Source: Dethiosulfovibrio faecalis
GTDB lineage: Bacteria > Synergistota > Synergistia > Synergistales > Dethiosulfovibrionaceae
Direction: 5' to 3'
Assembly: GCF_021568795.1 (NCBI RefSeq)
Contig: NZ_JAKGUE010000001.1
Location: forward strand, 62,001-126,000
Length of the DNA stretch: 64,000 bases
Shown: positions 1 through 64,000 of the stretch, in pieces
How the letters are laid out: each line of letters begins with the position of its first letter
How positions within the stretch are numbered: position 1 is the stretch's first letter
Program-made: the position numbers and the translations under genes
Notes under the pieces: model-generated
Told to the model about the DNA's origin: nothing
The model's input: the letters and a program-made list of their open reading frames with translations, nothing else
The model's database searches: none

Positions 1-380
1 TGTCATTCGTGTCGGCCTGGGATCACTGGATAGCCGCCGGTCTTCTCTGGTTTGTCGGGGGAAACATGATATTCGAGTCTATCAAGCCAGACAAAGACTG
101 CTCCGGTCTAGACACGGCCAAGACCAGGGTCCTGCTGGGATTGGCCGTGGCTACCTCTATAGACGCCATGGCGGTCGGTTTTTCCACCGCCACTTTAGGG
201 GAGTCCGTCATGCCTTTGGCCCTCGCTGCTGGGGTTATAACCTACCTTCTTTCCGTCTTCGGAGCGATGGCCGGGTGTCGTCTGGGAAGCGCCACTGGAC
301 ACAGAGCGGAGATGTTGGGAGGCCTTTGTCTCTGCCTAATAGGTTTGGAGATATTGGCAAGCCATATGAATTGGATATAG
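1..380 (+). CDS. mntP: Manganese efflux pump MntP, 5'-truncated by window edge
   Basis: The product is a small membrane exporter that lowers cytoplasmic Mn2+. Only about 125 C-terminal residues are visible; the family is about 185 residues, so the first membrane segments lie off the left edge. The frame is open back to base 3, so the GTG at position 9 is probably internal. The visible part has four hydrophobic segments and the family hallmark VATSIDAMAVG, in which the aspartate within a membrane helix is characteristic. A hairpin follows the stop codon. Confidence 0.9.
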   Translation, partial: SFVSAWDHWIAAGLLWFVGGNMIFESIKPDKDCSGLDTAKTRVLLGLAVATSIDAMAVGFSTATLGESVMPLALAAGVITYLLSVFGAMAGCRLGSATGHRAEMLGGLCLCLIGLEILASHMNWI

Positions 381-390
381 GTAAAGTAAA

Positions 391-414
391 CGGGGTCCTC
401 TTCGAAGGGCCCCG
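391..414. terminator. Bidirectional terminator-like hairpin
   Basis: A 9-bp stem (391-399 with 406-414, one G-T pair) and a 6-base loop lie between the convergent mntP and aminotransferase genes. There is only a weak T stretch on either side, so it may serve both strands. Confidence 0.55.
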
Positions 415-434
415 TTCGTAGTACGTCGTTTCGT

Positions 435-1625
435 TTAACTCAGCTTCTCTATGAACTCCTTGAGTCGTCTCATTCCCTCTACGATCTCCTCCGTCGAGTT
501 GGAGTATGAAACCCTTATGTGTCCCGGTGCGAAGAAGGCGCTTCCTGGAACCATGGCCACATAGGATTTCTCCAGCAGTTTCTGACAGAAATGGACATCG
601 TCGGTCAGTTTCTCTCCGTCGCTGCTTTTGCCCAGGGCTTTTTTAACGTTGACCAGAACGTAGAAAGCCCCCTGGGGTTCTACGAACTCGATCAGAGGTA
701 TCTCGCCGAGGAGCTTGAGGATGAGGTCTCTTCTGTCGGAAAAATGACCGTGCATCTTCACGATGTCATCGTCGGCTTCCTTGAGAGCTCCGAGGGCTGC
801 GTACTGAGCGATGGAGCAGGGATTGGAGGTGAGATGTCCCTGCACCGCTCCCACCTTGGCCATCAGTTCGGACGGTCCCAGGGCGTAGCCTATTCTCCAT
901 CCCGTCATGGCGTAGGCCTTGCTGACCCCGTTTATAATTATCGTATGATCCCGGACCTCAGGAGCCAATGCGACTATCTGATGGTGAGCGGCATCGCCGT
1001 AGACCAGCTGTTCGTATATCTCGTCGTATATTATGACTATGTCTTTCTCAACAGCGATGGCGGCCAATCCCTTAAGGGTATCCTCGTCGTAGACGGCACC
1101 GGTGGGGTTGTTAGGCGAATTTATCATCATGCATTTCGTCTTGTCCGAGATCATCCGTTTTACCTCGTCCAGGTCCGGTATGGAGTTGGTTTCGGATGTG
1201 TCCACTATGACCTCTTTGCCCCCGCATAAGCGGATTTGTTCCACGTAGCTGACCCAGGCGGGAGCGAACACCATGACCTCGTCTCCCGGATCTACGATAC
1301 AGCTGAGGGCTTCGTAGAGAAGTATCTTGGCTCCCGCTCCTACGACGACGTCTCCTGGGGCGTACTCCAGGCCGAATCTCTTGGAGTAGTAGGAACACAC
1401 GGCCTCCTTGAGCTCCGGTATTCCGGTTCCGGGAGTATAGTGGGTGTAACCTTTTTCCATTGCCTCTACTGCGTACTTGAGGGCGGACTCGGGCGAGTTG
1501 AAGTCCGGCTCTCCGGCACCGAAGGAAATTACGGGCTTACCCTCCCTCTTCATCGCCTTTGCCTTGGCCACCACGGCCAGAGTGGCCGAGGGTTCAAGCG
1601 TTCGTGCCCTTTCAGAAAGAACCAT
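435..1625 (-). CDS. Class I/II pyridoxal-phosphate aminotransferase, aspartate aminotransferase type
   Basis: This is a cytoplasmic PLP enzyme of fold type I, subgroup Ib, which moves an amino group between aspartate (or a similar amino acid) and a 2-oxo acid. The 396 residues match the family length. Visible landmarks are FGAGEPDF near the N-terminus, NSPNNPTG in the middle, and SKAYAMTGWRIGY, which holds the Schiff-base lysine and a phosphate-binding arginine. Two ATGs sit three codons apart. The upstream one (1632-1634) abuts AAGGAG with no spacing, while the one at 1623-1625 has a spacing of 9, so the latter is taken as the start. Substrate preference cannot be read from sequence. Confidence 0.9.
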   Translation of the reverse strand: MVLSERARTLEPSATLAVVAKAKAMKREGKPVISFGAGEPDFNSPESALKYAVEAMEKGYTHYTPGTGIPELKEAVCSYYSKRFGLEYAPGDVVVGAGAKILLYEALSCIVDPGDEVMVFAPAWVSYVEQIRLCGGKEVIVDTSETNSIPDLDEVKRMISDKTKCMMINSPNNPTGAVYDEDTLKGLAAIAVEKDIVIIYDEIYEQLVYGDAAHHQIVALAPEVRDHTIIINGVSKAYAMTGWRIGYALGPSELMAKVGAVQGHLTSNPCSIAQYAALGALKEADDDIVKMHGHFSDRRDLILKLLGEIPLIEFVEPQGAFYVLVNVKKALGKSSDGEKLTDDVHFCQKLLEKSYVAMVPGSAFFAPGHIRVSYSNSTEEIVEGMRRLKEFIEKLS

Positions 1626-1681
1626 TCCGCTCATCTCCTTAGATTATTTGTCGTTCCGGAATCGCGTATAGCCATTTAAAC

Positions 1682-1715
1682 AAAAAAAACGAGGAAAAGC
1701 TACAGCGCTCTCGTC
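1682..1715 (-). terminator. Possible hairpin plus T8 tract upstream of the aminotransferase
   Basis: Read on the minus strand, a short CGAG/CTCG stem with an inner AGC/GCT pairing is followed by eight T (1682-1689), about 55 bases before the aminotransferase start. The position suits an attenuator or a terminator of stray transcription. The stem is weak. Confidence 0.25.
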
Positions 1716-1758
1716 CTTTTGACGAAAGTCGTTTATACTTTATGTAAGCCTCCATCGG

Positions 1759-1788
1759 TTGCAGGGATGTGAGGACAGGTGTTAAAAT
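1759..1788 (+). promoter_or_regulatory. Candidate promoter for hpf
   Basis: TTGCAG (1759-1764), an 18-base spacer, and TAAAAT (1783-1788) preceded by an extended TG. It would start transcription about 40 bases before the hpf ATG. Confidence 0.45.
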
Positions 1789-1835
1789 ACGATTGCGTAG
1801 ATAGACGCACCTGTTGGAGGAAGGGAGGAAATAGA

Positions 1836-2384
1836 ATGGACATTCGTTTTGTTGCTCGCAACGTGGAACTGGCGGACGAACTGAAGGAATACATGGAGAG
1901 GAAGCTCTCCAAACTGGAGAAATTCTTCCCCAAGATCCTTGATAACCAGATCGTCCTCAATCTCAGTCGGGGTATTCACACCGTCGAGGTGACCTCCAAC
2001 GTCAACGGCGTCATCATGAGGGGAGAGGAGAGGGATTCGGATCTGAGAAAGGCCTTCGATATAGCCCTCAAGAATCTTGAGAGGCGCATACGCAGGCACA
2101 AGAAGTATCTTGTCGATAGAGTTCAACTGAAGACCCACGACGTGTCGTTCAACATAGACGACATCTTGGCGGATATGTCGAAACCGTCGGTGGAGGAAAA
2201 AGAGGAGAAGATCGTCAAGGTCAAGAAGTTCCCCCTCAGGCCCATGAGCGCAGAGGAGGCCTGTATGCAGATGGACCTTCTGGGGCATTCGTTCTTCATC
2301 TTTTCCAACGCCGAGAACGGTGCCATGAACGTCGTCTACAAGAGAAAGTCCGGCGGATACGGCCTATTGGAACCTACGGACTAG
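1836..2384 (+). CDS. hpf: Ribosome hibernation promoting factor, long form
   Basis: This protein binds the decoding centre of idle 70S ribosomes, and the long form joins them into 100S dimers. Of 182 residues, about the first 100 form the S30AE domain (MDIRFVARNVEL onward, with the basic stretch RRIRRHKKY). A linker leads to the C-terminal dimerisation domain from about residue 125 (KKFPLRPMSAEEAC to the end). The long form is typical of Firmicutes and most other bacteria. The ATG at 1836 follows GGGAGG at a normal distance; an upstream in-frame ATG at 1779 lacks a ribosome site. It is a single gene with its own promoter and terminator. Confidence 0.93.
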   Translation: MDIRFVARNVELADELKEYMERKLSKLEKFFPKILDNQIVLNLSRGIHTVEVTSNVNGVIMRGEERDSDLRKAFDIALKNLERRIRRHKKYLVDRVQLKTHDVSFNIDDILADMSKPSVEEKEEKIVKVKKFPLRPMSAEEACMQMDLLGHSFFIFSNAENGAMNVVYKRKSGGYGLLEPTD

Positions 2385-2400
2385 ACTTGAACCTTACCGG

Positions 2401-2423
2401 AGGGGCCCTAGGGGCCCCTTTTT
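2401..2423 (+). terminator. Rho-independent terminator of hpf
   Basis: An 8-bp G+C-only stem (2401-2408 with 2412-2419), a 3-base loop and a run of five T directly after the hpf stop. Confidence 0.8.
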
Positions 2424-2462
2424 AAATTGCTATGAGTTTTCTGCTTCGGCGGAGGTGATCGC

Positions 2463-2810
2463 TTGCACGAGATGTCTTTGGTCAGCGCTATTCTGGAAAG
2501 CCTCGAAAAGATGGTGGACGAAAACGGATGGTCCTCGGTCAAATCGGTGACCCTCAAGGTGGGAGCCATGCGTCAGGTAATACCGGACGTCATGAAGTTC
2601 GCCTTCGACGTATCGGTGAAAGGAACTCCCATGGAAGGGGCGGAACTTGCTATAATCTCGGTGCCCATAAAGTTTTCCTGCCGGGGCTGCGGAGCCCGTT
2701 GGGGCGAGGAGGAACTTGGGTATCTCTGTCCTTTCTGTGGAGGGACGAACGTGGATATGGACCAAGGAATGGAACTAGAACTGGAATCCCTGGAGGTGCA
2801 GGAACGATGA
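2463..2810 (+). CDS. hypA: Hydrogenase nickel-insertion metallochaperone HypA
   Basis: HypA passes Ni2+ to the precursor of NiFe-hydrogenase large subunits together with HypB. Its 115 residues match the family. The TTG start at 2463, placed after GGAGGTGATC, puts His at residue 2 in MHEMSL; this histidine is the nickel ligand, so the TTG start is preferred over the in-frame ATG three codons later. Two CxxC pairs, CRGC and CPFC, form the zinc site near residues 73-95. Its stop overlaps the hypB start (ATGA). No hydrogenase structural gene is in the window. Confidence 0.93.
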   Translation: MHEMSLVSAILESLEKMVDENGWSSVKSVTLKVGAMRQVIPDVMKFAFDVSVKGTPMEGAELAIISVPIKFSCRGCGARWGEEELGYLCPFCGGTNVDMDQGMELELESLEVQER

Positions 2811-3469
2811 CTACGAAAAAAGTAGAAGTTCAACAGGCGGTTATGGCGGCGGATCTCAGCTACGCTCAGAAGATCAAGGATCGTCTGAAGGAGAAGGGGA
2901 TCCTCATGGTCAACCTCATAGGCTCTCCCGGTTCCGGCAAGACCACCCTTCTGGAGAAGACCCTGGGCAAGGACGGCCTCAGAGCGGCAGTGATAGAGGG
3001 CGATGTCGCCACCGACAGGGACGCTAAGAGGATCGAGGCCACAGGTGTGCCTTCGATCCAGATAAATACCAACGGAGGTTGTCATCTCGAGGCGAACTGG
3101 GTGGACTCCACCATAGACAAGCTGCCTTTGGACGAGCTGGACATAATCTTCGTAGAGAACGTGGGTAACCTGGTGTGCCCCGCCGAGTTCGACATAGGAG
3201 AGGATCACAAGGTCGCCATCTCCTCCGTGCCGGAGGGGCCGGACAAACCCCTCAAGTACCCTCTGCTTTTCACCGAGGCTTCCGCCGTGGTCCTTACCAA
3301 GACGGACCTGCTTCCCTACGTGCCTTTCGACCTGGATCTCTACTGGGGCGATGTCGGTAAACTGAACCCTAAGGCGAAGCGTTTGGATATGTCCTGTGTC
3401 AAGGGTGAGGGACTGGAGGAATGGTCTCGGATCCTTCGGGGCTGGCTAGAGGAGAAAAGGAACGGATGA
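2807..3469 (+). CDS. hypB: Hydrogenase maturation GTPase HypB
   Basis: HypB is a SIMIBI-class GTPase that drives nickel delivery from HypA. The protein has 220 residues. The P-loop is GSPGSGKT near residue 42, followed by EGDVATDRDA, CHLEA (part of the dimer metal site), VENVGNLVCP and the base-recognition motif TKTD. The histidine-rich or CxxCGC nickel-storage N-terminus of some HypB proteins is absent. ATG 2807 overlaps the hypA stop as ATGA, and the stop overlaps the next gene the same way, so the three are translationally coupled. Confidence 0.94.
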   Translation: MTTKKVEVQQAVMAADLSYAQKIKDRLKEKGILMVNLIGSPGSGKTTLLEKTLGKDGLRAAVIEGDVATDRDAKRIEATGVPSIQINTNGGCHLEANWVDSTIDKLPLDELDIIFVENVGNLVCPAEFDIGEDHKVAISSVPEGPDKPLKYPLLFTEASAVVLTKTDLLPYVPFDLDLYWGDVGKLNPKAKRLDMSCVKGEGLEEWSRILRGWLEEKRNG

Positions 3470-5436
3470 CGAAGGACTCTCCTGTCCTAGAGAGTCTTAA
3501 TCCTCGACAGAGGGAGGCGGTCTCCTACGAGGGGACCCCTCTTCTCGTCTTGGCCGGAGCCGGAAGCGGTAAGACCAGGGTCTTGACGAGCAAGCTGGCC
3601 TGGCTTGTATCGGAACGGTCGGTTCCTCCCTGGCGGATCCTGGCCGTCACCTTCACCAACAAAGCCGCCCGTGAGATGAAGGACAGGGTCGACTCCATGC
3701 TGGACGGCGGATACCCCTACGGTCAGATCTCCACATTCCACTCCTTTGGGCTTCAGATGCTCTTCAGAAACAGAGATGCCCTGGAGGCTCGGGGTTACAG
3801 GAGAAACTTCGTGGTCTTCGACAGAGGCGACTCGCTTTCCCTGGTGAAAAAATCCATGAAGGCCATGAATATGGACACATCTCAGACGGAGCCGTCATGG
3901 GTCCTGGAATGTATATCCAAGGCCAAGACCGCTTCGGATCCGGTTACCATGGACGGAGCTATTCTGGAAGGGGATATGGCGGAGCTCTACAGCCGCTACA
4001 CCAAGTCCCTTAAGGAACAGGGAGCTTTCGATTTCGACGACCTCATCGTCGTTCCGCTTCATCTCATGTCCACCGATCGGGATATACTGAAAAAAGAGAG
4101 GGATAGACTGGACTGGATCCTGGTGGACGAATACCAGGACGTGAATCGCCCCCAATTCGCCCTCCTTCGCCTTCTGGCCGGAGACTCTCCTAACGTAATG
4201 GCTGTAGGGGATCCGGATCAGTCGATCTACGGATGGAGAGGGGCGGACATGTCGGTTATCCTTGGATTCGAACGGCACTTTCCCGGATCGAAGGTGATCC
4301 TGCTGGAACAGAACTACAGATCGACCGAGACCATACTGGATGCCGCCAACTCGGTGATAGGCAACAACGTAAACCGTCCGGAAAAGAGGCTATGGACAGC
4401 TCGTTCCGGAGGAGAGCCTATAAACGTCGTGACCTTGGGGGACGAACGTTCCGAGGCCCGTTACGTATCCGATGTGGTCGAGGAGCTGCTGTCCCTCGGA
4501 TACCGTTACACCGACATGGCTGTGCTTTACCGGATGAACGCCCTTAGCAGAAACTTCGAACAGGAGTTCGTGAAAAGGGGAGTCCCTTACAGGGTCGTCA
4601 AGGGCACCGCTTTCTATGACAGAAAAGAGATAAAAGACGCCATCTCCTATCTTCGTCTAGCCGTGAACCCCAGAGACACCAGCGCTTTGGCGAGGGTGGC
4701 CAACGTCCCCCCTAGAGGGCTGGGGGCAAAGGGATTGGAGTCGGTGGAGTTCTATCTCTCAACCCACGCTTCCGAGGCCAGGACGACCTGGTGTCGCATA
4801 GCGGACGGAGGTTGCGGCCTTAGAGGAAAGGGCGATAAGGGCATAAGGGATCTGGCCCGGCACATGATATCGCTGATAGACATAGGCTCCGACTTGAATC
4901 GTGCCGTTGAGTATATAATGGACGTTATAGGCTACGGATCCTATCTGGAGAAGGGGTACCCCGATCAATTCGAGGAACGCAGGGAAAACGTCATGGAACT
5001 TACCTCCATCTCTCCCGGGTCCGAGAGTCTGGAGGACGTCCTGGCTGAAATAGCCCTCTATACCGACCAAGAGGTAGACGACATACCCGATGGTATCAGC
5101 CTGTCCTCTCTCCACGCCGCCAAGGGGCTGGAATTTCCGGTGGTGTTCGTTGTTGGAATGGAGGAGGGGATCTTCCCTCACGGAAGATCACTGGACGGAG
5201 GAAGAGACGAACTGGAGGAAGAACGAAGGCTTTGTTACGTCGGAATGACCAGAGCCGAAGAGAGGCTATATCTGACCTCGTCTCGTTTTAGGCGTCTTTT
5301 CGGTTCCGTGATGAATAACGACGTTTCCAGATTCATATGGGAGATACCCGAGAACTACCGGGTCGTAGAGAGCAGAGCAGGGGAGGGACCTAATCATGTT
5401 CGTTTTGGGAATTACCGGGGATATCGGCGCCGGTAA
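3466..5436 (+). CDS. pcrA: UvrD/PcrA-type superfamily 1 DNA helicase
   Basis: An ATP-driven 3'-5' DNA helicase for repair and removal of bound proteins. The 656 residues carry the SF1A motifs in order: LAGAGSGKT (Walker A), TFTNKAAREMK (Ia), DEYQDVNRPQ (II), VGDPDQSIYGWRGAD (III), LEQNYRS (IV), LHAAKGLEFPVVF (V) and YVGMTRAEERLYL (VI). UvrD, PcrA and Rep cannot be told apart with certainty; it is somewhat shorter than PcrA and lacks an obvious Tudor-type C-terminal tail. The ATG at 3466 overlaps the hypB stop. The 3' end overlaps coaE by 41 bases in another frame. Confidence 0.93.
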   Translation: MTKDSPVLESLNPRQREAVSYEGTPLLVLAGAGSGKTRVLTSKLAWLVSERSVPPWRILAVTFTNKAAREMKDRVDSMLDGGYPYGQISTFHSFGLQMLFRNRDALEARGYRRNFVVFDRGDSLSLVKKSMKAMNMDTSQTEPSWVLECISKAKTASDPVTMDGAILEGDMAELYSRYTKSLKEQGAFDFDDLIVVPLHLMSTDRDILKKERDRLDWILVDEYQDVNRPQFALLRLLAGDSPNVMAVGDPDQSIYGWRGADMSVILGFERHFPGSKVILLEQNYRSTETILDAANSVIGNNVNRPEKRLWTARSGGEPINVVTLGDERSEARYVSDVVEELLSLGYRYTDMAVLYRMNALSRNFEQEFVKRGVPYRVVKGTAFYDRKEIKDAISYLRLAVNPRDTSALARVANVPPRGLGAKGLESVEFYLSTHASEARTTWCRIADGGCGLRGKGDKGIRDLARHMISLIDIGSDLNRAVEYIMDVIGYGSYLEKGYPDQFEERRENVMELTSISPGSESLEDVLAEIALYTDQEVDDIPDGISLSSLHAAKGLEFPVVFVVGMEEGIFPHGRSLDGGRDELEEERRLCYVGMTRAEERLYLTSSRFRRLFGSVMNNDVSRFIWEIPENYRVVESRAGEGPNHVRFGNYRGYRRR

Positions 5437-6280
5437 GTCCACAGTGGCCTCTATCTTGGGTAACATGGGTGCCAGGGTCATAGACGCGGATCAAATAGTC
5501 CGTAGACTTTGGAACCACAGGGAGCTTGTGGATGCGGCCCGAGACAGATGGGGCGACACCGTCTTGAACGAAGACGGAAAAATATCCCCCTCCGCTGTCG
5601 CGGAGCGTTTTTTCGGAGAAGAGACGGAATATCGTTGGCTTTGCCGACTCATCCATCCCATGGTTCGAAGCGAGATGGCCTCCGGGCTTTCAGCGGAACG
5701 GGGCTGGGTGGTGGTGGAGATTCCATTGCTTTTCGAGTCCGACGTTCCCTATTGGTGCGATATGACACTTTACGTGACGGCGTCTCCGGAAAACAGGGTT
5801 GCGAGAAACTCCTTGAGAGGTCTGAACGGAGACGAACTGGACCGGAGAGAGAAATTCCTCACCCCTTCTGAGAAGAAAAAATCCATGGCGGATCTGGTGA
5901 TCAGTAACGACGGATCCCTGGATGAACTGAAGGAGATCCTGAAGTCCCACGGCGAGAAGATGCTTCGGATGTCGTCCATATGCACGGTCAAGATCCAATG
6001 CGCCTTCAAGAAACAGGCCAAGCAGCTTATATCGGGTATTCTCGGCAAAAAACTGGCATACCAGGCCAACCTGGCCTCTCTGGAGACGGCCTATTCCAGA
6101 TATGACCAGTTTCTTACGGATAACTGGGAGGTCCAGTTCTACACCCTGGCACCTCTGGTGCCGGAGATATCCCGAGTGGCTTCGGAGATAATGAAGAAGG
6201 AACCGACTCCTCTCGCAGTCGCCGATGTCCTGAGGGCTAGCCTGTCTTTCAGAGAGGCTCTCTGCGAGGCCTGTCTTTGA
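5396..6280 (+). CDS. coaE: Dephospho-CoA kinase with a C-terminal CutA1-like domain
   Basis: The N-terminal ~195 residues are dephospho-CoA kinase, the last step of coenzyme A synthesis: P-loop GDIGAGKST at residues 8-16, DADQIVRRLW, and PLLFESD followed by a lid with basic residues. The family normally ends near residue 200. Here about 97 more residues follow, from CTVKIQCAFKKQAKQL onward. Their pattern (KKLAYQAN, a central Tyr, WEVQFYTL) resembles CutA1 trimeric proteins, though the usual HPYEVP segment is replaced. The second half is a domain call by eye. Start ATG 5396 follows GGGAGGG at 9 bases inside the end of the helicase gene. Confidence 0.88.
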   Translation: MFVLGITGDIGAGKSTVASILGNMGARVIDADQIVRRLWNHRELVDAARDRWGDTVLNEDGKISPSAVAERFFGEETEYRWLCRLIHPMVRSEMASGLSAERGWVVVEIPLLFESDVPYWCDMTLYVTASPENRVARNSLRGLNGDELDRREKFLTPSEKKKSMADLVISNDGSLDELKEILKSHGEKMLRMSSICTVKIQCAFKKQAKQLISGILGKKLAYQANLASLETAYSRYDQFLTDNWEVQFYTLAPLVPEISRVASEIMKKEPTPLAVADVLRASLSFREALCEACL

Positions 6281-8907
6281 AGGTTATCACCAGTCACGTC
6301 GGCAGCGACTTCGACTCACTCGCCAGCATGATCGCCGCCGGGAAACTCTATCCCGACGGCGTTCCGTGTTTTTCCGGGTCGGCTGAACGAAACGTCAGGG
6401 ATTTTCTGAAAAGACATCGAGACCGATGGACCGTCCTGACACCAAGAAAAATCAGGATGGACGAGGTCACCCAGCTGATAGTCGTCGATACCAGGTCCGT
6501 CCGGAGATTGGGCGTTCTTGCCCCTTTGGCGGGGCGTCCGGACGTGGACGTCCACGTCTACGACCACCATCCGCCCTGCTCCGACGAGATAGACGCTTCC
6601 AAAAAGGTGATAGAGCCTGTGGGAGCGGCGGTCACCCTCATACTCGAGGAGGTGCTCCGCAGGGGAATAGCTCCGACTCCCCACGAGGCCACCCTTTTCG
6701 CCCTTGGCATATACGAGGACACCGGAGGGCTCATATTCGGCGGAACCACCACGCGGGACTATGAGATGATGTGTCGCATGAGGGAATACGGCGCGGATTT
6801 CACCCTTATCCCCTCCGCTATCGAGATGGGCCTTTCCGCATCGGAACGCAGAATGATGGATAAGCTGGTGGAGAACGCCTGGGAGAGGTACATAGCCGGT
6901 GCCAGGGTCGTCTTCACAATGGCGGCGGTCGATACCTATGTCGAGGGGTTGTCCCTCTTCGTCCACCGTCTTCGCGATTTTTTCAGCGCCGACGTAGTCC
7001 TGTCCGCCGTGAGGATGGAAGGGCGCACCTACGTCGTGGGCAGAAGCAGGCAGAACGTTCTCGACGTGGCATCTCTGCTTAAACCTCTTGGAGGAGGAGG
7101 CCATCCCCAGGCGGCGTCGGCGACGGTAAACGACAGGAGTCCTCAGAGGATTCTCCTGTCTCTCGAAAGCCAGGTGGAGGAGCTTATAACCCCGGCTATG
7201 ACCGTGTCGGGGATAATGACCAGCCCCGTCATGGCGGTGGACGAGGATAGCTCGGTGAACGACTCCTACAGGATAATGCTTCGCTACGGTCACTCCGCCC
7301 TTCCCGTTACCAGGAATGGAGGTCTGATAGGTCTTATAACCAGAAAGGACCTGGACAAGGCCCAGCTGCACGGATACGGAGAGGCCATGGTGGGAGAGTT
7401 TATGACGGAAGGGGTCATAACCGTTTCCTCTCAGGCCTCCATAGAGGAAGCCCATCGCTCCATGGTAACCCACAACATCGGCAGACTGCCGGTGGTACGA
7501 AACGGAGATCTGATAGGAATAGTCACCAGAACCGACCTTCTGAGGGCACTCTATCCCGCATCTATGCCCATGGAGGAAAGACAGATAGCTCCGGATTACC
7601 CTTGGACCGAGCCGATGGAACGTCTGTTGGACAAGGGGCTTTCCTGCTCCGACAGAGAACTGCTTAAAATGATGGGCCGCAGGGCTCACGAGATGGGAAT
7701 GGCTGCCTACGTCGTAGGAGGTGTCGTGAGGGATCTCCTACTCGATCGGCCCGTCTCGGATCTTGACGTGGTGGTGGAGGGCGACGCTACCGGCTTCATA
7801 AAATCCTGGGAGAGAGACGGTGCCGACGTATCGCTTCACGGTCGCTTTAAAACAGGCACGATCTCCTTCCCCGACGGGAGAAAGGTGGATGTCGCCACTG
7901 CCAGGAGGGAGTTTTACGAATTTCCCACGGCCCAGCCGACCGTCTCCAGCGATTCTCTGAAACACGATCTGTACAGGAGGGATTTTACGGTCAACGCCAT
8001 GGCTCTCTCCATCGGAGGGGAGACCTGGGGAACCCTTATAGATTACTTTGGAGGAAGACGGGATATCCTGTCCCGTAAGCTGAGAACCCTGCATAACCTC
8101 AGCTTCGTGGAGGACCCGACCAGGATCTTCAGAGGGGTCAGACTCGAGCAGAGGCTCGGTTTCGACCTAGACGACAACGCCCTGAGAACGATGAAAAACT
8201 GCGTAAGAGGCGGCTTGTTCGGCGGACTCTCCGGGTTTCGTTTGAGATCGGAGCTGGAGATATCACTGATGGAGCCCAGGCCCTGGCCCATAGTCAAGAG
8301 AATGGCCGAACTGGGACTCTGGGAGCCCCTCTTTCCGGGAATACACCTGGGCAACAGGGTAGCCAGAACTCTGCGTCGCCTCTCCGTAGCGAGAGGCAGA
8401 ATGGCCAAGGAGTTGATCCCTCTGGGAGAAGACCTCTGGATAGCCCCTCTGGCCGCCTTGCTCCAGGAGGGACCAGACGACCTGTGGCCCAGGGTCGCCG
8501 ATAGATTGAACCTCGGTGCCAGGGAAAGATCTCTTCTTCGGATGAGCGTTGACGGACTGGGAGGGGCGGAGGAAGCCATAGGAGGTCGATCTCCCAGAAA
8601 AAACTCGGAGATAGTGACCTTTTTGAGGGATGTCTCTCCGGTGGTCGCCCTCTACTGGGCTCTTTCCACCGCCCGTTGGCGTTTCAGGAGAAGGATACTG
8701 CTGTATCTGACCAGGCTCATCAAGGTGAAGCCCATGTTGTCCGGAAGCGATATATTGGCCATGGGATATTCAGAAGGACCTCGCGTCGGGGAAATCCTGG
8801 ACTCGCTGCTTCTGGCCAGGCTGGACGGAGCTGTCGACACCAGAGACGACGAAATCGCCTGGGTAGCTCGAAATTTTAAAAGAGAAGTAGAGATGGAAGG
8901 GAGATAA
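6277..8907 (+). CDS. DHH-CBS-nucleotidyltransferase fusion (CCA/poly(A) polymerase family)
   Basis: An 876-residue multidomain protein. Residues 1-150 are a DHH phosphoesterase domain (DHH at 96-98), and DHHA1 lies near 220-300 with GGGGHPQAA. Two CBS repeats span about 305-430. From about 470 comes a class II nucleotidyltransferase head, with VVGGVVRDLLL, SDLDVVVEGD (DxD metal ligands) and RRDFTVNAMAL, plus an all-helical tail. Proteins of this layout in other phyla act on tRNA 3' ends, often as the A-adding partner of a separate CC-adding enzyme; the exact activity is inferred. It starts with TTG in a TTGA overlap with coaE and is followed closely by the protease gene. Confidence 0.88.
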   Translation: MKVITSHVGSDFDSLASMIAAGKLYPDGVPCFSGSAERNVRDFLKRHRDRWTVLTPRKIRMDEVTQLIVVDTRSVRRLGVLAPLAGRPDVDVHVYDHHPPCSDEIDASKKVIEPVGAAVTLILEEVLRRGIAPTPHEATLFALGIYEDTGGLIFGGTTTRDYEMMCRMREYGADFTLIPSAIEMGLSASERRMMDKLVENAWERYIAGARVVFTMAAVDTYVEGLSLFVHRLRDFFSADVVLSAVRMEGRTYVVGRSRQNVLDVASLLKPLGGGGHPQAASATVNDRSPQRILLSLESQVEELITPAMTVSGIMTSPVMAVDEDSSVNDSYRIMLRYGHSALPVTRNGGLIGLITRKDLDKAQLHGYGEAMVGEFMTEGVITVSSQASIEEAHRSMVTHNIGRLPVVRNGDLIGIVTRTDLLRALYPASMPMEERQIAPDYPWTEPMERLLDKGLSCSDRELLKMMGRRAHEMGMAAYVVGGVVRDLLLDRPVSDLDVVVEGDATGFIKSWERDGADVSLHGRFKTGTISFPDGRKVDVATARREFYEFPTAQPTVSSDSLKHDLYRRDFTVNAMALSIGGETWGTLIDYFGGRRDILSRKLRTLHNLSFVEDPTRIFRGVRLEQRLGFDLDDNALRTMKNCVRGGLFGGLSGFRLRSELEISLMEPRPWPIVKRMAELGLWEPLFPGIHLGNRVARTLRRLSVARGRMAKELIPLGEDLWIAPLAALLQEGPDDLWPRVADRLNLGARERSLLRMSVDGLGGAEEAIGGRSPRKNSEIVTFLRDVSPVVALYWALSTARWRFRRRILLYLTRLIKVKPMLSGSDILAMGYSEGPRVGEILDSLLLARLDGAVDTRDDEIAWVARNFKREVEMEGR

Positions 8908-8911
8908 CCAT

Positions 8912-9514
8912 ATGTCTGGACAAATCGCCGATATACTTTTGGCCCTGCCTGCCGTGCTTTGGGCCATATCCTTTCACGAATTCTGCCATGGTTGGGTGGC
9001 CTATCAGCTTGGAGACCCTACCGCCAGAGACGCCGGCAGACTTACGTTGAACCCCTTGGCCCATTTCGACGTAATAGGGGCCATAATGTTGCTGTTGTTC
9101 CATTTCGGATGGGCCAAGCCCGTTCCCATCGACCCTCGTTACTTCGGCAAGCCCAGGAGGGACATGGTATTGGTATCGGTAGCAGGGGTGGCGGGAAACA
9201 TCTTCACCGCTTTGGTCGTAGGTCTGATACTGCGTTTCTTTCCCGGTCCCTTCATGGCCAGCCCGGCTCTCGGAAGGGTCATGATACTGATGGTCTACGT
9301 AAACGTAGGGCTTGCGGTGTTCAACCTCATCCCCATTCCCCCTCTGGATGGATCGAAACTGATCTACCCTCTTCTTCCCCGATCCTGGATGAAGGGCTGG
9401 TTCTACCTCGAGAGGTACGGAATGATAGTGTTGCTGCTTTTGGTCGCAGTCGGGGTGGTCGGGGCAATAATGCGTCCCGTCATGTACCTTTTTCTGAGAC
9501 TTATATTGGCTTGA
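8912..9514 (+). CDS. Site-2 protease family (M50) membrane metalloprotease
   Basis: A 200-residue polytopic zinc protease that would cleave substrates within the membrane. Residue 22 begins HEFCH, the HExxH zinc motif inside the first membrane segment, and IPPLDGSK near residue 143 supplies the third zinc ligand (the DG motif). Five or so hydrophobic segments and no PDZ domain place it in the small YwhC/Rv-type group. The ATG is four bases after the preceding stop. Its substrate is unknown. Confidence 0.88.
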   Translation: MSGQIADILLALPAVLWAISFHEFCHGWVAYQLGDPTARDAGRLTLNPLAHFDVIGAIMLLLFHFGWAKPVPIDPRYFGKPRRDMVLVSVAGVAGNIFTALVVGLILRFFPGPFMASPALGRVMILMVYVNVGLAVFNLIPIPPLDGSKLIYPLLPRSWMKGWFYLERYGMIVLLLLVAVGVVGAIMRPVMYLFLRLILA

Positions 9515-9523
9515 GGTGGATAT

Positions 9524-10315
9524 ATGAGATTATTCATTACCAACGATGACGGAGTATACGCTCCTGGAATAGCGGCTCTGGCCAAGGCCCTTAGCGACGG
9601 AGGCCATCTCACGACAGTGGTAGCTCCCGATAGAGAGAGGAGTTCCGTAGGTCACGCCATAACCCTGACCAGACCATTGAGGGTCTGGTCGGTTGCCAGC
9701 GACCTCTACCCTAAGGACCTGGACGTCCACGCCTGCGACGGAACCCCCTCGGACTGCGTGGTACTGGGAGTGGACGAGGTCTCCTCCGGCACGGACATAG
9801 TCATCTCCGGGATAAACAACGGTCCCAACCTGGGAGACGACATAACCTATTCCGGTACGGTATCGGCTGCGATGGAGGGATCCATCATGGGGTATCCCTC
9901 GGTGGCAGTGTCGCTGAACTGTTCCAGAGGAGACGAAGAACTCCATTACGATGCTGCCGCGGCGGTAGTGGTCCGCTTGGTCGATTGGCTTTCCCACAAC
10001 CCCATGACGAACGACATAGTTCTGAACGTAAACGTTCCGAACCTGCCTCTGACCATGATGAAGGGGTTGAAGGTTACCCATAAGGGAGTCAGGGTTTACG
10101 CCGATAAGGTCACCAAACTACAGGATCCCTTCGGACGTACCTACTATTGGGTGGCCGGTAGACCGGAAGACGATCTGGTCGAGGGCAGCGACGTATGGGC
10201 GGTTGCTCACGGCTACGTCTCGATAACCCCGATACACATGGATATGACCCATTACGGCACCTTGGATACCTTGAGATCCGGAGGTTTGGAAAAGACGAGA
10301 ATTTCCGAGGATTGA
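9524..10315 (+). CDS. surE: 5'/3'-nucleotidase SurE
   Basis: A metal-dependent phosphatase that removes phosphate from nucleoside monophosphates. The 263-residue length fits. The N-terminal signature ITNDDGVYAPGI contains the metal-binding Asp pair, and VVAPDRERSSVGHAIT and SGINNGPNLGDD follow, supplying the Ser and Asn active-site positions. ATG 9524 follows GAGGTGG. It is the last gene of the run that begins with hypA; hairpins follow its stop. Confidence 0.95.
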   Translation: MRLFITNDDGVYAPGIAALAKALSDGGHLTTVVAPDRERSSVGHAITLTRPLRVWSVASDLYPKDLDVHACDGTPSDCVVLGVDEVSSGTDIVISGINNGPNLGDDITYSGTVSAAMEGSIMGYPSVAVSLNCSRGDEELHYDAAAAVVVRLVDWLSHNPMTNDIVLNVNVPNLPLTMMKGLKVTHKGVRVYADKVTKLQDPFGRTYYWVAGRPEDDLVEGSDVWAVAHGYVSITPIHMDMTHYGTLDTLRSGGLEKTRISED

Positions 10316-10329
10316 GAGGATAAAAAAGT

Positions 10330-10404
10330 GGCGATGGGGGGGATCCCATCGCCTGGGGTGGTGGATTTTGGAGGGTTCCACAAAACGTCCGCTTCTTGCG
10401 GACG
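10330..10404 (+). terminator. Hairpins after surE
   Basis: Two perfect inverted repeats: a 9-bp stem at 10330-10338 with 10345-10353, and a 7-bp stem at 10386-10392 with 10398-10404. Neither has a strong T run, so termination here is only likely, not clear. Confidence 0.4.
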
Positions 10405-10499
10405 ACTACATAATAGCATTGGCCCCCTTTATGTCGATATAGGGAAAACCCCCTAATTTACTCCGTACTTTTGGATCCATAAAATCGAGCGTCCCGTCC

Positions 10500-10528
10500 T
10501 TGACATAGTTATGTCGTTGCTGTAAAGT
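10500..10528 (+). promoter_or_regulatory. Promoter of the threonine operon
   Basis: TTGACA (10500-10505), a 17-base spacer and TAAAGT (10523-10528). It lies directly before the T-box leader, so transcription would begin near 10535. Confidence 0.7.
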
Positions 10529-10544
10529 GCTTTATCAACCAAAT

Positions 10545-10767
10545 CGGAATAAAGCGATGAAGAGAGCCAGTACCGATTGAAACCGGTCTCAGAGAGGGGA
10601 GCTCGTGGGCTGAAAGGCTTCCCGGCAAGGACTTTCGGGAATACCACCTCGGAGCTTGTCATGTACTTCTTTAGAGAGCCGGTTTTCTACCGGAACTGGA
10701 GTGGAACCGCGGCCGGAGTCGGTCGTCTCCAGGCATTGGGCCTGTAGAGATGATCGGGTCCGGTTTT
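10545..10767 (+). promoter_or_regulatory. T-box riboswitch, threonine-specific (ACC specifier)
   Basis: A leader RNA that senses uncharged tRNA and controls read-through. Visible elements in order: GATGAAGAGAG and AGTACC at the base of Stem I; CAGAGAGGGG; GGGCTGAAAGG; the specifier region GAATACCACC with codon ACC at 10643-10645 followed by a purine; and the T-box core GAGTGGAACCGCG (10699-10711), whose TGGA pairs with the tRNA acceptor end. A long imperfect terminator stem (about 10711-10763) and TTTT (10764-10767) follow. The Thr codon agrees with the downstream threonine synthase and homoserine kinase genes. Confidence 0.9.
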
Positions 10768-10792
10768 ACTTTATCTAGAGGAGGTCTTTTTC

Positions 10793-11839
10793 ATGGCTCA
10801 GGGAATTTTAAGGAGATACGGCGAACACCTTCCTATAACGGACAGAACTCCCGATCTGTCTCTCTGCGAAGGGAGCACCCCGCTTATCCCTCTGATAAAT
10901 CTCGGTAGGGAGTTGTCAGTCGAGCTTTACGCTAAATTCGACGGTTTAAATCCCACCGGGTCCTTCAAGGATAGAGGGATGGTTCTGGCGGTGGCGAAGG
11001 CGCTTGAAGAAGAGGCCCGTTCGGTGGTCTGTGCCTCCACAGGCAACACCTCTGCCTCCGCCGCTGCCTACGCCGCCAGGGCAGGTATCCCCTGCTTTGT
11101 GGTCCTTCCTGCCGGCAACGTCGCCATGGGAAAACTCGCCCAGGCCATCGCCTACGGAGCTAAGGTAGTGCCTATAGAGGACAATTTCGACGTCGCTCTG
11201 GACCTTGCAAGAAAAGGAGCGGAGGAGATGGGCATGGCGATAGTCAACTCTGTCAACCCCTACAGATTGATGGGGCAAAGAAGCGCCTCCTGGGAGATCT
11301 GCGACGAGCTGGGCGATCGGCCCGACTGGCTGGTGTTGCCCGTGGGCAACGCTGGAAACATCTCCGCCTATAGGGAAGGCTTCGATTACTATTCCTCTTT
11401 GGGACGCTGCTCCGGATTGCCCCGGATGGTAGGGGTTCAGGCTTCCGGTTCAGCCCCTCTGGCATTGGGACGGGAGTTCCCCGAGCCGGAAACGGTGGCC
11501 ACCGCCATAAGGATAGGCCGTCCGGTAAACGCGGAGAAAGCAAAAAAAGCCGTGTCCGACAGCGGGGGAACCTTCCTCGCGGTGGACGACGACGAGATAC
11601 TGAAAGCACAGAGGCTCCTGGCCGGTAGGGATGGGCTCTTCGCCGAGCCCGCCTCCTGTGCCGGAGTGGCGGGGCTGATGAAACTGAAGGAACAGGGCGA
11701 GTTGCCCGAGGGCATCAGAATAGTCACGGTTTTGACGGGGAACGGCCTAAAGGATCCGGACGCCCTTCTATCCAGGATCTCCCCGATCGAGCCGGTGAAG
11801 GCTCAATGGTCCGTCCTGGAGGAGATCTTCGGGTCATGA
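10793..11839 (+). CDS. thrC: Threonine synthase
   Basis: A PLP enzyme that converts O-phosphohomoserine to threonine. The 348 residues match the short (class with about 350 residues) type. GLNPTGSFKDRGM holds the Schiff-base lysine, ASTGNTSASAAAYAARAG binds the cofactor phosphate, and PVGNAGNISAYREGF and LTGNGLKDP are also conserved. The ATG follows TAGAGGAGGT. The T-box upstream places it under control by tRNA-Thr charging. The stop overlaps the thrB start (ATGA). Confidence 0.96.
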   Translation: MAQGILRRYGEHLPITDRTPDLSLCEGSTPLIPLINLGRELSVELYAKFDGLNPTGSFKDRGMVLAVAKALEEEARSVVCASTGNTSASAAAYAARAGIPCFVVLPAGNVAMGKLAQAIAYGAKVVPIEDNFDVALDLARKGAEEMGMAIVNSVNPYRLMGQRSASWEICDELGDRPDWLVLPVGNAGNISAYREGFDYYSSLGRCSGLPRMVGVQASGSAPLALGREFPEPETVATAIRIGRPVNAEKAKKAVSDSGGTFLAVDDDEILKAQRLLAGRDGLFAEPASCAGVAGLMKLKEQGELPEGIRIVTVLTGNGLKDPDALLSRISPIEPVKAQWSVLEEIFGS

Positions 11840-12783
11840 TATCCGTAAGGGTCCCAGCCACCAGCGCCAACATGGGGTCGGGGTACGACTCCATAGGCTT
11901 GGCTCTGGGGTTTTACAATGTGTTCAAGGTCAAGGGATTTCTTGAAAGAGAAATCTACAAAATAGAGGTATTGGGCGAAGGGGCTGGCGAGGCGGAAAAA
12001 CCGGAGGAAAACGGTTTCGTCCTGGCCTACGAGGCCACCTGTCGGCGATGGGGAATAGAACCCCCCGGGCTGGACTTGTTGAGCCTCAACGCGATCCCGT
12101 TTTGCCGAGGTTTGGGAAGCTCCTCTTCCGCCATAGTCGGAGGAGTGATGGTGGCGAACGAGCTCAGGGACGAGCCCCTTTCCAAAGAGGAGCTTCTGCC
12201 CCTCATGGTAGAGTTGGAGGGACACCCGGACAACGTGGTTCCCTGCTGCCTGGGCGGTTTCGTGGTCAGCTGCTGGCTCGATGGAGACCTGCGCTACGTA
12301 AGGCTCCCCTGCGGAGAGGATGAAATGACCGCCGTGGTGGCCGTTCCAGACGTGAGGGTCCCTACCTCTCAGGCGAGAGCGGCTTTGCCTAAAACTGTCC
12401 CTATGGAAGACGCTGTTTTCAACCTGGGCCGTTCCGCTCTTTTGGCCGCTTCCTGGGCCACCGGAAAGTGGGAAAACCTCTCATGGGCGGTAGGAGACCG
12501 TCTTCATCAGCCATTTCGGTCGAAGCTTTTTCCCGGAGGGGAGAAAATCCTCGAGACCTTGAGGGAAATTCCCGGATGCGATGGCGTGGCAATAAGCGGA
12601 TCCGGCCCTACCATGGTGGCCTTCACCAGATGGTCTCCTGAAAAGCTCGCCAGGCCTATGTGCCGGATTTTCGCCGAGGCCGGAGTTCACTCCCGGTTTT
12701 TCGTATTGGACGTAGATCGTTACGGAGCATCGGTCGAAACGACGGCTGATTTTAGAGTTCCCGAAGAGAGGAGATGTCGATAA
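11836..12783 (+). CDS. thrB: Homoserine kinase
   Basis: A GHMP-family kinase that phosphorylates homoserine, giving the substrate for ThrC. The protein has 315 residues. VRVPATSANMGSGYDSIG is the N-terminal family motif; CRGLGSSSSAIVGG is the ATP-binding glycine/serine loop; EGHPDNVVP and ISGSGPTM are motifs 2 and 3. ATG 11836 overlaps the thrC stop. The next gene begins two bases after its own stop. Confidence 0.95.
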   Translation: MISVRVPATSANMGSGYDSIGLALGFYNVFKVKGFLEREIYKIEVLGEGAGEAEKPEENGFVLAYEATCRRWGIEPPGLDLLSLNAIPFCRGLGSSSSAIVGGVMVANELRDEPLSKEELLPLMVELEGHPDNVVPCCLGGFVVSCWLDGDLRYVRLPCGEDEMTAVVAVPDVRVPTSQARAALPKTVPMEDAVFNLGRSALLAASWATGKWENLSWAVGDRLHQPFRSKLFPGGEKILETLREIPGCDGVAISGSGPTMVAFTRWSPEKLARPMCRIFAEAGVHSRFFVLDVDRYGASVETTADFRVPEERRCR

Positions 12784-12784
12784 A

Positions 12785-13255
12785 ATGTCCGGCTGTTCCA
12801 TAGATACCATCGTCTGCGACGTCGACGTCGCTAAAGTGGCGGTGCTGGGGGTTCCCGATCGCCCCGGCATAGCGGCCCATCTTTTTTCCGCCCTTAAGGA
12901 GGCTCAGGTGCCAGTCGAGATGGTCATTCAGAGCGTCATGAGAGGCGACGTAAACGACATAGCCTTTCTGATAAAGGACTCCCGCATAGGCGAGGCCATA
13001 GACGTCTGTCGCAAGATGCCCGGCGAAATAGGCGCCCAGGGAGTGACCTTCGATACCGAAATATGTCGAGTGGCCCTTTACGGAAAGGGCTTTTCCGACC
13101 GCCCAGAACTGCTGTCCGACGCCTTTTCCGCCCTGGCCGAGAGAGGCATAAACCTGGAAATGATAGTGGAGACTCCGGAATCTCTGTGTTGCATCCTGGC
13201 TAAATCCAGATCGGAAGAGGCGTTGGATATTCTCAAGAAAAGGTTCGATTCCTGA
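12785..13255 (+). CDS. Stand-alone tandem ACT-domain protein, aspartokinase-regulatory-like
   Basis: A 156-residue protein made of two ACT modules (about 15-80 and 88-155) and no catalytic domain. VAVLGVPDRPGIAAHLFSAL and the GRGFxxRPELLSDAFSAL-like second copy resemble the C-terminal regulatory domain of aspartokinase, where threonine or lysine binds. Placed last in thrCB, it may sense threonine and control aspartokinase or homoserine dehydrogenase by association, but this is inference. It could also be a small protein derived from a LysC regulatory subunit. Confidence 0.75.
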   Translation: MSGCSIDTIVCDVDVAKVAVLGVPDRPGIAAHLFSALKEAQVPVEMVIQSVMRGDVNDIAFLIKDSRIGEAIDVCRKMPGEIGAQGVTFDTEICRVALYGKGFSDRPELLSDAFSALAERGINLEMIVETPESLCCILAKSRSEEALDILKKRFDS

Positions 13256-13318
13256 ATTTTTTGAGGTACAATACCGGGAGTGCCATGAAAGTTTACATAG
13301 ACCTTTGGAGGGATCGAT

Positions 13319-14152
13319 TTGAGACTTTGCTATATGGACGGAAACTTCCTTCCCTTTGATCGTGCCGCTCTTCCTCTCTCGGATCACATAATACTTCGAG
13401 GCATAGGAGTCTTCGATCTCGTCAGGACCTACGGCAGAAGGCCCATGATGATGACTTACCATCTGGAAAGACTCTTGAAATCCGCTTCGGCTCTGGGAAT
13501 AGAGAACAAACTCGGAGTGGAGGCTATGAAATCCATAGTCAGAGAGGGAATCGGCCGGATGGATGGAGACGGAGAGGTTCTGGTGAACTTCTACATAACC
13601 GGAGGAGATAATTTCGTGGACGGATGTCGTTTCCCCGATCCACGTTACTTCGTTTCCTTTCAGGACCTGGTTCTTCCCGATAAGGAGCTTTACTCCAAGG
13701 GAGTCAGGCTTTTCCCCCTGGACAGAGCCAGGCTGATGCCCTCGGCGAAAAGCATAGACTACAGTGCCGCCTTGGCAAAAAACAGCGTCGATCCCGGGGC
13801 CCTCGAAGTGCTTTACTGTCCAGGGGGCGGAATAACCGAGGCGGGACACAGCAGTTTCTTCATGATAAAAGACGGAAAGGTCGTAACCGCTCCGGACGAC
13901 GTGGTTCTAGCCGGAACCACTCGATCTCTTCTCCTTCAGATACTGACGGAAAACGAGATAGACCTGGAGCTGCGGGTTCCGTCTCTGGAGGAGCTGTCCG
14001 AGGCCCAGGAGGCCTTTATAACCGGATCGGTGAAGGAGATAATGCCGGTCGTTCAGGTAGGGGACATGACGGTGGGAGACGGCAATCCCGGAGAATTTAC
14101 CGGTAGGATAAGGACACTATACAGAGAGAACATACCGAGATGGTTGGAGTAG
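13319..14152 (+). CDS. Class IV PLP aminotransferase (BCAT/D-amino acid aminotransferase/ADC lyase family)
   Basis: A fold-type IV PLP enzyme of 277 residues. The N-terminal MDGNFLPFDRAALPLSDH with GIGVFDLVRTY is typical of the family. The lysine in AKSIDYSAALA is the likely cofactor ligand, and GGGITEAGHSSFFMI corresponds to the phosphate-binding loop. Branched-chain aminotransferase, D-alanine aminotransferase and aminodeoxychorismate lyase cannot be separated with confidence by eye. The start is TTG 13319 after GGAGGG. It overlaps the next gene by 13 bases. Confidence 0.85.
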   Translation: MRLCYMDGNFLPFDRAALPLSDHIILRGIGVFDLVRTYGRRPMMMTYHLERLLKSASALGIENKLGVEAMKSIVREGIGRMDGDGEVLVNFYITGGDNFVDGCRFPDPRYFVSFQDLVLPDKELYSKGVRLFPLDRARLMPSAKSIDYSAALAKNSVDPGALEVLYCPGGGITEAGHSSFFMIKDGKVVTAPDDVVLAGTTRSLLLQILTENEIDLELRVPSLEELSEAQEAFITGSVKEIMPVVQVGDMTVGDGNPGEFTGRIRTLYRENIPRWLE

Positions 14153-15900
14153 GAAAAATCGTCTCTCTCGTTCGCTCGTTTTGCGAGAAAGCGGTAAAAC
14201 AGGTTGAACCGATCGATCCTATGAGCCGTAAGGACAGAATTTCCCTGAAAAGACTCTTTCAGACCCTGCCGGACGGAGTGGTCCTGCTGGACCAAGACGA
14301 GAGGGTGGTGGACGTCAACGACGCTTTCCTCGGTATATTCCGTTTCTCCAAAAAAGACCTGCTGGGGAATAAACTGGACGAGATGATTCTTCCCCCCGAC
14401 AGGGTGGACGAGGGACTGGCGATAAACCGAAGGATACTGGAAGATAAAAAAGTGGAGTTAGAGGGAACCCGTCTCAGAGGCGACGGAGAGATCATAAAGG
14501 TAATGATCTTCGGGTGTCCCATAGAGGTGGACCGAAAACTCGTCGGTTTCTACGGCATATATCGGGACGTCACGAGGCAGGCCGAGGTAGAGGCGAAGGT
14601 CCGTCGTCTGGCCTTTCGAGACGAACTGTGCGACCTTCCCAACAGGGTGTCTTTCGTGAGGGAAGGTCGTTTCAGGGTAAAGAGGGGCGACCCCTTCTCG
14701 ATACTCTACATCGATCTGGACCGGTTTAAAAACGTGAACGATACCTTAGGACACGCCATAGGCGATGAGCTGCTCCGTTACGTGGCAGACCGCATCTCCA
14801 GGGCGCTCGACCCCTCCGCCATGGTATCTCGTCTAGGCGGCGACGAGTTCGGCGTCATGATATATTCCGGCGATTACTGCGACGCCTACTCGGTGGGTAA
14901 ATCGATATTGGACTGTATGGACGGGCCGTTCAAGCTTTCCGAAAGGTCCCATATATCCATAGGCGCCTCGGTGGGAATCTCCGTCTATCCCGATCACGGC
15001 ATCACCTGGGAAGACCTTTTCGGCCATGCCGATATAGCCATGTACGAGGCTAAGAAATCGGGGCGAAAGATAGTCTTCTTCGACGACGTAATGGGGGTCT
15101 CTTTTCGGGAGCGTATAGGAATGGAACGTCGCCTCGCCGACTCTCTTGTAAGAGAGTCGGGGCTCTCTTTGGCATACCAGCCAAAGGTGGACATGTCCTC
15201 CGGAGAGGTCTTGGGATTCGAGGCCCTCTGTCGTTGGAAAGACGGAGAGGAGGACCGCTCTCCCGAGCTTTTCATACCGGCCGCTGAGGAAACAGGCCTC
15301 ATAGTTGACCTGGGACGATGGGTTATGGAGAAGGCCTGTCGTAGAGGAGCCCTCTGGCTGGAGGAGGGGCTTAGAGTTCCCCTGGCCGTTAATATATCGG
15401 CGAAACAGGTTCAACAGGACGACTTCGTACTTATGGTAGGTCGAATCCTGGAGGAAACGGGATTCCCTCCGGAACTTCTGGAGCTGGAGCTGACCGAGTC
15501 GACCCTGATGAAAGACCTGGACAGAAGCTGCAGTATGCTGGAAAGTCTGAAGGAACTGGGCGTCTCCCTCGCCATAGACGATTTCGGAACGGGATATTCG
15601 TCCCTAACCTATATGGCCCGTTTCGACGTGGACGTCCTCAAGATAGACCGATCCTTCATGCCGGGTAAAGAGGCCCCATCTTTGAACGAGGCTATAGTGA
15701 AGAGCGTCGTGGCCCTCGCCCGTGCGAGAGGGCTTAGGGTTATAGCCGAGGGAGTGGAGACGGAGGAACAGAGGGATCTGCTCCTCCGCATAGGCTGCGT
15801 ATCGGCGCAGGGCTTCCTTTATAGCCGCCCCGTGCCGGAAGAGGCCGTCGCCGATATGTTTTCTCGTGGCTTCGGTTCCCTTCAGCCCTCCTTAGGGTAG
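14140..15900 (+). CDS. PAS-GGDEF-EAL cyclic-di-GMP enzyme
   Basis: A 586-residue signalling protein with no membrane segment. A PAS domain (about 35-145, LPDGVVLLDQDERVVDVND) senses an unknown cue. GGDEF near residue 233 is intact, so diguanylate cyclase activity is possible. EAL near 360 is intact, with NISAKQ, DDFGTGYSS, LKIDRSF and AEGVETEEQ, so phosphodiesterase activity is possible. The RxxD inhibitory site is not at its canonical distance before GGDEF. Its last 9 bases overlap the 3' end of the convergent reductase gene. Confidence 0.92.
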   Translation: MVGVGKIVSLVRSFCEKAVKQVEPIDPMSRKDRISLKRLFQTLPDGVVLLDQDERVVDVNDAFLGIFRFSKKDLLGNKLDEMILPPDRVDEGLAINRRILEDKKVELEGTRLRGDGEIIKVMIFGCPIEVDRKLVGFYGIYRDVTRQAEVEAKVRRLAFRDELCDLPNRVSFVREGRFRVKRGDPFSILYIDLDRFKNVNDTLGHAIGDELLRYVADRISRALDPSAMVSRLGGDEFGVMIYSGDYCDAYSVGKSILDCMDGPFKLSERSHISIGASVGISVYPDHGITWEDLFGHADIAMYEAKKSGRKIVFFDDVMGVSFRERIGMERRLADSLVRESGLSLAYQPKVDMSSGEVLGFEALCRWKDGEEDRSPELFIPAAEETGLIVDLGRWVMEKACRRGALWLEEGLRVPLAVNISAKQVQQDDFVLMVGRILEETGFPPELLELELTESTLMKDLDRSCSMLESLKELGVSLAIDDFGTGYSSLTYMARFDVDVLKIDRSFMPGKEAPSLNEAIVKSVVALARARGLRVIAEGVETEEQRDLLLRIGCVSAQGFLYSRPVPEEAVADMFSRGFGSLQPSLG

Positions 15901-16923
15901 TTTTTTGCCGGTTTTTTCCCTGTAGAACTCTCTGTAGAAGACGAGGTTTTTCCTGAGCAGCTCCGGGGTATCCAGGCCGTAAGGACAATGGTTCTTGCAG
16001 TGATCGCAGTGTATGCAGTCCTCTATCTTTTCCATCTTGTCACGCCACTCGTCGGACATGAAGGGCTGCCAGGGCATCCTTCCCAAAAGGAGGGACATCC
16101 TGGCTGCCTGAGGAATGTCTATTCCGGCGGGGCAGGGCAGACAATAGCCGCATGAACGGCAGAAATCGCCGGAAAGTGCCTTTCTGTCCTCGTCTATGAG
16201 ATCCTGGAGCTCCTCCAGCGACGGGGGAGCCGCTTCCAACTCGATAAACTGTTCCAGCTCCGACTTTTTCTGCATTCCCCATATGGGCACCACGTTATCG
16301 AACTGTCTCAAAAAGGCGAAGGATAATCTGGCGTCGGTGATAAGCCCGCCGGACATACCCTTCATGGCGATGAACCCTACGTTCCTTTTCGAGCATTCCT
16401 CCACCAACTCCACGTCCCTCTGGGCCGACAGATGGTTCAGGGGAAACTGCACCGTGTCGTAATATCCCGAGCGAACCGCCTCCATAGCCCTGTCCAGGCT
16501 GTGGTTGGTGTAGCCTATGAAACGAACCTTTCCCTCTTCTTTCAGCTCTGCCAGGGCGTCGTACATGCCGTCCTCTCCGCCGGGCAGAAAGACTTTCTTC
16601 GGATTGTGAAACTGCAGTATGTCCACGTAGTCGGTCTTCATAGTCGCCAGACTGGTCTCCACGTGCTCCCTTAGCTCTTGGGGCGTCGTGGCGTGGCTTT
16701 TGGTGGATATAACGATGCTGTCTCGAACGTCCGACAACGCCTTTCCGATCTTTTCCTCGCTGTCCGTGTAGGCCCTGGCGGTATCGAAGTAGTTGATTCC
16801 CTTCTCGAACGCCTCTCTCAACAGATCTGCCGCATCCTCAAGCGGAATCCTCTGTACCGGAAGAGCGCCGAAGCCGCTTCTGGTGACGGAAAGCCCTGTC
16901 CTTCCTAAAATCATCTTTTCCAA
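15892..16923 (-). CDS. Aldo/keto reductase with C-terminal 4Fe-4S domain
   Basis: A predicted oxidoreductase of the COG1453 type, 343 residues. Residues 1-250 are a TIM-barrel aldo/keto reductase with the catalytic Asp/Tyr in FDTARAYTDSE, then Lys in STKSHA, and a His in LQFHNP. The C-terminus has CRSCGYCLPCP and CIHCDHCKNHCP, two cysteine clusters fit for 4Fe-4S centres. The TTG at 16921-16923 is chosen because GAGAGGGGGG lies about 7 bases upstream; the ATG three codons later has no such site. A TATAAT-like -10 is at 16948-16953. The physiological substrate is unknown. Confidence 0.9.
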   Translation of the reverse strand: MEKMILGRTGLSVTRSGFGALPVQRIPLEDAADLLREAFEKGINYFDTARAYTDSEEKIGKALSDVRDSIVISTKSHATTPQELREHVETSLATMKTDYVDILQFHNPKKVFLPGGEDGMYDALAELKEEGKVRFIGYTNHSLDRAMEAVRSGYYDTVQFPLNHLSAQRDVELVEECSKRNVGFIAMKGMSGGLITDARLSFAFLRQFDNVVPIWGMQKKSELEQFIELEAAPPSLEELQDLIDEDRKALSGDFCRSCGYCLPCPAGIDIPQAARMSLLLGRMPWQPFMSDEWRDKMEKIEDCIHCDHCKNHCPYGLDTPELLRKNLVFYREFYREKTGKKLP

Positions 16924-16947
16924 ATGAAGCCCCCCCTCTCTGTGTAG

Positions 16948-16953
16948 ATTATA
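16948..16953 (-). promoter_or_regulatory. -10 element upstream of the aldo/keto reductase gene
   Basis: A perfect TATAAT on the minus strand, 25 bases before the TTG start. No good -35 hexamer is seen at 16-18 bases. Confidence 0.4.
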
Positions 16954-17267
16954 GGGCAAGAGAGTCTCTCTTGGGTAAGAGGAGTGGAAGATGTGCCTAA
17001 ATATACGTTTAGGGTAGTTACGACTTAAAATGTCGTATGTCTGGTGTAGTGTTTTAATGTCAATCTTTCTGAAGGTCAGGAAAGGGCTGAGTGGAAGGTT
17101 TAGTTATTCTTGCTGAAAACATTATCTACAAAATGCAATTACTCAGCAAGCTAGGTTGTTGGAATGTCTGTAAGGGGGTGTTAGAACAGGGCAGGAAGAT
17201 ACCTTATTAAAGCTGAAATTCTTTAAACAAGGAGATCTTCTCAATTAAAAAGAAAGAGGTTTTTGTT
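16954..17267. other. A+T-rich intergenic region with inverted repeats
   Basis: No gene is seen. It holds three inverted repeats: CCTAAA/TTTAGG (16996-17013), TACGAC/GTCGTA (17019-17037) and CTTGCTGA/TCAGCAAG (17109-17150, 26-base loop). Base composition is clearly lower in G+C than the left part of the window. Confidence 0.5.
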
Positions 17268-18570
17268 GTGACAAAAAGATTTATTAGTCTGTTCTTGTTC
17301 CACCTGGGCCTCGTCTTTCTCACAGTCTCAAAAACCATCAGATCCCATACCAGCGGACAATGCCGTCGATGTTCCATTGGACCAAACGCTATCCTGGGCA
17401 CGCTGTTATAACGAGGATGGAACTCCAATAGCAGGATATACTATTCAAGTAAGAAACGAAAAGGGAACGTACATGAGCAGTGGAAGTATTTCATCTATAG
17501 GGTCAAGTAGAATTACTTTCGAAACGTCCGGCTTTTACCCAGGGGATAAGTACACTTGGGAAGTTAGTGCTAGGGATAACAGGGGGGCTGTTTGGAAAAG
17601 TACGTTTAGTTTTACGACAACAGCCGTAGCATTGCAGACCGGAAAAGCAATTCTTGCGTACTCTATTCCCGGTCAGGTGAACTCTATAATCGACAGCTCC
17701 GCTCATACCGTCACCGTGACTATGCCTAGCGGAACGGATGTATCCTCTCTGGTAGCCGAATTTACCCTCTCAGGCGGAGCCTCTTCTGAGGTCGGCGGAG
17801 TAGCCCAGACAAGCAAGAAGACCGCCAACGACTTTACGAATCCCGTTACCTATAGAGTTACCGCCGAGGATAAAAGCGTCCAGAACTGGGTAGTCAGGGT
17901 AAACGTTGCCCCAGCTCCAAGGATCGGCAAGGATATAACCAGTTACTCTATTCCCGGTCAGGTGAACTCTATAATCGACAGCTCCGCTCATACCGTCACC
18001 GTGACTATGCCTAGCGGAACGGATGTATCCTCTCTGGTAGCCGAATTTACCCTCTCAGGCGGAGCCTCTTCTGAGGTCGGTGGAGTAGCCCAAATCAGTA
18101 AAAAGACCGCCAATGACTTTACGAATCCCGTTACCTATAGAGTTACCGCCGAGGATGAAAGCGTTCAAAACTGGGTAGTCAGGGTAAACGTTGCCCCAGC
18201 TCCAAGAATCGGCAAGGATATAACCAGCTACTCTCTTCCCGGTCAGGTGAGTTCTATAATCGACAGCACCGCTCATACCGTCACCGTGACCATGCCTAGC
18301 GGAACGGATGTATCCTCTCTGGTGGCTGATTTTACCCTATCCGACGGAGCCTCCGCTGAGATTGGGTCTCTAATTCAGGAGAGTGGGGTAACCGCTAATG
18401 ATTTTACATCTCCCGTCCCTTACAAGATAATCGCAGAAGATAAGTCTTTTCTGAATTGGACTGTCACGGTATATCTAGATACCGATCCTGTTACACCGGT
18501 GATACCAAAGGTTGAGCCTTCCGATATAGAACCTTTTAAATTGGAAGATGAAGATATAAGCTCCGGAGCC
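17268..18570 (+). pseudogene. 5' part of a disrupted secreted repeat protein (Synergist-CTERM type)
   Basis: A GTG at 17268 after AGAGGT begins a signal-peptide-like stretch (TKR then FISLFLFHLGLVFLTVS). This frame closes at a TAA shortly after. The body of the protein is in the +1 frame, open from about 17272 without a start codon until a TTG at 17377. Losing one A from the AAAAA at 17330-17334 would join them. The body has a fibronectin/Ig-like domain (PADNAVDVPLDQTLSW onward) and three ~95-residue DUF5018-like repeats, then is cut at 18570 by an insertion sequence. The other half lies at 20229-21059. The protein would be exported. Confidence 0.8.
17641..18495 (+). repeat. Three tandem 285-bp coding repeats
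   Basis: Units at 17641-17925, 17926-18210 and 18211-18495. Units 1 and 2 are nearly identical over most of their length; unit 3 keeps its first half and diverges in its second half. Each encodes one module with GQVxSIID, TVTVTMPSGTDVSSLVA, ANDFTxPVxY and a closing W-x-V strand. Confidence 0.93.
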
Positions 18571-18610
18571 TGTCAAGCGAAATGTCGCAAAAAGATCGAA
18601 TTGGAATGAC

Positions 18611-19705
18611 TCAGTCTCTGCGCTTTTCCTGGGACTCTTTCTCCGGGTTCAGATAGACCGCCTCCTCGATGGAGCAGTTTCTTATCGGCCTGTTTCTCCA
18701 TCTGTCCGGGTGTTTTCTCTTGGCTTCTTCCAGGGTTTTCTTCCTCTTTGCCAGTATCTCCGGGGCTTTCCCGTTATGCCTCTGCTCCGGCGTCACGTAG
18801 TTTAAGGCGCTGTGACGGTGGGTATGGTTGTACCAGGACACGAACCGGTAGGTCCAGGCCCTAGCGTCCTCTATGTCCCTGAAGCCTCCGCTGGGGAAGG
18901 CCGGTCTGTATTTCAGGGTCTTGAAGATCGATTCACTGTAGGGGTTGTCGTTGCTTACCCTCGGTCTGCTGTGGGAGAACAGTACTCCCAGTTTTTCCAT
19001 GGTGGCCCTCAATGTGGCGCTTTTCATTGGGCTTCCGTTGTCGGCATGCAGGATCAGAGGTTTGTCGGCAAGGCGGATCTTCTCCGACAGGACCGCTTTG
19101 GTTACCACCTCTGACGCCAGCTCTCCCGATTCTTCGTCGTAGATCTCCCAGTCGACTATCTTTCTGCTGTAGAGGTCTATTATGAGGTACAGGTAGTAGA
19201 ACAGGCCCTTGGCCGGTCCGCAGATGTAGGTTATATCCCAGGACCATAGCTGGTTGGGGCCGTCGGCTTTATGGGTTGTTATAGGTCTTTTTACCGGAGC
19301 CGCCGTTCTGCCTCTATGGTTGATCTGTCTGTGTTTCCTGAGTATCCTGTAGAATGTCGATTCAGAGGCGATGTATATGCCTTTTTCCAGTAGATCGTTC
19401 ACTATCTGGGCTGGCGGTGCGCTGGCGTATTCCGGGCTGTTGGCTATCTCGAGTACTTTCCGTTCTTCCTCTTGCGATAGTTTCTGAGGGGTCTTTCTGG
19501 GAGCGTGAGGTCTTTGGTCCTCTTTTACATGGCCCTCTTTGCACCATCTCTGGAAGGTTCTCTCAGTTATGCCGACCTCTCTACAGGCTTTAGCCTGGGT
19601 AGCTCCGCTCGATACGGCTTCTTCGATCAGTTCTACTGCTTTACGGCGATCCGAGGCACCGATCAGTCGTCCTCGTTTTCCCCCCAGATCGCCTGGACTT
19701 TTTTT
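18611..19705 (-). CDS. IS3-family transposase OrfB (DDE domain), expressed by -1 frameshift
   Basis: The rve-type catalytic part of the transposase. The acidic triad is visible as WSWDITYI, LHADNGSP and NPYSESIFKTLKY. The open frame has no obvious own start at its upstream end. It runs in the -1 frame relative to OrfA from the A7 tract (19699-19705), and begins with a second helix-turn-helix (RRKAVELIEEAV through GITERTFQRW). An internal GTG at 19402 could give only the catalytic part. Synthesis as an OrfAB fusion is expected from family behaviour. Confidence 0.85.
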   Translation of the reverse strand, partial: KKSPGDLGGKRGRLIGASDRRKAVELIEEAVSSGATQAKACREVGITERTFQRWCKEGHVKEDQRPHAPRKTPQKLSQEEERKVLEIANSPEYASAPPAQIVNDLLEKGIYIASESTFYRILRKHRQINHRGRTAAPVKRPITTHKADGPNQLWSWDITYICGPAKGLFYYLYLIIDLYSRKIVDWEIYDEESGELASEVVTKAVLSEKIRLADKPLILHADNGSPMKSATLRATMEKLGVLFSHSRPRVSNDNPYSESIFKTLKYRPAFPSGGFRDIEDARAWTYRFVSWYNHTHRHSALNYVTPEQRHNGKAPEILAKRKKTLEEAKRKHPDRWRNRPIRNCSIEEAVYLNPEKESQEKRRD

Positions 19706-20160
19706 CTCAACACTAGCAGGGCAGCCGCTTCGGCCAGGGCTTTGTCCTTACGTCTGAGCTCCTGTTCCAGCTTTTTGTGATCCTTCTTTACCTGGCTTAC
19801 CTCATGCATAAGCTCCCTGACCTTGAGGCTCTGGCCGTCGTTTGCCTCCTCGCAGGAGTTTCGCCAGCTTATAACCTGTTCGACGAACAGGCCCTTTTCC
19901 CTGCAGTACCGGGCCAGCTCCTCCTCGTTCATGGTGTAGGTCTCGTGGACTATGAGAAACTTGTCTCTGGAACTCCAGCTGTCCGGTCTATCTTCATCGC
20001 AGGGAGCGGCCTTGCCGGACGCACGGAGCTCTTTTCTCCAGTTGTAGAGGGTGGTCACCGTTATGCCAGTCTCCTTCGATAACTTAGGTATGGATATGTT
20101 CTCCGGCGGCATCATTCTCTTTTTGATTACCTCTTTTTGTTCTTTGCTGTACCTAGCCAT
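19663..20160 (-). CDS. IS3-family transposase OrfA (helix-turn-helix)
   Basis: A 165-residue protein with an N-terminal helix-turn-helix (ISIPKLSKETGITVTTLYNW) for binding the element ends, and a C-terminal coiled coil (VRELMHEVSQVKKDHKKLEQEL) for multimerisation. It is longer than the usual ~100 residues. The ATG at 20158-20160 is chosen because GGAGG is 8 bases upstream; a GTG three codons earlier overlaps that site. It contains the A AAA AAA slippery heptamer that leads into OrfB. Confidence 0.88.
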   Translation of the reverse strand: MARYSKEQKEVIKKRMMPPENISIPKLSKETGITVTTLYNWRKELRASGKAAPCDEDRPDSWSSRDKFLIVHETYTMNEEELARYCREKGLFVEQVISWRNSCEEANDGQSLKVRELMHEVSQVKKDHKKLEQELRRKDKALAEAAALLVLRKKVQAIWGENEDD

Positions 20161-20228
20161 GTGTCGCACCTCCAGGGAGCCTCTCTCGACTCGCTAAACT
20201 AGTCTATCATGCGACACCTATTTTGGCA

Positions 20229-21059
20229 GGTAGGGGCTCTGACAGTGGAGCAAAGCCTATGACTTCCAGTGAGACAGCAGACATAGTCAACGGCAACGGA
20301 GATCTTTTGAAATTATTTAGCGAGGATAAAGTAGCGGAGATAGTTGCCGTGAATCTTGACGGTGATGTAAAGGATATAAAGTTTCCTGCAAAGAAGGATC
20401 ACGCTAAGAACGTGACGGATATAGCCGTTAAATACGAAGGCTCTCAGGCTATAACTCCTGTGATTGCTCAGATAAAAAATAATGATTCTGATGATGGAGA
20501 TAACTTTGATTTATCTCTTCCTGTGGCCCAGATCAGGTCTCTTATGGCGAACGTCTCCAATAACACCCTGACCTTCCGTCTTAAAATCTCCTCAAAAGAA
20601 AGCGTGATAATGTTCAACGGGAAAAATTTGGTAGCGGAAAGACTCGCTACGGTAGAGGAAAAGGACGGAGGGTACTACGTTGTTGTAAATGTGTCCAATC
20701 GTCCAGGAACTGGTTTGACCTTCGAGGATCTATCGGGGTCCGTGTTTGCTGTGGATACGGAAGAGCATCTGATACAGACTATCATGGAAAAGATAGGCTC
20801 AAAGAATTATAGCTATCAGGATCTTGTAAACATGGGATTATTGAATCTTGATTCGTCTAAATGGTATGAATATAAGAGTGAAATAGATAAACTGGTGGAT
20901 CCAGTAAAAGAGGATATTCAAAAAGCTATCGATGCAATCAATACCGCAAAGCCTGTTCCCGCAAGCAGTGGAAGCGGTGGTGCTGGATGCTCTATAGGTG
21001 GGATTGCCCCAGCGGCATTTTTCTTGCTCTTGCCTTTGTTCCTGTTCCAGAAGAAATAA
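20229..21059 (+). pseudogene. 3' part of the disrupted protein with Synergist-CTERM tail
   Basis: This frame is in phase with the 5' part once the insertion sequence is removed. It encodes about 276 residues of unrecognised sequence rich in Asp, Lys and Val, then a low-complexity Ser/Gly linker and the tail GGAGCSIGG, a hydrophobic stretch (APAAFFLLLPLFLF) and QKK. Gly-Cys before a membrane segment with a basic end is the layout of Synergist-CTERM sorting signals, in which the tail anchors or is cleaved during surface attachment. Without the insertion the whole protein would have roughly 700 residues. A start inside the element end (TTG 20223) exists but has no signal peptide. Confidence 0.8.
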
Positions 21060-21126
21060 CCGTATCAAAAAGTCCTCTTGCCTGAATGGCTAAGTTACCG
21101 AAGCCTAAACAGAGCGAGAGTTGCCA

Positions 21127-21155
21127 CGGAGAGCGCCATTTTATGGCGCTCTCCG
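21127..21155. terminator. 13-bp perfect hairpin after the CTERM gene
   Basis: 21127-21139 pairs fully with 21143-21155 around a TTT loop. There is no T run, so it may act as an RNA-stabilising or weak termination stem. Confidence 0.45.
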
Positions 21156-21264
21156 ATCTGGTGCAGTTCAACTGAATCATCAGCTAATGTGAGAGCTAAA
21201 AACCCTATTTTTAAGATTAGCTTGCTATGTTTATGAAGCATTTTTAGATGTGAGGAGGGGTAAT

Positions 21265-21444
21265 ATGAAAGATACAAAATTAGAGCGAGAAAGCGTGGTC
21301 GATAATTCAGATCCGCAGCCTTTTGGTACTGAGACTATAGTAAAAATTTTCATGCTTGTATTTCGTGTGGTGGGCTTTATAGCAGTAGCTATAGTATCAA
21401 TAGCTGCTGCATTAACTATACTCTATTCGGGAGGAAGGGATTGA
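21265..21444 (+). CDS. Small single-span membrane protein, unknown function
   Basis: A 59-residue frame with ATG 21265 preceded by GAGGAGGGG at 4-5 bases. Residues 1-26 are polar (KDTKLERESVVDNSD), residues 29-55 form one long hydrophobic segment, and the end is GGRD. No family is recognised. The strong ribosome site supports translation. It stands alone between the disrupted gene and the defence island. Confidence 0.55.
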   Translation: MKDTKLERESVVDNSDPQPFGTETIVKIFMLVFRVVGFIAVAIVSIAAALTILYSGGRD

Positions 21445-21655
21445 TAGCCGAAAAAGGGCCCACCATAACGGCACACAGCGAAGAGAATCGGTTCTCTGAG
21501 ATGTTCCATGTTCATGTAGGCTCTTTTACTCCCACTTGTAGGATGTACATGTTTTGTCTTCCCGGTGTTATCTGTGGTATCGTAGATTTACGGTAGCCTT
21601 CCCTACCCTTCTGGGAGGGCTACTGCCACGTTGTACTTCAAGTAAACGTACGAAA
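21445..21655. other. Intergenic region left of the defence island
   Basis: No gene is seen. A hairpin GTAGCCTTCCC / GGGAGGGCTAC (21593-21603 with 21613-21623, one wobble) lacks a T tract. Confidence 0.4.
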
Positions 21656-21670
21656 GATATTGTACGTTAT
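21656..21670 (+). repeat. Left copy of a 15-bp direct repeat flanking the BREX island
   Basis: GATATTGTACGTTAT occurs here and again, identically and in the same orientation, at 36429-36443. The two copies enclose exactly the defence operon, which suggests attachment-like or target-duplication ends. No integrase is inside. Confidence 0.6.
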
Positions 21671-21688
21671 TGGCGAATTAGAGGAACA

Positions 21689-21719
21689 AGTGGTATGTTC
21701 CATTTTGGAACATACCACT
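21689..21719. repeat. Perfect 14-bp inverted repeat with 3-base loop
   Basis: AGTGGTATGTTCCA (21689-21702), TTT, and its exact complement (21706-21719). It is 18 bases inside the left direct repeat. There is no T tract and no adjacent gene that it would terminate. Confidence 0.7.
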
Positions 21720-21796
21720 CAACACGGAGCCATTGGGGGAAAACACAGATCCAACCGATCAAGCTCTGTGCATAGGTTGAGACTGGTGGCGCGGAT

Positions 21797-21837
21797 ACTC
21801 ATACATCCGATGATAAATCGGATAAATAATTATGAGT
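21797..21837 (+). promoter_or_regulatory. Nested inverted repeats upstream of brxF
   Basis: The outer arms ACTCATA (21797-21803) and TATGAGT (21831-21837) enclose the inner arms ATCCGAT (21805-21811) and ATCGGAT (21817-21823). The structure ends 6 bases before the AGGAG ribosome site of brxF. It could be an operator or a leader RNA fold controlling the operon. No regulator gene is linked. Confidence 0.4.
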
Positions 21838-21855
21838 CATAGATAGGAGCAATAA

Positions 21856-22347
21856 ATGGTAGATCCAATAGAAAATCAAGTGATACGATTGCTCGAAGCA
21901 GCGGAAGATCTATATCACCGTCTTGTGTTGATAGTTGGAAAAAGTGGTTCCGGTAAAACTTCCGTTGTTCAAAATTTGGCAAAACTGTATGATGTCGAGC
22001 CTATCAATATCAATCTGTGCCTATCGAAGGAGTTGCTTGAATTAACTAGAAAACAAAGGCAATTGAGGTTGGGCAGGATTTTAGCACAGACAGTCAACGG
22101 GAATGGGGACAAGGTTTTTCTGGACAACATTGAGATCCTTTTTGATGTTGAGCTTAAGCAGGATCCGTTGCGCTTGTTGCAGGGAATATCCCGAAATTTA
22201 ACTGTTGTGGCATCTTGGAATGGCACCTTTGAAAAAGGCAAGCTGATATATGCGGAGCCAGGTCACCGAGAATATAGAAGTTACGATTTAACAGACACTC
22301 TGGTTGTCTGCGTGAGCGGTGAGGCTACGTTAAATTTAAAAAACTAA
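21856..22347 (+). CDS. brxF: BREX-3 P-loop protein BrxF
   Basis: A 163-residue nucleotide-binding protein that opens BREX type 3 operons; its biochemical role is not well defined. The Walker A motif GKSGSGKT spans residues 28-35, and a Walker B-like VFLDNIEILFD lies near residues 87-97. The C-terminal part is beta-rich. ATG 21856 follows AGGAG. The gene is A+T-rich with lysine AAA and leucine TTG codons, unlike the flanking host genes. It is 16 bases from brxC. Confidence 0.85.
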   Translation: MVDPIENQVIRLLEAAEDLYHRLVLIVGKSGSGKTSVVQNLAKLYDVEPININLCLSKELLELTRKQRQLRLGRILAQTVNGNGDKVFLDNIEILFDVELKQDPLRLLQGISRNLTVVASWNGTFEKGKLIYAEPGHREYRSYDLTDTLVVCVSGEATLNLKN

Positions 22348-22363
22348 GTGAGGGTAGACTAAT

Positions 22364-25300
22364 ATGAAGTACGGAGAGCTAATTCAATTTGATCCGATAG
22401 AATCGGTCGTTCAGCTACGGGATGCTGACAAAAAAAGTGCTGCTCATCAACTGGTTGATACCTACGTAATTTCTGATGAAATGGCAGAGCGAATGGTTCG
22501 CCTTGTAATTCCTCAGCTTCAGTTTGAACAGCCTCTAGATAACAAAGGCCTCTTGGTGGTCGGTAATTACGGTACCGGTAAATCTCACTTGATGTCTGTC
22601 GTTTCCAGTATTGCTGCCGATGCATCTCTGCTTGACAGTCTAAACCACGAAAGCGTTAAGTCGGACGCAGAAAAGATTGCCGGTAAATTTAAGGTCATCC
22701 GTACAGAAATTGGAGCAACGACCATGTCACTCAGAGATATTCTGGTGGCAGAGCTGGAAGAGCATCTCGAGAATATGGGCGTAAGTTACCTCTTCCCGGA
22801 CTCGGGAACAATCACCAGCCATAAGCGGGTTTTTGAAGACATGATGTCCAAGTTTGGCGAAGTTTTTCCTGAACAAGGTCTCCTACTGGTAGTCGATGAG
22901 CTACTGGATTATCTGAGGACTCGAAAGGATCAGGAGCTTATCCTCGATTTGAACTTCCTTCGCGAAGTCGGCGAGGTTTGCAAGGACCTTCGCTTCCGTT
23001 TTATGGCCGGTGTGCAGGAAGCCATATTTGACAGCCCGAGATTCGCCTTTGTCGCTGACAGCATTCGTCGGGTAAAAGACCGGTTTGAACAGATACTTAT
23101 TGCCCGAAACGACGTTAAGTTTGTGGTCTCGGAGCGTCTGTTAAAGAAAACCACAGAACAACAGGCAAAGATCAGAGATTATCTCACCCCGTTTGCAAAA
23201 TATTACGGTGGCATGAACGAGCGCATGGACGAATTTGTCCGGCTGTTTCCGATACACCCTGATTACATAGATACGTTCGAAAGAGTGACCGTTGTCGAAA
23301 AGCGTGAAGTCCTCAAAACCCTATCCATAGGCATGAAGGGCTTTTTGGATAAAGACGTCCCGGACAACGAGCCCGGCCTGATCGCCTTTGACAGCTACTG
23401 GAATACCTTAAAACAAAATCCATCCTTCCGGGCTATCCCAGAAATCCGGGAGGTGATTGACTGTAGTCAAGTGTTGGAATCACGGATCGAAAACGCCATC
23501 ACCCGCAAGCAATACAAACCCATGGCACTGCGCCTGATCCACGCGTTATCCGTCCACCGCCTAACCACTGGTGATATCTACGCGCCAATGGGAGCCAGCG
23601 CAGAGGAACTGCGCGACCGTCTCTGTCTGTTTGATCCATTGATTGCAGAACTTGGCAGCGATGAGCCCGATAGGGACTTGCAGACCCACGTTGAAACCGT
23701 TCTTCGAGAAATACATAAAACCGTCAGTGGTCAGTTTATCTCCTTTAACGCTGATAACCGCCAGTTCTATCTTGACCTAAAGAAAATCGACGATTTTGAT
23801 GCCCTGATCGACAAACGGGCCGAGAGCTTGGGTGATGCACAGCTCGATCGATTCTATTACGAAGCCTTAAAACGAGTCATGGAATGCCAGGACTCGACCT
23901 ATGTGACCGGTTACAAAATATGGCAGCACGAACTGGTCTGGCAGGAGCACAAGGCTGCCCGCACCGGCTACCTCTTTTTCGGTGCACCCAACGAGCGATC
24001 TACTGCCGTACCGACCCGGGATTTTTATATCTACTTCATTCAGCCAAACGACCCACCACGATTTAAAGATGATAAGGTCAGCGACGAGGTCTTCTTCCGC
24101 TTAAAGCCGTCAAAGGATACCGGTGAAGAATTCCAGACATCTCTGAAAAGCTATGCCGCAGCCCTCGACTTAGCGGGCACATCTTCAGGCCATGCCAAGG
24201 CCACCTATGACGCCAAAGCGAATGGCTTCCTGAAAAAACTGGTGCAATGGCTGCAAAAACATATGTTGGAGGCCTTCGAGGTTACCTATCAGGGCCGGGC
24301 CAAATCCATGACGGAATGGGCAAAAGGCAAGTCCATCAGAGACATTTCAGGTCTATCACCGCACGAAACCATCAACTTCCGGGATCTTGTTAACACCATT
24401 GCCGGAGTGTGCCTTGCACCTAACTTTGAAAATCAGGCACCCGAGTACCCGTTTTTTCCCGTCCTGATTACCGAGAGCAACAGGGCCCAAGCGGCCCAAG
24501 ATGCTCTCCGGGCAATCGGCGGCCAGAACCGAACCAAACAGGCAACGGCTGTACTAGATGCCTTGGAACTTCTGGATGGAGAAAAGATAGCCCCTTACAA
24601 ATCCAAATACATAAGTTTCATCCTCGACATCGTAAAGGCCAAAGGTCACGGCCAGGTCGTCAACCGGAATGAAATCATCAAGGACGATCACGGTTTGGAA
24701 TATATGAATCCGGATAGCTCTCGTCTTGAACCGGAATGGGTAACGGTACTGATAGCCGCTCTGGTTTACTCCGGCGACATCGTTCTGTCTATCCCTGGGA
24801 AGAAGTTCGACGCTACCGGACTCCAGCAGCTTGCGGCAACTGGAATGGATGAACTCATCCGATTCAAGCACATTGAGCAACCCAAGGAATGGAATCTCCC
24901 GGCACTCAAGTCTATGTTCGAACTTCTCGGCATGACACCTGGAATGGCCCAGCTGATTACTCAAGGCAAAGAAGAACCGATTCAGGATCTGCAGCAAGCC
25001 GTAGGAAAACTGGTTAAACGGATCGTGATGACACAACAGGCCTTGCGTGAAGGGCTTTCCTTCTGGGGACTTGATCTTCTTGCCGGGACCGATCTGGCCA
25101 ATCAGGTATCTGGACTGGATGCTGCCAAGACGTTCCTTGAGTCGCTCCAAGCCTACACATCACCGGGCAAATTGAAGAATTTCCGCTACAGCATGGACGA
25201 AGTGAAGGCCCATGAAAAAGCGGTAAAAGCGCTGGATGATCTAGATGCTCTGCGAAAATTTGTCATGGACCACAGTCCGACGGCCTCATGGCTTTCAACC

Positions 25301-26104
25301 GCCGAGGGCGTCCTACCTCCAGAGCATAACTGGGTGAACCGCATGAAAACCACCCGGCAGGATGTACTGGAAATGCTCAATCAGACTGACCTGACAAAGC
25401 TGGCGAACCAGTCCCAGGTTATCGGGGCAAAACTTCAGCAGCTTAAAAAAGACTACATCGTTGTCTACATCGGCCTGCATACCAAGGCCCGACTGGGCGT
25501 AAACGACGACAAACGCAAAGCAGCCTTGGTGGAAGACCATCGACTGCAGACGCTCCTTAAGCTGGCAGGTGTCGATCTGATGCCGAGACAGCAACTCATT
25601 GATTACCAGAACCGGTTGGCCGGGCTGAAAAGCTGCTTTGCCTTGACCGAAGGGAATTTGGATACCACACCGGTCTGTCCTCACTGCGGGTTCCGCCCAT
25701 CGGTGGAAACTGGTGTCGCCCAAGGATCACAGATGATCGATCAGATGGATAACGATCTCGATGCCATGGTGGGTAAGTGGACTTCAACTCTTTTGGCTAA
25801 TCTGGAAGATCCAATTACTCAAGCTAACATGGATCTACTGAAGGCGGAGGATCGTGAGCCGCTGGAAGCCTTTATCAAATCCGGGGAGCTTCCGGTTCCG
25901 TTGGATACAAACTTTGTCCACGCCCTGAAAGAAGTGCTGTCAGGATTGGTAAAAGTATCGGTTAATGCGCAGGAGATACAAAAAGCATTGCAGATTGAAA
26001 GTGGCCCGGCAACACCTGCGGAAATCAAAAAACGGTTCGACGATTTCATCGATCAGCTGACCAAAGGCCAGGATCCGGCTAATGTGCGAATCGTAATGGA
26101 ATAA
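22364..26104 (+). CDS. brxC: BREX-3 large ATPase BrxC
   Basis: A 1246-residue ATPase of the BrxC/PglY group (DUF6079-like), essential for phage exclusion in studied BREX systems. Walker [11 protein letters not shown] is at residues 67-76, and [12 protein letters not shown] near residue 170 is the Walker B region. The rest is mostly helical. A zinc-knuckle-like CPHCGFRP is near residue 1105. Codons such as CGC/CGT and CTG are frequent, again unlike the host. ATG 22364 follows GTGAGGG. No frameshift or stop interrupts it. Confidence 0.9.
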
Positions 26105-26128
26105 TACCAGACGGGCGGGATATAAAAT

Positions 26129-28972
26129 ATGATCAAAAAAAAGAATTTATTGAAGAAAAACGTCGCTCTCGGCAAACCTGACGGCGGAAACCTTTTCGAT
26201 GAAGAGGTTGTGTCAGATGATGGGCCGGTGAAATGCCTCGGTCTGGAATTTGAAAACGACGACGCCAGGCGTGCCCACTTTACGGAGGAACTGCGCAAAA
26301 AACTGCAGGATCCGGAATTCCGCAAGATTGAGGGCTTTCCGATCGGTGAAGATGAGGACATCCTAAAACTGAGCGATCCGCCATATTACACCGCCTGCCC
26401 GAACCCATGGATTGCCGATTTTATTGATGAATGGGAAAGGCAGAAGCCGGAAAAGCCAGCGGATTATCATTATCATCGGGAGCCTTTTGCAGCTGATGTC
26501 AGTGAAGGAAAAAACGACCCGATCTACAATGCTCACTCCTATCATACCAAGGTGCCTCACAAAGCAATTATGCGCTACATCCTGCATTACACCGAACCGG
26601 GCGACATTGTTTTTGATGGTTTCTGTGGAACCGGAATGACAGGTGTGGCTGCCCAGATGTGTGGTGATCGGGATGTGGTCACGTCGCTTGGTTATCAAGT
26701 GAAACCAGATGGTACTATTCTTCAGGAAGAGACTGATGAGGATGGCAAAAAAGTATGGAAACCCTTCTCAAAACTCGGCGCTCGCAAGGCCGTGTTAAAT
26801 GACCTGTCTCCTGCGGCTACCTTTATCGCTTACAACTACAACACACCGGTTGATGTTTATGCATTTGAGAGGGAGGCAAAACGTATTCTCGCTGAAGTGG
26901 AAGAGGAATGCGGCTGGATGTATGAAACACTTCATACGGATGGTAAGACGAAAGGCAAGATTAATTATGCTGTGTGGAGTGATGTGTTCGTTTGCCCTGA
27001 ATGTGCTGGTGAGGTTGTGTTTTGGGATGCCGCGGTCGATAAAGAAGCAGGAAAAGTTAGAGACTCTTTCCCATGTCCACATTGTCACGCTGAATTAACT
27101 AAACGAAAAATGGAACGTGCCTGGACAACGAAATTTGATTCCGCCCTGAATGATTCTGTTAAACAGGCAAAGCAAGTGCCCGTTATTATTAATTATTCGA
27201 TAAAAGACCAGAGTGGTCGTTTTGAAAAAAGTCCGGATAAAAACGATTTAACACTGATTGAGAAAATTGAGAACAGCGAAATCCATTACTGGTTTCCAAA
27301 TTATCGCATGATGAAAGGAAAAGAAACCCGCCGCAATGATCCTGCTGGTATCACCCATGTGCATCATTTCTATACAAAAAGAAATTTATGTGTGTTAGCT
27401 GCTGTTAGAATAAGAAGCTCTTCAAGTTTTTTGATTAGTCAACTTGCTATGTGGTGGACGTTAACAAAACTCTATAGATATAGATGGGCGGGTGGAATAG
27501 CGGGTGCTGGGGGTGGCCCAATGGCAGGAACATTATACATTCCATCTTTGATTAAAGAAATTTCAGTATTGGTCTCTGCAGTGGACGTATTCAATAAGAA
27601 TATTCGCAAAAAAAAATTATTTGCGAACTTCTTGAGGCACCCGCTTTCAACGAGTTCCGCTAATTGGATTGATTATAACAACAACAGTGTGGATTACATC
27701 TTTACGGATCCACCTTTCGGAGCCAATCTCAATTACTCAGAGCTTAGCTTCATTTGGGAATCATGGTTAAAAGTATGGACGAATAACGTGCCAGAGGCTA
27801 TTGAAAACTCTGTTCAAGGCAAGGGCGCTACAGAGTATCGAAACTTAATGGCTGGCTGCTTCAAAGAAGCCTACCGAGTGCTAAAGCCTGGTCGCTGGAT
27901 GACGGTTGAGTTTTCAAACACCAAAGCATCGGTTTGGAGTAGTATCCAAACAGCCCTTACTGAAGCTGGATTTATTGTAGCAAACGTTTCGGCCCTCGAT
28001 AAGAAGCAAGGAAGTTTTAAGGCAGTAACAACGTTAACAGCTGTTAAACAAGACCTTGTTATCTCAGCCTATAAACCCAATGGTGGCTTTGAAGAGAGGT
28101 TCGAGGAAGAGGCTAAATCTGAAGAGGGTGTCTGGGATTTCATCCAAACTCACTTAAAATACCTACCAGTAACTAAAAAACTGGGATTGGACTTTGTCGC
28201 AATACCTGAACGTGACCCACGAATCCTTTACGATCAGGTTATTGCCTATTACGTGCGCAAAGGCTACAACGTTCCCATCGACAGCCAAGATTTTCAGCTT
28301 GGCTTATCACAACGTTTCCCCGAGCGTGATGGCATGTACTTCCTGCCGGAACAGGTGGCGGAATACGACCGTAAGAAGATGATCGGTGGCGGCAGGCCAC
28401 TGCAACAGTCGCTGTTTATTTCCGATGAAGCATCGGCCATCGAATGGCTTCGCAGTCTTTTGCGTGACAAGCCGCAGAGCTTTCAGGATATCAATCCACT
28501 CTTTATGAAGGAGATTGGTGGCTGGAGCAAAAGTGAGATAGGCTTGGAGCTCTCCACACTGCTGGAGCAGAACTTCCTGGCATACGACGGCAAAGGCCCC
28601 GTTCCCGACCAGATCCACAGCTACCTCTCCAGTAACTGGAAGGATATGCGTAATCTGCCGAAAGAGGATCCGGCGTTAGTCGCCAAAGCCAAAAATCGCT
28701 GGTATGTGCCCGATCCTAACAAAGCGGGGGACCTTGAAAAACTGCGCGAAAAAGCCCTCTTGAAAGAGTTTGAAGAATACAAGCAGGCCAAAAAGAAGCT
28801 CAAAATATTCCGGCTTGAGGCGGTTCGCGCTGGATTCAAGAAAGCGTGGCAGGAACGGGACTATAAAGTGATTATCGCCGTAGCCGAAAAAATCCCGAAC
28901 AACGTGCTTGAGGAAGATCCCAAGCTGCTCATGTGGTACGACCAAGCGGTTACACGGGTGGGAGACGAGTAA
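26129..28972 (+). CDS. pglXI: BREX-3 adenine-specific DNA methyltransferase PglXI
   Basis: This enzyme modifies adenine in the host DNA at the system's recognition site, marking self. The protein has 947 residues. The SAM-binding motif FDGFCGTGMTG is near residue 160. A catalytic-type motif TDPPFGANLNYSEL is near 527, and another DPPYYTACPNP near residue 83. Two CxxC pairs (CPEC, CPHC) near 289-316 form a probable zinc ribbon inserted between the motifs. Recognition sequence cannot be predicted. It starts 24 bases after brxC, and its stop overlaps the next start (TAATG). Confidence 0.88.
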   Translation: MIKKKNLLKKNVALGKPDGGNLFDEEVVSDDGPVKCLGLEFENDDARRAHFTEELRKKLQDPEFRKIEGFPIGEDEDILKLSDPPYYTACPNPWIADFIDEWERQKPEKPADYHYHREPFAADVSEGKNDPIYNAHSYHTKVPHKAIMRYILHYTEPGDIVFDGFCGTGMTGVAAQMCGDRDVVTSLGYQVKPDGTILQEETDEDGKKVWKPFSKLGARKAVLNDLSPAATFIAYNYNTPVDVYAFEREAKRILAEVEEECGWMYETLHTDGKTKGKINYAVWSDVFVCPECAGEVVFWDAAVDKEAGKVRDSFPCPHCHAELTKRKMERAWTTKFDSALNDSVKQAKQVPVIINYSIKDQSGRFEKSPDKNDLTLIEKIENSEIHYWFPNYRMMKGKETRRNDPAGITHVHHFYTKRNLCVLAAVRIRSSSSFLISQLAMWWTLTKLYRYRWAGGIAGAGGGPMAGTLYIPSLIKEISVLVSAVDVFNKNIRKKKLFANFLRHPLSTSSANWIDYNNNSVDYIFTDPPFGANLNYSELSFIWESWLKVWTNNVPEAIENSVQGKGATEYRNLMAGCFKEAYRVLKPGRWMTVEFSNTKASVWSSIQTALTEAGFIVANVSALDKKQGSFKAVTTLTAVKQDLVISAYKPNGGFEERFEEEAKSEEGVWDFIQTHLKYLPVTKKLGLDFVAIPERDPRILYDQVIAYYVRKGYNVPIDSQDFQLGLSQRFPERDGMYFLPEQVAEYDRKKMIGGGRPLQQSLFISDEASAIEWLRSLLRDKPQSFQDINPLFMKEIGGWSKSEIGLELSTLLEQNFLAYDGKGPVPDQIHSYLSSNWKDMRNLPKEDPALVAKAKNRWYVPDPNKAGDLEKLREKALLKEFEEYKQAKKKLKIFRLEAVRAGFKKAWQERDYKVIIAVAEKIPNNVLEEDPKLLMWYDQAVTRVGDE

Positions 28973-30780
28973 TGACGGAACAAGAAATTTTTGATCTTCT
29001 TAATCAGCATGAGTGGAAGGATGTTGAGTTTAAAGAAGCCCGAACTTCAGTTCCTAAGAGTGCTTATGAATCTGTCTCTGCCTTTGCTAATACTGAAGGT
29101 GGGCACCTTGTTTTTGGTGTAAAAAAAGATGGTTCCGATTTCGAGGTTGTTGGGGTCATAGATGTAGACAAGGTTCAGAACGATTTCATTACAGCTCTCA
29201 GGCAAAAGGACAAAATCAGTTGCATCATCGATGTAAAAGAGGACTTGAAAACGGTTTCGGAAAAAGACCTGCTTATTTTTTATATCCCGGAAGCAAATCG
29301 TTCTGAAAAACCAGTTTACCTGAGTGGTGATATGAAAAGAAGCTTTCTCCGCAAAGGTGCATGTGATGTCAAATGCTCTGATGCAGAATTGAAACGCCTG
29401 CTGAGCGATGCGTCAAAGGATCGATATGATGGTGGCACTGTTAATTATGATATCGGTAAATGCTTCAACTCAAAGGATATTGCCTGGTATCGTCGCCAAT
29501 ATGAAGAAAAAGCTGGAACACGAAGTTATGCTGATTTAGATGATGAAGAGTTTTTGTTTCAATTTGGCTTGGTTAAAGAGACTGAATCGGGTCGAAAACC
29601 AACCGTTGCTTCCATACTTCTATTTGGTCAGGATGGCTATCTGAGAGGTTTTCTGCCAAGGCCGATTATTGACTGCCAGCGTTATCTCTATAAGTCCGAT
29701 GCCATCGGTATTGAGCGCTGGCATGATCGGATCGTTTGCGATTACAATCTTATACAGACTTGGGCCTCGATCATGGAATGGTATTATCGCTTTGCAGAAA
29801 TTCCTTTTGAAGTTGATCCCAGAACCATGCAGCGGAAGGACCAGCCTGTTGACTACATTCCTTTCCGTGAAGCCATTGTAAATATGTTGATTCATCAGGA
29901 TTACTCGGATCATGTCCGCAAGCCTGTTATTCAGCATTTTTCTGATTTAACCCGCTTCTGGAATCCAGGTGATGCGTTTGCTTCAGTCGAAGATTTACTC
30001 GATCCCGGCGAAAAAGAGACAAGAAATCCACTGATTGTCAGTGCTTTCAGGCGAATAGGATTCAGTGAAAACGCTGGTTGGGGTTTGCGTGATGTGTTCA
30101 AGTCATGGCGGGGATTGGGTCATGTTCCTCCCGAGATTATCAATGATAAACCAAAGAAAGCTTTCGAACTTATTTTAAAAAAGGAAATATTGATTTCAAA
30201 CTATCAACGAAAGTTCCAAGAAGCTATCGGCGTTCATCTCTCTGAAGATGAAGCCGCTGTGTTTGCATTTGCATGTAAAAAGTTTACACCGTTTTCTCTG
30301 AGTGAAATAAGAGCTGTCATTAACAAACCTGTCTCCACCTGTACTGATGTGGCAAATCAGCTGGTTAATCAGGTTTTGCTGGTAAAACTGGCAGATAGCC
30401 TCTTTGAACTAACACCCGTTATGAGACAGAGGTTTCAGGCCGAGACCCAAGTCGAGGCCTATGTTGAGGAACAAGAGGCCCAAGTCGAGGCCTATGTTGA
30501 GGAACAAGAGGCCCAAGTCGAGGCCCATGTAAGCCTGACATCTACAGAGCGAAAAATTTTGTTTGCATTAGTAGAAAACGAGAAATCAGCCAAGGAACTC
30601 ACTAAAGCCGCTGGTTATAAATCCAGGACCGGTAATTTCAAGCGTAGTCTTGAGAAATTATTGTCAGAAAAACTGATCCAAATGACAAACCCTGAAAATC
30701 CCAAGGCCAGCAACCAGAAATATGTTATTTCTGAACACGGTTTCAGACTTTTAAAAGCATGGGAGGATCCGAGTGACTAA
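28972..30780 (+). CDS. Schlafen AlbA_2-domain ATP-binding protein inserted in the BREX operon
   Basis: A 602-residue protein of the COG2865 type. The N-terminal AlbA_2 domain is marked by EFKEARTSVPK and AFANTEGGHLVFGV (residues about 20-55). A GHKL-like ATP-binding region follows (IVNMLIHQDYS, then GFSENAGWGLRDVF). A Gln/Glu repeat linker comes next, then a C-terminal winged helix (ERKILFALVENEKSAKEL). Relatives are treated as DNA- or RNA-binding regulators or possible nucleases. It is not one of the six core BREX-3 genes. ATG 28972 shares a base with the pglXI stop, so it is co-translated. Confidence 0.8.
   Translation: MTEQEIFDLLNQHEWKDVEFKEARTSVPKSAYESVSAFANTEGGHLVFGVKKDGSDFEVVGVIDVDKVQNDFITALRQKDKISCIIDVKEDLKTVSEKDLLIFYIPEANRSEKPVYLSGDMKRSFLRKGACDVKCSDAELKRLLSDASKDRYDGGTVNYDIGKCFNSKDIAWYRRQYEEKAGTRSYADLDDEEFLFQFGLVKETESGRKPTVASILLFGQDGYLRGFLPRPIIDCQRYLYKSDAIGIERWHDRIVCDYNLIQTWASIMEWYYRFAEIPFEVDPRTMQRKDQPVDYIPFREAIVNMLIHQDYSDHVRKPVIQHFSDLTRFWNPGDAFASVEDLLDPGEKETRNPLIVSAFRRIGFSENAGWGLRDVFKSWRGLGHVPPEIINDKPKKAFELILKKEILISNYQRKFQEAIGVHLSEDEAAVFAFACKKFTPFSLSEIRAVINKPVSTCTDVANQLVNQVLLVKLADSLFELTPVMRQRFQAETQVEAYVEEQEAQVEAYVEEQEAQVEAHVSLTSTERKILFALVENEKSAKELTKAAGYKSRTGNFKRSLEKLLSEKLIQMTNPENPKASNQKYVISEHGFRLLKAWEDPSD
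30448..30531 (+). repeat. 33-bp in-frame repeat, 2.5 copies
   Basis: Units at 30448-30480 and 30481-30513 are identical, and a partial third follows. Each encodes QVEAYVEEQEA in the linker between the ATP-binding and winged-helix parts. Confidence 0.9.
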
Positions 30781-30806
30781 TTTGGCGTCGATGGAGATCG
30801 TTGTCT

Positions 30807-33675
<2,869 letters not shown>

Positions 33676-33683
<8 letters not shown>

Positions 33684-35670
33684 CTGGCGAAGCACCATCC
33701 TTGAAAATTTTGTACCGAATGTCGCCAAACTGACGCTGGTATCTGATCCTGATTGCCTGCTGACCGAGGAAAAACTGGCAATGGGGCTGCGAGACCGTGG
33801 GTTTGATCTCATCGAGTTTAATGACCCCATGGAGTTCAGATATGCCTATGAGTCGAAATATCGATCCATTTGGGACCGGGGCGAATATACCGATTTGGTT
33901 GTGGTCCTTCGCTTGCAGAATGCTGAGCTGGAATCGCTGCCTTACGACCTGCTCCAGGCTGGCCGCAAACTGTCGTTCAACCTGGGTGACCTCTTCCCCA
34001 ATCTGAGCTACCCGGTCATTGAGAAACTCGACCGGGGCTTGCTGGACTTGCTTTATGAAGCCCAGCGCAAGTCGCCACCGGATCGCATGGGCGACAACAC
34101 CACCAAGGATTTTATCCTTCGACATGTATTTGGTGTGGCACCAGAACTCATATCCACAGAGGTTGAGCTTCTCCGCTTTTTGTTGCGGTTACACTACGGG
34201 AATTTGGCAATACCATCAATGCTGGCAGATAGGTTGGTTGATGTATTTGAAAGCAGTGGAAGTTTTAAAGGCTGGAGTCTGTCTCAGATCATTCCAGATG
34301 CAGAGCAGTTCTTTGTATTCATACAGGAACGCTGGCCAATATTCCTTGAAAACCTGAATCAAGCAAATCAGGTCAAAGAAGATTCTGAAGCCTACGGCTT
34401 AAAGTTCCAAGGGCCTGTGATACTTCCTTTCGACCATCAAGATATTAGGGTTTATATCGATAATTTATTTGTTGAGGGTAAACTTACACCGGTCGACTTG
34501 CCCGGCATGGATATAGCGAAAGATTCGTGGGTTTTAAGCGGTATTTCAGCAGCCCAATCAGATGGCGAGGGTCTCAGGATTTCTCGGCTGTTTGAGATTG
34601 TTGATACAGCCGACTTATCGACGGATTCGAGATACACTGACTGGATTGCGTTCTCCATGAAATGGGCGGAGCTTTCAGCGCTCATACATACGGCAAGCAA
34701 TGCCCGGTATAAGAAGCGTTATAGTGAAATAGGTCAAAAGCTGAATAGCTGCTTTGCCGATTGGCTGGAAACTCATTATGCTAGCCTTATAAACCTACCG
34801 CCCTCAACTCCAGCAATGTTGCACCACGTGCCGCGACATCTGGCCCGATCCATTGAAGATCAAAAGAATAAAAAGATAGCACTGGTGGTTATAGATGGCC
34901 TTTCGCTGGACCAGTGGATAACGGTTCGAAACATAATCCAGAAGCAAAACAGCGATCTTGTCCTGCGCGAATCAGCAACGTTCGCGTGGATACCAACGCT
35001 CACGTCTGTTTCACGACAAGCCATATTTTCAGGCAAGCCGCCGATTTATTTTCCCTCTTCCATCAACTCAACAAACAGCGAAGAGAAACTGTGGAAACAG
35101 TTTTGGCAAGGCCATGATGTTCCGAAGCTGGAGATCATTTATAAACGCAGTCTCGGAGATGGTGATGCCGAGGTCGTTATGGATAACTTAATCAATCCGG
35201 CACATACTAAGATCATTGGGCTGGTAATCGATAAAGTTGACAAGATCATGCATGGAATGCAGCTCGGAGCGGCAGGCATGCATAATCAGATAGATCAATG
35301 GTGCCGAGGTGAATACCTGACCTCTCTGCTTAATTATCTGAGTAACCATGGCTATGAAATTTGGATAACCTCAGATCATGGCAACGTAGAATCGATAGGC
35401 AAGGGACGACCAACGGAAGGTGCTATTGCGGAGAGCCGTGGAGAAAGGGTTCGTATATATCCGACACCGGAACTGCGCTCACAGGTCTCTTCTATATTTC
35501 CCTTTGCGCGAGAATGGCTTCCGTCGGGGCTGCCAGACAATTATTTCCCATTAGTTGCCTCCGGGAATGATGCATTTGTTGATGAAGGAAAGTTGATTGT
35601 CGGCCATGGAGGTGTTGCTATCGAAGAAGTTATTGTGCCTCTGATCAAAGTAGAAAGGAGGACACAATAA
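33676..35670 (+). CDS. pglZ: BREX-3 PglZ, alkaline-phosphatase-like domain protein
   Basis: The hallmark protein of BREX systems, 664 residues. The N-terminal WRSTILENFVPNVAKLTLVSDPDCLL is typical. The phosphatase-fold metal-binding positions are visible as VIDGLSLDQW near residue 405, TSDHGN near 565 and GHGGVAIEEVIVP near 642. GTG 33676 is preferred over an ATG at 33664 because GGAGGT sits 5 bases before it. The stop TAA overlaps the start of the next gene by one base. Confidence 0.88.
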
Positions 35671-36425
35671 TGAGAAAGCGACACGACAAACTGGGCATCA
35701 AGCAGACCATTCAAAAACACTGGATGGACTATGTTGTTAAAATGATGTTGGCTGGATTCAGGGAAAAAGAAATTAGAATGGAATTAGATGAATTTTTAGC
35801 AACGCAAAAACAAAGCGGTGGTACCGGTCAGAGAGGTAAAAAAACATATGGCATGGCTATCAGTATCCTCGCATCGTGGTTTGCACCGGATAAAGATTTA
35901 ATTCCCTTTAGGGATCATGCTCTTGCACTTATTCGGAATGAGAATCCCCGAAACTGGCTTCCGTATCACTGGGCGGTTATCTCTGCGTCATATCCCTTCT
36001 GGTTTAATGTCGCAAAACAGACTGGGAGGCTTTTCAGCCTCCAAGATCAGATTACACAGGTTCAAGTTTTCTCCCGGCTCAAAGAGCAATACGGCGACAG
36101 GGAAACGGTGGCTAGAAATGCCCGGTATACAGTCCGATCTTTTGTTGCGTGGGGCGTGTTAAAGGATTCCAATGCCAAAGGCTGCTATGAACAATGCAAA
36201 CCGACGTCGGTCAGTGAACCGAACCTGACAATTCTTTTATACGAAGCCGCTCTATATGCTGATAAAGAAGGAAAAGCCGCTCTTGGATTATTGAAAAGCA
36301 ACCCGGCATTCTTCCCATTTCAATTACCCGTATTGACAGGCGACTACATCTCACAGCAGAGTAATACTATTGATGTCGTCCGCTACGGACTGGATGATGA
36401 GCTTTTGAAGCTGAAGTATTTATAA
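35670..36425 (+). CDS. brxA: BREX-3 BrxA-family protein
   Basis: A 251-residue soluble protein, last in the operon. In BREX the small BrxA-type (DUF1819) protein is a helical DNA-binding protein required for defence. Visible features are a basic N-terminus (RKRHDKLGIKQTIQKHW), helical spacing throughout, and TYRSFVAWGVL-like winged-helix spacing in the middle (YTVRSFVAWGVLKDS). Family assignment rests partly on position after pglZ. The right-hand 15-bp repeat begins 4 bases after its stop. Confidence 0.72.
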   Translation: MRKRHDKLGIKQTIQKHWMDYVVKMMLAGFREKEIRMELDEFLATQKQSGGTGQRGKKTYGMAISILASWFAPDKDLIPFRDHALALIRNENPRNWLPYHWAVISASYPFWFNVAKQTGRLFSLQDQITQVQVFSRLKEQYGDRETVARNARYTVRSFVAWGVLKDSNAKGCYEQCKPTSVSEPNLTILLYEAALYADKEGKAALGLLKSNPAFFPFQLPVLTGDYISQQSNTIDVVRYGLDDELLKLKYL

Positions 36426-36428
36426 AAG

Positions 36429-36443
36429 GATATTGTACGTTAT
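36429..36443 (+). repeat. Right copy of the 15-bp direct repeat
   Basis: Identical to 21656-21670. It lies immediately after the brxA stop and before the terminator shared with the purine operon. Confidence 0.6.
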
Positions 36444-36513
36444 CTATCCTCCAGAATGCTATAAGGGAAAACTTGGGTATTCAGGATGAAAGAAAATACT
36501 AAAGTCCATGTCG

Positions 36514-36563
36514 AAAAGCAGTCTTCCCCGCCCTCTATCAAGAGGGCGGGGAAGACTGCTTTT
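36514..36563. terminator. Very strong bidirectional terminator
   Basis: A perfect 23-bp stem (36514-36536 with 36541-36563) and a 4-base loop, with A-rich and T-rich sides so that it can terminate in both directions. It ends the purine operon on the minus strand and shields it from the BREX operon. Confidence 0.95.
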
Positions 36564-36571
36564 TTCTGGGG

Positions 36572-37087
36572 CTATTTAAACGCTTCCTCCGGCACCTCCG
36601 GAAGCTCCAGGGTCGATCTGGATTTGCGGACCTTTTCGGCCTGTTCCACCCGGAGGTCTTCCAGGTTTTTCGCTGTTTTTTCGTCCAGGAGGGCCACTAT
36701 CCTGGCAGCCAGAAGGGCGGCGTTGGCCCCTCCGTCTATTCCTACCGACGCCACGGGAACGCCCGGAGGCATCTGGGCCACCGAGTAGAGGGCGTCCAGC
36801 CCTCCCACGGTTCCGGCGGAAACCGGAACCCCTATGACCGGCAGGGAAGTGTGGGCGGCCAGCACGCCGGGAAGGGCGGCGGAAAGTCCCGCCACGGCTA
36901 TGATGGCCATTAGCCCTCGTTTTTCTCCGTTGGCGGCGTAGGCCGCAGCGTCCTCCGGGGTTCTGTGGGCGGAGGCCACCGTCACCTCGTAGGGGATCTG
37001 GAGCTTGTCCAGCATGTCTCCCGCTTTTTTGGCGATCGCTTTGTCGCTTGCCGATCCCAGAACTATGCCTATCTTTGCCTTGGTCAT
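36572..37087 (-). CDS. purE: N5-carboxyaminoimidazole ribonucleotide mutase / AIR carboxylase catalytic subunit PurE
   Basis: It forms CAIR, step 6 of purine synthesis. The 171 residues carry GSASDKAIAKKA, SAHRTPEDAA (catalytic His), AVAGLSAALPGV, and QMPPGVPVASVGI followed by NAALLAARI. The family length is about 160. No purK lies in the operon; class I enzymes depend on PurK, so either purK is elsewhere or this variant uses CO2 and AIR directly. It is the last gene of the operon. Its ATG overlaps the purD stop by 4 bases. Confidence 0.93.
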   Translation of the reverse strand: MTKAKIGIVLGSASDKAIAKKAGDMLDKLQIPYEVTVASAHRTPEDAAAYAANGEKRGLMAIIAVAGLSAALPGVLAAHTSLPVIGVPVSAGTVGGLDALYSVAQMPPGVPVASVGIDGGANAALLAARIVALLDEKTAKNLEDLRVEQAEKVRKSRSTLELPEVPEEAFK

Positions 37088-38364
37088 CTGTCTTCCTCCC
37101 TCGGTCTCTCCGTGTTTGCCGCTATGTCCTTTCGATAGAAAGCTCCCTGGAATTTTATTTTTTCGGCTTTTCCGTAGGCCCTTTTTCTGGCCTCGTCGTG
37201 GGTATCTCCTGTGCCAACCACGGAAAGCACCCTTCCCCCCGCCGTAACCGTCTTGCCGTTTTTAAGCGCCGTTCCCGCCTGGAAGACTGTAACTCCTTCC
37301 TCTTCGTCGTTCAGTCCCTCTATGGGATATCCCTTTTCGTAGCTGCCCGGGTATCCTTCCGAGGCTATGACCAGGTTGACCGAGCACAGGTCCTTGAGAG
37401 ACCACTTGGCCTCCGAGAGTTTTCCCTGGGCGCATCGGAGACAGGCCTCCAGCCAGTCGCCGTCGAAGAGGGGAAGCAGTGCCTGGGTCTCCGGGTCTCC
37501 CAGCCTGACGTTGTACTCCAGCAGGTCGATCCTGCCCTCCGGAGAGACCATCAGCCCCGCGTATATGACGCCACGGTAGTCTATGCCGTCTTTTTTCAGT
37601 CCCGACAGGGTTTTCTCCACGATCTCTTGCTCTATCTTTTTGGTCATCTCGGGGTCCACCCAGGGAACCGGAGCGTAGGCTCCCATTCCTCCGGTGTTGG
37701 GGCCTCTGTCCCCGTCGAAGGCCCTTTTATGGTCCTGGCTGGTGTGGAGGAGTCTCCATGTCTCTCCGTCGGTGATTATCATCACAGAGACCTCCCGTCC
37801 CGTAAGGCCGTTTTCCACCACGAGGGTCTTTCCGGCCTCGCCCAGCGATCCGTCCAGGAGCTCTTTGCAGGAGTCCAGCGCCTGGGAGAGGTCGTCGGAG
37901 ATGAAAACTCCCTTTCCCGCCGCAAGGCCGTCGGCTTTCACTATGTAGGGGGGCTTCCTTCCCTCCAGGGTCTCTCTCGCCTTGTCCATGCTGCGGCATA
38001 TTTTGAACGGGGCGGTGGGTATGCCGTGTCTGGCCATGAATTCCTTGGAGTAGGCCTTGCTGGCCTCCAGCATGGCTCCGGCCTTTCCCGGACCGAACAC
38101 CGGAATACCGGCCCTGCGAAGTTCGTCGGAGACGCCGGATACCAAAGGCGCCTCCGGGCCCACCACGACCAGGCTTATCGAGAGGTCCTCGGCTAGTTTT
38201 ACGACCGATTTCCCGTCGCAGGGATTCCCTTCGTGGCATGTGGCTATCCCGGCTATCCCCGGGTTGCCCGGCAGGACGTGCAGTTCGTCGCAGAGGGGCG
38301 ATTTAGCCAGGGCCCAGGCTATGGCGTGTTCTCTACCGCCTCCGCCGAGTACGAGTACCTTCAT
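37084..38364 (-). CDS. purD: Phosphoribosylamine-glycine ligase
   Basis: An ATP-grasp ligase making GAR from phosphoribosylamine and glycine. The 426 residues fit. The N-terminus MKVLVLGGGGREHAIAWAL is the PRA-binding motif. ATP-grasp elements include PYIVKADGLAAGKGVF and GGMGAYAPVPW, and LEYNVRLGDPETQALLPL holds metal ligands (the usual NxRFGDPE appears as NVRLGDPE). It is two bases from purH and overlaps purE. Confidence 0.96.
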   Translation of the reverse strand: MKVLVLGGGGREHAIAWALAKSPLCDELHVLPGNPGIAGIATCHEGNPCDGKSVVKLAEDLSISLVVVGPEAPLVSGVSDELRRAGIPVFGPGKAGAMLEASKAYSKEFMARHGIPTAPFKICRSMDKARETLEGRKPPYIVKADGLAAGKGVFISDDLSQALDSCKELLDGSLGEAGKTLVVENGLTGREVSVMIITDGETWRLLHTSQDHKRAFDGDRGPNTGGMGAYAPVPWVDPEMTKKIEQEIVEKTLSGLKKDGIDYRGVIYAGLMVSPEGRIDLLEYNVRLGDPETQALLPLFDGDWLEACLRCAQGKLSEAKWSLKDLCSVNLVIASEGYPGSYEKGYPIEGLNDEEEGVTVFQAGTALKNGKTVTAGGRVLSVVGTGDTHDEARKRAYGKAEKIKFQGAFYRKDIAANTERPREEDR

Positions 38365-38366
38365 GG

Positions 38367-39902
38367 TCAGTGCCTGAAGGTCCGCCAGCCGCTGAGAAAC
38401 ATGGATATGCCAAGTTCCTCGGCTCTGGACTTGACCTCGTCGTCTCTGACGGAGCCGCCGGGCTGGATTATCGCCACGATTCCGGCTTCCGCCGCCTTTT
38501 CCAGTCCGTCTGCGAAGGGGAAGAATGCGTCGGAGGCCATAACAGCTCCTTTGGCCTTATCTCCCGCCTGGGAGGCGGCGAACTCGACGGCGAAGACCCT
38601 GCTGCAAAATCCCATACCTATTCCTACCGCCGCTCCGTCTTTGACCATGGCGACGGCGTTGCTCTTGGACAGGCAGGCTGCCTTCCAGGCCAGAAGCATG
38701 TCCTCCCAGAGGTCGAGTCTTTTAGGGCCGATCCACTCGCCCGAGTCGGGGGAGGGCAGAGGAGGAAGCTGGTCTTTCTGTGCCAGCAGTCCGCTCCAGG
38801 TTCCGGTGATCTGCCAGGGCATCACCCGGCCTCCGTTCCACTTTATGAGCCTTAGTGAGGGACGGCGTTTCGTCAGGTATTCGACCGCTTTTTCGTCGAA
38901 GTCCGGGGCGGCGACTATCTCCGTGAAGTGTTCGCCTATCCTCTTGGCCGAGTCGAGGTCGACCGTCCTGGTAACCCCTACGACCCCGCCGTAGGCCGAA
39001 AGAGAGTCGCATTCGAAAGCCCTGTCGTAGGCGTCTCCTACTGTGTCTGCCACCGCCATGCCGCAGGGGGTGGTGTGCTTCAACACTACCGCTCCGACGT
39101 CCTTTTGCATCATGGCCATTCCTCTTAGGGCTCCGTCCAGGTCGAGTATGTTGTTGTAGGAAAGGGGCTTGCCTGCCAGCTGTTCCCATGGTAGTTCGGA
39201 GAGGGATGGCAGATAGAGTCCGGCGGTCTGATGGGGGTTTTCACCGTATCTCAGAGGCTGAGCCAGTTTAAGGTTGAGAGGCAGGTCCGAGGGTATCTCT
39301 TCCTGTTCCTCCATATCCCTGCCCAGCTCGGAGGACAGACCGGCGGTTATGGCCGAGTCGTATCCCGATGTGAGGGCGAAGGCCTTGAGGGCCAGAGACT
39401 GTCTGGTGGATACGGATATATCTCCCTCTTTGTCCAGCTCCTCTACTATGGAGTCGTAGTCGGCAATGTCAGATATCACAGTTACGTGGCGGTAGTTCTT
39501 GGCCGCAGCTCTCAAAAGGGTTACCCCGCCTATGTCTATCTTCTCTATGAGCTCGTCCAGCCCTCCGCCGGATCGGACCGTTTCCTCGAAGGGATAGAGG
39601 GTGCAGACCACCATGTCTATCAGGGGAATTCTGTGGGTGTCGACGTCGGCCATGTCGCTTTCGAGTTCCCGTCTGGCAAGTATGCCTCCCGATATGGCCG
39701 GGTGCAGGGTTTTCACCCGGCCTCCCAGCATGTGGGGCACTCCGGTCAGGTCGGCTACCTCTACGACCTCGACTCCGCCTTCTTCAATGGCCTTTGCGGT
39801 TCCCGAGCTGGAGACTATCTCCCAACCTCGCTCGGATAGCGCCTTGGCGAACTGGACCACTCCGGTCTTGTCGTAGACCGATATGAGGGCTCTTCTCTTC
39901 AT
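38367..39902 (-). CDS. purH: Bifunctional AICAR transformylase / IMP cyclohydrolase
   Basis: It carries out the last two steps to IMP. The 511 residues match. Residues 1-190 are the cyclohydrolase (SVYDKTGVVQFAK, SSSGTAKAI, MLGGRVKTLHPAISGGIL). Residues 200-511 are the transformylase (LRYGENPHQTAGLY, VVLKHTTPCGMA with the catalytic Lys-His, DAFFPFADGLE). The start overlaps the purN stop (ATGA). Confidence 0.97.
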   Translation of the reverse strand: MKRRALISVYDKTGVVQFAKALSERGWEIVSSSGTAKAIEEGGVEVVEVADLTGVPHMLGGRVKTLHPAISGGILARRELESDMADVDTHRIPLIDMVVCTLYPFEETVRSGGGLDELIEKIDIGGVTLLRAAAKNYRHVTVISDIADYDSIVEELDKEGDISVSTRQSLALKAFALTSGYDSAITAGLSSELGRDMEEQEEIPSDLPLNLKLAQPLRYGENPHQTAGLYLPSLSELPWEQLAGKPLSYNNILDLDGALRGMAMMQKDVGAVVLKHTTPCGMAVADTVGDAYDRAFECDSLSAYGGVVGVTRTVDLDSAKRIGEHFTEIVAAPDFDEKAVEYLTKRRPSLRLIKWNGGRVMPWQITGTWSGLLAQKDQLPPLPSPDSGEWIGPKRLDLWEDMLLAWKAACLSKSNAVAMVKDGAAVGIGMGFCSRVFAVEFAASQAGDKAKGAVMASDAFFPFADGLEKAAEAGIVAIIQPGGSVRDDEVKSRAEELGISMFLSGWRTFRH

Positions 39903-40489
39903 CTGGAATCGTCCTTTCCTGTGTGAATTATCCCGGAGAAGAGTTTCTCCAGGGTTCTCCAGTATTGTCTGTGTTCCGCTCGGTGGATCCTTCTTTCCAG
40001 GGTTTCCATGTTATCGTCCGGTTTTACCCTTACCGGCATCTGGGACAGGATAGTTCCGTGGTCCACCAGTTCGTCCACCAGGTGGACCGTTACCCCCGTC
40101 ACCTTTACACCGTAGTTCCAGGCGTCCTCTATTCCGTGGGCTCCGGGGAAGGAGGGGAGCAGGGCGGGGTGGATGTTCACGATCCTTCCGGCGTGAGAGG
40201 ATACGAAGCCCGGCGAGAGTATTCTCATGAAGCCGGCCAGTACGAGCCAGTCCAGGTCGTGACGACGCCAAAGGCGGTGGAGATGTTCCTCCGCCGCCTC
40301 TTTGCCGTTTTCGTAGGGCAGTAGCTCGGTCTTTATCCCTCTGGCGGCTGCCTTCTCCAGGCCGGGGGCTCCGGGTCGGTCCGACGCCACGAAGGAGACG
40401 TTGGCCTTCAGATCTCCCGATTCCACTCGGTCCAGGATGGCGTCCATGTTGGAGCCTCTGCCGGATATCAGCAGTCCTATGGAGGTCAT
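39899..40489 (-). CDS. purN: Phosphoribosylglycinamide formyltransferase (folate-dependent)
   Basis: It transfers a formyl group from 10-formyl-THF to GAR. The protein has 196 residues. SGRGSNMDAIL binds phosphate; NIHPALLPSFPG holds the catalytic Asn and His; VHLVDELVDHGTIL holds the catalytic Asp. ATG at 40487-40489 overlaps the purM stop; the frame stays open far upstream but that extension has no family similarity. Confidence 0.96.
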   Translation of the reverse strand: MTSIGLLISGRGSNMDAILDRVESGDLKANVSFVASDRPGAPGLEKAAARGIKTELLPYENGKEAAEEHLHRLWRRHDLDWLVLAGFMRILSPGFVSSHAGRIVNIHPALLPSFPGAHGIEDAWNYGVKVTGVTVHLVDELVDHGTILSQMPVRVKPDDNMETLERRIHRAEHRQYWRTLEKLFSGIIHTGKDDSR

Positions 40490-41478
40490 GCCACCGTACC
40501 GAAGACCACCGGGGTCTCCCCTTTTTCTCTCAGTTTTTCCGTAACTTCGTCGCGATTTTCCGGGGCAACCACCAGGGTGTATCCTATTCCGAGGTTGAAG
40601 ACCCTGCGCATCTCCGATTCGTCCACGCCTCTGTCCGAGATGTAGTCGAATATGGCCGGTCTGTTCCAGGAGTCGAAGTCTATCTCGGGGAGCATTCCCT
40701 TCGGAAGGGCTCTCTCTATGTTTTCCTCCAGGCCCCCTCCGGTGATATGGGCCATCGCCTTTATCTTTCCGGTTTTTAGAGCCGAGAGAACCGGACGGGG
40801 ATAGAGCCTGGTGGGTTTTAGCAGGGCGTCCGAGAGGGGCTCTCCCAGTTGGTCGATCTTTTCGTGAAGTGAGGCGGCGAGCTCTTTCTCCAGTGCCTTT
40901 CTGACCAGAGAGTAGCCGTTGCTGTGTATGCCCGAGCTTGCGAGCCCTATCATGAGGTCGCCTCTTTCGACGCAGGATCCGTCTATGAGGTCCTCTCTGT
41001 CTACAGTTCCCACAGCGAAGCCTGCCAGGTCGAATCCGTTGGGAGGGTACACCCCGGGCATCTCGGCGGTTTCGCCTCCGAGAAGAGCGCATCCCGATTC
41101 GAGACAGGCGTCCATGACTCCCTCGACTACGGGGATGAGTCTGTCCGAGTCCAGCTTGCCGCAGGCCAGGTAGTCGAGGAAGAGTATAGGTCTGGCTCCG
41201 CAGGTTATCAGGTCGTTTACGCTCATCGCCACCAGGTCCTGGCCCAGTCCTTTGAGTTTTCCCGCGGCCTCGGCTATCTCCAGCTTGGTGCCGACACCGT
41301 CGCAGCAGGCGGCCAGAAGAGAGCCTCCGCCCATGTCGTAGAGGCCGCTAAAGCCGCCTATTCCACCTACTACGTTAGGGTCCTTGGGTCTTTGGGACAT
41401 GAGCTCGCCTATCCGCTTGACCCAGCGGTTGCCTCCGTCTATGGTGACTCCCGATTCCTCATATGTCCAGTTCTTCAT
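40486..41478 (-). CDS. purM: Phosphoribosylformylglycinamidine cyclo-ligase
   Basis: It closes the imidazole ring to AIR. The 330 residues include GGFSGLYDMGG, LLAACCDGVGTKLEIA, GGETAEMPGVY, GLASSGIHSNGYSLVR and MAHITGGGLEENIERALP. The ATG at 41476-41478 follows GGAGAG and lies 20 bases inside the end of purF. The open frame extends further upstream, but the family begins with this MKNWTYEESGVTIDGG. Confidence 0.96.
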   Translation of the reverse strand: MKNWTYEESGVTIDGGNRWVKRIGELMSQRPKDPNVVGGIGGFSGLYDMGGGSLLAACCDGVGTKLEIAEAAGKLKGLGQDLVAMSVNDLITCGARPILFLDYLACGKLDSDRLIPVVEGVMDACLESGCALLGGETAEMPGVYPPNGFDLAGFAVGTVDREDLIDGSCVERGDLMIGLASSGIHSNGYSLVRKALEKELAASLHEKIDQLGEPLSDALLKPTRLYPRPVLSALKTGKIKAMAHITGGGLEENIERALPKGMLPEIDFDSWNRPAIFDYISDRGVDESEMRRVFNLGIGYTLVVAPENRDEVTEKLREKGETPVVFGTVA

Positions 41479-42832
41479 ATTTCTCTCCGTCCTCCATGTA
41501 GGATCCGCTGAAACAGGCGGTGCATACCTCGCAGGCCGGCAGGCCAATGGCCTCTACCAGGTCCGTCTCGGTAAGATAGGCCAGCGAGTTGGCCCCTATT
41601 TCGGCGCATAGGGCCTCTTCGTTGGATCGGGCCGCCGCGAGCTCCTCCCTGGTGGGGGTGTCTATGCCGTAGTAGCAGGGAAAACGCACCGGCGGAGAGG
41701 ATATCCTCATGTGTATCTCCGAGGCGCCGTAGTTTCTCAAAAGCTCTACCATCTTTCTGGAGGTCGTTCCACGGACTATGGAGTCGTCCACCACAGCCAG
41801 GCTTTGACCCTTTATTAGCTCTCTTATCGGGTTGAGCTTTTTCCTTACACCCAGCTCCCTCACCCTCTGGGTGGGTTCGATGAAGGTCCGTCCGGAGTAA
41901 CGGTTCCTGACTATGGCTTTCTCGTAGGCTAGCCCCGATTCCTCGGCGTAGCCCATGGCCGCTATCGTTCCGCTGTCGGGCATTCCAGTAACGCAGTTTC
42001 CCGAGCAGGGAGACCTTCTGGCCAATCTACGGCCCAGCTCTTTTCTTACCTGATAGACCGATTGTCCCGCTATCAGGCTGTCCGGTCTGGCGAAGTAGAC
42101 GAATTCGAAGGCGCAGAGGTATCTCCGCCTTGGCTCCACCGGGATCCTGAGGGAATGGAGGCCGTCTGTGTCTATCACCAGGATCTCTCCCGGATCGAGC
42201 TCCCGGATCATCTCCGCCCCTACCAGGTCGAGGGCGCAGCTCTCGGACGATATGTAGTAGACGTCGTCTCTCTTGCCCAGGGCGAGGGGACGGAATCCCC
42301 AGGGATCTCTGGCAGCCACCAGGCGGTCCTTCAGGGCCACAGCGAGAGAGAATGCTCCCTTGAGTTTTCTCAGAGAGTCGACCAGGGCGTCCAGCTCCGT
42401 TTTGTGGGGTTGGTGGGCCATGAGGTGGAGGATGACCTCCGTGTCGGTGGTGGACTGAAATATGGCCCCTCTGTTCTCAAGGTATCTTCTTACCCCCGAG
42501 GCGTTGGATATGTTGCCGTTATGGGCTATTGCCACCGGGCCCCTGCAGTAGTTTGCCGCCAGGGGCTGCACGTTAGACAGTCCCGAGCCTCCGGCAGTGG
42601 AGTAGCGGACGTGTCCTATGGCGGAGCTCGCCGGGATGCCCGACAGTTCCGCCTGGTTCAAAGCCAGGTGTACAAGGCCCTGTCCCTTTATGGTCCTTAT
42701 CTGATTTTCTCCGTCGATCCATGCTACTCCCGCCGATTCCTGTCCTCTGTGCTGGAGGGCGTAGAGGCCCAGGTAGACCTCCTCGAGGACCGGATTGCCG
42801 GAGGCGGAAAAGGCGCCGAAAACTCCGCACAT
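41459..42832 (-). CDS. purF: Amidophosphoribosyltransferase
   Basis: It catalyses the first committed step, PRPP plus glutamine to phosphoribosylamine. The 457-residue protein starts MCGVFGA, so Cys2 is the N-terminal glutaminase nucleophile and there is no propeptide. The PRPP loop is AVVDDSIVRGTTSRK near residue 345. CTACFSGSY near the C-terminus with other cysteines matches the Bacillus-type Fe-S-binding pattern. It starts one base after the purL stop. Confidence 0.96.
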   Translation of the reverse strand: MCGVFGAFSASGNPVLEEVYLGLYALQHRGQESAGVAWIDGENQIRTIKGQGLVHLALNQAELSGIPASSAIGHVRYSTAGGSGLSNVQPLAANYCRGPVAIAHNGNISNASGVRRYLENRGAIFQSTTDTEVILHLMAHQPHKTELDALVDSLRKLKGAFSLAVALKDRLVAARDPWGFRPLALGKRDDVYYISSESCALDLVGAEMIRELDPGEILVIDTDGLHSLRIPVEPRRRYLCAFEFVYFARPDSLIAGQSVYQVRKELGRRLARRSPCSGNCVTGMPDSGTIAAMGYAEESGLAYEKAIVRNRYSGRTFIEPTQRVRELGVRKKLNPIRELIKGQSLAVVDDSIVRGTTSRKMVELLRNYGASEIHMRISSPPVRFPCYYGIDTPTREELAAARSNEEALCAEIGANSLAYLTETDLVEAIGLPACEVCTACFSGSYMEDGEKYEELDI

Positions 42833-42833
42833 A

Positions 42834-44981
42834 TCAGAGATTCCAGCTTTCCCTGATCTCGGATACCGACAGATCTACCAGGTCGTCCAGGGTCAGGCGG
42901 TTTCCTCCGACCTGTCCTATCTCCGTCACGGCGTAGCCCTTCCAGAGGGCTCTGAAGAGAACCAGTCGGTTTTTAGGCACCGAGTAAACGGCCCTGGGGC
43001 CTCCTTCTCCGAAGATGAGTACGTCCCTTCTGGTGGGGAAGGGTATGGATATAGAGGCTCCCAGACCGCTGGTTCCGGCCTCCTTGGCCAGGGCCACAGC
43101 CAGTCCGCCTCCTGCTATGGGCATTCCCGACGAGGCTGCCCGTCTTTTGGCCGTCTCGATCGCCCTCAGGATGAACTCGTTTTCCAACTCTCCATCGAAG
43201 TCCAGAGGTTTGCCCCAGATGCGGCCGGTCTTGTTCTGTAGGTAGGATCCTCCGTCGAGCCTCGGGTTCGGCATTCCCACGTAGAAGAGCCTGTCTCTCT
43301 CTCTCCAGTTGCCGGAACTGAGGAGCTCCTCGGGGTTTTCGACGAATCCTACCGTTCCGACCAAGGGAGTCGGCAGAATGGGGCCGTTGGCGGTCTCGTT
43401 GTACAGGCTGACGTTTCCGGACACCACTGGGCAATTCAGTGAGGAGCAGGCCTCGGCCATTCCCTTGGCGGATTGCTCCAGCGTCCAGAATTGCTCGGGT
43501 TTCTCCGGAGATGGGAAGTTCAGGCAGTCGGTGGTCCCGGCCGGTTTCGCTCCGGCTACGGCGAGAGCCCGGCAACTTCTGGCCACGACCTCGGCTGAGC
43601 CGTTGTAGGGATCTAGCCAGCACATGAAGGGCTGGGCCTCCATGGACATGACGGCTATGCGGTCGGAGCCCTCGATCCTTACTGCGCTCACAGGGGAGCC
43701 CGGACCTATCACCGTGTTGGTCTGGACCATCGAGTCGTACTGTTCGAATATCTCTTTTCTGGAGCGATGGGAATGGGAGCCCAGAAGGTTCAAAATCTCC
43801 TCGTTCCAGTTTTCCGGAAGGGGAAGCGAGTCGAGGTCGAAGTTCCAACGGTCCTCCAGGTTTTTCGGTCTTTTGGAGGGCCAGGGGATCTCGGGGCAGT
43901 CGCTGCCTATGACCGATGCGGGCATGTCGGCGACGGTGTCTCCCTTCCAGAGGATGCGGTAATGATCGCCCTTTTCGGTCTCTCCTATGACGGCGCAGTC
44001 CAGCTCCCATTTTCCGGCGACAGCCATCACCTGGTCGACCTTTTCCGGCTCGACTATGAGCAGCATCCTCTCCTGAGACTCGGATAGGGCTATTTCCCAG
44101 GGCTCCATTCCCTCGGCCCTGAGTGGAACGGCGTCGAAGTCTATGGTCATGGCGATACCGCTCTTGGCGGCTATCTCGCTGGAGGAGGAGAGTATCCCCG
44201 CCGCTCCCATGTCCTGCATGCTGACCAGCAGGTCCTTGTCCCGCAGTTCCAGACAGGCCTCTATGAGGAGCTTTTCCGCGAAGGGATCGCCTATCTGGAT
44301 GGACGGGACCCCCGAACCGTCCTCGGCTAGCTCCACCGAGGCGAAGGCCGCTCCGGCTATGCCGTCCCTTCCGGTCTTGGAGCCAAGTATCAGTACCTTC
44401 TGGCCAGAAGAGGCCGTCTGGGAGCTCACCATCCTGTCGGTCGGGACAAGTCCGGCGCAGAAGGCGTTCACCAGTGGATTGCCCCTGTAGCTTTCGTGAT
44501 AGACCGTCTTGCCGCCCACGGTGGGAACGCCTACGCAGTTACCGTAACCTCCCACTCCCTTTACGACTCCGTCGGCCAGTGCCTGGGTCTTCCTCTCCTC
44601 CGGGTCCCCGAAGAAAAGTCCGTCCATGGAGGCTACCGGCCTGGCTCCCAGGGCCATTATGTCTCGGATTATGCCTCCTACCCCCGTGGCGGCTCCCTGA
44701 TAGGGGGCGACTGCGGAGGGATGGTTGTGGCTTTCCACCTTGAAGGCCAGCCCGAGTCCGTCTCCGGCGTCGACGACCCCGGCGTTCTCCCCCGGCCCGA
44801 GGAGGACCCTGTCTCCGTCCTTGGGGAAGAGCCTAAGGAGCGGCTTGGTCGACTTGTAGCTACAGTGTTCTGACCACATTACCCCCATGATCTGAAGCTC
44901 CAGGTCGTTGGGCTCCCTTCCGAGTCTGGCTTTCAGGGCGTCGTATTCCTCTTTGCGGAGTCCCGCTTTGGAGTAATCCAT
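42834..44981 (-). CDS. purL: Phosphoribosylformylglycinamidine synthase, subunit PurL
   Basis: The small-form synthetase subunit of 715 residues, working with PurQ and PurS to make FGAM. It has MGVMWSEHCSYKSTKP, ESHNHPSAVAPYQGAATGVGG, VGVPTVGGKT, MQDMGAAGI and the second ATPase-like half from TVIGPGSPVSA. The ATG at 44979-44981 starts 2 bases after the purQ stop. Its ribosome site (AAAGG, about 14 bases away) is weak, so coupling to purQ translation is likely. Confidence 0.96.
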   Translation of the reverse strand: MDYSKAGLRKEEYDALKARLGREPNDLELQIMGVMWSEHCSYKSTKPLLRLFPKDGDRVLLGPGENAGVVDAGDGLGLAFKVESHNHPSAVAPYQGAATGVGGIIRDIMALGARPVASMDGLFFGDPEERKTQALADGVVKGVGGYGNCVGVPTVGGKTVYHESYRGNPLVNAFCAGLVPTDRMVSSQTASSGQKVLILGSKTGRDGIAGAAFASVELAEDGSGVPSIQIGDPFAEKLLIEACLELRDKDLLVSMQDMGAAGILSSSSEIAAKSGIAMTIDFDAVPLRAEGMEPWEIALSESQERMLLIVEPEKVDQVMAVAGKWELDCAVIGETEKGDHYRILWKGDTVADMPASVIGSDCPEIPWPSKRPKNLEDRWNFDLDSLPLPENWNEEILNLLGSHSHRSRKEIFEQYDSMVQTNTVIGPGSPVSAVRIEGSDRIAVMSMEAQPFMCWLDPYNGSAEVVARSCRALAVAGAKPAGTTDCLNFPSPEKPEQFWTLEQSAKGMAEACSSLNCPVVSGNVSLYNETANGPILPTPLVGTVGFVENPEELLSSGNWRERDRLFYVGMPNPRLDGGSYLQNKTGRIWGKPLDFDGELENEFILRAIETAKRRAASSGMPIAGGGLAVALAKEAGTSGLGASISIPFPTRRDVLIFGEGGPRAVYSVPKNRLVLFRALWKGYAVTEIGQVGGNRLTLDDLVDLSVSEIRESWNL

Positions 44982-44983
44982 AA

Positions 44984-45664
44984 TCAGGCACCGGTCCTTT
45001 CGATCCATCTCTTTATCGACAGCCACATGGGAAGTCCGTCGTCTCCCCCTACGGCTCTATCGGAATATCTCTCCGGGTGGGGCATCATCCCAAGGACGTT
45101 CCCGCCTTCGTTGAATATACCGGCGATGTCGTTCAGGGCCCCGTTGGGGTTCCCTCCGCTGTAGCGAAACGCCACCTGCCCCCGTTTCTCCAGGAGATCC
45201 AGCTCATCCTCTGGAAGGTGGTATCGACCCTCGTAGTGGGCTATCGGTACCGTTATAACCTGCCCCTTTTCGTAGCCGGAGGTGAAGGCGGTGTCGTTCC
45301 GTTCCACCGATATCTCGACGGGGCGACAGATGAAGGCCAGGTCCCGGTTGACCAGTAGGGCCCCGGGAAGCATCTTGGATTCGGTCAAAACCTGAAAACC
45401 GTTGCATATTCCCAGCACCAGACCGCCCCGATCGGCGTGCCGTTTCACGTCGGCCATGATGGGAGCCGTGTGGGCCATAGCGCCGCAACGGAGGTAGTCG
45501 CCGTAGGAAAAACCGCCGGGCAGAACGACGAGGTCGGTCTCTCCTGGAAGCTCCGTCTCTCCGTGCCAGACCAGCTCGGCCTCGTCTCCCGTCGCGTGTT
45601 TTATGGCTTTGACCACGTCTCTGTCGCAGTTGCTGCCGGGGAAGACCACCACGGCGACGTTCAT
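44984..45664 (-). CDS. purQ: Phosphoribosylformylglycinamidine synthase, glutaminase PurQ
   Basis: The class I glutamine amidotransferase subunit of 226 residues. [12 protein letters not shown] opens the protein, [15 protein letters not shown] follows, [10 protein letters not shown] carries the nucleophile Cys, and MMPHPER carries the catalytic His with Glu. The ATG overlaps the purS stop (ATGA). Confidence 0.97.
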
Positions 45665-45912
45665 CTCAGTTCCTCCACCTTTACCGTGTAGTCCTCGACT
45701 ATGGCGTTTACGAGAAGATCCTTGCACATTTTATCGAAGGTTTCCTTGGCGGAATCGATGTCGGAGGCCTCTATTTCGACCCGGATGTATTTACCTACTC
45801 TGACGGAGGGGTCGTCGTAGCCCAGCCTCGTCAGGGACGCCGCGACGGCCTTGCCCTGGGTGTCCAGGACTCCCTCTTTCAGATATACCAGTATCTCCGC
45901 TCCGTAACGCAT
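45661..45912 (-). CDS. purS: Phosphoribosylformylglycinamidine synthase, subunit PurS
   Basis: An 83-residue scaffold subunit that joins PurL and PurQ and passes ammonia between them. [19 protein letters not shown] and [13 protein letters not shown] are typical. It sits between purC (TGATG overlap) and purQ. Confidence 0.94.
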
Positions 45913-46634
45913 CAGTTATCCTCCTTCTTCTCGGAAAGACGGCGCCATATCTCCCTGTAAGCTCCGAGCACGTCTCCCAGGTCTTTGCGGAAACGGTCCT
46001 TGTCCAGGCTCTGTCTGGTCCCCTTCTGCCAGAAACGGCAGGTGTCCGGGGAGATCTCGTCGGCCAGCAGAATGTTGCCTTCTTTGTCCTTGCCGAACTC
46101 CAGCTTGAAGTCCACCAGGTCTATATCTATGGAGGAGAAGAGCTCGCTAAGCACCGAGTCCACCGTGAGGGCCATCTCGGTCATCCTGTCCAGTTCTTCG
46201 TCGGTGGCCCATCCGAAGAGCACCGCATGGTCTCTTATGACGAGAGGGTCGTCCAGCTCGTCCTCTTTATAATAGAACTCCGCCAGAGGTCTGGGAAGCT
46301 TCATTCCCTCCTCGACCCCGAGCCTTCTGCATATGGAACCGGCTGTGACGTTGCGGACCACCACCTCCAGAGGGACTATGGTGACCGGTTTTACCAGCTG
46401 TGAAAGCTCGTCGATCCTTTCGATGAAGTGACTGTCTATGCCCTTGCTCTTCAGATATCTGAATATCCAGGAGCTTATCATGTTGTTCAGTTCTCCTTTT
46501 CCCTCCATCTCCGCCTTTTTCTTGGCGTTGAAGGCGGTAAGGGAGTTTTTATACTTCAGATATAGGGCGTCGGGGTCGTCGGTAGCGTAGAGTCTCTTTG
46601 CCTTTCCCTCGTACAGCATTTCACGGATCTCCAT
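45912..46634 (-). CDS. purC: SAICAR synthetase
   Basis: It joins aspartate to CAIR. The 240 residues have LYEGKAKRLYATDD at the N-terminus (ATP lid), SLTAFNAKKKAEMEGKG, VVVRNVTAGSICRRLG, DFKLEFGK and DEISPDTCRFW. ATG at 46632-46634 follows GGGAGGT at 7 bases and is the first gene of the operon. The family normally begins here, although the frame stays open upstream. Confidence 0.97.
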   Translation of the reverse strand: MEIREMLYEGKAKRLYATDDPDALYLKYKNSLTAFNAKKKAEMEGKGELNNMISSWIFRYLKSKGIDSHFIERIDELSQLVKPVTIVPLEVVVRNVTAGSICRRLGVEEGMKLPRPLAEFYYKEDELDDPLVIRDHAVLFGWATDEELDRMTEMALTVDSVLSELFSSIDIDLVDFKLEFGKDKEGNILLADEISPDTCRFWQKGTRQSLDKDRFRKDLGDVLGAYREIWRRLSEKKEDN

Positions 46635-46664
46635 GGCAGTTACCTCCCGGAATAAGATACTGAC

Positions 46665-46693
46665 ATTATCACCTTGAGGTCTATAAATGTCAA
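46665..46693 (-). promoter_or_regulatory. Promoter of the purine operon
   Basis: Minus strand: TTGACA (46688-46693), 17-base spacer, GATAAT (46665-46670). It would start about 25 bases before purC. Upstream, PurBox-like CCGAAC/CCGAAA cores occur at 46724-46729, 46785-46790 and 46798-46803, and in the opposite direction at 46809-46814. Confidence 0.75.
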
Positions 46694-46743
46694 CTATAGA
46701 GAGAGGCTCGATGGAGGGTTCCGTTTCGGATGGGGTTCTACCT

Positions 46744-46815
46744 GAGACGGTGCGGTTTTGTCCCGTCTCTGATATCATAGTCTGGTTCGGGTCCCTCTTT
46801 CGGAGGGACCGAAAC
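46744..46815. promoter_or_regulatory. Inverted repeats in the purC-lepA divergent region
   Basis: GAGACGG/CCGTCTC (46744-46750 with 46763-46769), GGTCCCTC/GAGGGACC (46790-46797 with 46803-46810), and GGTTCGG with CCGAAAC (46784-46790, 46809-46815). An extended -10 (TGATATCAT, 46770-46778) could serve lepA but lacks a good -35. The arms may be operator sites for PurR, leader stems, or both. Confidence 0.35.
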
Positions 46816-46862
46816 GGGCCCTTTAGGGGGCGCTCTTTCTATCTGTGAGGTGTTTTTTCTAT

Positions 46863-48671
46863 ATGGATCCTAAAAGGATAAGAAATTTTTCGATTATAGC
46901 TCATATCGATCACGGTAAGTCCACCATAGCCGACAGGATGCTGGAGTTTACCGGTACTATCGATAAGAGAAACATGAAGGAACAGGTTTTGGATTCCCTC
47001 GAGCTCGAAAGGGAGAGGGGAATAACCATAAAGTCCGTTCCGGTACGCATGGACTATACCGCTTCGGACGGCGAAAAGTACGTGTTGAACCTTATCGATA
47101 CCCCGGGCCACGTGGACTTCAGTTACGAGGTATCCCGGTCTCTCGCCGCCTGCGAGGGGGCTCTGTTGGTGGTGGATGCTGCTCAGGGGGTGGAGGCTCA
47201 GACCCTTGCCAACGCGTATAAGGCCATCGATCAGGATCTGGAGATAATTCCGGTCATAAACAAGATAGACCTTCCCTCCGCACGTCCCGACGAGATTCGC
47301 CAGGAGATAGAGGACGTGGTCGGTCTGGACGCCTCCGATGCCGTGTTGGCGAGCGCCAAGAACGGAATAGGCATTGAGGATGCCCTGGAGAGGGTGGTGG
47401 GGATTGTTCCCCCTCCGAAGGGAGACGCAGACGCTCCTCTGAGGGCTCTGATATTCGACTCGGTGTACGATAACTATCGAGGGGTCATATGCTACATAAG
47501 GGTCGTGGACGGAAGGATCTCTGCCGGAGACGAGATAATTTTCATGGTCACCGGCAGACGCTACACCGTCGAGGATGTCGGGGTGTTCCGTCCGGGTTTC
47601 ACCTCCGTCGAGTCCCTGGGGGTCGGGGAGGTCGGCTATCTTACAGCCAGCATAAAGACCCTGGACGAGGCAAGGGTCGGGGATACCGTCACCTTCTACA
47701 ACAAAAAGGCAGATAAGCCACTTCCGGGCTATCAGGCTGTAAAGCCGGTGGTCTATTGCGGTTTCTACCCTGTGGACAGGGACGAATATACCCAGCTTAG
47801 AGAGGCTCTCGAAAAGCTGAAGCTGAACGACGCTTCCATAGAGTTCGAGCCAGAGACCTCGACCGCCCTCGGCTTTGGTTTTCGCTGCGGTTTTCTCGGG
47901 TTGCTCCACATGGATATAACCAGGGAGAGGCTTCAGAGGGAGTTCGACGTTCAGCTGGTGGCGACGGCCCCCAACGTCGTTTACAGGATGGAGACCAAAA
48001 AAGGCGAGGAGATAGAGGCCCACAGGCCCTCGGATTTTCCCGAGGTCGGGGATATCGCCTCCGTGTCGGAGCCTATGATAAGGCTCACCGTTTACGTTCC
48101 TTCCGATTACGTCGGGAAGGTCATGCAGCTCTGTCAGGAGAAGAGGGGTACCTTCGTGTCCATGGACTATATCACTCCCGAGAGGGCGAGGGCGATTTAC
48201 GATCTTCCTCTGGCGGAGTTCATCGTCGACTTTTACGATAAGCTTCAGTCCCAGACGAGGGGTTATGCCTCCCTGGACTACGAGCACGTGGGATTCGGAG
48301 AGGCCAAGCTGGTCAAGGTCGACGTTCTCATAAACCACGAGCCGGTGGACGCTTTCTCCTTTATCTGCCATCAGGACGACGCGTATCACAGAGGTCAGCA
48401 GGCGATCAGGAAGTTAAAGGAGATAATTCCGAGACAGATGTTCGAGGTTCCTCTTCAGGCTTCTGTGGGATCCAAGATTATAGTCCGTTCCAACGTTAAG
48501 GCCCTGAGGAAGGACGTTTTGGCCAAGTGCTACGGCGGTGATATAACGAGGAAGAGGAAGCTTCTGGAGAAGCAGAAGAAGGGCAAGGAAAAGATGAAGA
48601 TGATAGGGAAAGTTTCCATTCCTCCCGATGCCTTTATGTCCTTCCTCAACATGGACGATGAAAGTAACTAG
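46863..48671 (+). CDS. lepA: Elongation factor 4 (LepA)
   Basis: A ribosomal GTPase related to EF-G that acts on stalled or mistranslocated ribosomes. The 602 residues are standard. AHIDHGKST (G1), ERGITIKS (G2), DTPGHVDF (G3) and NKIDLPSA (G4) are followed by domains II, III, V and the family-specific C-terminal domain rich in Lys. ATG 46863 follows GAGGTG at about 11 bases; a GTG at 46845 overlaps that site. It overlaps hemW by 14 bases. Confidence 0.97.
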
Positions 48672-49830
48672 TCATATCCTCGATTTCGAGGGAGGTAGAG
48701 AGGGGCTTTCCGAGCCCCTCTCTGTTTACCTTCACGTGCCTTTCTGTAGGTCCAAATGTCCTTACTGTTCTTTCGCCAGCTCTGTTCCTCGTCTTGGGGA
48801 CGTGGACCTTTATCTTTCGGCTTTGGAGTCGGAGCTTATCGGACTGAGTCGGCTATCCGGAGGGCCCCTTTCGGTCAGGACCCTCTACATAGGAGGAGGA
48901 ACTCCCACGGTCTTGTCAGTTGAGGAATGGATCAGGCTGATGGATCTGCTGGATCGATATATCGACCGTGGTTCGATCGAGGAGTTCTCCGTAGAGGCGA
49001 ACCCCGAGAGCCTTTCCGACGGCCATCTTCGGTTTTGGAGGGACAGAGGGATCTCCCGAATCAGTATAGGGGTTCAGAGTCTGGACGACGACGAGCTTCG
49101 ATGGCTCGGTAGACTTCACGATTCGAACGAGGCGAGACGGGCTGTTATTGCGTCGGTGGCGTCCGGTTTCGACGTCAGCGGTGATCTGATGTTCGGCCTG
49201 AAGGGGCAGACCCTCAGAAAATGGCACCGGAGCCTAAAGGCCTTGGCGGAGCTGGGGGTCGGTCATATGTCTCTGTATCAGCTTACCTTGGATAACGATT
49301 CCTTTTGGGGGAAAAAACCGCCCGAGGGGGTCTTCGACGGTTACGGCCACTATCGATGGGCCCAGTGGTATCTGCCGAGGATCGGTTTCGACCAGTACGA
49401 GATAGCGAGTTTCGCCCTCGAAGGGCGCTGGAGCCTGCACAACCTGGCCTATTGGAACAGGGACAACGTCCTGGGGCTCGGGCCGGGAGCCTGGGGATAT
49501 TTAAACGGTCTGAGGTACGAGAACGATCCGTCCCTGTCTGGGTATTGCGATTCGGTGAGGTCCTCCGGTTTTGCGGTGGTCTACAGCGAGAGGATCGGCG
49601 GCGTCGCCGAGGCGTCCGAGTCGGCCATACTGGCATTGAGGACCAAATGGGGAATCGATCTGGACGGTTTCTGTCGAAGGTTCGGATCTGGAGCGAAGGC
49701 CCGGTTGTTGAAGTGTCTCTCGGAAATTCCCGATAACTGTCTCGACTGGAGAAAGGGCTCGGTGGCCCTGACCCGTAAGGGAATGAGGGTGGCTAATTCC
49801 ATATGGGAGAGGCTTCTGTGGGAGGAGTAG
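48658..49830 (+). CDS. hemW: Radical SAM heme chaperone HemW
   Basis: A 390-residue radical SAM protein of the HemN-like family. CRSKCPYC near residue 32 binds the 4Fe-4S cluster; the extra cysteine of true coproporphyrinogen oxidase HemN is absent, which favours HemW, a heme-binding chaperone. GGGTPTVLS, the SVEANPESL segment and ISIGVQSL are typical. ATG 48658 lies inside the end of lepA, a common gene pair. Confidence 0.9.
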
Positions 49831-49832
49831 AT

Positions 49833-51707
49833 ATGTTGGATCGCAGAGATTTTCTTCCTGTGAACAGGGACGATATGGAGGCCCGGGGCTGGAACGAGCT
49901 GGATTTTCTGTTCGTGAGCGGAGATGCCTATGTGGATCATCCGAGCTTCGGGCCCGCCGTGATATGTCGATGTCTCGAGGCGGCGGGTTTTAAGGTCGGA
50001 ATAATCGCACAGCCGGACTGGCGGGGGCGAGAGGATTTTACCGCGATGGGCCGTCCCAGGCTGGGGGTGTTGGTGTCGGCGGGGAATCTCGATTCGATGC
50101 TCAACAAACTGACCGCTGCGAGGAACAGGAGAAGAAGCGATAGCTATTCGCCTGGAGGGGCGCTCGGTCACAGGCCGGACAGGGCTACCTTGGTCTACTG
50201 TAATATAGCGAGAGAGCTCTGGGGCGACGTCCCGTTGATTATAGGAGGGGTGGAGGCCAGCCTGAGAAGGATGGCCCATTACGATTATTGGTCCGATAAG
50301 GTGAGACGGTCCATACTGATCGACAGCCGTGCGGATATCCTTGTCTATGGAATGGGGGAACGACAGATTCTGGAGATAGCCTCGAGGCTGGCCTCCGGCG
50401 AGTCTGTGTCGGATTTGACCGATATCGGAGGGACCTGTTACAGGTCTTCGTCGGTTCCGGAAGAGGCCATAGAGGTTCCCTCTTTCGAGGAGGTTCAGAA
50501 GGACAAGAGGGCTTTTGCCGAGGCTTTTCGGCTTTGGTATGGAGAACAGGATCCCTTCAGGGGAAGGTCCGTCTGTCAGAGGCACGGAGATAAAACGGTT
50601 GTCCAGCTTCCCCCTGCCATGCCTCTGTCGACCGAGGAGATGGACGGCGTCTACGATCTTCCCTACGTCAGGGAGCCCCATCCCATGTACGACGATTTGG
50701 GCGGGATTCCGGCGATAGAGGAGGTCCGCTTCAGCATAGTGAGCCATAGAGGCTGTTTCGGAGACTGTTCGTTCTGTGCCATTTCGGCCCATCAGGGCAG
50801 GATAATCCAGGCCAGGAGCCATCGTTCCATATTGAAAGAGGCGGAGAGATTGGTCTCCATGGACGGTTTTAAGGGGTACATCCACGACGTTGGAGGTCCT
50901 ACTGCCAACTTTCGTCATCCATCATGCTCGAAGCAGTTGAAGGTCGGAACCTGTCGAGATCGACGCTGTATGGCGCCTAAACCCTGCCCCTCTCTGGATA
51001 CGGATCATTCGGACTATATGGCTCTTTTGAGGAAGATAAGGATGCTCCCCAAGGTCAAGAAGGTGTTCATACGATCGGGCATCAGATACGACTATCTCAT
51101 GGAGTGTGGCGACGAAAGCTATCTCGAGGAGATATGTCGCCATCACGTCAGCGGAATATTAAAGGTGGCTCCCGAACACTGTTCCCCCCGGGTCCTTAAG
51201 CTTATGGGCAAACCCTCTATAGACGTGTTCCTCAAGTTCAAGAAGGCTTTCGATAGGATCAACGAAAGGATAGGCAAGAAGCAGTATCTCATTCCCTATC
51301 TGATATCCAGTCACCCCGGTGCGACTTTGAAGGATGCCGTTGTCATGGCGGAGTTCCTGAGGGACCTGGGGCACATCCCGGATCACGTTCAGGATTTCAT
51401 ACCTACGCCAGGCAGTCTGTCCACCTGTATGTATTACTCCGAGATGGATCCCTATTCTGGAAGGTCTCTCTTTGTCGCCAAAAGAGGTCACGATAAGGCG
51501 CTTCAGAGGGCTTTGTTGCAGTACGATAGGGCGGAAAACAGGGCCCTGGTGGTGGAGGCGCTGGAAAAAACGGGGCGGACCGATCTTATAGGCAGAGGTC
51601 CTGAATGTCTCGTTAGAAACTATACCGAAAAAAAGAGGACCGATAAAAAGACGGAGAAGGTCCGGGTACGAAAGGAAAAGAAAAGAGGACGGAGGGGTGG
51701 GAGATGA
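49833..51707 (+). CDS. ygiQ: YgiQ-family radical SAM protein
   Basis: A 624-residue protein of the UPF0313/YgiQ family; its substrate is unknown. The N-terminal half has a B12-binding-like fold (GWNELDFLFVSGDAYVDHPS, IIGGVEASLRR). RGCFGDCSFCAI near residue 308 is the CxxxCxxC cluster motif. The C-terminal tail is strongly basic (KEKKRGRRGGR). ATG 49833 follows GGAGGAG. The stop overlaps murB (ATGA). Confidence 0.92.
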   Translation: MLDRRDFLPVNRDDMEARGWNELDFLFVSGDAYVDHPSFGPAVICRCLEAAGFKVGIIAQPDWRGREDFTAMGRPRLGVLVSAGNLDSMLNKLTAARNRRRSDSYSPGGALGHRPDRATLVYCNIARELWGDVPLIIGGVEASLRRMAHYDYWSDKVRRSILIDSRADILVYGMGERQILEIASRLASGESVSDLTDIGGTCYRSSSVPEEAIEVPSFEEVQKDKRAFAEAFRLWYGEQDPFRGRSVCQRHGDKTVVQLPPAMPLSTEEMDGVYDLPYVREPHPMYDDLGGIPAIEEVRFSIVSHRGCFGDCSFCAISAHQGRIIQARSHRSILKEAERLVSMDGFKGYIHDVGGPTANFRHPSCSKQLKVGTCRDRRCMAPKPCPSLDTDHSDYMALLRKIRMLPKVKKVFIRSGIRYDYLMECGDESYLEEICRHHVSGILKVAPEHCSPRVLKLMGKPSIDVFLKFKKAFDRINERIGKKQYLIPYLISSHPGATLKDAVVMAEFLRDLGHIPDHVQDFIPTPGSLSTCMYYSEMDPYSGRSLFVAKRGHDKALQRALLQYDRAENRALVVEALEKTGRTDLIGRGPECLVRNYTEKKRTDKKTEKVRVRKEKKRGRRGGR

Positions 51708-52702
51708 TACGAGTTCTTCGTATGTTGGAGAGTATGGGGATTCCTTTCTCCTTAAACGAACCTCTGAAAAATCACTGTACGTGGAGGATCGGGGGGCCGG
51801 CGGACCTTTTCGTCCAGCCCCGCACCGACGAGGAAGTGGCCGCCACGGTCTCCGCTTTTCGCCGTAACGACGTTCCCTGGTTGGTGATAGGCAGAGGGTC
51901 CAACCTGCTCTTCGACGACGACGGTTTCCGAGGGGCGATACTGAAGATCGGCAGGTCCTTAGGGGGATTCGAGATCCGAGAGGACCGCGTTACGGTAAGA
52001 GCCGGCACGTGGGCCCCCTGTCTGGCGAGGGCCAGCGCCTCCGCCGGACTTTCCGGATTGGAGCACGCAGTAGGGATTCCGGGAAACGTCGGTGGATTGA
52101 TAGCCATGAATGGAGGCAGTCTCAGAAGGTCCATCGGCGATTCGGTGGAGTGGGTTCGCTTCCTGGACGAGGACGGAGCCCTTAAGGTGTTCTCTCCCGA
52201 CGAGTGCGGCTTTTCATATCGTCGTTCCCGCTTTCAGGATGGACGGAGGGTCGTGGTGGCGGCCGGGTTCCGGCTGAAGAGGTCAACGCCCGGCGAGGTG
52301 AGATCCGAGATGGAGAATGTTCTCAAGGAAAGAAGACGGAAGTTTCCTCTGAACTATCCGAATTGCGGATCGGTCTTCAGCAACGATACGGAGATATTCC
52401 CACTTTGGGGAGCTCCGGGAAGGGTAATAGAGTGTTGCGGACTAAAGGGGCTTCGAATGGGCGATGCCATGGTGAGCGAAAAACACGCCAACTTCATAAT
52501 AAATCTAGGGGAAGCCGGCTCCTCCGATGTGATAGGGTTGGTCAGGACGATTCGGTCGGTAGTTAGGGATTCCATAGGTCGAGATATACCCTGCGAGGTC
52601 AGATATGTGGAGCCAGAAAAGGGCATGGTTCCCCTACACGAGATCTTCCGGTCAGGCGATAACCCAAGATTAGAGCAGAAGGAGCAAGAAAAAGGGTCAT
52701 AA
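51704..52702 (+). CDS. murB: UDP-N-acetylenolpyruvoylglucosamine reductase
   Basis: A FAD/NADPH enzyme that makes UDP-MurNAc for peptidoglycan. The protein has 332 residues. NHCTWRIGGPADLF, LVIGRGSNLLF, GIPGNVGGLIAMNGG and FSYRRSRF bind FAD; NCGSVFSND holds the catalytic Ser; AGSSDVIGLVRTI leads to the final Glu region. It is type IIb-like in length. It is the last gene of lepA-hemW-ygiQ-murB. Confidence 0.96.
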   Translation: MIRVLRMLESMGIPFSLNEPLKNHCTWRIGGPADLFVQPRTDEEVAATVSAFRRNDVPWLVIGRGSNLLFDDDGFRGAILKIGRSLGGFEIREDRVTVRAGTWAPCLARASASAGLSGLEHAVGIPGNVGGLIAMNGGSLRRSIGDSVEWVRFLDEDGALKVFSPDECGFSYRRSRFQDGRRVVVAAGFRLKRSTPGEVRSEMENVLKERRRKFPLNYPNCGSVFSNDTEIFPLWGAPGRVIECCGLKGLRMGDAMVSEKHANFIINLGEAGSSDVIGLVRTIRSVVRDSIGRDIPCEVRYVEPEKGMVPLHEIFRSGDNPRLEQKEQEKGS

Positions 52703-52715
52703 CCCTTTCTCTTGC
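52684..52715 (+). terminator. Terminator-like hairpin at the end of murB
   Basis: A stem of about 14 bp with one mismatch (52684-52697 with 52702-52715) around a short loop; it includes the murB stop region. TTTT follows 7 bases later. Confidence 0.5.
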
Positions 52716-52790
52716 GTGGCTTTTATGTCATACTACGTCTCTGACGCCCTCAAGGGGCGATCCGTTTTAAGTTAGGAGAGTGAGAAGGAG

Positions 52791-53573
52791 TTGAAAAAGA
52801 ACTGCGAGGTCCTCATAAAAGTAGAGGATCTCCACAAGAGTTTCGACGACGAGAAGGTGCTCAACGGGGTGTCCATAGACATCAAGGAGGGAGATCTAGT
52901 CTCCATAATCGGTCCTTCCGGATGCGGCAAGTCCACTTTCCTGAGGTGTATAAACGGGCTGGAACTTCTGGATTCCGGGACAATCTCAGTAGCGGGCAAG
53001 ATTCTGAGGCGAGATCCCTCTGAACGGCAAACCGGACAGAGATTTATGAAGACCGCTCACGATATGAGGAAAGAGATAGGCATAGTGTTCCAGGGATTCA
53101 ACCTTTTTCCCCATAAGACCGTGATCGAAAACGTCATGCTGGCTCCCATGGTCGTAAAGAAGAAGTCCTATGAAGAGGCGGAGGAGATAGCCAGAGCCAT
53201 CCTTTCCAAGGTCGGCCTTCTGGGATACGCCGGACGATATCCGGTTACCCTTTCCGGTGGTCAGGCTCAGAGGGCCGCCATAGCCCGGGCCCTCGCCATG
53301 GCTCCGAAGGTGATGCTTTACGACGAGCCTACCTCGGCTTTGGATCCCGAGCTGGTCGGAGAGGTCCTCCAGGTAATGAGGGATCTCGACGCCGAGGGAA
53401 TGACCCAGGTGCTTGTGACCCACGCCATGCATTTCGCCAGAGATGCTTCCGATTACGTCGTGTTTATGGACCGTGGCGAGATAGTCGAGATCTCCGACGG
53501 AGACGAGATGTTCTCAAACCCCAAGAACGAGAGGACCAGAAATTTCCTTCGTCACATGATGGAGGTTGCCTGA
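52791..53573 (+). CDS. Polar amino-acid ABC transporter ATP-binding protein
   Basis: The ATPase of an amino-acid importer of the GlnQ/HisP type, 260 residues. Walker A GPSGCGKST is near residue 44, the signature LSGGQAQRAAIARALA near 160, Walker B VMLYDEPTSALDP near 180, and the switch His in VTHAMHFA. The start appears to be TTG 52791, directly adjoining AAGGAG; a second GGAG lies about 12 bases upstream, so initiation may be weak. No in-frame ATG fits better. It overlaps the next gene by one base. Confidence 0.93.
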   Translation: MKKNCEVLIKVEDLHKSFDDEKVLNGVSIDIKEGDLVSIIGPSGCGKSTFLRCINGLELLDSGTISVAGKILRRDPSERQTGQRFMKTAHDMRKEIGIVFQGFNLFPHKTVIENVMLAPMVVKKKSYEEAEEIARAILSKVGLLGYAGRYPVTLSGGQAQRAAIARALAMAPKVMLYDEPTSALDPELVGEVLQVMRDLDAEGMTQVLVTHAMHFARDASDYVVFMDRGEIVEISDGDEMFSNPKNERTRNFLRHMMEVA

Positions 53574-55135
53574 TGTTCCGCCTACTGTCGGTCTTTTGTG
53601 CGTTCTTTTTCTCTTTTTTATCGGTTACCGGAGCCTTTGCCTCCAATACCATGTCTCCCGGCGTCCTGACCTGGGGAGGCGATACGGAGGGCGGAGCTCC
53701 CTATATGTTCCACCATGCTGACGACATAGGTGAACTCGTAGGCTACGAGGTGGAGATAGTCGAGGCCATAGCGGAACAGATGGGGCTTTCCACTCGATTC
53801 GTCCAGAACGGATGGGACAATCTCATCCCGGGGTTGGAAAGACATCTGTACGATATATCCATAGACGGGCTGGAGATTACGCCGGAACACAGCGACGTCG
53901 TCGATTTTTCCATGCCCTATTACGTCACCCATCTTCAGATAGCGGTGAGAAGGGACAATTTCGACATCACCGATCTCGAATCCTGCAAGGGCAGGGTGGT
54001 AGGGACGTTGAAGCAGTCTTACTCTCAGTACGTCCTTGACTCTCTGGAAGGGGTGGAGGTCCGTACCTACGCCGACGAGATAAACGCCTATACCGATCTT
54101 GTCAACGGAAGGCTGGACGCCACCCTTTTCGACGCCCCTATCGCCCTCTATTACGGAGGTCCTATGAGAGAGGTCAAGTTCGTAGGCCCGGAGATAGGCA
54201 GAATCGAGTACGGAATAGCGGTGTGCAAAGGTGAAGAGGAGCTTTTGAGCCAGTTGAATCAGGCCATAATGACCCTTAGAGACGACGGCACTATCCGTTT
54301 TATACTGGAGAGGTGGAACCTGTGGAATTCCCTGTCTGCAGAGGAGTTTCAGGATCTAGGGCCGGTCAAGACGACTCCGGACAGATACAACGGATGGATT
54401 GAGAGCCATAGGCCCGATTCCACATGGAAGGATACGGTTCGAAGATATATGTCTTTCATGCCAAAGCTTGGAAGGGCGGCTGTCACTACGATAGAGGTGT
54501 CGCTGGCTGCGATGGTATTGGCGGTGCTCCTCGGATTGTGCCTCGCCATCGTCAGGGTGTTCGGACCTGCGCCTTTGGCGGTGTTGTCGACGTGGTACGT
54601 AGAGATCATAAGAGGGACTCCCGTTTTGATTCAGCTTTTCTTCATTTTCTACGGTCTCCCAAACGTAGGCATAAAGCTCGATCCCTTCACCGCCGGGGTG
54701 ATAGGTTTAGGGTTGAACTACGCCGCCTACGAGGCCGAGATATACAGGGCGGGATTGATGGCGGTTCCGGCCGGTCAGATGGAGGCGGCCTTGGGATTGG
54801 GAATGACCAGGAGAGAGTCTCTGCGCCACGTCGTGGTTCCTCAGGCGGTCAGGATGGTGTTGCCTCCTGTGACCAACGATTTTATCTCTTTATTGAAGGA
54901 TTCCTCTCTGGTCTCCGTCATAACTTTGGTGGATCTCACCAAAGCTTACGGACAGATAGCTACGACCTATTACGATTATTTCGGGACGGGATTGATCGTG
55001 GCGGCGATTTATTTTCTTCTGGGATACCCCTTCATCCGACTGGCTCGTTGGACCGAGGCCAAGCTGGAGGCCTCTCTGATACCAGACAGGGTCCGCCGGC
55101 AGAGAAAAAGCGGTTTGGGAATGAGGCTTTTTTGA
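53573..55135 (+). CDS. Fused substrate-binding protein and permease of a polar amino-acid ABC transporter
   Basis: A 520-residue protein. Residues 1-23 are a signal peptide or first membrane segment. About 30-260 form a family 3 solute-binding domain ([44 protein letters not shown]-type end). About 295-500 form a HisM/GlnP-type permease with the EAA-like loop ([26 protein letters not shown] region) and ends in a basic tail. Such fusions exist in several phyla and tether the receptor to the pore. The ligand is probably a polar amino acid; which one is unknown. Confidence 0.93.
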
Positions 55136-55160
55136 GGTATGGAGAATTGAGTGGTATATT
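55132..55160 (+). promoter_or_regulatory. Candidate promoter for speD
   Basis: TTGAGG (55132-55137), 17-base spacer, TATATT (55155-55160) preceded by TGG. It begins within the stop region of the transporter gene. Confidence 0.5.
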
Positions 55161-55235
55161 CGGAAAGAGGCGTTTCTCCGAAAGGCCGTCCCGGCGGTTG
55201 TCCGGGCTACCCTGTTCACGTCTGGGGGGCTTACG

Positions 55236-56057
55236 ATGACGGAAGATAGAATAAAACTGTATGGTTTCAACAATCTTACAAAGAGCCTGTGCTTTAACCT
55301 GTACGATATATGCTATGCTCAAAGTCTGGTGGAGCGTAAGGAGTACATAAAGTATATCGACGACGAGTATTCCGCCGATAGGCTCACCGCCATCCTGAGC
55401 GACGTGGCGGATATCATAGGGGCCACCATCTTGAACGTGGCCAAACAGGACTATGAGCCTCAGGGTGCCAGCGTAACGATGCTGATAGCGGAGGAACCCG
55501 TTCCTCCGGAGCTCAGAGGCAGCGAGTCGGAGAGAGGGCAGTCCGCTTCGCCTGGGCCTTTGCCCAATACCGTGATAGGTCATCTCGACAAGAGTCACAT
55601 AACGGTCCATACCTATCCGGAACAACATCCGGATAACGGTATAAGCACCTTCAGGGCCGATATAGACGTGTCCACCTGTGGAAGGATATCGCCTCTGAGG
55701 GCTTTGAATTACCTGATCCACAGGTTCAATCCCGATATCGCCTGTATAGATTATCGTGTAAGAGGGTTTACCAGAGACATAGATGGCAATAAGTACTTCA
55801 TCGATCACGATATAAACTCCATACAGGACTTTATCTCGAAGGACACCATAAACAGGTACAACATGTACGATGTCAACGTTTACCAGGAAAACCTTTTCTG
55901 CACCAGGATGACCCTCAGGGATTTCGACCTGGACGATTATCTGTTTCACATAAGTGCGGACGATATCCGACCCTCAAAGAAAAAGATAATCATGGACAAG
56001 ATCAAGACGGAGATGGCGGAGATCTTCTCTGGAAGGAACCTGAAGTCCTTCAACTGA
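55236..56057 (+). CDS. speD: S-adenosylmethionine decarboxylase proenzyme (E. coli type)
   Basis: It makes decarboxylated SAM, the aminopropyl donor for spermidine. The 273 residues match the class 1A (Gram-negative) form. [13 protein letters not shown] near residue 118 contains the Lys-Ser bond where the chain self-cleaves, turning Ser into the pyruvoyl group. [20 protein letters not shown] holds the catalytic Cys. No spermidine synthase gene is linked. The ATG at 55236 follows a G-rich site. It ends in a strong terminator. Confidence 0.95.
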
Positions 56058-56064
56058 TAAAGAT

Positions 56065-56111
56065 AAAAAGGCGGCAGACGAGGATCGTTCGATCCTTCCT
56101 GCCGCCTTTTT
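56065..56111. terminator. Bidirectional terminator between speD and yedF
   Basis: AAAAAGGCGGCAG (56065-56077) pairs with CTGCCGCCTTTTT (56099-56111), and a second stem (GGATCG/GATCC) lies inside. It serves the convergent speD and yedF genes. Confidence 0.92.
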
Positions 56112-56123
56112 ACTGTTCAACGT

Positions 56124-56756
56124 TTACAGCGAGAGTATGGAATCGGCTTTTAGCATGGCCTCGGAGATGTCGAACATGTTGGATATCTCTCCGACTCCCA
56201 CCTGATCGGCTATGCCGAAGTGGTTTACGCAGGTTCCGCAGACCAAAATCCTGCATCCCTTTTTCTCCAGTTCGATTATGCTTTCGCAGGTCGAACTGTC
56301 CTTGAGAGCCAGTCTTACTCCCTCGTTCATGAAGGCCAGGGTCTCCGGTATAAGTTCGTCGTCCAGTTGATGAAGGGTTCCTAGGAAGCCTTTTATAAGG
56401 ATCTCCCCCAGGTCTCTATCGGCGCCTCCCAGGATGTCTTTGGTGATGATGACGGCTATGGCTTTACTGCCGCCGGATGGTCCATGGCTTCTTTCCTGTG
56501 TATCTTCGGTCGGGTTAGTTCCATCTTCTCCCTCGGAAGGACCTTCTCCTCTGACTCCCGTGACAGCTATATCCAGGTCGTTTTCCGCCTCCAGGACAAC
56601 CTCGAATCCCTTGCTTTTGAGCAATCTCGTGACGTTCTGTCCGGCGATGGCGTTGTCCACTATCACCTTGATCTCCGAGGCCCCTGCCTCTATGGCTTTC
56701 TTCGTCATTATCACAGGCTGAGGGCACATCTTTCCCCTGGCGTCCACTGTTTGCAT
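56124..56756 (-). CDS. yedF: Sulfurtransferase-like selenium metabolism protein YedF
   Basis: A 210-residue protein with an N-terminal TusA-like domain (residues 1-70, DARGKMCPQPVIMTKKA with the CPxP cysteine) and a C-terminal DsrE-like domain (about 98-210, VCGTCVNHFGI). YedF proteins occur with selenium-use genes, and here selA and selB are divergent neighbours, so a role in selenium handling is likely. The direct reaction is not established. A -10 TGATATAAT lies upstream. Confidence 0.9.
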   Translation of the reverse strand: MQTVDARGKMCPQPVIMTKKAIEAGASEIKVIVDNAIAGQNVTRLLKSKGFEVVLEAENDLDIAVTGVRGEGPSEGEDGTNPTEDTQERSHGPSGGSKAIAVIITKDILGGADRDLGEILIKGFLGTLHQLDDELIPETLAFMNEGVRLALKDSSTCESIIELEKKGCRILVCGTCVNHFGIADQVGVGEISNMFDISEAMLKADSILSL

Positions 56757-56864
56757 TACGATCGACCTCCTATGGATATTCTGTATGCAGCCGTAGCTCT
56801 AGGCTTGAAGCCTTCGGTCTGTTATCATCGATTGATCGAAAGGTCTTTCCATAACTGCAAAGAA

Positions 56865-56873
56865 ATTATATCA
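56865..56873 (-). promoter_or_regulatory. Extended -10 upstream of yedF
   Basis: TGATATAAT on the minus strand, about 110 bases before the yedF ATG. The -35 is poor (GTGAAA). Confidence 0.4.
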
Positions 56874-56931
56874 TTACTATTAACCTATTTCACCCCTGCG
56901 GGGGAATTCGTATCGGGTGGTGACGGTCCTA

Positions 56932-58335
56932 ATGGCGGACAGAGATATACAGGGACTTCTTCGTGGAATTCCCGCGATGGAGAGGGTTTTGAACGACGAG
57001 AGAACCTCTAGGTATCTAGAATATCTGGATAGAGAGAGACTGAAGGAGCTGTGTTCCTCCATATTGAACGACGTTAGAGTCGAGATCCTGTCCGGAGAGA
57101 GGACGCAATTTAAGTATGAGGATCTGTTCTCTTTGCTGGACGACAGGGTTGAGTCCATGTCCGCACCCAGTCTGAGATCGGTGGTGAACGGTACCGGAGT
57201 TGTGGTTCACACGAACCTCGGAAGATCCTGTCTGTCGTCTGAGGCGGTAAGTGCGGTTTCCGAGGTCGCCGGTAGATACAACACGCTGGAGTACGATCTG
57301 GAAGCGGGGGAAAGAGGTCAGAGGAACAGTCACGTGGAGTGGCTCCTCTGCAAGCTTACAGGAGCGGAGGCCGCCGTAGTAGTCAACAACAACGCCGGAG
57401 CCGTCCTGCTCTGCCTCGCCGCTCTCTCCGCCGGTCGATCGGCTGTGGTCTCCAGAGGTGAGCTGGTGGAGATAGGGGGTTCCTTCCGGATACCCGACAT
57501 AATGACCTTTTCCGGAACCAGGCTGGTCGAGGTGGGAACTACGAACCGAACCCACCTGAGGGATTACGAGAGGGCGGTCGACGAGGATACCGCCATGGTC
57601 ATGAAGGTCCACCCGTCCAATTTCAGGGTGGTGGGTTTTCACAAGGAGGTCTCTAGAGAGGACCTGGCCGCCCTCGCTAGGGATAAAGGTGTTATCTTCA
57701 TGGAGGATCTCGGCAGCGGTATATTGGTCGATCCAGGTAAGCTGGGGCTCTCGGGAGAGCCCACTGTCGGCGACTGTATCGATGCCGGAGTTGATCTGGT
57801 CACATTTTCCGGAGATAAGCTTCTGGGCGGACCTCAGATAGGGGCCGTGGTGGGAAAGAAAAAGCTGGTGGACTCAATTCGAACCTATCCTCTCTTAAGG
57901 GCCCTCAGGTGCGATAAGATGACTCTGGCAGCTCTAGAGGCCACTTTGAGGCTCTATCTCAGAGGGGATTGGAACAAGATCCCCACTTTGGGCATGCTCT
58001 CTCTCGACGGAGATGCGATAAAAGAGAGATGCCTATCCCTCATGGAGACCCTGGCACCGGTGCTCGAAGGGGCCCATATGGAGGTCGTCGCGGTGGACGA
58101 CGCAGTCGGTGGAGGGGCCTTCCCTGCCACGGCAGTTCCCGGATTCGCTTTATCCGTATCCTTGCCCGATCTAAGCTCCGGAACTATTCAGGAAAGGCTC
58201 AGGTTCTGCGACGAACCTGCGGTGGTCGGGGCTAGGGACGGCAGGGTGTTGATCCACGGCAGGACCCTGATGGAGGGAGACCGGGAGCGGTTGGTTCGAG
58301 CTTTTTCGTCTATCCTGGAGGAGGGGTCGAGATGA
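56932..58335 (+). CDS. selA: L-seryl-tRNA(Sec) selenium transferase
   Basis: A PLP enzyme that converts Ser-tRNA(Sec) to Sec-tRNA(Sec). The protein has 467 residues. VVNGTGVVVHTNLGRS, VVNNNAGAVLLCLAAL, ELVEIGGSFRIP, EVGTTNRTHLRDYERAV and TFSGDKLLGGPQ (cofactor lysine) are present. ATG 56932 is chosen with GGTGGTGA upstream; a GTG at 56917 is an alternative. Its stop overlaps selB (ATGA). Confidence 0.96.
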   Translation: MADRDIQGLLRGIPAMERVLNDERTSRYLEYLDRERLKELCSSILNDVRVEILSGERTQFKYEDLFSLLDDRVESMSAPSLRSVVNGTGVVVHTNLGRSCLSSEAVSAVSEVAGRYNTLEYDLEAGERGQRNSHVEWLLCKLTGAEAAVVVNNNAGAVLLCLAALSAGRSAVVSRGELVEIGGSFRIPDIMTFSGTRLVEVGTTNRTHLRDYERAVDEDTAMVMKVHPSNFRVVGFHKEVSREDLAALARDKGVIFMEDLGSGILVDPGKLGLSGEPTVGDCIDAGVDLVTFSGDKLLGGPQIGAVVGKKKLVDSIRTYPLLRALRCDKMTLAALEATLRLYLRGDWNKIPTLGMLSLDGDAIKERCLSLMETLAPVLEGAHMEVVAVDDAVGGGAFPATAVPGFALSVSLPDLSSGTIQERLRFCDEPAVVGARDGRVLIHGRTLMEGDRERLVRAFSSILEEGSR

Positions 58336-60245
58336 CCGAGGAAATGTCCCTCGTAGTAGGTACTGCCGGGCATATAGACCACGGAAAAACCCATCTGGTC
58401 AAGGCATTGAGCGGCGTGGACTGCGACAGGCTTTCGGAGGAGAGGAAGCGGGGGATAACCATAGAGCTGGGCTTTGCACCTCTGGAGCTTCCCAGCGGCC
58501 GAGTTGTCAGCGTGATAGATGTTCCCGGACACGAAAAGTTCATAAGACAGATGGTTGCGGGGGCCTCCGGTCTGGACGCCGTTTTGCTCGTGGTGGCCGC
58601 CGACGAAGGGGTTATGCCCCAGACCAGAGAGCATCTGGATATAATCGAGCTCCTCGGAGTTCGAGAGGGGTTCGTGGTGTTGACCAAGGCGGACCTGGTC
58701 GACGAGGAGATGTTGGAGCTCGCGGCGGATGACGTCCGAGATCTGGTAAAGGGAACCTTCCTTCAGGACAAGCCTATATTGGCGGTTTCCTCTGTGACGG
58801 GGGAGAATCTGGGTGCCGTCATGGACGAGATGGACAAGCTTGTGGACGAGGTCGTCCCCAGAGATAGAGAAGGGGCCTTCTTCATGCCTATAGACCGATC
58901 CTTTCCCGTGGCGGGATTCGGAACCGTGGTGACCGGGACGGCCTACAGGGGCAGGGTATACCAGGGCGACGACATGGAGATATTGCCGGCGGAGTTGGAC
59001 ACGCGGGTTAGAAGCCTACAGGTTCACGGTTCTTCGGTCGATTCCGCCGAGGCAGGTCAGAGGGTGGCCATGAGTCTGAACGGTCTTTCCGTGGATCAGC
59101 TCAACAGAGGAGACGTCGTGTGCGCCTCCGGCGTGTTCAGGGCGTCCAGCTGTCTGGACGTGGGATTGAAGGTCTTGCCGGGGGCTATAGAGGGAATTTC
59201 CCATTGGCAGAGGCTCAGGGTCCACCTGGGAACCTCGGACGTATTGGCGAGGGTGGCTTTCCTGGACAGAAAGGAACTTCTTCCCGGAGAGGAGGCGGTC
59301 GCCCAGCTCGTTCTGGAGGAACCGGTCGTCGCCTCCATATGTCAGAGGTTCGTCGTTCGCTTTTACAGTCCTTTAAGAACCATAGGCGGAGGAGAGGTCC
59401 TCTCTCCCTACGGGAAAAAAGCTCGAGGGAGAAGGGCGAGAGGGGAGGCCGTCGCCAGGCTGGAGGCGTTGATGGGGTCCGATTCTAGAGAGGATCGCAT
59501 AGCGGCACTGGTGGATTTTCACGGAAGGATCCCTTTCGACGACCTGATAGTGCAGACCCAGGAGACCAGAAAGGGATTGACCGAAATATTGAAGGACCTT
59601 CTGAAATCCAGAGGGGTATCGGTTATACCCGTAGGCAACGGCATAGTCATCTCCGACGGAGAGAGAGTCCGACTGGAGGGTTCTATCCTGAAACGGTTGG
59701 AGACCTTTCACGAAGAGCACCCTCACCAGGAGGGAGAGGCTGCCGACAGGCTGGTGAACGGTCTTTTTGTCGACGAGGACAGGAAGTTCGGTCGTGCTTT
59801 CGTCGGCTGGATGGTTGACGGAGGGGTACTGATATCCAAAGAGTCCCTGCTCTCCCTTCCGGGGTTCGAGAAAGAGGACGATCAGGCTTTTCAGGCGAAG
59901 GTGGACGTTCTGAAAGGACTGTGCGACGATGCGGGGTTTCAGCCGCCGGTTTTGATCGATTGTCCTAAAGCCCTTGGAATGGACGAAAAAGAGTTTTCCC
60001 GTTTTCTGACCGATGTCAGACGGATGGGTTTGTTCTCCGTGGTTGACGGGACATTTCTGCTATCCTCCGATGTGGAAAAACGGCTGCTTTCCGCTCTTAG
60101 GGAGGTAGACGGAGGGATAACCATAGCTTCCGTGAGGGATATAACCGGAAGCAGTAGAAAGTTTGTCTTGCCCCTCTTGGAATATCTCGATGGCAAAGGG
60201 GTTACCAGAAGGGTGGGGGATAGAAGAATAATCTTAGGTGGTTAA
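58332..60245 (+). CDS. selB: Selenocysteine-specific elongation factor SelB
   Basis: A 637-residue GTPase that brings Sec-tRNA(Sec) to UGA codons marked by a SECIS element. GTAGHIDHGKTHL (G1), KRGITIELGFA (G2), DVPGHEKFI (G3) and TKADLVD (G4) are at the N-terminus, then EF-Tu-like domains II and III. From about residue 375 there are four winged-helix units that bind the mRNA hairpin. The tRNA-Sec gene is not in the window. Confidence 0.97.
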   Translation: MTEEMSLVVGTAGHIDHGKTHLVKALSGVDCDRLSEERKRGITIELGFAPLELPSGRVVSVIDVPGHEKFIRQMVAGASGLDAVLLVVAADEGVMPQTREHLDIIELLGVREGFVVLTKADLVDEEMLELAADDVRDLVKGTFLQDKPILAVSSVTGENLGAVMDEMDKLVDEVVPRDREGAFFMPIDRSFPVAGFGTVVTGTAYRGRVYQGDDMEILPAELDTRVRSLQVHGSSVDSAEAGQRVAMSLNGLSVDQLNRGDVVCASGVFRASSCLDVGLKVLPGAIEGISHWQRLRVHLGTSDVLARVAFLDRKELLPGEEAVAQLVLEEPVVASICQRFVVRFYSPLRTIGGGEVLSPYGKKARGRRARGEAVARLEALMGSDSREDRIAALVDFHGRIPFDDLIVQTQETRKGLTEILKDLLKSRGVSVIPVGNGIVISDGERVRLEGSILKRLETFHEEHPHQEGEAADRLVNGLFVDEDRKFGRAFVGWMVDGGVLISKESLLSLPGFEKEDDQAFQAKVDVLKGLCDDAGFQPPVLIDCPKALGMDEKEFSRFLTDVRRMGLFSVVDGTFLLSSDVEKRLLSALREVDGGITIASVRDITGSSRKFVLPLLEYLDGKGVTRRVGDRRIILGG

Positions 60246-60250
60246 AAAAT

Positions 60251-60279
60251 TTGAATTTTTTGGATGGATATGTTAGAAT
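60251..60279 (+). promoter_or_regulatory. Promoter of veg
   Basis: TTGAAT (60251-60256), 17-base spacer, TAGAAT (60274-60279), directly after the selB stop. Confidence 0.6.
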
Positions 60280-60311
60280 GTCCTTATCCCTGTGAAAAGA
60301 GGAGGACTCTC

Positions 60312-60566
60312 ATGGCCTGTTCCATTCAATCGATTCGTCAGAGGGTGGCTCGATACAAGGGAAACACGGTGCGGTATCGTGCCACCAAGGGACGTCGCAA
60401 GACGGAGGAAAGACGAGGGGTGATTCTGGAGACATACCCGTGTCTTTTCACCCTTTACGTGGAATCTCAACACAGCAAGGTTTCCTTCAGTTACGCTGAG
60501 TTGTTGACAAAAGAGGTGGAACTGGAGCTTATCAAGGATAACGCCAGTACCTCCGAATATCTCTGA
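60312..60566 (+). CDS. veg: Veg family protein
   Basis: An 84-residue basic protein of the Veg (DUF1021) family. In Bacillus subtilis Veg is a highly expressed small protein linked to biofilm matrix genes; its biochemistry is unclear. The conserved GRRKTEERRGVILETYP and FSYAELLTKEVEL are present. ATG 60312 follows GAGGAGG at 6 bases; an in-frame ATG at 60264 has no such site. It is followed by ispE and purR, as in Bacillus. Confidence 0.9.
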   Translation: MACSIQSIRQRVARYKGNTVRYRATKGRRKTEERRGVILETYPCLFTLYVESQHSKVSFSYAELLTKEVELELIKDNASTSEYL

Positions 60567-60596
60567 CCAGCATTCTTTTTCAGGAGTGATCCTATC

Positions 60597-61451
60597 ATGG
60601 AGATCCTTGTTCCCAGCGACGGTAAGATAAACCTATCGTTGAGAATCGTCGGCCGAAGGGAAAACGGCTATCACGATCTGGTATCGGTTTTCATGAGGAT
60701 GCCGTCGTTGGAGTCCTTGAACATCGTTCCGTTAAAAAAACAAGATGTCGATGATGTCGTAGAGATGAGGAATATATCGATAGACGGCGTCAATTTAGTC
60801 AAGAGGGTGATCGATCTTCTCCGTGGAAGAGGAGTTTCGGTCCCCTCTCTCTCGGTGTCCATAAATAAGGAGATTCCTCCTGAAACGGGTCTTGGATGCG
60901 GTTCCGGGAACGGTGTGGCCATATATAAGTGGATTGAGTCGTGTTGCGAGAACGTACCTCATCCGGATGTCCTGGCTTCCATAGGGGCGGATCTGCCATT
61001 TTTCGCCCAGGATGTATCTTTGGCCCTGGTGGAGGGAGTGGGGGAGGACGTGAGCTTTCTCCCTCCTTTGGAGCTCGGCTGCGCCCTCTTTATCCCCGTT
61101 TGGCGTTCTGCTACGTCCGATGCCTACGGAGATCTCGACCGCTGCTTTTCGGAGCTCTGGCCTAAAGGTCCCGAAGAAGCTCGGAAGGAGGCCTTGTCCA
61201 TAGTGGAGGGGCTCTCCAAGGGATCTAAAATCGGGCTTCTTCCCAACGATTTTCTGAAACCTCTTATGGTCTCTCATCCCGAATACAGGTCGATATTCGA
61301 TGGCATCGAAAAATCCGGAGCCTTGGCCTGGGGTCTCAGCGGCAGCGGTAGCGCGGCTTTTGCTTTATATCGAAAAGGTAGCCTCGTGAAGGGTAGGTTG
61401 GGCCACCTTTATGAGCTCGAGTGTATCGAAAAAATAATATTGGTGGAGTGA
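60597..61451 (+). CDS. ispE: 4-(cytidine 5'-diphospho)-2-C-methyl-D-erythritol kinase
   Basis: A GHMP kinase of the MEP isoprenoid pathway, 284 residues. The N-terminal SDGKINLSLRIVGRRENGYHDL holds the active-site Lys, and GADLPFF holds the catalytic Asp. LSGSGSAAFAL is motif 3. The central glycine-rich loop reads ETGLGCGSGNGVA instead of the usual GLGGGSSDAA, a marked departure, although the chemistry residues remain. It sits between veg and purR. Confidence 0.88.
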   Translation: MEILVPSDGKINLSLRIVGRRENGYHDLVSVFMRMPSLESLNIVPLKKQDVDDVVEMRNISIDGVNLVKRVIDLLRGRGVSVPSLSVSINKEIPPETGLGCGSGNGVAIYKWIESCCENVPHPDVLASIGADLPFFAQDVSLALVEGVGEDVSFLPPLELGCALFIPVWRSATSDAYGDLDRCFSELWPKGPEEARKEALSIVEGLSKGSKIGLLPNDFLKPLMVSHPEYRSIFDGIEKSGALAWGLSGSGSAAFALYRKGSLVKGRLGHLYELECIEKIILVE

Positions 61452-61460
61452 TAGTGAATT

Positions 61461-62255
61461 ATGAAAGGACAACGCACCGGGAGGCTTATAAGGATAGTAT
61501 CTAAACTTCTGACCTGCCCTTCGCGCCAATTCTCGGTCACGTCGTTGGCAGACGATTTCGATGTGTCCAAGACGGTGGTCAGCGACGACGTCTCCATCAT
61601 AGACGAGGCCCTTCAGGCCGAGGGGTTGGGGCGGGTTCGAGTGGACAGAGGTAGGTCCGGAGGGGCATTTTTCGTGCCTCAGGTGTCTCAAGCCAGAAGG
61701 GAGGTTTTTCTGGCTCGACTTGCCGAGGTGCTTTCCAAGGAGGACAGGATTCTTCCCAGCGGACTGATATACTACAGCGATATACTGTTCAACCCTAAGT
61801 TTACCTGGGAGCTGGGGCTGATATTGGCCTCCGATTTCTACGATACCCGTCCGGATGTGGTGATGACGTCGGAGGTGAAGGGTATTCCGCTGGGAATGTC
61901 CACCGCTCAGGCGCTAGGCGTTCCGTTGGCCGTGTGTAGATTTAGGAACAGGGCAAGCGATGGTCCTGCCGTATGCGTCCATTTCGCCACACAGACCGGA
62001 GATGTCCGTGCTATGTACATGGGAACCAAACAGATAGGCCAGGGCAGCAGGGTACTGGTCATAGACGATTTCATGCGAGGTGGAAGCACCGCTTCCGGGA
62101 TGTGTCAGGTAGTCCGGGAGTTCAAGGCCGAACTCGTCGGGATAGGTGTCTTTCTCGCAGCTCTGGAACCTCGAAAGAAGGCCGTAGAGAGATATTCCGC
62201 CTTGCTTCGTCTGGATATGTCCGGCGAGGGGGCTAGGGTGTCCATCTCGGGGTGA
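61461..62255 (+). CDS. purR: Purine operon repressor PurR (Bacillus type)
   Basis: A 264-residue regulator with an N-terminal winged helix (residues 1-75, SVTSLADDFDVSKTVVSDDV) and a C-terminal phosphoribosyltransferase-like domain with the PRPP motif VLVIDDFMRGGSTASG. In Bacillus PRPP binding releases it from paired PurBox operators. The pur operon starting at 46634 is the obvious target in this window. The start at 61461 follows GTGATAGTG poorly but fits the family (MKxxRxxRL). It is not related to the E. coli LacI-type PurR. Confidence 0.92.
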   Translation: MKGQRTGRLIRIVSKLLTCPSRQFSVTSLADDFDVSKTVVSDDVSIIDEALQAEGLGRVRVDRGRSGGAFFVPQVSQARREVFLARLAEVLSKEDRILPSGLIYYSDILFNPKFTWELGLILASDFYDTRPDVVMTSEVKGIPLGMSTAQALGVPLAVCRFRNRASDGPAVCVHFATQTGDVRAMYMGTKQIGQGSRVLVIDDFMRGGSTASGMCQVVREFKAELVGIGVFLAALEPRKKAVERYSALLRLDMSGEGARVSISG

Positions 62256-62276
62256 TTTTGTTGTATACACTAAGAT

Positions 62277-62305
62277 TGACGCCGACGAAGCTATGGTATA
62301 GAATG
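62277..62305 (+). promoter_or_regulatory. Promoter of the ferredoxin gene
   Basis: TTGACG (62277-62282), 17-base spacer, TAGAAT (62300-62305). Confidence 0.6.
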
Positions 62306-62331
62306 CCCCACTATGAGGGGGGTGCCCTTGT

Positions 62332-62514
62332 ATGCGTGTCAGTATCGACAGCGATAAATGCATTGGCTGTGGAGTGTGTGTCCAAATTTGTCCGGAGGCC
62401 TTCACCCTTGACGAATCAAGAGGTATCGCGAGGGTTCTTCGCCCTGAAGGGGCGGATTGTGTGGAGGAGGCTAGGGATAGTTGTCCCGTATCGTGCATAA
62501 CGGTGGAGGAATAA
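62332..62514 (+). CDS. Small 4Fe-4S ferredoxin
   Basis: A 60-residue electron carrier. CIGCGVCVQICP gives three to four cluster ligands near residues 11-21, and a distal Cys lies in DSCPVSCI, so one 4Fe-4S cluster is expected. It resembles the monocluster ferredoxins of Thermotoga and clostridia. ATG 62332 follows GAGGGGGG. It is a single gene with its own promoter. Confidence 0.9.
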   Translation: MRVSIDSDKCIGCGVCVQICPEAFTLDESRGIARVLRPEGADCVEEARDSCPVSCITVEE

Positions 62515-62544
62515 AATAAAACCTCGAATCGGCGATTTTGCCTC

Positions 62545-62573
62545 TTGAACAAGACGATAGTACCGGTTATAAT
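62545..62573 (+). promoter_or_regulatory. Promoter of the tRNA gene
   Basis: TTGAAC (62545-62550), 17-base spacer, consensus TATAAT (62568-62573). It lies 12 bases before the tRNA. Confidence 0.8.
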
Positions 62574-62585
62574 AAGCGCCGTTCC

Positions 62586-62662
62586 GGGCCCATAGCTCAA
62601 CTGGTCAGAGCCACCGGCTCATAACCGGAAGGTTCCAGGTTCGAGTCCTGGTGGGCCCACCA
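62586..62662 (+). tRNA. tRNA with CAT anticodon (Met elongator or Ile2)
   Basis: A 77-base cloverleaf. The acceptor GGGCCCA pairs with TGGGCCC (62652-62658), then A and an encoded CCA. The D arm is AGCTC...GAGC, the anticodon arm CCGG-CTCATAA-CCGG, and the T arm CCAGG-TTCGAGT-CCTGG. Perfect 1-72 pairing excludes initiator tRNA. Met elongator and lysidine-modified Ile(CAU) cannot be separated by eye; the CGGCTCATAACCG arm resembles Bacillus tRNA-Ile2. Confidence 0.93.
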
Positions 62663-62670
62663 AGAGCCAA

Positions 62671-62699
62671 GCCGTTCCTTCGGGAGCGGCTTTTTTTTT
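62671..62699 (+). terminator. Terminator of the tRNA gene
   Basis: An 8-bp stem (62671-62678 with 62683-62690, one wobble), TTCG loop and nine T. Confidence 0.93.
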
Positions 62700-62723
62700 A
62701 GGAAAAATACGACTGAGGGGGAA

Positions 62724-63500
62724 ATGATGAATATAGACGCTTTGAGCCGTGTGATGGAGGAAGTTGCTTCTTTGGCCTGGGCGGAGGATTGGGACAACTG
62801 TGGAGTTCTGTTGAGATCCCGATCGGGGAACGTAGGCCATATCGCCGTTGCCCTCGACCCTACGGCGGAGATCGTTCGATCTGCCTCCAGTGCTGGGTGC
62901 GACTGTCTCGTAACCCATCATCCTCTTATCTTCTCTCCTCTCCGGCGTCTTGATCCTTCTATACCTTCTAATGAGGCGGTTTTCGAGTTGATAGAGAGGG
63001 ATATGTCGATTCTCTGCTGCCATACCAGTTGGGATAATTCCCCGGTAGGGACGAACGTCTCTCTGGCGAACTCGATAGGGCTAGGTTCGGTTGAGCCGAT
63101 GCTGTTCGAGGACAGAGGATGGGGGGTAGGGGCCGTAGGAAGGCTGGAGCCCCGTCCCTTCAGGACCCTTGCTTTGTCGGCAAAGGATCGATGGCGACTT
63201 TCTTTCGCCCGACTTCACGGAGATCCTGAGAGGATGGTCTCTAAGGTCGCTTTGTGCGGCGGATCGGGAGGTTCTCTGTGGAGAGATGCTCTGGCTGCCG
63301 GAGCCGAATTGTATATAACGGCAGACGTGAAGTATCACGATGTACAGGATGCCGTAGCTTCCGGACTGTCGGTCCTGGAGGTGGATCACGGCGAGATGGA
63401 ATGGGCTTCCATGGGGGATTTGGCCGCTCACGTAGGTAGGTTGTCCGGATTGGATACCCTCCTGCTGGAGAGACCGTCCTGCTCGGGAGAGCTCGTTTAA
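62724..63500 (+). CDS. Nif3-like dinuclear metal centre protein
   Basis: A 258-residue member of the DUF34/NIF3 family, which forms hexameric rings with two metals per subunit; a link to GTP cyclohydrolase I-like functions has been proposed but the role is not settled. WDNCGVLL near residue 22, VTHHPLIF (metal-binding His pair) near 64, HTSWDNSPVGTN near 99, and DVKYHD and DHGEME near the C-terminus are visible. Two adjacent ATGs (62724, 62727) follow GAGGGGG. Confidence 0.9.
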   Translation: MMNIDALSRVMEEVASLAWAEDWDNCGVLLRSRSGNVGHIAVALDPTAEIVRSASSAGCDCLVTHHPLIFSPLRRLDPSIPSNEAVFELIERDMSILCCHTSWDNSPVGTNVSLANSIGLGSVEPMLFEDRGWGVGAVGRLEPRPFRTLALSAKDRWRLSFARLHGDPERMVSKVALCGGSGGSLWRDALAAGAELYITADVKYHDVQDAVASGLSVLEVDHGEMEWASMGDLAAHVGRLSGLDTLLLERPSCSGELV

Positions 63501-63534
63501 CCTGACTGGGGTAGGAAAGGAGCTTCTTCTAGAT

Positions 63535-64000
63535 ATGAAACTTAGAACTTTCAGCGGAATGAGACCCACCGGTAAGCTGCATCTGGGGCATATGGCAGGG
63601 GCTTTGTCGAATTGGATAAAGCTTCAGGAGGATCCGGGGTACGATTGTTTCTATGGCATAGTCGACTGGCACGCCATGATGTCCGATTACGCCAACAGCT
63701 CGATCATAAAGGAAAACTGCCGGGAGGTCCTCCTGGACTGGCTCGCTGTGGGCCTTGATCCGGAGAAATCGACCATATTCGTCCAATCCCACGTTCCGGA
63801 GCATACGGAACTTTCCCTGGCTTTGGGGATGGTTACTCCTCTTGGCTGGCTTCAGAGAAATCCGACATACAAGGAACAGATTCTAAACATACAGAACAAG
63901 GACCTCAGCACCTTCGGCTTTCTGGGATACCCCGTGCTGATGGCAGCCGATATACTTCTGTATAGGTCTTCCGTCGTGCCCGTGGGAGAGGATCAGTCGG
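63535..64000 (+). CDS. trpS: Tryptophanyl-tRNA synthetase, 3'-truncated by window edge
   Basis: A class Ic synthetase that charges tRNA-Trp. About 155 N-terminal residues are visible; the frame is open to the end of the window and the family is about 330. FSGMRPTGKLHLGHMAGAL contains the HIGH-type ATP motif. GIVDWHAMMSDYANS, GWLQRNPTYKEQ and LMAADILLYRSSVVPVGEDQ are typical of TrpS. ATG 63535 follows AAAGGAG at 12 bases. The KMSKS motif lies beyond the edge. Confidence 0.94.
   Translation, partial: MKLRTFSGMRPTGKLHLGHMAGALSNWIKLQEDPGYDCFYGIVDWHAMMSDYANSSIIKENCREVLLDWLAVGLDPEKSTIFVQSHVPEHTELSLALGMVTPLGWLQRNPTYKEQILNIQNKDLSTFGFLGYPVLMAADILLYRSSVVPVGEDQS

What the first reader, a model, noticed from the sequence alone, without database searches (positions are those of the whole stretch)
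28972..30780. Extra Schlafen/AlbA_2 gene spliced into the BREX-3 operon
The gene sits between pglXI and brxHII with start-stop overlap (TAATG), so it is made with the operon, yet it is not a core BREX gene. AlbA_2 proteins may bind nucleic acid or act as regulators. It may be a second defence module or a built-in switch.
Basis: partly seen in the sequence, partly recalled or inferred. Interest (0 to 1): 0.65.

Follow-up and report, generated by a model that had tools for sequence, protein, structure and literature searches.

The report
Schlafen-type gene inside BREX-3 defence operon
A bacterium's six-gene BREX-3 anti-virus operon carries a seventh gene, a Schlafen-type protein that probably cuts RNA as a back-up defence; such add-on genes are common in BREX-3 and the kind is already described, but how it is switched on is untested.

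Summary
ORF 28972-30780 (602 aa) lies between pglXI and brxHII, its ATG overlapping the pglXI stop, in a complete BREX-3 operon (brxF-brxC-pglXI-[gene]-brxHII-pglZ-brxA) with no convincing internal terminator. Its domains are Schlafen AlbA_2, GHKL-type ATPase, a central winged helix and a Fic-like_C winged helix.

It is a recurrent accessory, not a core gene. Of 53 BREX-3 loci with both sites flanking pglXI readable, 23 carry a Schlafen-type gene, 46 some cargo, 7 none. Schlafens entered BREX-3 several times and changed site. In a sister genome the same gene is broken while the core stays open, and a second Schlafen fills the site that is empty here.

The two glutamates without which rat Schlafen13 is inactive are kept (E14, E19). 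The less critical acid is displaced (K52, then D53). A back-up RNase effector is likelier than an operon switch; nothing was tested experimentally.

The kind is published: Schlafen-histidine-kinase-wHTH proteins linked to BREX in at least 1,017 taxa (PMC12839542). Added here: the two-site cargo pattern, a central winged helix in all 22 intact BREX-3 residents of this subfamily, and a brxC remnant beside a copy now in a type I restriction operon.

The parts
28972..30780 (+). Schlafen-type gene, 602 aa (P0001)
   Evidence: open ORF, ATG overlapping the pglXI stop; PF04326, PF13749 and PF21247 matches
29011..29373 (+). AlbA_2 / Schlafen domain, residues 14-134; E14, E19, K21 align with the SLFN catalytic region; K52-D53 at the third-acid position
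   Evidence: alignment A2; PDB profile hits to SLFN5/11/12/14 and entry 5yd0; residue table
29923..30150 (+). GHKL-type ATPase domain (HATPase_c_4), residues 318-393; N-box-like motif REAIVN just upstream (299-304), GxG at 369-371
   Evidence: invariant E300, N304, G369, G371
30184..30411 (+). central winged helix, about residues 405-480
   Evidence: AF2 model; weak MarR-family profile hits; filled in intact BREX-3 residents of the subfamily, absent from five non-BREX relatives
30445..30527 (+). tandem-repeat linker (AQVEAYVEEQE units), low confidence in the model
   Evidence: pLDDT below 50 at 495-522; one unit fewer in the sister genome
30553..30729 (+). C-terminal winged helix (Fic-like_C), residues 528-586
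   Evidence: PDB profile hit to the Fic 4rgl C-terminus, 4e-13
21856..22347 (+). brxF
   Evidence: NF033453, 190 bits against a cut-off of 50
22364..26104 (+). brxC
   Evidence: PADLOC BrxC, 2110 bits
26105..26128 (+). site 1 (brxC|pglXI), empty here (24 bp); 26 of 68 surveyed loci hold a Schlafen-type gene here
26129..28972 (+). pglXI methyltransferase
   Evidence: PADLOC PglXI, 1513 bits
30807..33683 (+). brxHII helicase
   Evidence: PADLOC BrxHI|BrxHII, 1337 bits
33664..35670 (+). pglZ
   Evidence: NF033449 BREX-3 PglZ, 873 bits against a cut-off of 250
35670..36425 (+). brxA
   Evidence: PADLOC BrxA, 304 bits
36516..36561 (+). intrinsic-terminator-like site closing the operon
   Evidence: 20-bp stem then T run

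Best explanation
The gene encodes an accessory back-up effector of the BREX-3 operon: a Schlafen-family metal-dependent endoribonuclease (AlbA_2 domain), most likely held inactive and switched by an ATP-binding GHKL domain and winged-helix domains that sense DNA or a BREX component. It is made from the same mRNA as the core. When BREX is overwhelmed or blocked it would cut tRNA or other RNA and stop translation in the infected cell. Shown here: location, domain make-up, retention of the two key glutamates and of ATP-site motifs, recurrence and exchange as cargo, dispensability of an intact copy. Inferred: RNase activity, RNA target, ATP gating, the trigger, and any physical contact with BREX proteins.
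For: Profile matches to mammalian Schlafens in the PDB. E14 and E19 have the E-x4-E spacing of rat SLFN13 E205/E210, and E205A and E210A are absolutely inactive there (PMC5862951); both are invariant in the 14-row subfamily alignment. ATP-site residues E300, N304, G369 and G371 are invariant. Other occupants of the two sites are largely defence-like modules: OLD-TOPRIM with a UvrD helicase, AAA_15 ATPases with an RNA ligase, Mrr-STAND, a YhcG nuclease, PHP-SMC. In one locus the AlbA_2 domain is replaced by DUF4062 in front of the same ATPase and Fic-like_C parts (L087), which suggests the N-terminus is the exchangeable effector. dN/dS against the sister is 0.175 for residues 1-425; core genes with synonymous changes give 0.09-0.19. 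The same assignment is made on independent data in PMC12839542.
Against: No activity was measured. The two glutamates occur in nearly all AlbA_2 proteins sampled, in and out of BREX operons, so they do not separate a nuclease from a regulator. The third acid (SLFN13 D248, position 52 here) is K52, followed by D53; L089 has neither. In SLFN13 that residue is the less critical one. The dN/dS value rests on 22 synonymous and 15 non-synonymous changes.
Confidence: 0.6

Rival explanations
1. Hitchhiking stand-alone defence gene: the Schlafen protects on its own and merely rides in a safe, expressed site of the BREX-3 operon, with no functional coupling to BREX.
For: The two sites also hold unrelated modules. 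Schlafens changed site and entered BREX-3 several times (at least 5, best estimate 10 label changes, 4 site changes). Relatives sit outside BREX-3, in type I R-M operons and elsewhere. The intact gene is dispensable in the sister. Schlafen distances track core distances only weakly (r 0.26-0.34 against 0.25-0.82 between core genes).
Against: One subfamily is concentrated in BREX-3 across many phyla, and a central winged helix goes with BREX-3 residence. The weak co-inheritance is still above permutations (p 0.01-0.04).
Confidence: 0.25
2. Built-in switch: a DNA-binding regulator of the BREX-3 operon.
For: Two winged helices; a perfect 31-bp palindrome upstream of brxF (21689-21719), unique in the genome and conserved in the sister.
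Against: Among 51 loci with readable upstream DNA only the window has such a palindrome, and Schlafen-bearing loci do not differ from the rest. Three Schlafen-bearing loci (L030, L094, L120) also have a WYL-type gene upstream (that scan was weak). The gene is mid-operon and shares its sites with nucleases.
Confidence: 0.1
3. A nucleic-acid-binding recruitment factor for BREX with a dead or redundant active site.
For: The third acid is displaced here (K52-D53) and missing in L089.
Against: Both glutamates that are essential in SLFN13 are invariant in the subfamily.
Confidence: 0.05

Closest known systems
BREX-linked Schlafen RNases (Rakesh and Krishnan, NAR 2026, PMC12839542)
   Same: Schlafen fused to a minimal histidine kinase and wHTH, encoded within or next to the core BREX genes; reported in at least 1,017 taxa; endoRNases proposed as back-up suicidal effectors
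   Different: The sections read do not describe the two sites flanking pglXI, the central winged helix, or a copy that left BREX-3 with a piece of brxC; the supplements could not be opened, so these may be in them
DIP2311 (PDB 3lmm)
   Same: best fold match to the model, E 5e-24, aligned along most of the protein
   Different: 16-17% identity, TM-score 0.36-0.44; its own genomic context was not examined and its function is not established here
Mammalian Schlafens (SLFN13, SLFN11, SLFN14)
   Same: AlbA_2 core; E-x4-E pair aligned
   Different: one AlbA_2 match here; third acid displaced; a GHKL ATPase and winged helices follow it
BREX type 3
   Same: all six core genes present in one operon
   Different: one extra gene between pglXI and brxHII

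Membership tests
BREX type 3 | brxF, brxC, pglXI, brxHII, BREX-3 pglZ and brxA in one cluster | tested here: met
Schlafen / AlbA_2 (PF04326) | profile match above the gathering score | tested here: met
   60 bits against 25.3
Schlafen / AlbA_2 (PF04326) | E-x4-E pair (SLFN13 E205/E210) | tested here: met
   E14 and E19, invariant in A2
Schlafen / AlbA_2 (PF04326) | third acid (SLFN13 D248) | tested here: inconclusive
   position 52 is K, position 53 is D; a one-residue shift of the hairpin cannot be excluded
Schlafen / AlbA_2 (PF04326) | endoribonuclease activity | not testable with these tools
   needs biochemistry
BREX-linked Schlafen RNase (PMC12839542) | Schlafen + minimal histidine-kinase ATPase + wHTH, within the core locus | tested here: met
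GHKL ATPase (HATPase_c_4, PF13749) | profile match and N-box / GxG residues | tested here: met
   40 bits against 26; E300, N304, G369, G371 invariant
GHKL ATPase (HATPase_c_4, PF13749) | ATP binding or hydrolysis | not testable with these tools
   needs biochemistry
BrxR-type BREX regulator | winged helix with WYL domain at the head of the operon | tested here: not met
   no WYL match; gene is mid-operon

The most novel reading that the evidence does not exclude
A Schlafen subfamily is specialised for BREX-3: its extra central winged helix docks on a BREX component or on BREX-processed DNA, so that failure or inhibition of BREX directly licenses RNA cleavage. All 22 intact BREX-3 residents of the subfamily have the domain. 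Seven non-BREX relatives lack it; the exception is one Bacteroidota group in type I R-M operons, of which one member still carries the 3' end of brxC.
Probability: 0.25. Interest if true: 0.65.

Novelty: new member of a known kind. Interest (0 to 1): 0.4.

Why it matters
It shows BREX-3 as a layered system whose operon has two recurrent cargo sites around the methyltransferase gene, with Schlafens the commonest recognised cargo. If the RNase is gated by BREX, it would link bacterial Schlafens to a specific trigger. The central winged helix gives one defined piece to delete and test.

Tried and rejected
Operator shared by Schlafen-bearing operons: none found beyond the window's own palindrome. 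WYL-regulator anticorrelation: the home-made WYL scan found only 4 proteins, so it is uninformative. Phage origin: a P0001 scan of viral contigs found nothing, the alignment found two partial relatives, and phage records give only about 27-29% partial matches over about 65% of the protein. RNA elements: none in 16000-38000. 'Central winged helix is exclusive to BREX-3': rejected after the Bacteroidota type I R-M copies turned up. PADLOC's weak Aga_SIR2 match (22 bits, residues 193-379) was not pursued. Searches centred on a locus id failed and were redone with genome handles; the first dN/dS script failed and was rerun.

Full report
What is there. The ORF at 28972-30780 (+) encodes 602 aa and starts on the last A of the pglXI stop. 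The operon is brxF 21856, brxC 22364, pglXI 26129, this gene, brxHII 30807, pglZ 33664, brxA to 36425, with gaps of 16, 24, -1, 26, -20 and -1 bp and family matches for every core gene. A strong terminator-like hairpin follows brxA and none comparable lies inside on the + strand. Operon GC is 47.3%, the gene 42.4%, the 64-kb window 53.1%, so the operon looks acquired. The window lies in contig 1 of a 2.67-Mb genome; the Synerg-CTERM match at 20223-21059 points to Synergistota.

Domains. AlbA_2 at 14-134, HATPase_c_4 at 318-393, Fic-like_C at 528-586. The AlphaFold2 model (mean pLDDT 83, pTM 0.68) shows a further winged helix at about 405-480; profile hits to MarR-family proteins in that region are weak (E 0.03-0.4). 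Residues 495-522, a repeat linker, are low confidence. The best fold match is DIP2311, 3lmm. The subfamily profile reaches 2kyy, 3lmm, Fic 4rgl and mammalian Schlafens.

Active site. E14, W15, E19 and K21 are invariant in 14 subfamily proteins. Counting along the 5yd0 sequence printed places SLFN13 D248 at position 52 here, which is K in the window, followed by D53. E205A and E210A abolish SLFN13 activity, while the counterpart of D248 is less critical (PMC5862951). The pair of glutamates is near universal in the AlbA_2 proteins of my sample, so it supports but does not prove a nuclease.

Survey of BREX-3. A PglXI-alignment scan of genome contigs gave 79 loci, to which plasmid and Synergistota loci were added and duplicates removed. 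Two sites flank pglXI. Site 1 (brxC|pglXI): 26 of 68 with a Schlafen-type gene, 22 empty, 20 other. Site 2 (pglXI|next core gene): 7 of 62 Schlafen, 20 empty, 35 other. Both readable: 53 loci, 23 with a Schlafen, 46 with cargo, 7 empty. Limits: the scan kept only the 80 loci closest to this PglXI; 'other' means a gap of at least 300 bp; the Schlafen count includes a few fragments (L042, L061, L100) and two proteins that share the ATPase but not AlbA_2 (L087, L128). Other cargo is largely defence-like by Pfam, read from 20 representatives.

Sister genome. In G108 (same genus) most of the aligned DNA is about 95-98% identical. The same Schlafen sits at the same place, but its 3' half is frameshifted and split by an insertion carrying a DDE transposase, while the core reading frames remain open. 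Site 1, 24 bp in the window, holds a different Schlafen there. This is a natural empty/filled pair and shows that an intact copy is dispensable. dN/dS for residues 1-425 is 0.175; core genes with synonymous changes give 0.09-0.19 (few changes).

Tree. 64 Schlafen-type proteins, quick method. One starred clade of 25 rows holds 20 BREX-3 residents from many phyla, including an archaeon, and 5 others. BREX-3 residence needs about 10 changes on the tree (at least 5 forced by starred branches; 21.7 in shuffles), and site needs 4. The window and its sister, both at site 2, are nested among site-1 relatives. Several long branches make deep placements unsure.

Central winged helix. Nineteen intact BREX-3 residents have it and five non-BREX relatives lack it. 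Profile coverage adds three residents with it (L197, L202, L203) and two non-BREX relatives whose match stops at 408-409 (L198, L204). Six related Bacteroidota copies have it outside BREX-3; in L191 the gene lies between HsdR-like and HsdM-like genes. In L196 the bases just before the start codon read GKVRIVMEN, the C-terminus of BrxC. Of 61 VRIV[MLIV]E hits in 4.7 million six-frame residues of the held loci, 59 have the residues typical of the BrxC tail in front, one of the other two (L089) is a BrxC tail, and the last is L196. I infer that this copy left BREX-3 site 1.

Mechanism. Best reading: back-up RNase effector (0.6). Rivals: uncoupled hitchhiker (0.25), operon switch (0.1), binding factor with a weak active site (0.05). 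Steps shown and inferred are separated in the best explanation.

Known work. PMC12839542 reports Schlafen RNases with a minimal histidine kinase and wHTH linked to BREX and BREX-related systems in at least 1,017 taxa, among back-up suicidal effectors. It cites a preprint on bacterial Schlafens in anti-phage defence that I could not read. This locus is therefore a new member of a known kind. Any suggestion that the site pattern, the central domain and the brxC remnant are unreported is limited to the sections I read.

Noticed in passing
window 21689-21719: Perfect 31-bp palindrome (14-bp arms, 3-nt centre) about 140 bp upstream of brxF, single copy in the genome, conserved in the sister; not shared with other BREX-3 loci. 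Candidate operator of unknown owner.
   Followed up: partly
window 18564-20235: IS3-family element (transposase match at 18611-19402) between ORFs 17377-18609 and 20223-21059, whose sequences are contiguous in sister G108: one repeat-rich Synerg-CTERM protein gene appears split by it.
   Followed up: partly
L196, bases just before the Schlafen start (strand -): Remnant of the brxC 3' end in front of a Schlafen gene next to a type I R-M gene: a trace of cargo moving between defence systems.
   Followed up: partly
L157 (G136) 160-15826: BREX-1-like operon (brxC, pglX, pglZ, brxL) with an AAA_13/PDC-S06 gene and a Schlafen between pglX and pglZ.
   Followed up: no
window 21856-36425 against L036/L162: Synonymous divergence from the sister varies along the operon (brxC 0.05, pglXI 0.18, brxHII 0.03, brxA 0.39), which looks like a recombination mosaic.
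   Followed up: no
L079 and L120: Two pglXI-like genes in tandem in one BREX-3 operon.
   Followed up: no
window 30445-30527: Tandem repeats in the linker before the C-terminal winged helix; relatives have different repeats (TPQV, TEQV, TGQA) at the same place, and the sister has one unit fewer.
   Followed up: partly
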